A stretch of DNA of 22,431 bases from Erythrobacter sp. GTDB lineage: Bacteria; Pseudomonadota; Alphaproteobacteria; Sphingomonadales; Sphingomonadaceae. How positions within the stretch are numbered: the first letter of the stretch is position 1; every line of letters begins with the position of its first letter. The stretch is from contig NZOF01000031.1 of NCBI GenBank assembly GCA_002695185.1, positions 1 through 22,431 of the forward strand. Reading direction: 5' to 3'. Positions 1-22,431 of the stretch are shown piece by piece. The position numbers and the translations under genes are program-made. Under the pieces are notes generated by a model that saw nothing but the letters and a program-made list of their open reading frames with translations, was not told the DNA's origin and made no database searches.

Positions 1-289
1 CACTCGCCCGCTCAACGAAGTGATCCACCTCTCCAACATCGTCGTCGTCATGGATGGAGTGAAATGTTATCCGAGCTTCATCAACGCTGACCAGCGGCAA
101 AACTCGGCCACAATCATCGCGGCACCATCGTTTGGTGGTCAGGTCAATACGGTAACGAGTGGCGAACTTCTGAGAACCGTCCAGCAGGCCGTATGTCACT
201 CTCCCGCGACAGATCAAATCGAAATGGTCGGCCGCGATGGCCTGCGTCGGCAGCAGCGCGATGACGGTGGCGATGATGATGGCGCGCAT
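1..289 (-). CDS. Small exported protein, C-terminus cut by window edge
   Basis: An open frame starts at ATG 289 and stays open for 96 codons to the left edge of the window. Residues 1-20 look like a Sec signal peptide: Met-Arg, a hydrophobic stretch (AIIIATVIALLPTQAIA), then an AxA-type cleavage site before ADHFDL. The mature part has three cysteines (near residues 27, 56 and 60), which would suit a periplasmic disulphide-bonded protein, and an acidic DDDD run near residue 81. A GAGGA ribosome binding site precedes the ATG. It lies directly downstream of the tail assembly chaperone pair, where the tape measure gene usually follows, so it may be an extra (moron-like) gene in the tail operon. 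I do not recognise a family. Superinfection exclusion or envelope modification would be a guess. Confidence 0.7.
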   Translation of the reverse strand, partial: MRAIIIATVIALLPTQAIAADHFDLICRGRVTYGLLDGSQKFATRYRIDLTTKRWCRDDCGRVLPLVSVDEARITFHSIHDDDDVGEVDHFVERAS

Positions 290-325
290 GGCAGGATCCT
301 CTTCGAAGGCCCTGATAACGCATCA

Positions 326-646
326 TCATCCCAGCACCAAGCGCAGCCGCGCCAATTCCGCGTCCCGTTCGCGCTGTGTGATCGCGGCGCGCCACGGCGC
401 CGGACAATTCTCGCTCTCCGCCTGCCGACCTTCGGCGACATAGGCGACCGATAGGGATCGCAACAGCCGCGCCTCCCATGGCGCGGGATCGCGGCCGGTG
501 CGCCGGCACCAGGCGTCGATGCTTTGCCAGCTGATCGGTCCGCTGGACATGCCCGCCGCTTCGGAAAGGCCGATCTCGACCAGCCAGTCGATAATGTGCG
601 GCGCGGGCAGGGGCGGCATCTGCGGGACGATCTTGTCCCGCCGCAT
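326..646 (-). CDS. Tail assembly chaperone, downstream (T-like) part
   Basis: The 106 residues from ATG 646 (motif RRDKIVPQMPPLPAPHIIDW) resemble the short protein that follows the G-like chaperone in lambda/HK97-type tail operons. The same frame is open well upstream of the ATG, through the preceding gene's stop, and encodes LTLYVRQLAWLHATPKPPEG and onward. That upstream segment has no ATG, GTG or TTG start, yet reads like genuine protein. The simplest reading is that the product is made mainly as a -1 frameshift fusion with the upstream chaperone, as for lambda gpG-gpGT. In lambda the G and T parts bind the tape measure and tail tube proteins during assembly. The separate start at 646 is the fallback if no frameshift occurs. 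Confidence 0.7.
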   Translation of the reverse strand: MRRDKIVPQMPPLPAPHIIDWLVEIGLSEAAGMSSGPISWQSIDAWCRRTGRDPAPWEARLLRSLSVAYVAEGRQAESENCPAPWRAAITQRERDAELARLRLVLG

Positions 647-756
647 GCGTTCTATCCGGCTGATGGCCGACGGCTGATCCTTCGCCGCCGCCCGCTTCGA
701 TCCTTCCGGCGGCTTGGGCGTGGCATGCAGCCACGCCAGCTGCCGGACGTAAAGCG

Positions 757-1176
757 TTAACTCTCTGCTGAGCCGGCCTTGAAAACCGACCAGTCCTTCA
801 CCGCCTTCATGATCTGCGGCGGGATGAAGCCCAGGCGGGTGTCGGAATAGAGGGCCTTGAACAGCTCGCGACCCGACTTGCCGGCGGCGGGTTTATAGTC
901 AAGATTTTCGAACGCAGCCGTCAGGTCCGCCAGATCCTCGGCCTGTTCGGCGACGCGGACATCGGGCGCCGGCGCGCTCGGCTTGCCATCATTGTCCTGC
1001 ATGCGCTTGAGCGCGCGGCTGGTCTGCCGGGCTTCGACAGCGGCGAATTCCTTGCTGCCGGGGCCATAGACGATGATCCGCACCGGATTGCCGTCATGAT
1101 AGAGATATTCGCCGTCGCGGCCCTTGAGGTGGATCGGCGCGGTATCGGCCGCCGCCTGGCTGGTGATATCGAACAT
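757..1176 (-). CDS. Tail assembly chaperone, upstream (G-like) part
   Basis: This 139-residue protein lies between the tail tube gene and the T-like frame, which is the standard position of the gpG-type tail assembly chaperone. It is mixed alpha/beta and charged, with no signal peptide. It ends with VKDWSVFKAGSAES and a TAA at 759-757. The -1 frame stays open across this stop. It should act with the T-like extension to keep the tape measure protein soluble and recruit tail tube subunits. The assignment rests on gene order, size and the overlapping downstream frame rather than on a diagnostic motif. Confidence 0.75.
   Translation of the reverse strand: MFDITSQAAADTAPIHLKGRDGEYLYHDGNPVRIIVYGPGSKEFAAVEARQTSRALKRMQDNDGKPSAPAPDVRVAEQAEDLADLTAAFENLDYKPAAGKSGRELFKALYSDTRLGFIPPQIMKAVKDWSVFKAGSAES
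781..787 (-). other. Candidate -1 frameshift site in chaperone mRNA
   Basis: Near the end of the G-like gene the minus strand reads TCG GTT TTC AAG. The heptamer G GTT TTC is an imperfect X XXY YYZ slippery sequence: the A-site codon TTC can re-pair with TTT, but the P-site codon fits poorly. Slipping back one base here leads directly into the open T-like frame. The overlap is open elsewhere too, so the true slip site could differ. Confidence 0.35.
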
Positions 1177-1208
1177 AAGTTAACGTCCTTCGCGGGAGGG
1201 TGCACCGA

Positions 1209-1240
1209 CCCGCCCCGCCACCCGCGATGTGCGGGGCGGG
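1209..1240 (-). terminator. Strong hairpin after tail tube gene, no U-tract
   Basis: A perfect 10-bp inverted repeat (CCCGCCCCGC at 1209-1218, GCGGGGCGGG at 1231-1240) lies between the tail tube and chaperone genes. No T-run follows on the minus strand, so it is more likely an mRNA-stabilising hairpin or partial attenuator than a full terminator. Similar GC hairpins occur at 4514, 10058 and 14621. Confidence 0.45.
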
Positions 1241-1279
1241 CCGATGCGCAGTGACCGGCTGCTGCCGGAATGGAGCGGA

Positions 1280-1723
1280 TCAGGCCGAGCGGACGACCTT
1301 CTTGCTGAACTCGATGGTCGGGTTGACCATGATGATGCTGTCGGCGTTGCCGACATTCTCGGGGTAACCGAACACCCGACCCTGCGACCACCGCTTCTCG
1401 CCGGTCGGATAGGTGACCTGGATCGAATAGAGCGCGTTATTGTCCGGTTCGGCGGCCGTGCGCAGCAGCGTCTGCCCGGCATCATCGTCATTATGCGCGA
1501 TCGCGGGCTGCAGCGAGCCGAAGTCGGTCGAACCCTTGTGCTTTTCCTTGGGGCCGTCGAGCGGCTGGAATTCCACCTTGCCGGTGGTCGCGCCGATGAC
1601 GCCGATCTGCTCGACGCCGCCGATCTTCGTGAAGGTGAGGGCGCCGTAGCCGGCAGCGTCTTCGGTCGCGGGAAGGGCAGCCGAGATCGCGATCATCGTG
1701 CCCGCAGCAGTGGTGGATGCCAT
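1280..1723 (-). CDS. Phage tail tube / major tail protein
   Basis: The 147-residue protein starts at ATG 1723 after an AGGAG site. It begins MASTTAAGTMIAISAALPAT and continues into beta-rich segments (GYGALTFTKIGGVEQIGVIG and later YSIQVTYPTGEKRWSQGRVF), the usual composition of small siphophage tail tube proteins in alphaproteobacterial phages. It lies after the tail terminator and before the chaperone pair, exactly where the tube gene is expected. The product should stack as rings around the tape measure to form the tail conduit. The isolated GC hairpin downstream suggests its message may be stabilised, in keeping with high demand for this protein. Confidence 0.8.
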   Translation of the reverse strand: MASTTAAGTMIAISAALPATEDAAGYGALTFTKIGGVEQIGVIGATTGKVEFQPLDGPKEKHKGSTDFGSLQPAIAHNDDDAGQTLLRTAAEPDNNALYSIQVTYPTGEKRWSQGRVFGYPENVGNADSIIMVNPTIEFSKKVVRSA

Positions 1724-1792
1724 GGTATTTCTCCTGTGTGGCGAGCCGGACTATCCGGCGGAAACCGTCCGCGCGGGCGGACGAAGGTCGTG

Positions 1793-1975
1793 TCAGGCCT
1801 TCTTGGTATCGGCCTTGGCGTCAGCGGCACCGGTGGCGGCTTCGACCAGTCCGGCCGCCGCGTAATTGGTGAACTCGCCGTCGGTCAGGTCGATCGCCTC
1901 GCCGGCCGCATAGCGTTTGTTCGTGCCGGCATCGTTGAAGTTGCGCAGCACCTTCGCCTTCTTCATGGTGGACAT
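1793..1975 (-). CDS. Small tail-operon protein, unknown function
   Basis: This 60-residue protein starts at ATG 1975 with a good GGAG site. The sequence begins MSTMKKAKVLRNFNDAGTNK and includes GEAIDLTDGEFTNYAAAGLV, a short beta-rich fold of the kind found in small phage structural or accessory proteins. The C-terminus is an Ala/Lys/Asp-rich tail. A similar lysine/alanine-rich tail occurs in the head protein at 4198-4461, and both share the short 'YAAG/YNAG plus start-up' style of small virion proteins. It lies between the tail terminator and tail tube genes. I cannot assign a specific role. Confidence 0.65.
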   Translation of the reverse strand: MSTMKKAKVLRNFNDAGTNKRYAAGEAIDLTDGEFTNYAAAGLVEAATGAADAKADTKKA

Positions 1976-1988
1976 GGATATTCTCCTG

Positions 1989-2399
1989 CTAATCCTCAGC
2001 GTCCCAGCTGATCTTGAAATCCTGTGTTTTTTCGAAGCTGCCGCCCGGGCCATTGACGTCAGGCCCCATGCCGGCGGTCAGGATCGACACGTTGCGCCCG
2101 CCGCCCAGCTGTCCGGTCTTCCCGGCGCACGCGCGCCGCACCGCCGCGATCACCGCCTTGCGATTGCGGTGACTGGCGGCGCGCACCGTGACGGAAACCC
2201 TGTCCGTACGCCGCACCAGCGCCTCGCGCGTCAGGGGCTGCCGATCAGTCGAACTGGTGCCATTCACCAGCAACGCGTCCAGCGCGATCCCTTCCGGCAA
2301 CAAACCGGCCTTGATCCGCTCCGCGGGAACCAGCTGCAGCAGCGCGGCGTCCTCCAGCAACAGCGCGCCGATGATGTCGCTGCCTTCCAGCACCGTCAT
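1989..2399 (-). CDS. Tail terminator / completion protein (DUF3168-like)
   Basis: The 136-residue protein reads MTVLEGSDIIGALLLEDAAL, then LVPAERIKAGLLPEGIALDAL, the pattern of DUF3168/gpU-like tail completion proteins. These proteins cap the tail tube and join it to the head. The gene overlaps the end of the gp10-like gene by ATGA (2399/2396), so the two are translationally coupled. The order gp6-like, adaptor, gp10-like, DUF3168-like, tube is the classic HK97 head-tail joining cassette. Confidence 0.78.
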   Translation of the reverse strand: MTVLEGSDIIGALLLEDAALLQLVPAERIKAGLLPEGIALDALLVNGTSSTDRQPLTREALVRRTDRVSVTVRAASHRNRKAVIAAVRRACAGKTGQLGGGRNVSILTAGMGPDVNGPGGSFEKTQDFKISWDAED

Positions 2400-2932
2400 T
2401 CCTCGCTCCCTTCGTCCGTGACGGCGATGCCGCGCCGGGAAACCCGCGCATTGATGTAAGCTTGGGCGGCGCGGATCGCGTCCTGCTCCTTCACGTCCAG
2501 CGCGGGCCGTAGGAACGGGTGTGGCCGCGCGCCGGGATGCCAGACCGTGCTGCCGACGAACTTGCCGCCGATCACCAGCGACGCATTTCCACCCGCCTCG
2601 CGCGTCTGGACATTGATACGGCGAACCGATCGACCCTCGCGCTGGCTGTCATCGACGCTGATGAAGTGTGCATCTGTGCCATATTCGAGCCACAGCGCTC
2701 GGGACCAGATATAGCCAGGCTTCACCGTCACCGTGACGACTATCCGACCTTCATCCTGGCGCGACTTCACGATCACGGCTTCAGCAACGTCATCGGAAGC
2801 CGATCGGCTTTTTGCTTCCTCGGCGATCACCCTGCCGCCCGCGCGCCCCGCTCCGCGCAACATGCGCGTGATCTGGCCGGGAAGGTCGTTCATGTAGGCT
2901 CGGACTTCGCTTTTCCCCGTCACCGTCGGCAT
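2396..2932 (-). CDS. HK97 gp10-like tail-joining protein
   Basis: The protein has 178 residues from ATG 2932, which overlaps the stop of the head-tail adaptor gene. The same frame is open further upstream, but that part is antisense-like, low-complexity and lacks a ribosome binding site, so I chose the MPTVTGKSEVRAYM start. The body contains LEYGTDAHFISVDD and a C-terminal WHPGARPHPFLRPALD block. That G-A-x-P-x-P-F-L-R-PA motif is typical of HK97 gp10 family proteins, which help complete the tail and its junction with the head. Confidence 0.82.
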   Translation of the reverse strand: MPTVTGKSEVRAYMNDLPGQITRMLRGAGRAGGRVIAEEAKSRSASDDVAEAVIVKSRQDEGRIVVTVTVKPGYIWSRALWLEYGTDAHFISVDDSQREGRSVRRINVQTREAGGNASLVIGGKFVGSTVWHPGARPHPFLRPALDVKEQDAIRAAQAYINARVSRRGIAVTDEGSEE

Positions 2933-3279
2933 CACGCGGCATTCCCGGCCGGGCTGTACTCCTCGACCATGAACTCCAGCGCCTCGCGCCGGCCAAGCTC
3001 GGCGGGGCCAGACACGATCTGCATAATACGGTCGCCCATGACAAAGCGCATGGCCGACGTGATGCCGGTGCGATAGCGGATGCGCACGCGCGCGGGACGC
3101 GCGGCGACGTTGATGCCCTCGGCAAGGCGCTCGCCCCGGCTGGGCAGCATGTCCTGCACATTCGCCCAGACGGTGATGACCGGCTCCCACTCGCCCGAAC
3201 CGGCGGCGTCAAAGCCCTCGGCGGCTACAGGGCGCTCGATGCGCACCCGGCGGTCAAGCGTCCCTGCATCGAGCGTCAT
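2932..3279 (-). CDS. Phage head-tail adaptor / head closure protein
   Basis: The 115-residue protein opens MTLDAGTLDRRVRIERPVAA, the hallmark N-terminus of the SPP1 gp16/HK97 gp7-like head closure family. It continues with EWEPVITVWANVQDMLP and ends near RREALEFMVEEYSPAG, the final conserved strand of the family. It forms the ring below the connector that plugs the filled head. It is coupled to the connector gene upstream (stop and start share position 3279) and to the gp10-like gene downstream. Confidence 0.88.
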   Translation of the reverse strand: MTLDAGTLDRRVRIERPVAAEGFDAAGSGEWEPVITVWANVQDMLPSRGERLAEGINVAARPARVRIRYRTGITSAMRFVMGDRIMQIVSGPAELGRREALEFMVEEYSPAGNAA

Positions 3280-3881
3280 CAGCGATAGACCCTGTAGGGT
3301 TGGAGCAGGCTTTCCACCGTCGTTGACATGGGGATCGACGTCGCGGTGATGTTCATGTCCGACGCTGACGTGCGGAAGCGGTAGAGGTCGCCTACCATCA
3401 GCAGGATTGCGGCGCGGATCGGTGCGGGGATGTTGGGCACCACCGGATCGGCATCAGGGTTCACGGCATAACCAGCGCGATAGCGGATGCGAACGACATC
3501 AGCATCAGCACCCCGCCACTGAGCGTTTGGCCACACGCGCGGCCATGCCGGGCGCAGCAATTGGCCCGCCAGTTCGTAGTCATCATCGGCGACGCTGGCG
3601 ATCTCGCCCGCACTGTCGACATATTCAATCGAAGCGATGTCGACGGCAGGCGGATAATCCAGCGCGATCGACGTGAGGCCGAAGGCGGGCAGGCACATCT
3701 CCAGCGTCTGCAAACCTATCGCCCGGCCAAGCCAGCCCGAAGGGCCGTCAATGTGAGCCGTAGCGGCGGCGATCAGCCCCTCGACAAAGGCCTGCTCGTC
3801 GTCACCATCCAGACGCAGATGCGTCTTCGCCTCTTCCCACGTCACGACGGGATCAGGCGGGGTGACGACGGTGACGCGCAT
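3279..3881 (-). CDS. gp6-like head-tail connector protein
   Basis: The 200-residue protein begins MRVTVVTPPDPVVTWEEAKT, followed by HLRLDGDDEQAFVEGLIAAA. This is the typical N-terminal helix pair of the HK97 gp6/'phage conserved hypothetical, phiE125 gp8' connector family. The C-terminal half has IRYRAGYAVNP and PAPIRAAILLMVGDLYRFR, also characteristic. It forms a dodecameric ring docked on the portal. It lies directly between the capsid-associated genes and the head-tail adaptor, as in HK97-like phages. Confidence 0.87.
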   Translation of the reverse strand: MRVTVVTPPDPVVTWEEAKTHLRLDGDDEQAFVEGLIAAATAHIDGPSGWLGRAIGLQTLEMCLPAFGLTSIALDYPPAVDIASIEYVDSAGEIASVADDDYELAGQLLRPAWPRVWPNAQWRGADADVVRIRYRAGYAVNPDADPVVPNIPAPIRAAILLMVGDLYRFRTSASDMNITATSIPMSTTVESLLQPYRVYR

Positions 3882-4195
3882 CAGGCGATGACCGTCGCCG
3901 TCTCAGCCGACACCGCTTTGACGGTGTTGGCGCTGTTCAGTGCATTGGTGGCCGTCACCTCATAGGTGATCTTGGCGCCGACATCGCCAGCCTGAACGAC
4001 ATAGGTTGCAGCCGTGGCGCCGGAAATGGCAGCGCCATCGCGCAGCCAGCGATGGGCACTAACAGTGCCGTTGCGAACCGTCCCGCTTGCGCCCGTCAGG
4101 GTCTGGCCGACCTGGGCGGTGCCGGTGATCGACGGCGCGGCGGTGAAAGCCGGCGCGCACATGAAGCCGCGCGAGCGCTGAGCGGAACGGGCCAT
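3881..4195 (-). CDS. Small head-associated protein with Ig-like repeat
   Basis: I chose ATG 4195 (MARSAQRSRGF), which has AAGGA at proper spacing, rather than the TTG two codons upstream. The 104-residue protein has a basic N-terminus. It is followed by one bacterial Ig-like domain: ITGTAQVGQTLTGASGTV, then a conserved W in HRWLRDGAAISGAT and a YVVQAGDVGAKITYEVTAT strand pair. This is the A-x-VG-x-LT...W...TYxVxxxD-G pattern of the beta-sandwich modules often found on phage surface proteins. Its position after the capsid gene fits a head decoration or surface-adhesion protein. No close family is recognised. Confidence 0.68.
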   Translation of the reverse strand: MARSAQRSRGFMCAPAFTAAPSITGTAQVGQTLTGASGTVRNGTVSAHRWLRDGAAISGATAATYVVQAGDVGAKITYEVTATNALNSANTVKAVSAETATVIA

Positions 4196-4197
4196 GG

Positions 4198-4461
4198 TCA
4201 AGCGTCCTTGGTCTTGGGATCGGCGGCCTTCTTGTTGGCCGGCTCGGGCGCCTTCTTCTCGCCGCCCTCGGCCTTGCTCTCGTCGGGGTCGATGGTGCGC
4301 TGGCTGCCCGCTTCGACTTCCTTGGCCGTCGCCTCGCGCACCAGCTTCTTCTTCTCCAGTTCGGTGAACCGGGTCGAGGAAATGTCCCGCAGGATCATGC
4401 CGGCGGTGACGGAACCGTTATCGCCGTAGTGATCGTCCAGAACGTAGGCGTTCTTGCTCAT
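4198..4461 (-). CDS. Small capsid-adjacent protein with charged tail
   Basis: The 87-residue protein starts at ATG 4461 behind a strong AAGGAG site. The 20 codons upstream in frame have no ribosome binding site. The N-terminal half (SKNAYVLDDHYGDNGSVTAG and RFTELEKKKLVREATAKEVE) is compact and charged. The C-terminal 35 residues are a low-complexity Glu/Lys/Ala/Pro tail, probably disordered. It lies immediately downstream of the major capsid gene. Small proteins with acidic/lysine-rich tails at this position are often minor head proteins, but no function is demonstrable here. Confidence 0.65.
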   Translation of the reverse strand: MSKNAYVLDDHYGDNGSVTAGMILRDISSTRFTELEKKKLVREATAKEVEAGSQRTIDPDESKAEGGEKKAPEPANKKAADPKTKDA

Positions 4462-4513
4462 GTGCTGCTCCTTTCGGGTCATCAGCGCGGGGTTGCGCCG
4501 ATGATCGGAAAGG

Positions 4514-4539
4514 GGGTCCATCGGAATTACGATGGACCC
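4514..4539 (-). terminator. Hairpin before capsid gene end
   Basis: A 10-bp perfect inverted repeat (GGGTCCATCG / CGATGGACCC, 6-base loop) lies just after the capsid stop on the minus strand. A short pyrimidine run (CCCCCTTTCC) follows it. It could attenuate transcription or stabilise the abundant capsid message. Downstream genes must still be expressed, so full termination is unlikely. Confidence 0.45.
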
Positions 4540-4551
4540 ACCTCCGTCAGG

Positions 4552-5919
4552 TCAGGCGATGACCAGCGAGCCCTTCACCAGAGCCGCCGGGCGGCGCACG
4601 ACCAGCGCCAGGCGCTTCTCGGCACGAACCGTCAGCATGTTCTTGATGAAATTGTCGCGGTCCTGATCCGAGATGCGGACCTCGGTGTCCATGCGATCGA
4701 AGATCTGGCCGGCCAGCTTGAAATTGCCGGTCAGGAAGTTGTTCGCGCCGATGCGCTTGGTCGACACGACCGGGCGGCCCCAGAGGACCGGGCCAGCCAC
4801 GCCCTGCGGATTGGCGAAGATATAGCCTCCGGCCGCGTCCTTGGTCAGTTCGATGTTCGCCCACTGGGTGGGATGGATGACGATACCGTCGGGGGCGAAG
4901 TCGGCCAGCTCGACCTGCAGGATGGCGAGGCGCAGACGGTCAATCTTGGTTTCGCCCGAGATCGAGACGCCCGACGGCTGCGCATATGCGGTCGCCTGGG
5001 TATAAAGGCCATTGAGATGCTGGCCGGTGCCGTCGCCAAGCAGAAGCTCGGCATCTTCGACGTCGTCCAGACCCCAGCGCAGTTCGCCATCGATCAAGCT
5101 TTCCAGCTGCGGGATATCGTCCATGGCCTGGCGCGAAACCGGAACCCAGTGTGCGATCGTGCGCACCGGGGCGTCATCCACGTCCCATTCATAGACCGAT
5201 TCCGGCTTCTGGGCGCCCTCCGCCACAGGGGCGGCGTTGTTGGTGCGAGTCACCTGCTTGGCGAACTCGATCGAATTGCCATCGGTGCGGCCGGGCGTCA
5301 GCAGATCGCGAACGCGCAGACCCATGCGCGGCATCGTCACGATATCGGACTGGCGGTCAGGACGGATCAGGCCACCTGCCGAGCCGGCAGCCGTGGTGAC
5401 TGCCTTCACGCTGAAACCGATCGTGCCCTTGCATCCGCCATCGACATAGGCGCGCACCTCGTCGTGATTGGCGACTTCGACGCCCAGGCTTTTCAGCGCG
5501 GGCTGGTCATCATCACCACCGCGGCGCGACTGGGCCAGCTTCTGCGACAGTTCGGTGATCTCGCCGCGCAGGCCTTCCAGTTCGGAAAGAGCCTTGTCCG
5601 CCTTTTCCTTGGTTTCGGTCGACACCTTTTCACCGGCTTCGCTCTTCGCCTTGAATTCCTTGGCGAACTCCTTCACCTCGCCGAGCGTTTCGCCCAGCTG
5701 CTTCTGAAGGCCCTCCAGCGTTTTGTCTTCCCCGTCGGGCGCTTTACGGCCGAATTCACGCGCCATCGGCAGCGCGGTCATGGCCATCGCGATTGGCCCG
5801 AATGCATCAGCGGAAGAGGCGGGGCTTAAATGCCCCAATGCAGTTGCGGCCATAGCCGCGTCCGGAATGACGGTAAGCGCCATCGCCACGGCAAGCGCCG
5901 CGAAGAGAAAAGTTCGCAT
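4552..5919 (-). CDS. HK97-fold major capsid protein (helper prophage)
   Basis: The protein has 455 residues. From about residue 57 to 125 there is a charged, coiled-coil-prone delta/scaffold segment ending in GEITELSQKLAQSRRG. The mature HK97 fold follows, with KESVYEW-like strand order, RTIAHWVPVSRQAMDDIPQL, DGIVIHPTQWANIELTKDA, GGYIFANPQ and RISDQDRDNFIKNMLTVRAE, all typical of the family. The gene lies immediately after the protease and portal genes. Oddly, the first about 25 residues (MRTFLFAALAVAMALTVIPD, then AAMA) look like a Sec signal peptide. ATG 5919 has a good AAGGAA site, while the alternative Met codons at 47 and 52 have none. The C-terminal two thirds closely matches the capsid protein at 14694-15908. 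Confidence 0.93.
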   Translation of the reverse strand: MRTFLFAALAVAMALTVIPDAAMAATALGHLSPASSADAFGPIAMAMTALPMAREFGRKAPDGEDKTLEGLQKQLGETLGEVKEFAKEFKAKSEAGEKVSTETKEKADKALSELEGLRGEITELSQKLAQSRRGGDDDQPALKSLGVEVANHDEVRAYVDGGCKGTIGFSVKAVTTAAGSAGGLIRPDRQSDIVTMPRMGLRVRDLLTPGRTDGNSIEFAKQVTRTNNAAPVAEGAQKPESVYEWDVDDAPVRTIAHWVPVSRQAMDDIPQLESLIDGELRWGLDDVEDAELLLGDGTGQHLNGLYTQATAYAQPSGVSISGETKIDRLRLAILQVELADFAPDGIVIHPTQWANIELTKDAAGGYIFANPQGVAGPVLWGRPVVSTKRIGANNFLTGNFKLAGQIFDRMDTEVRISDQDRDNFIKNMLTVRAEKRLALVVRRPAALVKGSLVIA

Positions 5920-5929
5920 GATGATTTCC

Positions 5930-6646
5930 TTAGTCGGCGGACTTCAGGGAGAAGCCGGCCAGGGTGTCCGAGAGGCCTTTAAGGGCCGGGGTGATCGTCG
6001 TATCGCGCTCGGACTCCCTCCGGCGCAGTTCAGCCAAGCCGCTGCCGACGAGGCCAGCGGCACGGGTCTTCGAGAAACCTGCATCCCGCAGGAACTTCTC
6101 AAATTCTCGATCAGTGGGCAGCTCGCCATGCGCAAGCTTGAATTTGACGGCTTCGACCCGCGCATCATCATTGGCGGGGAAGGTGACGAGGCTGATCTCG
6201 ACAAGGTCCAACTTCGTCAGTGTGCGGATGCCGGTCTTCTCGTCATAGGACGATTCACGCACCCAATACCCAATGGATAGGCCGGTCACGGTGCGGGCCT
6301 TCATGTGCGCATAGGCGCGCTTTTCCATCTCGCCGGCATCCAGCAGGATCTGGCCTTCGCCGAAAAGGCCGTGATCGTCCTCTTTCAGATTGGCCCACGC
6401 ACCGATCGGCTCACTGCTGCGATGCTGCCATAGGACAGGGACGGGACGCCCCTTCGCTGCCAGCTCGGCCAGGCTTTCGGTGAACGCTCCTTTGGCGACC
6501 ACTTCCTGATAGCTGTCGACCACGTCCCAGACGGAGCCATAGCCGTTGAACTTGCCGTCTTCCGAAACCGCTTTGATCTCGAAATCGAAGTCGCGGACCT
6601 TGAGTGCCCCGCTGTGCTTGCGCCCGAAGGCGCGATCAATACGCAT
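5930..6646 (-). CDS. HK97 family prohead protease (helper prophage)
   Basis: I chose ATG 6646 because GGAGG stands seven bases upstream; the TTG at 6652 is too close to that site. The 238-residue protein has the family layout. GKFNGYGSVWDVVDSYQEVV is near residue 33, the catalytic-His segment VPVLWQHRSSEPIGAW near residue 70, the catalytic-Ser segment TVTGLSIGYWVRE near residue 118, and LDLVEISLVTFPANDDA near residue 145. A C-terminal tail follows. It cleaves the capsid delta domain during maturation. It lies between portal and capsid, the canonical order. Confidence 0.92.
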   Translation of the reverse strand: MRIDRAFGRKHSGALKVRDFDFEIKAVSEDGKFNGYGSVWDVVDSYQEVVAKGAFTESLAELAAKGRPVPVLWQHRSSEPIGAWANLKEDDHGLFGEGQILLDAGEMEKRAYAHMKARTVTGLSIGYWVRESSYDEKTGIRTLTKLDLVEISLVTFPANDDARVEAVKFKLAHGELPTDREFEKFLRDAGFSKTRAAGLVGSGLAELRRRESERDTTITPALKGLSDTLAGFSLKSAD

Positions 6647-6648
6647 CG

Positions 6649-8013
6649 TCAATCCTCCAGGCGCGGGCCGCCATTGTGGTTCATCAGCGCCGCTTTCACG
6701 CGGGCATCAATCAGGCTGTCAACATCGCCGCCGAACAGCAGGTTCATCAGCGCCGATCGGGCACCCTGTTCCGGCGCGTCGACCTGTCCCAGCTTGTCGA
6801 GCGGGACGAGGTTGGACTGCACCGTAAGGAAATCGTCGCCCGGCAGCGAAGGCAGGTTCTCGCGGTTGCGCATTTCGCCGCGCGTCATCACACCATTCTG
6901 GCCGAAGGCGGAATAGAGCGCCGCGCGCGCCGCGCTGTCCGCCGCCATCAGCGCCTCGCGGTTGATCTCGGGATAGACCCGCTTGCGTTCGGCCACCGGC
7001 AGCAGTTGCTTTTTCACGGCCTGCTGGATGTTTGTGAGCAGCGGATTGAGCAGCAGCGTCTGCCAGCCGAGCAGCAGTTGCTCAATGCCACTGCCCCACA
7101 TCGTCTGCCCTTTGGCGGCGTGCCCGATCAGCATCGGAAGGACGCCGAACCAGCGGCAGATTTCCTCCACATCCCAGGCGCGAGACTCCAGAAGCTGCGC
7201 ATCGGCAGGGCTCATCTTGATCGGATGGAACTTGAAATCCTTTTCCAGCGGGACGATCCGACCGCGCATCGCGTCGCCCAGCCATGCATCAAAGATCGTC
7301 AGCAGGTCCGCGCGCTGTTCGGGGCTGAGCTTGGTGCTTCCCGTCTCCATCAGGCCCGCGATTTGCAGGCCGCCGCGAAAGGTGTCCGAGGCCGTCTTGT
7401 TCGCGGCAATTGCCCCGCCCAGCGTGCGCCGGCCGAACTCGATCGCCGACAGCCCCACATCGCCGCCTAGGGTCAGGCCGCGCAGGTGGAAAATCTTGTC
7501 CGCCGGCAGTTCCTCTGACTTGCCGCGATCCTGATAGATATAAACCCGCTCGTTACGGCTGTTGCGCTTGACCTGCATCAGGTCCGGCGCAAGCGGCGTC
7601 AGCGCGGTAACACGCGGCCCGAGCGTCTCCTTTTCCGCGAAGGCATTGCCCCACAGGTCCATGGCGGCCACCTGACCGGCCCAGAACTCGGCAGCGGTCT
7701 GGTCGCGGTTCGGCTCTTCGTGAACGAGCTCATAAAGCCAATGATCCTGCCGCGCTTTTCGCCCGCCATCGGACTTCTCGAACACGCCCATGCCCATCGC
7801 GCCTACGACATCCGACCTAAGCCGGACGCAGGCCCAGGCGGTCGGTAGTCCCAGCGTCGTTTTCGCCGTGACAGACTGTCCGGCGCTGTCGATCCGGCTG
7901 CCGAGAGCGATGGCCTTGCGGGTTGGCTCGTCTACAGGATCGCCGCTCAGCTTCCCATTCTGGCCGCTGCCGAACAGACGCAGGGTGGAGCCGACCCAAG
8001 TGCCGATACCCAT
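6649..8013 (-). CDS. HK97 family portal protein
   Basis: The 454-residue protein shows PF04860-type features. These are TTLGLPTAWACVRLRSDVV near residue 55, the ELPADKIFHLRGLTLGGDVG block near residue 170, GLSAIEFGRRTLGGAIAANK, LESRAWDVEEICRWFGVLPM near residue 275, and MWGSGIEQLLLGWQTLLLNP. Twelve copies form the DNA-entry vertex, the docking site for the terminase motor and the connector. Its start overlaps the large terminase stop (ATGA at 8013), so it is coupled to a gene that is currently split. This is the only portal gene in the window, so any particle using the second capsid gene would need this portal or one from elsewhere. Confidence 0.93.
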   Translation of the reverse strand: MGIGTWVGSTLRLFGSGQNGKLSGDPVDEPTRKAIALGSRIDSAGQSVTAKTTLGLPTAWACVRLRSDVVGAMGMGVFEKSDGGRKARQDHWLYELVHEEPNRDQTAAEFWAGQVAAMDLWGNAFAEKETLGPRVTALTPLAPDLMQVKRNSRNERVYIYQDRGKSEELPADKIFHLRGLTLGGDVGLSAIEFGRRTLGGAIAANKTASDTFRGGLQIAGLMETGSTKLSPEQRADLLTIFDAWLGDAMRGRIVPLEKDFKFHPIKMSPADAQLLESRAWDVEEICRWFGVLPMLIGHAAKGQTMWGSGIEQLLLGWQTLLLNPLLTNIQQAVKKQLLPVAERKRVYPEINREALMAADSAARAALYSAFGQNGVMTRGEMRNRENLPSLPGDDFLTVQSNLVPLDKLGQVDAPEQGARSALMNLLFGGDVDSLIDARVKAALMNHNGGPRLED

Positions 8014-8765
8014 CAGCCGGCCGCCTGCATCTGGGCTTTCAGACCGGAGATCAGGTCGTCCATATCGTCATTGTCGGCGGTGAGCGCCGCGACCCCGCGC
8101 GCCATGACTGCTGCGACCATGCCGTCGATCCTTCCTGTGGATTTGGCCTTGTCGAGCTTGCGGTTCCCGGCCGGGTCTTTCTTCACCACCGCGTTGGCGG
8201 CGCACATGGTCAGCACGGGGTTGCCGCCGTGCCGGACTTTCTCATTGAGGAAGTCGATCTCGATAAGGTCCATGGCCGGGGCCATGCTGATGAAGCCCTG
8301 CCCGAACGGCTCGAATGGCAATTCAATGCCGACCTTCTGCATCTGCGTTTCGAGCGTCTTGAAGCGGTGACGGTCATAGCCGATCTTGATGACCGGCACG
8401 CCCTCGCAGATCCGCGCGATGTCGTGGGCGACATATTCGTAATCAACTGCGACACCGGGCGTCGTGTTGATGAAGCCCTTTTCAGCCCAGATGTCGTAGG
8501 GCACCCGATCGCGCTTCGCGTGATCCTTTAGCGTCGCGTCCGGCTTCCAGAACCACGCCCGCAGGTGCCAGACGCCATTCCAGAGCGCGGCCAATACGAA
8601 GGCGCAAAGGTCGGTCGTCTCCGCAAGGTCGAGACCGCCGTAGACTTCGCCCTTCTCGAACGCCTCGTCATCCGTGTCGCCAATGCAGGCGCCCCAGACG
8701 CTGGGCGAGATGAACGGCGAGAAGCGGTTTACGCGCTGGTTCAGATAGAGGTTGCGGAAGCAAAC
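8013..8765 (-). pseudogene. terL: Large terminase, C-terminal nuclease half (split by element)
   Basis: The frame is open from 8765, just after an in-frame TAG at 8768-8766 inside the inserted element, to TGA at 8015-8013. It begins directly at the attachment core: CFRNLYLNQRVNRFSPF. It contains the RNase-H-fold nuclease of HK97-like terminases: YGGLDLAETTDLCAFV (first catalytic Asp), VPVIKIGYDRHRF (second), and a C-terminal KSTGRIDGMVAAVMARG segment (third). It has no start codon or ribosome binding site of its own; the first ATG, at 8594, lies inside the domain. Joined across the core to 19208-20052 it gives one uninterrupted 528-residue terminase. It is therefore reversibly split rather than decayed: I see no frameshift or internal stop. 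Confidence 0.93.
8755..8761. other. attL core (7-bp overlap)
   Basis: The 7-bp sequence cggaagc also occurs at 19208-19214 at the other junction. The terminase frame resumes here. The flanks form an imperfect inverted pair on the minus strand (AGGTTT - GCTTCCG - CAACCT), as expected for core-type sites around a tyrosine-recombinase overlap region. Confidence 0.85.
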
Positions 8766-8780
8766 CTATTAGATGGCTGA

Positions 8781-8820
8781 TTTCTGCGGTTTCAAGCCGC
8801 CGTGCGCAATTCTTGCGTAA
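8781..8820. repeat. Putative integrase arm-type sites, left end
   Basis: The left end carries tttctgcgg (8781-8789) and tgcgcaattcttgcgtaa (8803-8820). The right end carries tttctgcgg (19095-19103) and tgcgcaattgttgcgtaa (19044-19061), in the same orientation with one mismatch in the 18-mer. In the circular form they flank the core symmetrically in order. That fits arm sites bound by the integrase N-terminal domain or by the excisionase. The left copies overlap the 3' end of the integrase gene. Confidence 0.6.
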
Positions 8821-10039
8821 TTGAAGGGAGCATGATCATCGCCGCCGATCGGTCTATCGCAGTCACGCGATGTTCTCGGCCGCGAATCGCATGGGTATAA
8901 ACCCGCGCCGTGATTTCGACATTAGCATGCCCCAGCAGCCGCGACACCTCAGCCAGCGTGGCTCCTGCATCTAGCCAAGCGCTACCAGCGAAATGCCGTA
9001 GGGCGTGAAAATTTCGATTTCCGCGATCGGTCTTCGGAATGCCAGCTGCGCGCAGCAACTTATACCACTTATCATAAAAATCCTGAGAGCTCGGGTTGGT
9101 ATTGAGACTGGTCCTGAAGATCAGGCCTCGCTCATTGGCGAGCATATACGGCTCCCACTCCCTCAGGGCCGCCATCACCGGATCAGGCATCGGGACGATA
9201 CGGATACCCGAAACCGTCTTCGTCGGCCCCAAGTGGTCGTCCTCTGACAGGCTGGCATCGATCGTGATGGCCTTTGCCTCCCAGTCGATGCGGTCCGGCC
9301 GCAAACCCAGGATCTCGCCTTTGCGCATGCCGCAGAAGGCCGCGAGGTAGACGACGGCGCGCAGGAAGGCTTGCGTGCGCTGTGTCGGCATCCTCCGCGA
9401 AGTATTTTCAAACCATGCCTCGATTGCAGCGGTCACGCGCTGCATCTCTTCGATGGTGAATGTTTCGATAGGAGCCTTTGCAAGCAGGCCTATCTCCCGG
9501 CGAGCCTCACTGGCGGCGTTCCTGCCCACAAAGCCCCTCCGTGCCGCCCAAGCAAGGGCCGACGTCAGCCAGCCGAGCGAGTTATCAATCGTGCCATTGG
9601 CCATCTTCCTGCCAACCTTCGGCGTGTGGCCGGGGAACGCCCGGAAAACGACATTCGTGTCCCGCAGCCGGTCCACCTCCGAAGCGATCATCTGCCACGT
9701 CAGGTCCGTCAGTTTTACGTGGCCGATGTTCCGTGCGAAATGGTTTAGTCCGCGCGCGACATTTTTGATGCCAGCCTCCTTGCGTTCACCGCGTGCGGCG
9801 CGGGAGTATTGGGCAGCAATGTAGGCCTCCGCCAACTCGTTTAGCGTCAGAGTCTGGGCCGGTGCGATATGCGATCCAGCCTCCAACTCGTTCTCAACTT
9901 GGCGCCGGTAGTCGTCTGCGGCCTTTTTCCTGTCGAACTGCCGCGACCGATGCGCGCCAGCCTTGTCCTTGTAGCGAACGACCCACGCGGTTTTCGTCTC
10001 GCCCTTGTACGTCCATTCACGCTTGGCAACCGATGCCAT
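8792..10039 (-). CDS. int: Tyrosine recombinase / integrase of the element
   Basis: I chose ATG 10039 (MASVAKREWTYKGETKTAWV), which has a GGAGGAA site; 37 upstream in-frame codons lack one. The 415-residue protein has an N-terminal arm-binding module, then a SAM-like core-binding domain (about residues 80-190, LTLNELAEAYIAAQYSRAAR onward). The catalytic domain from about residue 205 shows all expected residues: Arg in FCGMRKGEILGLR, Lys in GPTKTVSGIR, the HALRH pair, His in LLGHANVEIT and the nucleophile in RVYTHA. Its stop lies 30 bp from the attL core, the usual arrangement for an integrase acting on its adjacent att site. It should integrate the element into terL and, with the excisionase-like protein at 18825-19031, remove it. 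Confidence 0.95.
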   Translation of the reverse strand: MASVAKREWTYKGETKTAWVVRYKDKAGAHRSRQFDRKKAADDYRRQVENELEAGSHIAPAQTLTLNELAEAYIAAQYSRAARGERKEAGIKNVARGLNHFARNIGHVKLTDLTWQMIASEVDRLRDTNVVFRAFPGHTPKVGRKMANGTIDNSLGWLTSALAWAARRGFVGRNAASEARREIGLLAKAPIETFTIEEMQRVTAAIEAWFENTSRRMPTQRTQAFLRAVVYLAAFCGMRKGEILGLRPDRIDWEAKAITIDASLSEDDHLGPTKTVSGIRIVPMPDPVMAALREWEPYMLANERGLIFRTSLNTNPSSQDFYDKWYKLLRAAGIPKTDRGNRNFHALRHFAGSAWLDAGATLAEVSRLLGHANVEITARVYTHAIRGREHRVTAIDRSAAMIMLPSITQELRTAA

Positions 10040-10057
10040 GATATTCCTCCATATGAG

Positions 10058-10084
10058 GCCCCGCCCAGCCGCGCCGGGCGGGGC
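10058..10084 (-). terminator. GC hairpin between small genes and integrase
   Basis: A perfect 9-bp inverted repeat (GCCCCGCCC / GGGCGGGGC) lies in the 52-bp gap upstream of the integrase start. No T-run follows on the minus strand. It may reduce read-through into the integrase gene when the upstream operon is active. Confidence 0.45.
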
Positions 10085-10091
10085 AGGTGAG

Positions 10092-10286
10092 TTATTGGGC
10101 GTGGGCCATATTTGCGAAGTTCTCGACCGATTCCGCGATGCGCTTGGCATGGGACACGATCCCGTAAAGCGCGTCCGTCGCGGGGCCGTCGAAGTTCGCC
10201 GCGACGATGGCCAAGCCAGTCGCCATATTGCTGATCTCCAGCGATAGATCGGCCAGCCGCTCCGCCTCCTTTTCGCTGACCGTCAT
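10092..10286 (-). CDS. Small helical protein, unknown function
   Basis: The 64-residue protein begins MTVSEKEAERLADLSLEISN and ends ESVENFANMAHAQ. It is predicted to be almost entirely alpha-helical with no membrane segment or recognised motif. Its ATG overlaps the stop of the upstream 96-residue gene (ATGA at 10286), so it is co-translated with it. It is the last gene before the integrase. In satellites, short genes at this position often encode modifiers of helper functions, but nothing in the sequence shows that here. Confidence 0.6.
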   Translation of the reverse strand: MTVSEKEAERLADLSLEISNMATGLAIVAANFDGPATDALYGIVSHAKRIAESVENFANMAHAQ

Positions 10287-10573
10287 GCGCCATACCCTCG
10301 GTCAAGTTCGATCTTCTGGAACAGGTCGATGCAGACGGCGACCTGTGCGCGCATGATGTTCAGCAGGGAACACATAGTGCCCCAGTCCTCCGCCTCTGAC
10401 AGTGGCGGCAGCTTCTCGATGATCCCCATACGGCGCGCATCAAGATCGTTCTGGCGGATCGAACACATGGCCAGTTCGGTGGCGCTGATTAAAGCGTCGA
10501 TGTGATCGGCGGCGATGCCGCCATTCATGGCCTTTTCTCTCAGGGTCATGCCTGGCTGGACTGCCTCAATCAT
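10283..10573 (-). CDS. Small soluble protein, unknown function
   Basis: The 96-residue protein starts at ATG 10573 behind a strong GGGAGG site. The longer upstream frame is antisense-like and lacks such a site. It begins MIEAVQPGMTLREKAMNGGI and has a helical middle (DHIDALISATELAMCSIRQN) and a helical C-terminus (IMRAQVAVCIDLFQKIELDR). Three cysteines are present, not in a zinc-binding pattern. It overlaps the 61-residue gene upstream by 8 bp and the 64-residue gene downstream by 4 bp, so the three form one coupled cluster. No family is recognised. Confidence 0.62.
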   Translation of the reverse strand: MIEAVQPGMTLREKAMNGGIAADHIDALISATELAMCSIRQNDLDARRMGIIEKLPPLSEAEDWGTMCSLLNIMRAQVAVCIDLFQKIELDRGYGA

Positions 10574-10751
10574 GGGCCTGCCCTCCCGTGTGGAGAATGG
10601 CCCCGGCCGCGCTGTCGCGTTCGCCGATCGACCAGATGGCCTCCCAGGCGCGCAGGTGCGCCGCGTTGGTCGGGTCAAAGGAGGGGACACCCGCGCGCAG
10701 CTTCAGGCTGGCGCGTGGCTCTCTGCTGGGCAGAGCTATCACGTTGTCCAT
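10566..10751 (-). CDS. Very small protein, unknown function
   Basis: The 61-residue protein starts MDNVIALPSREPRASLKLRA and contains FDPTNAAHLRAWEAIWSIGE. This resembles the N-terminal tag of many short phage accessory proteins and has no diagnostic motif. Its ribosome binding site is weak (GAGA). It opens the three-gene coupled cluster that precedes the integrase and lies directly downstream of a repeat-rich non-coding region, the likely place for the cluster's promoter. It could also be a leader peptide. Confidence that it is translated rests on the coupling and on the sensible composition. Confidence 0.5.
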   Translation of the reverse strand: MDNVIALPSREPRASLKLRAGVPSFDPTNAAHLRAWEAIWSIGERDSAAGAILHTGGQAHD

Positions 10752-11058
10752 GGTTCGTTCTCACTGGTTTCGGCCTCTGACAGCCTATTCCCCGTATCGG
10801 ACGGGGCGCCGGGAGGGTCAGAGCCGGCCAGTGAGACCGGTGGAACGCTTTTACCTCGAAAGGCTATTGCATGGCGCCCCACTCCCGGACATAAAGGTCC
10901 GGTCAGCGATGGACGCCAATCCACGCTGTTACATTCGGCGATCATGCCCGCGCCAACGGGTCTGATCGCCTATCACTGGTCCGGGCTCTGACACCCATTC
11001 CTACAATAGAACGATGATCCCCCGTCACGCAAGTGCCGGGCGCATCGTCGCGCCTGCG
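10752..11058. other. Structured non-coding region between tape measure and small-gene cluster
   Basis: No convincing gene is seen in these 307 bp. The region holds three copies of a 23-31-bp motif (TCACTGGtyCGGsCTCTGACa): 10761-10791 and 10973-11001 in direct orientation, and 10812-10834 inverted. It also contains a hairpin CCGGAC-ataaag-GTCCGG (10885-10902) and an 11/13-match inverted repeat (10938-10950 with 10957-10969). This density suggests operators, a small structured RNA or a recombination/packaging signal. The promoter of the downstream minus-strand cluster must lie here or be read-through from the tape measure gene. Confidence 0.6.
10761..11001. repeat. Three-copy TCACTGG...CTCTGAC repeat
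   Basis: The copies are at 10761-10791 (+), 10812-10834 (-) and 10973-11001 (+). The first two form an inverted pair about 20 bp apart. The two direct copies also share the following CC(C)ATTCC-like bases. The spacing is irregular, so they are more like protein-binding sites than iterons. Confidence 0.6.
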
Positions 11059-14000
11059 CTATTTGGCCACGCCCGCCACACTGACCGCTTGGCCGCCGCT
11101 CGCGCTGGTCACGTCGTCCAGCTTCCGGGCCATCTTGCCCGCGTGCCCGGCCGTGGCGGCATGGCCTGAATTATTCTCGCTGCGCAGCTGCGCCACCTCT
11201 TCCCGGAGCGCCCGAAGTTCCGAAGCCAGATTGTCGTTCGACGCGGTCGCCGGAGCCGCCTGTGCCGTGGTCGCCGCCGCCGCCAACGTCACCGCCTCCG
11301 GCGTCCCTCCGGTCAGGATCGCGCCGGACGTGCCGCGCGCGGCGTCCACCACGGACGAACCGCCGGCGGCGCGCGCCGTTTCCTCCAGACTGGCTGCGAT
11401 CATCGCCTTTACACGATCGAGCTCCTGCCGGCTGGTCGCGCTAAGCTCCGCCGCTTCGATGAGCGATTGCGACAGTCCGACCAACTCGCGCGCTGCGTCC
11501 TGGTCGCCGCCCTTCGCCGCGGCGGTGGCGGCATTGAACTGGCTCATGATCGCCGCGAAGCTGCCCCCGTCGGTCGGATCGGTGATGCCCCGGATCCGGT
11601 TCACTTCGTCCATGATCGTGTCGCCGACCGATGCCCAGGCGTCGCGCAGCTGCTGCGCCGCCGCCGCCGCGTCCGCTGCATCCTCCAGCGCCCATACCTG
11701 CTCCTGAAGCGGGCGCAGGCTGGCCTCCATCTGTTCCAGCTCGATCTGGCGCATGGCGACCGTCGATTCCAGCGTCTTGCCCTGAAGCTCCATGATCCGC
11801 GCCTCCAGCGTGCGCCGGTCGCGGCTCAGGCTTTCCGTCTCGGCATTGGCCTCCTTTAGCGCATCGATGCGCTTGAGGTCGTATAGCTGCTGAAGCTGGG
11901 CATATTCCTCCGCCGACGCGCCGGCCTGGTCGAAGGTCTTGCGCAGCTGCGCGAACTCCTTGTCGAGGGACTCGATCGCGAAGCCCACCGGATCGGTCAT
12001 GCTCTTGAGCTCGGAAAACACGCCCTCGAATTGCAGGGCCTTCGCTAGCTGCGCCTCCACGTCTAGGCCACCCTGGATCAGCGTCTGCGTGGACGCCCGG
12101 AGCCCCAACAGCGCGCCATCGCTGATCGCGTCGGCGATCGCGAACTTGATAGCATCCTCTGCGCCGTCCGTTCCGAAATCCTTGATGTCGGTGCGGCTGG
12201 ACCCGCCCTTGAGCTTGCCGGTGCGGCCGATGGTCGAAACCCGCCACTTGTCCTTATACTGGCCGATGGACACGTTATAGGCCCCGATGTCCGCGCCCAG
12301 CTGATCGGCGATTGCCTGCAACCCGCCCTGGATCGAATCTGCCGCCAGGCTGGCGTTCGATCGATAGGCGGCCTTGTTGCCGGCCGTGGCGATGCTGGCG
12401 GCATCCTGACCGGTGACGACAGACGTTCCCCACTTCGCCTTGCTGAACAGGCCGCTCAGCGCCCCGCCCAGGACGCCGCCGACGATGGAGCCCAGCGGGC
12501 CGGCGAAGTCGCCCAGGCCGCCCAGCGCCTTCGACAGGAACTTCTCGCCGATCTTTTCGCCGACCGCGCCACCCGCGAAACTGGCGAGGTCGCTGTTCTG
12601 CGATCCCCATAGGGCGTTGCCAGCCAGCGAGCCCACGCCGCCCGCCGCGAAGGTCTTTTGCATGATCCGGGCGAAACTGCCGTCGCCGGACGTGCCGAAT
12701 ATGGCGTCCAGCTTGTCCGTCACCTCCTTCCACCCGTTCTTGCCCACGCCCATGGCGCTCAGGCCGTCCAGCAGCTTGCCGGCCGTCCCGGACAGTCCGC
12801 CGAAGTCGCCGGTCGCGAACCCGCCCAGGATGCCCGCCAGCGCGGCGGCAGGCCCGCCCATCGCCTGCAGGGCGGATAGCTGGCGCAGATAGGTGTCCAG
12901 CAGCTGCTGCGCGCCCATCTGCTGCGCTTCCTCCAGCTGCAGGCGCTCATTCGCCTGGTCGATCATCTTTTCGCCCAGCGTGATCTCCTGCTTGCCGAAC
13001 TCAAGGTTCCGCTTCGCCGCGTCCGCCGCCATCGTCCAGACGTTGCCCTGGGCCGTCATCTTCATGTCGTTCAGCCACTGCGCCGTCTTGATAAGCTCCT
13101 TCAGCGCATCGTCTGCGGCCTTGGTCGACACCTTCGCCTTCTTCGTCTGGAGGATCAGGCCCCGATCGAGCGACGTGCCGACGCCATCAAGGATGCGCTG
13201 CGCGGATTCGTAGGTCTTGAGGTTTTCGCCTTCGACCGCGAAATTTGCGACGGCGGCAGCGGCCTCCGAAAATGCCTCTGCCGTCATGAGCCCGCCCTGC
13301 TGCAGGCTCTCCAGCGAGCGCAGCACGCTCTTGCTATCCGTGCCGCCCCCCAGGAACGAAGACATGAGGTCGCGGGTCGTCCAGCTGCCGTAGAGCGTCT
13401 TCTTGCTGCTGAACATGCCATAGAGCCCGTCGGTGAAGCCCAGCGTGCCCGCATCCTTGATCTGCGCCCGCGCCTCCGCCTGCCGCGTCTGCGCCTGGAC
13501 GCGCGCGACCGCCAACTGCGCCTGCGCAAGCCCCATCATGGCGCTGCTCTGATTGATGACCTTCCCGGTGGTGAGGTCGAGCACATTGCCAAGAATGCCC
13601 TGCGCATCGCCCACGGCGCTGGAGGAAAACTTGACCTGATCGAGCGCGTCGGAGGTGTCCATGAGCTCCGCCGCGAAGCCAGCCGCCAAGGTGCCGGCCA
13701 GCGTGAGCGCTATGCCCCACGGGCCGTTAAGGAACCGGCCGACCGAGCCCAGCTTGCCCTCAAACCCTGTGAGCGCGCCGGCCGCCTGGGGCGCCTGCAT
13801 CGCGAAGGCGCGCAGCGCAGACGTTCCGCCCACAACCTGGACGGCGAAGTCCTGCACCTGGAAGCCGAGATTTTGCGTGGCCGCGCGCGCCGCGTTGGAC
13901 GACTGGCTTAGGCTGCCATGGCCACGGGCGAGCATCATCTCAACGCGGGCCAGCTCTTCACCGCTCGCGCCGGCCGCCTGCATGACGCGTCGGGCTTCCG

Positions 14001-14595
14001 CGATTTCCTGATTGAGCCTTTCCTGCGCGGCGGCGGCGGGATCGAGCATGGCGCGCAGCTGGGCAAGCGTCTGCGCATCGCGCGCGGCGGCCGTCTCCTG
14101 CTCACGCATGGCGAACGCACCCGCCTTCACGCGCTCTTCGAACATGCGATGGGCCTGCGCCGCGGCGCGGTTCGCTGCCGTCAGCTGATCGAGCTCGGCG
14201 ATCTGTCCGCGCAGCCGGCCGGCCAGCTCGGGGAGATTGCTCTGCTCTGCGTTGAGGGCGGCGGTCTCGACCTTCAGGCGCTGTATCTCCGCGCGGGACA
14301 TGCCGAAGGTCGAGATTTGCCGCTCCATCTGGCGTGAGAGGGACTCGCCCGCCTTTTCGACTTTGGCCAGGTCTAGCGCAGTCCTAGTTGCGGCGTGGCG
14401 GTAGCTGTCCATCTGGATGACGGCGCCGCTCATGGTGACGTTTCCAGCCGCCTGTTCCAATTTTTGGAAGTCGCGCACAGCGTTTGCGGCGGTTTCGCCG
14501 ATGATGTCATCCAGCCGCGCCAACTGACCGAACGAATCGCCGAAGCCGATGTCAAAGCCGACGCCAAGGGCGGGCTGTCCGTCATTGTCGTTCAT
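11059..14595 (-). CDS. Tail tape measure protein carried by the element
   Basis: The 1178-residue protein has clear tape measure architecture. Coiled coils span about residues 60-230 (ERQISTFGMSRAEIQRLKVE onward). A hydrophobic segment follows near residues 288-310 (FLNGPWGIALTLAGTLAAGF), then a long helical middle. A Gly/Ala-rich second hydrophobic region lies near 690-715 (AGPLGSIVGGVLGGALSGLF), and C-terminal coiled coils span about 880-1010. In siphophages this protein sets tail length (roughly 0.15 nm per residue, so about 175 nm) and helps DNA entry. No tail tube, chaperone or tip gene accompanies it in the element, which implies use with a helper's tail parts. The start has only a weak ribosome binding site. 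It follows the capsid gene after a hairpin. Confidence 0.92.
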   Translation of the reverse strand: MNDNDGQPALGVGFDIGFGDSFGQLARLDDIIGETAANAVRDFQKLEQAAGNVTMSGAVIQMDSYRHAATRTALDLAKVEKAGESLSRQMERQISTFGMSRAEIQRLKVETAALNAEQSNLPELAGRLRGQIAELDQLTAANRAAAQAHRMFEERVKAGAFAMREQETAAARDAQTLAQLRAMLDPAAAAQERLNQEIAEARRVMQAAGASGEELARVEMMLARGHGSLSQSSNAARAATQNLGFQVQDFAVQVVGGTSALRAFAMQAPQAAGALTGFEGKLGSVGRFLNGPWGIALTLAGTLAAGFAAELMDTSDALDQVKFSSSAVGDAQGILGNVLDLTTGKVINQSSAMMGLAQAQLAVARVQAQTRQAEARAQIKDAGTLGFTDGLYGMFSSKKTLYGSWTTRDLMSSFLGGGTDSKSVLRSLESLQQGGLMTAEAFSEAAAAVANFAVEGENLKTYESAQRILDGVGTSLDRGLILQTKKAKVSTKAADDALKELIKTAQWLNDMKMTAQGNVWTMAADAAKRNLEFGKQEITLGEKMIDQANERLQLEEAQQMGAQQLLDTYLRQLSALQAMGGPAAALAGILGGFATGDFGGLSGTAGKLLDGLSAMGVGKNGWKEVTDKLDAIFGTSGDGSFARIMQKTFAAGGVGSLAGNALWGSQNSDLASFAGGAVGEKIGEKFLSKALGGLGDFAGPLGSIVGGVLGGALSGLFSKAKWGTSVVTGQDAASIATAGNKAAYRSNASLAADSIQGGLQAIADQLGADIGAYNVSIGQYKDKWRVSTIGRTGKLKGGSSRTDIKDFGTDGAEDAIKFAIADAISDGALLGLRASTQTLIQGGLDVEAQLAKALQFEGVFSELKSMTDPVGFAIESLDKEFAQLRKTFDQAGASAEEYAQLQQLYDLKRIDALKEANAETESLSRDRRTLEARIMELQGKTLESTVAMRQIELEQMEASLRPLQEQVWALEDAADAAAAAQQLRDAWASVGDTIMDEVNRIRGITDPTDGGSFAAIMSQFNAATAAAKGGDQDAARELVGLSQSLIEAAELSATSRQELDRVKAMIAASLEETARAAGGSSVVDAARGTSGAILTGGTPEAVTLAAAATTAQAAPATASNDNLASELRALREEVAQLRSENNSGHAATAGHAGKMARKLDDVTSASGGQAVSVAGVAK

Positions 14596-14620
14596 GGGCG
14601 TGCTTTCGCTTGCAGGTAGT

Positions 14621-14653
14621 GGCCCCGGCCTCAGGGGGAGTTAGGCCGGGGCC
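14621..14653 (-). terminator. Hairpin between capsid and tape measure genes
   Basis: A perfect 11-bp inverted repeat (GGCCCCGGCCT / AGGCCGGGGCC, 11-base loop) lies between the element's capsid stop and the tape measure start. It lacks a T-run. It parallels the hairpin at 4514-4539 next to the helper capsid gene and probably adjusts or stabilises the capsid mRNA. Confidence 0.5.
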
Positions 14654-14693
14654 ATGAGGGCGGCACGGGACACCTGCGCCCACCCTCAAGTTG

Positions 14694-15908
14694 TTATGCG
14701 ACGTTGCCGAAGTCGCCGTAGATGAACGAATTCGGTCGCTTCTTGCCCAAGCCAATTCGCTTCTCAGCCCTTATCGTGAGCTTGTTGCGCACGAAATTGT
14801 CACGGTCCTGGTCGGAGATGCGCACTTCCGTCTGCATCCGGTCATAGTAGGCCGCGCCACGCTTGAACGGCCCAACAAGGAACTTGTCGATATTCATGGC
14901 CTTGGTCGGCACAACAGGCTGGCCGAAGAGGGTGGCGCGGTTCTGGCCCTGCGGATTGGCGATGATATAGCCGCCCGCTGCATCCTTGGTCAGAAGGAGG
15001 CGCAGCCAGTCGGACGGGTGGATGACGATGCCGTCCGGCTCCACGTCGGTTAGGGCCGCCTGAAGGAGCGCAAGCCCGATCTGGTCAATCATCGTCTGGC
15101 CTGCCACGGTGAACGGGGCGGCATAGGCGGTAGCGCCAACAGCCAGCCCGGTCAGATGCTCGCCGGTGCCGTCGCCATAGATCAACTCGGCTTCTTCGTT
15201 CAAATCGAGGCCGTAGCGCAGTTCACCGTCGATCAGGCCCTCCAGCTGCGGCACGTCGTCAATGATCTGGCGGGACGCTTCGACCCAGTGCGCGATGGTC
15301 CTGATCTTGGTGTCCTTCAATTCCCACTTGTAGGACGATTCCGGCTTCAGCGCGCCTTCTGCGACAACCCCGGCCGCGTTCGTCCGCTCGGTCTGAACCG
15401 GCGTTTCAACGACGCCGGTTTCCGTATTGATGATGGTCAGCAGATCCCGGACCACCAGCCGACGCTGCGGCATGGATACCACTTCATCGCGCTGCGGCAC
15501 GATCAGGTCGCCAGCCGAGGCGCCGCTGTCGATTGCCTTCATCGCGCACCGCATTTCGCGCGGCCGGTCCTGCGCCTCCATGTCCACATAGGCTTTGAAG
15601 CGTTCGGAATCGGTGAACTGGCGGCCCCATGCCGTGGCCCCCGGATCGCCCAGCATCGAAACGGCCCCGCGCTGGCCTTGCGCCATCTTCTGCGACAGTT
15701 CGGTGATCTCGCTGCGCAATTCGCCCAAGCGCTCATCGGTGGACTTCTCGCCCTCCTTCACCTTTTCCAGCGCCTTGGTGACGGTGGCGATATGCTCATC
15801 CAGCACGTCCTCGACGCTCTTGGCGTTCTTCGTTTTGACGATCGGGATATCCAGATGGGCGCTGGCGCGCATGGCGGCGCGGAACTTCAACAGACGGTCG
15901 GTAAACAT
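14694..15908 (-). CDS. HK97-fold major capsid protein carried by the element
   Basis: The 404-residue protein starts at ATG 15908 behind GGGAG. Residues 1-75 form a charged, helical delta/scaffold domain (SVEDVLDEHIATVTKALEKV) unlike that of the helper capsid protein. From ITELSQKMAQ onward the two proteins align through the whole HK97 fold. The element has RTIAHWVEASRQIIDDVPQL where the helper has RTIAHWVPVSRQAMDDIPQL, DGIVIHPSDWLRLLLTKDA against DGIVIHPTQWANIELTKDA, and a nearly shared RISDQDRDNF segment. It is therefore a divergent paralogue, not a recent duplication. The delta domain governs scaffold behaviour and shell size in HK97-type capsids, so this protein could form a shell suited to a 10-kb genome. 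Confidence 0.93.
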   Translation of the reverse strand: MFTDRLLKFRAAMRASAHLDIPIVKTKNAKSVEDVLDEHIATVTKALEKVKEGEKSTDERLGELRSEITELSQKMAQGQRGAVSMLGDPGATAWGRQFTDSERFKAYVDMEAQDRPREMRCAMKAIDSGASAGDLIVPQRDEVVSMPQRRLVVRDLLTIINTETGVVETPVQTERTNAAGVVAEGALKPESSYKWELKDTKIRTIAHWVEASRQIIDDVPQLEGLIDGELRYGLDLNEEAELIYGDGTGEHLTGLAVGATAYAAPFTVAGQTMIDQIGLALLQAALTDVEPDGIVIHPSDWLRLLLTKDAAGGYIIANPQGQNRATLFGQPVVPTKAMNIDKFLVGPFKRGAAYYDRMQTEVRISDQDRDNFVRNKLTIRAEKRIGLGKKRPNSFIYGDFGNVA

Positions 15909-15909
15909 G

Positions 15910-16527
15910 TTATTTCACTCCCATGAGAGTTGCGATGTTTCGGGTGGATTGCGCCAGGCGCTCGGCGACCTGCGCCATAGCCTGATCGTCTTTTGCTTCG
16001 TCGGCGGCGCGAAAGGCGGCGGCGGCGGCGGCCTTGGCGCGGCGACCGGACAGGCCGATCTCCCGCAGGTGATCCTCAAGCTCGCGGACATTCGCCACGG
16101 ACTTGACCTGCTCGACATAGGTGAGAGGGTTGGAGGGGATCGCGACCAACGAGATTTCCCATAGGTCGGCCTTTGTGATGACCTTGCCTCTGGCTTCGCG
16201 CTGGAGATAGCCGACCGACAGGCCGGTGAGGGCGCCAGCTTTCGCAAGCGCATACGCCTCTTGCCCGTCGGGCGCGCTCAGCGCCAACGTGCCGGATGCG
16301 TGAAGCCCTTTGCTGTTTTCCGCCAAGCTATCCCACTTCCCAACAGGGCGGGATTTATCGTGGTGCAGCAGCATGGCGACGGGCCGGGATCCGCGAAGGC
16401 TCTCGGTAAATGCGCCGGGCGCGAACGTCTCGCCATGGCTGTCGACATTGCCATAGCCAGCCGCAAGGCCGGATATCTGACCCTCGGCCAGCTTCTTCAA
16501 ATCTAGGGGGTGGTAAGCGTGTTCCAT
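15910..16527 (-). CDS. HK97 family prohead protease carried by the element
   Basis: This 205-residue protein is shorter than the helper protease but keeps the full core. GQISGLAAGYGNVDSHGETF is near residue 16, the catalytic-His block VAMLLHHDKSRPVGKW near residue 50, the catalytic-Ser block ALTGLSVGYLQRE near residue 98, and DLWEISLVAIPSNPLTYVE near residue 120. A short Ala-rich helical tail follows. Its stop is one base from the capsid start, so the two form a matched protease-capsid pair. That pairing is needed because the protease must recognise its own capsid's delta domain. The ribosome binding site is weak. No portal gene precedes it, unlike in complete phages. Confidence 0.92.
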   Translation of the reverse strand: MEHAYHPLDLKKLAEGQISGLAAGYGNVDSHGETFAPGAFTESLRGSRPVAMLLHHDKSRPVGKWDSLAENSKGLHASGTLALSAPDGQEAYALAKAGALTGLSVGYLQREARGKVITKADLWEISLVAIPSNPLTYVEQVKSVANVRELEDHLREIGLSGRRAKAAAAAAFRAADEAKDDQAMAQVAERLAQSTRNIATLMGVK

Positions 16528-16666
16528 ATGCGCAGTCCGACAGCTCGCCCGAAGGCGTTTTCTAAGCCGTCGCCGGCGCGCATCTCACGCGGTAGGCGGG
16601 GTGTCGTCGCACATCCCATGCGTTGACGCGCCAGCGATAGCAAGAACATGGCGGAAACGAAAGGCC

Positions 16667-17068
16667 TTAGTGCGCCTTCGACGTTTCTTCGATTGCGTCG
16701 CCATTCTGGTCCACGAGTGTTGCCAACCCTCGCAACCAGTGCGCGGCACCAGCCGCGCCGCGCGTCCGGGCGACCCGCTCCACAAGGGTGTTGCCGATTG
16801 TTACGACTGCGATGCGCTCATCCACGCCCGCGACCATGAGCGAATTGATAAATTCATGCGCCTTGCGGGCTAGATCGACCATCTCCCTCTCGTCCATGGA
16901 CATGGGATCGCGCGGCCCCGCCACCTCGATCTTACCAGCCTCGACCCGGAGGCCCGCGGCAAGCGCCGAATGGGTTACTCCCCCTGCTTCGATGAGCTCG
17001 CGGGCAAGATTTGCGATGGCAGTGCAGAAATTTCGGATGGCCTCTGGCTTGTGTTCGTCATTCAGCAT
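16667..17068 (-). CDS. Element protein upstream of protease, unknown function
   Basis: The 133-residue protein starts at ATG 17068, chosen for its AAGGAG site; the longer upstream frame crosses the non-coding site at 17151-17228. It begins MLNDEHKPEAIRNFCTAIAN and is largely helical (LARELIEAGGVTHSALAAGL, FINSLMVAGVDERIAVVTIG). It ends WLRGLATLVDQNGDAIEETS. The middle segment (THSALAAGLRVEAGKIE) could be an HTH-like element but is not convincing. It is the first gene after the candidate packaging site and precedes the protease by about 140 bp. Capsid-size determinant, packaging adaptor or regulator are all possible. I do not recognise it. Confidence 0.65.
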   Translation of the reverse strand: MLNDEHKPEAIRNFCTAIANLARELIEAGGVTHSALAAGLRVEAGKIEVAGPRDPMSMDEREMVDLARKAHEFINSLMVAGVDERIAVVTIGNTLVERVARTRGAAGAAHWLRGLATLVDQNGDAIEETSKAH

Positions 17069-17150
17069 TGATCGTCTCCTTTTCGTAGGAAAAATGGGCG
17101 GTTGGGAAAGGTGAGGGGGTGGCCAGCGCGGCGCGGCGGCCCCAAGAAGC

Positions 17151-17228
17151 GAAAACTGTATTAGCAAACACTTTCGGGTCGGGAGCGGTGTCCTATCGGA
17201 GGGCGCTCCAACTTTGCGACCACCCCCC
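17151..17228. other. Candidate packaging (cos-like) site of the element
   Basis: The stretch shares an ordered set of blocks with 20541-20622, next to the helper's small terminase: GC(A/G)AAAA(T/C)TGTATTAGC at the start, GGTGTCC 29-30 bp later, and CTTT(N)CGACC followed by a C-run at exactly the same offset (54 bp from GTATTAGC). Spacing is kept while the bases between have diverged, as in a protein-binding site under selection. On the minus strand the C-run is a G-tract, reminiscent of cos ends of 3'-overhang siphophages. The alternative is a shared late promoter/operator (TACAGT here, TACAAT in the helper). Confidence 0.6.
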
Positions 17229-17240
17229 ACCCTGGGCGGC

Positions 17241-17447
17241 TCAGGCCGGCCGGACGGCTTCGACCATCGCCTTGACGACACGGCGCGCCTTGGCCATCCC
17301 GACACGGCTGGCCAGCTGTTCGAAACAGATCATCATGAGCGTCGTCGTGGCTCGCGCCTGGTCGGCGCCCTCGTCGCCAGCGGCCATGATGAACGCATCG
17401 TGCAAGCGGCGAGCTTCAAGGCAAAGCTTCTCGTTCTCGGTCATCAT
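17241..17447 (-). CDS. Small helical protein coupled to antirepressor, unknown
   Basis: The protein has 68 residues from ATG 17447, overlapping the antirepressor stop (ATGATGA); ATG 17444 is an alternative one codon later. The sequence MMTENEKLCLEARRLHDAFI, then ATTTLMMICFEQLASRVGM, is all helical, with a basic C-terminus (AKARRVVKAMVEAVRPA). It is too short for an HTH regulator of known type but could pair with or modulate the antirepressor. It ends just before the candidate packaging site. No family is recognised. Confidence 0.6.
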   Translation of the reverse strand: MMTENEKLCLEARRLHDAFIMAAGDEGADQARATTTLMMICFEQLASRVGMAKARRVVKAMVEAVRPA

Positions 17448-18184
17448 GCGCCCGCCTTCAACTCTGCCAGCCGCGCCAAGCCTTTCGGCGTCACCACGAC
17501 CTGTTCGACCCACTTGTCGGGCCGGCCGCGCACGGTGATGGTCGTGCCCTTGTGCTCCAGCAGCTTGGCTTCCAGCTTTGCGCCGAACGCGACGAAGTGG
17601 CCGCCTTCGCTGCGCCGGTATATCCAGTGATTGGCCTCCATCCACGCGAACAGGCGGCGCGGCTGGGCGTTCAGCGCCTTTGCCGCGTCGGTGATGCACA
17701 GGGAGCCGCGGGCATCGGTCAGTCGATCGAGCGCTTCGGCCTTCGGAGATAGCTTTGCGATCTGCTCGCTGGCATTCATGGTCCGGCTGGTATGCTCCAA
17801 TAGCAGGCGCTGGAGCGTCGCCGGATCGTTGAGGTCCAGCGACGGAGCGGGGCTGCCATACTGCCCGGTCCGCAAGACGGTCGGCACAACCTCTGCTGTG
17901 ATCCACTTGCGCACACGGTATGGCAGGGTGCCGGGCTTCATCGCGCCCCGGCAACGCAGCATCAGCGTCAGCAGTCCCGCGAGACTGACGATCGTGGCAT
18001 CCGATCCCGACCCTAGGTTTAACCGAGACTTCTCGGTGTCATCCAAACGGCTGGCCGCATCGCTGGGATTGCGGATGCCGAGCAGGCCGCAAGCGTCGGC
18101 AAGGACGAACCACGGCTGGCCGCCCTGGTCGCTGATCGCCCTGATAGCGTGGCTCTCGAACTGGAAAGGGATGATGTCATTCAT
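17444..18184 (-). CDS. ant: Phage antirepressor (BRO-N and KilAC domains)
   Basis: I chose ATG 18184 (MNDIIPFQFESHAIRAISDQ), which overlaps the stop of the replication gene; 62 codons upstream in frame are shadow sequence. The 246-residue protein has a BRO-N domain at about residues 5-105: PWFVLADACGLLGIRNPSDA, then LTLMLRCRGAMKPGTLPYRV and RKWITAEVVPTVLRTGQYG. Its C-terminal ANT/KilAC domain at about 140-240 contains ITDAAKALNAQPRRLFAWME, NHWIYRR and a GLARLAEL end. Such proteins relieve repression, usually by binding phage repressors. No CI-like repressor is visible in the element, so the target may be the helper's repressor or a gene outside the window. It is co-translated with the replication gene, so it is made with the early genes. 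Confidence 0.9.
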   Translation of the reverse strand: MNDIIPFQFESHAIRAISDQGGQPWFVLADACGLLGIRNPSDAASRLDDTEKSRLNLGSGSDATIVSLAGLLTLMLRCRGAMKPGTLPYRVRKWITAEVVPTVLRTGQYGSPAPSLDLNDPATLQRLLLEHTSRTMNASEQIAKLSPKAEALDRLTDARGSLCITDAAKALNAQPRRLFAWMEANHWIYRRSEGGHFVAFGAKLEAKLLEHKGTTITVRGRPDKWVEQVVVTPKGLARLAELKAGA

Positions 18185-18828
18185 GACGGTCTCCGTCGTC
18201 CGTTGGCTTTGAGGTCGGTGACGATGGCAAGGCGGTCGCGCGCCCATGCGGCATGGGTCGCGGACAGGCCCTCGCGTCCCAGGAACATGGATAGGGCTTC
18301 CTGCCAGTGGTCTAGGTTCGTGCTGTCGCCAGTGAGGCCGACAAAGGCGCGCTCTGTATGCGCCACCCATTCCAGAACAGCGGGGTCGCTCGAATATCCC
18401 CCTGCACCCCCTGAAGATGCTTTAGCATCTGAAGGGGAATGGTTGTTCTTTGGTAGTTTGGGTGTCTGTCTGACACGGGTAGGCGTCTGTGGGGCACCGG
18501 TGCCTGTCTGACACCCGTGTCCCTCTGACACCTGTGTCTGTGAGACACCCCCCACAGCATTTCGGGGGTGGACGTTGTAGGCGGTGCCTTTGCCCGGAAC
18601 GGCTCGCCGGGTGATATGCCCAGCCGCCTCAAGCGCCTTGGCTGCCCGCTGCACCGTCCGGCGAGCCATGCCGGTCTTCTCTGCCATGTAGGCGATCGAA
18701 GGCCACGCATTGCCCTTGGCGTTTGCCATGAAGGCGAGCAGCACCAGAACCGCGCGTTGATGCTGGTCTAGGCCCGGCGCGTCATAGGCGGCGCGGATCA
18801 GCCCGAAGCCCGACTGCGCCGCACTCAC
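18181..18828 (-). CDS. Winged-helix replication initiator of the element
   Basis: The protein has 215 residues and begins with GTG 18828, which overlaps the stop of the excisionase-like gene. Residues 1-90 form a helix-turn-helix/winged-helix domain of the phage replication-protein type: LDQHQRAVLVLLAFMANAKG, WPSIAYMAEKTGMARRTVQR, AAKALEAAGHITRRAVPGKG. Residues 95-130 are low complexity (SQTQVSEGHGCQTGTGAPQT), because the DNA there is an array of palindromic iterons. The C-terminus (about 150-215, VLEWVAHTERAFVGLTGDST) may contact replication partners. The design, an initiator gene that contains its own binding sites, is that of lambda O. No helicase or primase gene accompanies it, so host or helper replication proteins must be recruited. 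Confidence 0.85.
   Translation of the reverse strand: MSAAQSGFGLIRAAYDAPGLDQHQRAVLVLLAFMANAKGNAWPSIAYMAEKTGMARRTVQRAAKALEAAGHITRRAVPGKGTAYNVHPRNAVGGVSQTQVSEGHGCQTGTGAPQTPTRVRQTPKLPKNNHSPSDAKASSGGAGGYSSDPAVLEWVAHTERAFVGLTGDSTNLDHWQEALSMFLGREGLSATHAAWARDRLAIVTDLKANGRRRPS
18421..18547. other. Candidate replication origin with five iterons
   Basis: Five 13-bp interrupted palindromes of the form TGTCnnnnnGACA lie at 18463, 18484, 18501, 18518 and 18535 (start positions). The spacing is 21, 17, 17 and 17 bp; three are perfect in the arms and two deviate slightly. A comparatively AT-rich stretch (18421-18461) flanks one side, as the unwinding element does in lambda ori. The array lies inside the initiator gene. 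An alternative is an autoregulatory operator. Confidence 0.75.
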
Positions 18829-19031
18829 TCACCGCCGGCTGCGCGCGCCGCCGCCTCCTGCGCCTCGAAATGCTTGGCGAGGGTCGACTTCCGGGCGCAA
18901 ACCCTCGCGCCGATCTTGAAGGTCGGGAGGTGTCCGCGATCATGCATTTGAGCGACCTGTTTAGGGCGCAGTTTCAGATGCGCGGCGATCGCCTCTACCC
19001 CATAAAGCAGGTCGGTCTCTTCGTCGATCAT
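18825..19031 (-). CDS. AlpA/excisionase-like DNA-binding protein
   Basis: The 68-residue protein begins at ATG 19031 with an AGGAG site. DLLYGVEAIAAHLKLRPKQV, then AQMHDRGHLPTFKIGARVCA, is the winged-helix pattern of MerR/AlpA/excisionase-type proteins: a recognition helix, then the 'LP-x-FKIG' wing. An Ala/Glu-rich helix follows. It is the first gene inside the right end of the element, directly next to attR and the right arm sites. An excisionase that also regulates the operon would sit here, as AlpA/Vis-like proteins do in P4-type satellites. It overlaps the replication gene start (GTGA), so excision and replication genes are co-expressed. Confidence 0.82.
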   Translation of the reverse strand: MIDEETDLLYGVEAIAAHLKLRPKQVAQMHDRGHLPTFKIGARVCARKSTLAKHFEAQEAAARAAGGE

Positions 19032-19043
19032 GTGTATCTCCTT

Positions 19044-19103
19044 TGCGCAATTGTTGCGTAAATGAGCGGCGGGGCCGCCCGAGAAACTGGCGGTTTTCTG
19101 CGG
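19044..19103. repeat. Putative integrase/excisionase arm-type sites, right end
   Basis: The stretch holds tgcgcaattgttgcgtaa (19044-19061) and tttctgcgg (19095-19103), matching the left-end copies in the same orientation. The 18-mer overlaps the leader of the excisionase-like gene, immediately upstream of its ribosome binding site. Bound protein there could also repress that gene. Confidence 0.6.
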
Positions 19104-19141
19104 GTTCGCGGGGATAGAGAGGGGAGCGCGCCAGAAGCACG

Positions 19142-19163
19142 AAAAAGGGGCCGGATGGCCCCT
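19142..19163 (-). terminator. Rho-independent terminator at element boundary
   Basis: Reading on the minus strand, AGGGGCC-atcc-GGCCCCT forms a perfect 7-bp stem with a 4-base loop, followed at once by TTTTTC. It lies between attR and the first element gene. It should stop transcripts that arrive from the helper's small terminase and terL N-terminal half. This insulates the element and also cuts the helper late operon while the element is integrated. Confidence 0.8.
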
Positions 19164-19185
19164 AAGTGTCAGTAATATCTATGTT

Positions 19186-20052
19186 TTATTGGCTCGGATA
19201 AAGAACCCGGAAGCCATTCTCCGCCGATGGCATGCGCGCCGCCTTCTCGGCCGCCGCCAGCAATTCAACCTTGGACCGGAACGTGCCCAGCGCCGGGTTC
19301 GCCGCCTTGTGCGCCTCGGGATCGAGCAGTTCAGCCTTGGGATCGGCAGCATAAAGCCGCACGACGATCTTCGGGTCTTTCGAGCGAAGCGCATCGTCGA
19401 TCTTGATCGACAGCATGTCCGCATCAGTTGGAGCCTGCGTCGATATGATGAGCCGCAGCGCATCGTCATATGCGCCGGATGCCGTCTCGATTGCTTCCAC
19501 GAAGTCATCGAGCGGCCCACGCACCTGGCCCAGCTCGTCAAGGATCGCCAGCACCGGGGACAGGCCGTGCGCCGTGCCAGCCTCCGCCGATAGCGCCTCA
19601 TAGGTGACGTTCAGCGCCAGCCCGATCAGCGTCTTGGCCGACGGGATCACCCGCACCAGCACCTTCAGCTTCGGGTTCAGCTTGACCATCTTCCAGGCCA
19701 GATTGAACACCAGCGCGGCCTGCTTACGCGACCGCGCGCCAGATACGATCTGGCTATTCAGTCGGGCCTCCGGGCCGACGAGATGAACGAGCAGCAGGCA
19801 GGCGATGAGGGCAGTCTTGCCGTTCTTGCGTGCCATGCTGAGGATGCCCTCAGTTGTGACCGCAGGATTGTCATAGACCGACCAGATGAAATCTTTCTGG
19901 AAAAGGTCCAGGCGGATCGGCTGCCCGACCAGCTTACCCTCGGGAACCAGGCAATATTTCTCGATGAACGCGATGGCCCGGTCGCCGCGCGTCTTGGGCT
20001 TATGATCCCCTTCGAACGTCGGCGGCGGGATCGCGCCGCGCGGCAGGCTCAC
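19186..20052 (-). pseudogene. terL: Large terminase, N-terminal ATPase half (split by element)
   Basis: The 288-codon frame starts at GTG 20052 and overlaps the small terminase stop (GTGA). It contains the packaging ATPase: Walker A-like MARKNGKTALIACLL near residue 92, Walker B VLAILDELGQV near residue 168, and coupling motif RLIISTQAPT near residue 200. The genuine sequence runs to ENGFR at the core (19208-19214). The last six codons (VLYPSQ, then TAA at 19188) come from the element. The nuclease domain is at 8013-8765. A stable ATPase-only protein might still be made from this frame and could have a dominant effect, but it could not cut DNA. Confidence 0.93.
19208..19214. other. attR core (7-bp overlap)
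   Basis: This is the second copy of cggaagc. On the minus strand, terL sequence GAGAATG precedes the GCTTCCG core and element sequence GGTTCTT follows it. Replacing the element side with the left-junction CAACCTC restores the terminase frame (GFRNLYLNQ). Confidence 0.85.
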
Positions 20053-20519
20053 TGGAGCGTGCCCGGCCTCGCCAGCAGGTCATCGTCATCCTCGGCGAGC
20101 GGATTATGGCCTCCCTCAATTTCCCGCGCGTGCTCTCGACGCTTGTTCACGTCGCGCTGCTCGCCGTTCTTCGCACGATTATCGAGGCCAAGCGCCCGGC
20201 GCAGCGTCACGATGCGGCGCGCCAGCTTATCGCTAAGCTCGATCGTCTCCATCATCGTCGTCACCTGGACGTTGCCCCCGCGGTCGACGGAGAACGATGC
20301 CACCTTCTCCGCGTCCGCCATCGCCCGCGCCAGATTGGCGGCGACAGCCAGGTCGGCGTCCGTCCATTCGGATCGGGCTTTTTCAGCGATCACCGAATCC
20401 CAAAATGGGCGGTCACCACGACGCAGTTTCAGGTGCTTGGGCGGCGACAAATCCTTGGTGGAGGCGGCCATTACGGACAGCGCGCCCTCGGCGCTGTCGA
20501 TGCGCTGGCGTCGGCTCAT
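20049..20519 (-). CDS. terS: Terminase small subunit
   Basis: The 156-residue protein starts at ATG 20519 behind GGGAGG. It contains SPPKHLKLRRGDRPFWDSVI, typical of alphaproteobacterial HK97-like small terminases. A helical central part follows (LAVAANLARAMADAEKVASF, then TIELSDKLARRIVTLRRALG), suited to oligomer formation. The C-terminus is basic then acidic (NKRREHAREIEG, then AEDDDDL), the usual contact with the large subunit. It lies between HNH and terL and ends overlapping terL. It should recognise the helper's packaging site and, if the site at 17151-17228 is a mimic, the element's too. Confidence 0.85.
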   Translation of the reverse strand: MSRRQRIDSAEGALSVMAASTKDLSPPKHLKLRRGDRPFWDSVIAEKARSEWTDADLAVAANLARAMADAEKVASFSVDRGGNVQVTTMMETIELSDKLARRIVTLRRALGLDNRAKNGEQRDVNKRREHAREIEGGHNPLAEDDDDLLARPGTLQ

Positions 20520-20540
20520 CGGCGGGCCTCCCGGTCCAGA

Positions 20541-20622
20541 GCAAAAATTGTATTAGCGATGACATTGTGGGGCGAGGTCGGTGTCCGCCCTGATCGGCCC
20601 TGACTTTCGACCCACCCCCCCC
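20541..20622. other. Candidate helper cos/packaging site
   Basis: The 100-bp gap between the HNH and small terminase genes contains GTATTAGC (20550), GGTGTCC (20580), CTTTCGACCCA (20604) and a C-run (20615-20622). The same blocks recur at matching offsets inside the element at 17151-17228. The location beside HNH and terS suits cos of HK97-like phages. A promoter for terS (TACAAT on the minus strand, about 30 bp from its start) is an alternative or overlapping function. Confidence 0.6.
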
Positions 20623-20924
20623 TATGCCGGCGCGCGGTTCCATGGGTGGTCAGGGTCGGTCGGCATCCCGTCGACTCCGCATGCCCCGATGGCCGAGCGG
20701 CGCTGCTTGAACTGCTCGGCCGTCCGGCGCTTATGACAGGGGTCGCAGAGGCAACGAATGTTGTCGTCGGTATCGGCGCCGCCCAAGGCGAGGGGTGTGA
20801 TGTGGTCCGGCACGGTGGACGCGGTGACGATGCCTTTCTCGGCGCAGTCACGGCATAGCGGCTCGGCATGAAGGCGACGGCGGCGCTGAGCCACGCCAGC
20901 CCGGCCGCGAAGGCGTTCGGTCAC
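20622..20924 (-). CDS. HNH endonuclease, terminase-associated
   Basis: I prefer GTG 20924, which has a GGGGAG site eight bases upstream, over ATG 20978. The 100-residue protein has a basic N-terminus (RLRGRAGVAQRRRRLHAEPL). The zinc-binding HNH fold follows: CRDC near residue 25, the catalytic DHITPLALGG near residue 40, then NIRCLCDPCHKRRTA. In HK97 and many cos phages a small HNH protein encoded next to the terminase genes is required for cos cleavage. It lies beside the candidate cos site and upstream of terS, exactly as in those phages. Confidence 0.9.
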   Translation of the reverse strand: MTERLRGRAGVAQRRRRLHAEPLCRDCAEKGIVTASTVPDHITPLALGGADTDDNIRCLCDPCHKRRTAEQFKQRRSAIGACGVDGMPTDPDHPWNRAPA

Positions 20925-20996
20925 ATGGCGAGCTCCCCATACATGAAGCGCCCGCAAGCCACTCGGCTCCGGGCGCAATTCACGACATTGATGATT

Positions 20997-21025
20997 TATC
21001 TACTCGAGTTTTCCCCAATGCTCAA
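20997..21025 (-). promoter_or_regulatory. Weak candidate promoter for packaging operon
   Basis: On the minus strand TTGAGC and TAGATA are separated by 17 bp, in the 97-bp gap upstream of the HNH gene. The match to the sigma-70 consensus is modest, but it is the best in the gap and the stretch is locally AT-rich. It would drive the HNH-terS-terL late genes. Confidence 0.3.
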
Positions 21026-21558
21026 GCGCAAATGCGCATGTAAAGCGCGAGGGTGTCGAGGGTATCGCGGATCTGTGCCAGCGACCGATAGTATCGCCTG
21101 CCGCCATAGCGGGGCAGGTCGTCATGCACGAGCAGCCGATCCATGAAGCCGCGCATCTCGAACGGGATCTGCTCCCTGCACTGCCTGACGAACTGTCGGG
21201 CGCGCACCTGGGCTTCCGTTCGCGCCAGGCCATAGCTGCACTCACCGACGGTAGTGCGCTCGCCATAGCTGGCGGTGACGCTGGGGGCGAGCGCGGCGCG
21301 GGCATGCGCATTGCGATAGCATTCGCCGGCATACCATTGGTGCCAGTTCAGCTGGCCCGCCTTGTGCAGTCGGTCCAGCGTGGATGAACGGAAGCGGCGC
21401 ACCCGCCCGATCGGCTGTTCGCGCGGGTCGATTAGCGCCGGATCAACGAACTCGCTATCATCGCCCTTGGCGAGCCGCTCGGGTGTCGCATCAACGGGTG
21501 GCACATAGGCCACCACCGCCCGCGATTTCTTGATCTTCGTCCTGTTCCTGCGCGCCAT
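21022..21558 (-). CDS. Unknown phage protein, possibly late regulator
   Basis: The protein has 178 residues from ATG 21558 (MARRNRTKIKKSRAVVAYVP), chosen as the first start clear of the upstream gene. It has a basic N-terminus, then IGRVRRFRSSTLDRLHKAGQ and LNWHQWYAGECYRNAHARAA. This 'L-x-x-AG-x-L...Q-x-x-AGE' pattern is seen in small helical regulators of alphaproteobacterial phages. The rest is helical with several Arg-rich stretches (ARQFVRQCREQIPFEMRGFM), which would suit nucleic-acid binding. It is the last gene before the packaging and structural operon, where antiterminators and late activators usually lie. That role is inferred from position only. Confidence 0.65.
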   Translation of the reverse strand: MARRNRTKIKKSRAVVAYVPPVDATPERLAKGDDSEFVDPALIDPREQPIGRVRRFRSSTLDRLHKAGQLNWHQWYAGECYRNAHARAALAPSVTASYGERTTVGECSYGLARTEAQVRARQFVRQCREQIPFEMRGFMDRLLVHDDLPRYGGRRYYRSLAQIRDTLDTLALYMRICA

Positions 21559-21586
21559 CTTAAAAGTCCCCGTTCTTCTAATGTTC

Positions 21587-22153
21587 TTACCGCTGTTCGC
21601 CTGCCGCTGCCAGCCCATCGCGCGCTTTGCGGCGCAGCGCGGCGACCTCTTCCATCGACACCACATCCGCCACCGGCGGCGCCCACTCGCGCTCATGCTT
21701 CATCAACAGCAGCCCGGCGCGGTTGACGCGCGCCATGCGCTTCGCCCGTATCGGGGCGATGATCTGCTCGATCTCGGCGATGGTCGGGAAGAACCGGCAC
21801 TTGCGCAGGATCTGGTCGAACGCCGCATACAGGTCGGGCAGCGCATGACTGGCGAGCGCCCGTCGATAGGTCGCCATCCGCTCGGCCGCCTCATCGTCCG
21901 AAAGGCGCGGGCTGGGCATCATGTTGGCCAGTCGGGTCAGCATCCGGTTGATCTGCTCGGGCTCCGACATCGGAGGCTGGCAGGCGTCGACATAGGCGCG
22001 CAACTGGCCCGCTGACACCGGGCCGATCACCGGCAGGTCAGGAAGGGTCAGCCGCTGGTCGAGCAGCCCGCTGAGCTTCGAAGGCAAGGCCGGCTCGCAC
22101 CATTGCGTTGGCGGGGCGTCCGTCCTGGTCGTTATGGCGGTCTGTGCGGTCAT
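21587..22153 (-). CDS. Unknown early-region protein next to replication gene
   Basis: The protein has 188 residues from ATG 22153, which has an AGGA site. The frame continues to 22213 but without one. It overlaps the C-terminus of the upstream replication gene by 116 bp, a large but acceptable overlap. It is helical: GPVSAGQLRAYVDACQPPMS, RLANMMPSPRLSDDEAAERM, and a CRFFPTIAEIEQIIAPI motif. That last 'WFPT/FFPT-x-x-EI' signature recurs in small proteins encoded after replication initiators in alphaproteobacterial phages. It may help recruit the replicative helicase, but no motif proves this. Confidence 0.65.
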   Translation of the reverse strand: MTAQTAITTRTDAPPTQWCEPALPSKLSGLLDQRLTLPDLPVIGPVSAGQLRAYVDACQPPMSEPEQINRMLTRLANMMPSPRLSDDEAAERMATYRRALASHALPDLYAAFDQILRKCRFFPTIAEIEQIIAPIRAKRMARVNRAGLLLMKHEREWAPPVADVVSMEEVAALRRKARDGLAAAGEQR

Positions 22154-22431
22154 GGCGTGCATCCTGGCGAGGGTCATAGATCGCCGCCCATCCGCGGGCG
22201 GCAGCGTGTCCAATCAGCCGGCCGGGCGGCCAGTCGTCATCGGCTAGGCGGGCGATGTCCTGCATCAGCCGCTTGTGGGCGGTTGCCGTGTTGGGCAGCC
22301 GTTTGCGCCGCCGATTGGCGAGGAAGTCGGCCCAGTGCTGCGGGTCGGTGCCTTCGGGCATCGGGAACGGGTCGCCCTTACGCGGGCGCGCAGGAACACA
22401 CCCGGGGGTGTGGGTGGGGGCGGGGGCGGGG
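22038..22431 (-). CDS. Helper replication protein, C-terminus only (runs off right edge)
   Basis: The frame is open from the right edge of the window to TGA at 22040-22038, with no start needed inside; the ATG at 22361 is internal. After a Pro/Ala-rich linker it reads GDPFPMPEGTDPQHWADFLA, KRLPNTATAHKRLMQDIARL and GRLIGHAAARGWAAIYDPRQ. This 'RK-x-LPNT-x-TAHK...AA-x-GW-x-x-IYDP' pattern is the usual C-terminus of DnaT/O-like phage replication proteins that load host helicase. The preceding winged-helix part should lie off-window. The element's initiator at 18181-18828 lacks this C-terminal pattern, so the two replicons are distinct. Confidence 0.75.
   Translation of the reverse strand, partial: PAPAPTHTPGCVPARPRKGDPFPMPEGTDPQHWADFLANRRRKRLPNTATAHKRLMQDIARLADDDWPPGRLIGHAAARGWAAIYDPRQDARHDRTDRHNDQDGRPANAMVRAGLAFEAQRAARPAADPS

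What the first reader, a model, noticed from the sequence alone, without database searches (positions are those of the whole stretch)
8755..19214. A 10.45-kb mobile element is inserted precisely and reversibly in the prophage's large terminase gene
The sequence cggaagc occurs at both junctions (8755-8761 and 19208-19214). Joining the outer flanks across one copy gives ...AENGFRNLYLNQRVNRF..., an unbroken 528-residue terminase (845 + 742 nt = 529 codons including stop). The break falls between the ATPase (Walker A, B, coupling motif in 19208-20052) and the nuclease (8013-8754). The element has an integrase and an excisionase-like gene at its ends. While integrated, the helper cannot make a packaging motor; excision would repair it. 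This resembles active-lysogeny switches such as prophage in comK, but the controlled gene belongs to another phage.
Basis: partly seen in the sequence, partly recalled or inferred. Interest (0 to 1): 0.95.

Follow-up and report, generated by a model that had tools for sequence, protein, structure and literature searches.

The report
Satellite hidden inside helper's packaging motor
A 10.5-kb integrase-bearing element, likely a parasitic phage satellite, sits exactly inside another phage's DNA-packaging gene, carries its own shell gene and a tail-ruler gene 500 codons shorter than its neighbour's plus a copy of that phage's likely packaging signal, and would restore the gene by excising and then be packed into predicted smaller particles.

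Summary
A 10,453-bp element interrupts an HK97-type large-terminase gene at codons 280-282. All 80 loci kept from a search with the N-terminal half (of 118 relatives) have the gene uninterrupted there, and the two halves abut on HK97 TerL (PDB 6z6d). The element has an integrase, AlpA-like, replication-initiator and antirepressor genes, a prohead protease, a capsid protein and a tail tape measure (1178 versus 1678 aa in the helper); no portal or terminase was found. It also carries a second copy of the segment just upstream of the helper's small-terminase gene (core motif exactly twice in the window, 0 in shuffles), a likely cos site. It is not a one-off: 15 of 52 related integrase loci show the same plan in terL, portal, protease or capsid genes, each with an in-register att block; the five in named genomes are sphingomonads. 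Best reading: a helper-embedded satellite that blocks the packaging motor until it excises. It works like the enterobacterial HE-PICIs, but integrase, gene order and attP motif differ, so it is a separate lineage that also brings head- and tail-size determinants. Excision, packaging and particle size are inferred, not tested.

The parts
8755..19207 (-). embedded satellite, 10,453 bp
   Evidence: in-register block at both ends
8755..8761 (+). att identity block, int side
19208..19214 (+). att identity block, AlpA side
8803..8824 (+). doubled arm-type motif, int side
   Evidence: 2 copies in the window, 0 in shuffles; similar places in relatives
19044..19065 (+). doubled arm-type motif, AlpA side
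8792..10039 (-). tyrosine integrase, 3' end facing the terL C half
   Evidence: PF00589 4e-22, phrog_1 2e-56
10092..10286 (-). 64-aa ORF, unknown; homolog in L054
10283..10690 (-). 135-aa ORF, unknown; homolog in L054
10566..10751 (-). 61-aa ORF, unknown; homologs in L054 and L019
11059..14595 (-). satellite tape measure protein, 1178 aa
   Evidence: homolog of helper TMP; phrog_1538 only at E 0.004
14694..15908 (-). satellite major capsid protein (HK97 type)
   Evidence: PF05065 2.6e-50; PDB major capsid proteins
15910..16527 (-). satellite prohead protease
   Evidence: PF04586 2.4e-24
16667..17068 (-). 133-aa all-helical protein, unknown, just downstream of the cos-like copy
   Evidence: 18 homologs besides itself; model pLDDT 90, no fold match
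17129..17240 (-). satellite copy of the helper's cos-like segment
17444..18370 (-). Bro-N/ANT antirepressor-like protein (start codon unsure)
   Evidence: PF03374 3e-22, PF02498 9e-11
18181..18828 (-). replication initiator (O-like)
   Evidence: phrog_270 7e-15
18825..19031 (-). AlpA/excisionase-like protein
   Evidence: phrog_18541 (no function given) 4e-8, phrog_66 6e-4
19186..20052 (-). helper TerL N-terminal part, ends in a stop supplied by the element
8013..8754 (-). helper TerL C-terminal part
20049..20519 (-). helper small terminase TerS
   Evidence: phrog_5601 4e-36
20520..20631 (-). helper cos-like segment between HNH gene and terS
20622..20978 (-). helper HNH endonuclease
   Evidence: phrog_2323 6e-21
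6649..8013 (-). helper portal
   Evidence: phrog_12 1e-91
5930..6652 (-). helper prohead protease
   Evidence: phrog_80 1e-61
4552..5919 (-). helper major capsid protein
   Evidence: phrog_10 7e-79
3279..3881 (-). helper head-tail adaptor
   Evidence: phrog_442 1e-28

Best explanation
This is likely a helper-embedded phage satellite: a 10,453-bp element with an integrase lies at codons 280-282 of an HK97-type phage's large-terminase gene, which is open as one frame in all 80 relatives examined, and it is predicted to excise on induction, restore the gene and be packaged by the restored helper motor. Shown by sequence: the exact split; integrase and AlpA-like genes at the ends; arm-type repeats; a capsid, a protease and a tape measure of its own; a second copy of the segment upstream of the helper's terS; no portal or terminase found; and the same plan in 15 relatives. 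Inferred: (1) while integrated the helper makes only a TerL fragment, so nothing is packaged; (2) induction drives excision by Int with the AlpA-like protein; (3) restored TerL with TerS cuts the satellite's cos copy; (4) the DNA enters a head of satellite capsid protein on the helper's portal; (5) the satellite tape measure, 500 residues shorter, sets a shorter tail made of helper parts. In effect the element holds the key to a motor that both genomes need, so packaging would not start before the satellite has left.
For: Empty site in 80 of 80 loci. In-register att block, 8 of 2000 and 0 of 5000 random pairs. Gene content. Helper tape measure 1678 aa against 1178, ends alike and middle shorter. 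cos-like segment: alignment score 62 against 43 for the best of 60 shuffles; core motif exactly twice in the window. A stretch of the helper's terS region is shared in 7 of 8 element/helper pairs. 15 of 52 related integrase loci have both halves of a late gene with an in-register block (gene identities). In 111 ORFs of 13 of these elements Pfam finds capsids, proteases and tape measures but no terminase or portal. Doubled arm motif at both ends in 13 of 16 elements. Published precedent for excision of an embedded satellite after induction (PMC10111431).
Against: No excised circle or repaired terL seen; the exact attP junction was not found in viral contigs. The right junction is seen in the window alone; the second contig ends inside the element. 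A shorter satellite tape measure is not a rule: 1178/1678 and 1535/1850 are shorter, 675/686 nearly equal, 830/813, 870/853 and 906/686 longer. That the shared segment is cos rests on position and conservation only; against all helper windows it is not the best match to the element (6 of 109 score as high in the window, all six inside the homologous capsid gene; 9 of 346, 18 of 319, 0 of 428, 1 of 488, 0 of 288 and 32 of 437 in six other pairs, of which only the top six places each were listed), and G017 element 2 does not stand out at all (46 of 430). The AlpA call is weak. The arm-motif search pattern was written, where random pairs did as well in 40 of 60 (L019), 28 of 60 (L066) and 12 of 60 (L087).
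Confidence: 0.8

Rival explanations
1. A dead insertion: a satellite that once integrated into terL but can no longer excise, so that the helper is a defective phage.
For: No circle or repaired site was seen.
Against: The genes are open, the att block and both arm motifs are present, the same lineage recurs in a second contig at 98.8%, and its 133-aa protein is listed in 7 contigs. 15 relatives keep matching ends.
Confidence: 0.12
2. A decayed second prophage that inserted into the first and lost most of its genes.
For: It carries phage structural genes and an integrase that points outward, as prophages do (PMC10111431). Two related elements in G017 are longer, 15.2 and 15.9 kb.
Against: 13 relatives have a compact size (7.3-11.0 kb) and no terminase or portal in Pfam. 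Satellite capsid proteins group with each other more than chance gives (5 changes against 9.1; 1 of 500 shuffles). A copy of the helper's terS-upstream segment is kept.
Confidence: 0.05
3. A cassette that belongs to the phage itself, used to switch between a large and a small virion form.
For: It lies in cis, is co-oriented with the late genes and carries both size determinants.
Against: 80 of 80 relatives lack it at this codon. Related elements sit in other genes and in helpers with another terminase type (phrog_15). It has its own initiator and antirepressor.
Confidence: 0.03
4. A metagenome assembly chimera.
For: The window is an uncultivated contig, and the second contig lacks the right junction.
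Against: The joins are codon-exact with att and arm motifs. The same plan stands in genome records of named strains (L013, L017, L019, L021, L024).
Confidence: 0.02

Closest known systems
Helper-embedded PICIs (HE-PICIs) of Enterobacteriaceae, type 11capE in E. coli NRG857c (PMC10111431, parts 1-6 of 8 read; record read as L217)
   Same: Embedded in and co-oriented with a helper late gene (terminase is among their 14 sites); int plus AlpA; Bro-type gene; own capsid gene; helper-like cos; a doubled motif on each side of the attP core; integrase groups follow sites; two satellites in one helper are known there too
   Different: Integrase unrelated beyond the catalytic motif. Here int is at the 3' end and points out; in 11capE it is at the 5' end and points in. 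Motif and spacing differ. Initiator instead of primase in the window's element. Adds protease and tape measure. Not enterobacterial where the host is named.
cf-PICIs (capsid-forming PICIs; no cf-PICI paper read, only passages of PMC12987554, and a search listing)
   Same: Encode their own capsid; some carry putative tape measure genes (PMC12987554, Extended Data Fig. 10 legend)
   Different: As recalled, cf-PICIs carry packaging genes of their own and take only tails; this element has neither portal nor terminase and lies inside the helper
PLE satellites of Vibrio cholerae (PMC12987554, passages)
   Same: A satellite tape measure replaces the helper's in chimeric, shorter tails (shown there by experiment)
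   Different: As recalled, PLEs sit in the bacterial chromosome and their helper ICP1 is virulent; here the element is embedded and supplies capsid protein and protease as well
Regulated gene integrity / active lysogeny (comK prophage type; recalled, the first term also)
   Same: An intragenic element that would restore the gene on excision
   Different: The gene belongs to another mobile element, on which the insert depends

Membership tests
HE-PICI | integrated in and co-oriented with a late gene of a helper phage | tested here: met
HE-PICI | integrase of the 11capE clade | tested here: not met
   only a 30-residue catalytic match, E 0.02; branch 9.86 in the tree
HE-PICI | int beside the N-terminal fragment, pointing inward, next to alpA | tested here: not met
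   int beside the C half, pointing out; AlpA-like gene at the other end; 11capE checked
HE-PICI | attP doubled motif TGTATTGC x2 | tested here: not met
   0 in window; the control 11capE rings at both ends, with a third, poorer match elsewhere; a different doubled motif is present
HE-PICI | primase | tested here: not met
   O-like initiator instead; among 111 ORFs of 13 relatives one D5_N and one DUF5906 match
HE-PICI | Bro-network gene and late-gene zone with capsid | tested here: met
HE-PICI | precise excision after induction | not testable with these tools
   no culture; attP not found in viral contigs
phage satellite (general) | integrase and replication gene but no complete packaging and tail set | tested here: met
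   relatives
phage satellite (general) | packaging signal shared with the helper | tested here: inconclusive
   sequence sharing shown; that it works as cos is not tested
cf-PICI | own packaging genes (portal, terminase; recalled) | tested here: not met
   none found in the element
prophage | portal, terminase and tail genes of its own | tested here: not met
   only capsid, protease and tape measure

The most novel reading that the evidence does not exclude
A second, independent clade of satellite integrases, in Alphaproteobacteria, has evolved tropism for helper late genes, and its members downsize the whole virion: own shell plus own tail ruler on a helper portal and tail. In this member the interrupted gene is the packaging motor itself, with no backup copy, so terL is a lock that guarantees the satellite is a free, cos-bearing circle before any genome can be packaged.
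Probability: 0.4. Interest if true: 0.87.

Novelty: new variant of a known kind. Interest (0 to 1): 0.72.

Why it matters
It indicates that embedding in the helper is not an enterobacterial oddity: a sequence-unrelated integrase lineage with its own attP grammar does the same in sphingomonads and in viral contigs of unknown host, hitting terL, portal, protease and capsid genes. Five verified cases lie in genome records of named strains, where one could test whether satellite tape measures shorten tails, whether a satellite capsid gene shrinks heads, and whether interrupting the packaging gene puts excision before packaging.

Tried and rejected
Rejected: the 7-mer as evidence on its own (8 copies in the window, 7.07 expected; 62 of 200 random pairs in an unregistered search). 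Rejected: 'satellite tape measures are always shorter'. Not supported: the 133-aa protein after the satellite cos copy as a small-terminase analogue; a confident model but no match in PDB or viral models. No defence-system match for 7 small proteins. No tRNA, no Rfam match. No relative of the satellite tape measure in 50,697 phage records at E 1e-5. The cos pattern scanned in viral contigs gave 20 stretches with one match each, but the pattern was too strict: it fits neither copy in the window, nor those in G014 and G007, so it says nothing about pairs.

Dropped or corrected rows: of the 18 loci listed, L011, L054 and L055 were dropped because the upstream match was, or may be, the satellite's own capsid gene; L071 and L086 were first paired wrongly in the same way and re-paired on G017. 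L013 and L051 failed the first in-register test because the codon was set wrongly and passed after correction. G017 element 1 failed (4 bp, 408 of 2000) for the same reason and gave 8 bp (1 of 2000) with the right codon. L014 and L016 were left out beforehand, leaving 52 of 54; for the other 34 of the 52 no upstream half was found. The first HE-PICI motif search used a wrong spacing and was repeated. Of 54 integrases ten were left out of the tree by name and L088 for a stop, so 43 relatives, the window and 11capE made its 45 rows.

Prevalence: 3 of 397 family genomes at E 1e-60; a lower bound, since only 4 candidates per genome were scored. Papers: PMC10111431, parts 1-6 of 8 plus passages; PMC12987554, passages only; all others as search listings.
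Full report
1. The observation. The window is an uncultivated IMG/VR record of 22,431 bases. The heptamer at 8755-8761 and 19208-19214 is common by itself, but in the terL reading frame it is a 7-bp in-register block over codons 280-282 (8 of 2000 random pairs reach it; codons) within an imperfect 26-bp repeat with 18 matches (0 of 5000). So the element's end resembles the terL codons, yet it gives no replacement: the N-terminal half ends after 288 residues at a stop supplied by the element. The halves abut on PHROG 9 and 2699 and on HK97 TerL, PDB 6z6d, at residues 8-275 and 274-508. A search with the N half alone gave 118 relatives, of which 80 were kept; in 80 of 80 the C half follows after one unmatched codon. 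The closest, L123 and L124, are 95-96% (N) and 88-91% (C) identical. 16 viral stretches hold the uninterrupted peptide pattern.

2. What the element holds. All genes assigned run with terL. From the terS side: an AlpA/excisionase-like gene (weak), an O-like replication initiator, a Bro-N/ANT antirepressor, a 133-aa helical protein, a prohead protease, a major capsid protein, a 1178-aa tape measure, three small ORFs and the integrase. Among the ORFs scanned none matched a portal, terminase, adaptor or tail tube. A second contig (L002, 28,746 bp) matches window 326-18657 at 98.8%, includes the left junction, and extends the helper: its own tape measure has 1678 aa (phrog_7740). In a MAFFT alignment the two tape measures are alike at the ends (45 of the first 100 columns; 72 and 71 of 100 in the last two full blocks) and the satellite's is shorter in the middle. 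The blastp run in that script reported only the N-terminal part, while blastn had found 73% over 704 nt at the C-terminal end.

3. A packaging signal. Comparing the element with its helper showed a second homologous stretch outside the capsid genes: window 17129-17240 against 20520-20631, the latter between the HNH gene and terS (local alignment score 62; best of 60 shuffles 43). It fell below the blastn cut-off. The core GGACACCG...GCTAATACA occurs exactly twice in the window, once in each, and never in 100 shuffles. Similar sequence stands upstream of terS in 8 phages of the same terminase type and in G026. In other composites the element likewise shares a stretch with its helper's terS region: G014 88 bp 87.5%, G021 53 bp 92%, G022 90 bp 80%, G006 86 bp 78%, G007 444 bp 72%, G017 element 1 56 bp 86%; with the window 7 of 8 elements tested. 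G017 element 2 does not stand out. Among all helper windows the terS-upstream one ranks first in 2 of 8 pairs; elsewhere windows of the capsid and tape measure genes, or of the sister satellite in G017, rank above it as far as the top six listed show. The stretch ends within 50 bp of the terS start in the window, G014, G021 and G017 (terS by position in the last two); in G007 it runs into the 5' end of terS at about 9,175; in G022 and G006 no terS start was assigned and it lies 0.3-0.5 kb before terL. I read it as cos; this is inference from place and conservation.

4. A family. Integrases 22-43% identical were found in genome and viral contigs. Of 54 distinct loci with at least 330 aligned residues, two (Ochrobactrum, Brucella) were set aside, leaving 52. 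PHROG scans of one ORF near the 3' end of int for 30 of the 54 gave a head, packaging or tail family in 22. With both halves of the same late gene and an in-register block, 15 elements are verified: L003 (capsid, 11 bp), L013 and L051 (phrog_15-type TerL, 12 and 15), L019 (TerL, other codon, 8; profile 595-790 and 791-977), L017 and L076 (protease, 8 and 14; same profile codon), L021 and L085 (3' part of capsid gene, 11 and 8; the C fragments match over 26 residues only), L024 and L066 (TerL near codon 37, 7 and 7), L052 and L087 (portal, 8 and 11), L079 (TerL at nearly the window's codon, 8), and two elements of 15.2 and 15.9 kb in one capsid gene of G017 (8 and 14). Controls for these 15 were 0 to 15 of 2000. 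A doubled motif with period 10-11 lies about 130-190 bp inside one end and 48-56 bp inside the other; by a pattern written after it is at both ends in 13 of 16 elements, at one in L052, at neither in L019 and G017 element 2 (0.02-0.16 expected per stretch). Of 111 ORFs (95 aa or more, one strand, simple caller) in 13 of these elements Pfam names 9 Phage_capsid (plus 2 capsid_4 and 2 gpT-like), 3 S78 protease, 3 TMP_3, 1 TMP_2, 3 Phage_TAC_11, 1 HK97-gp10 and 6 Bro-N/ANT matches, and no terminase or portal. The PHROG list showed only the first 25 of 127 families, so it cannot carry the same negative.

5. Trees. Integrases that share a site group together (L024+L066, L013+L051, L017+L076, L021+L085, all 100/99 or better), but L071 uses the same capsid site from elsewhere in the tree, and L079 shares the window's terL region without being its sister; the window's sister is L011, 100/99. 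Satellite capsid proteins (11 of 33 rows) cluster beyond chance (5 changes against 9.1; 1 of 500 shuffles), and the window's groups with that of S. ginsenosidimutans (92/91, short of the tool's star), not with its helper. So capsid genes look like satellite lineages with several captures, not a fresh copy from this helper. Tape measures of five other satellites are confirmed by PHROG; lengths against the helper's are 1535/1850, 830/813, 870/853, 675/686 and 906/686. Replacement recurs, shortening is not universal.

6. How it most likely works. Integrated, the element blocks the motor of its helper and depends on that motor, since none was found in it. Excision would restore TerL; TerS and TerL would then act on the cos copy of the free circle. 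Capsid, protease and tape measure are the parts that set head and tail size, so the expected product is a small head and, here, a shorter tail on helper parts. The element does not back up the gene it interrupts (no terL) and does not interrupt the genes it does carry, which fits a timing lock better than mere insurance; several relatives do carry a capsid gene while interrupting one (L021, L085, G017). All of this paragraph is inference, with the E. coli 11capE excision data (PMC10111431) and the Vibrio satellite tape measure data (PMC12987554) as precedents.

7. Against the known. HE-PICIs do the same thing in Enterobacteriaceae, terminase sites included. This element fails four of their features tested here: integrase clade, position and direction of int, attP motif and primase. 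The HE-PICI survey reported phage surroundings only among Enterobacterales. My searches for print on such elements in sphingomonads or alphaproteobacteria, or on satellite tape measures, listed none that I recognised as such in the open-licence library beyond the two papers used; subscription papers and preprints were not searched. Hence: works like an HE-PICI, is not one; new variant of a known kind.

Noticed in passing
G017 (L206-L208; IMGVR_UViG_2643221868_000001): Two satellites of 15.2 and 15.9 kb sit at two codons of the same helper capsid gene, which is thus in three pieces.
   Followed up: partly
L054:6120-6776: Three small ORFs 86-95% identical to those at window 10092-10751 stand beside an integrase only 35% identical: the integrase seems to be swapped as a module.
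   Followed up: no
window 16667-17068: A 133-aa all-helical protein of nearly constant length, 18 homologs in metagenomes and Sphingomonas, no known fold; sits where terS sits relative to cos.
   Followed up: yes
L079:1410-1417 and 11205-11212: A distant integrase (29%) uses almost the same terL codons as the window's element.
   Followed up: partly
G016 (L227, L228): A contig with a related integrase and two tape-measure-like genes (1350 and 1324 aa) about 13 kb apart; satellite limits not mapped.
   Followed up: no
window 1-1911: The window's left end departs from its near-twin contig: 86.5% over 326-1911 and no match before 326, against 98.8% overall.
   Followed up: no
L017 and L076: These elements hit the head protease gene at one profile codon; HE-PICIs also have a protease site (C:CLP_protease:110), which may be convergent.
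   Followed up: no
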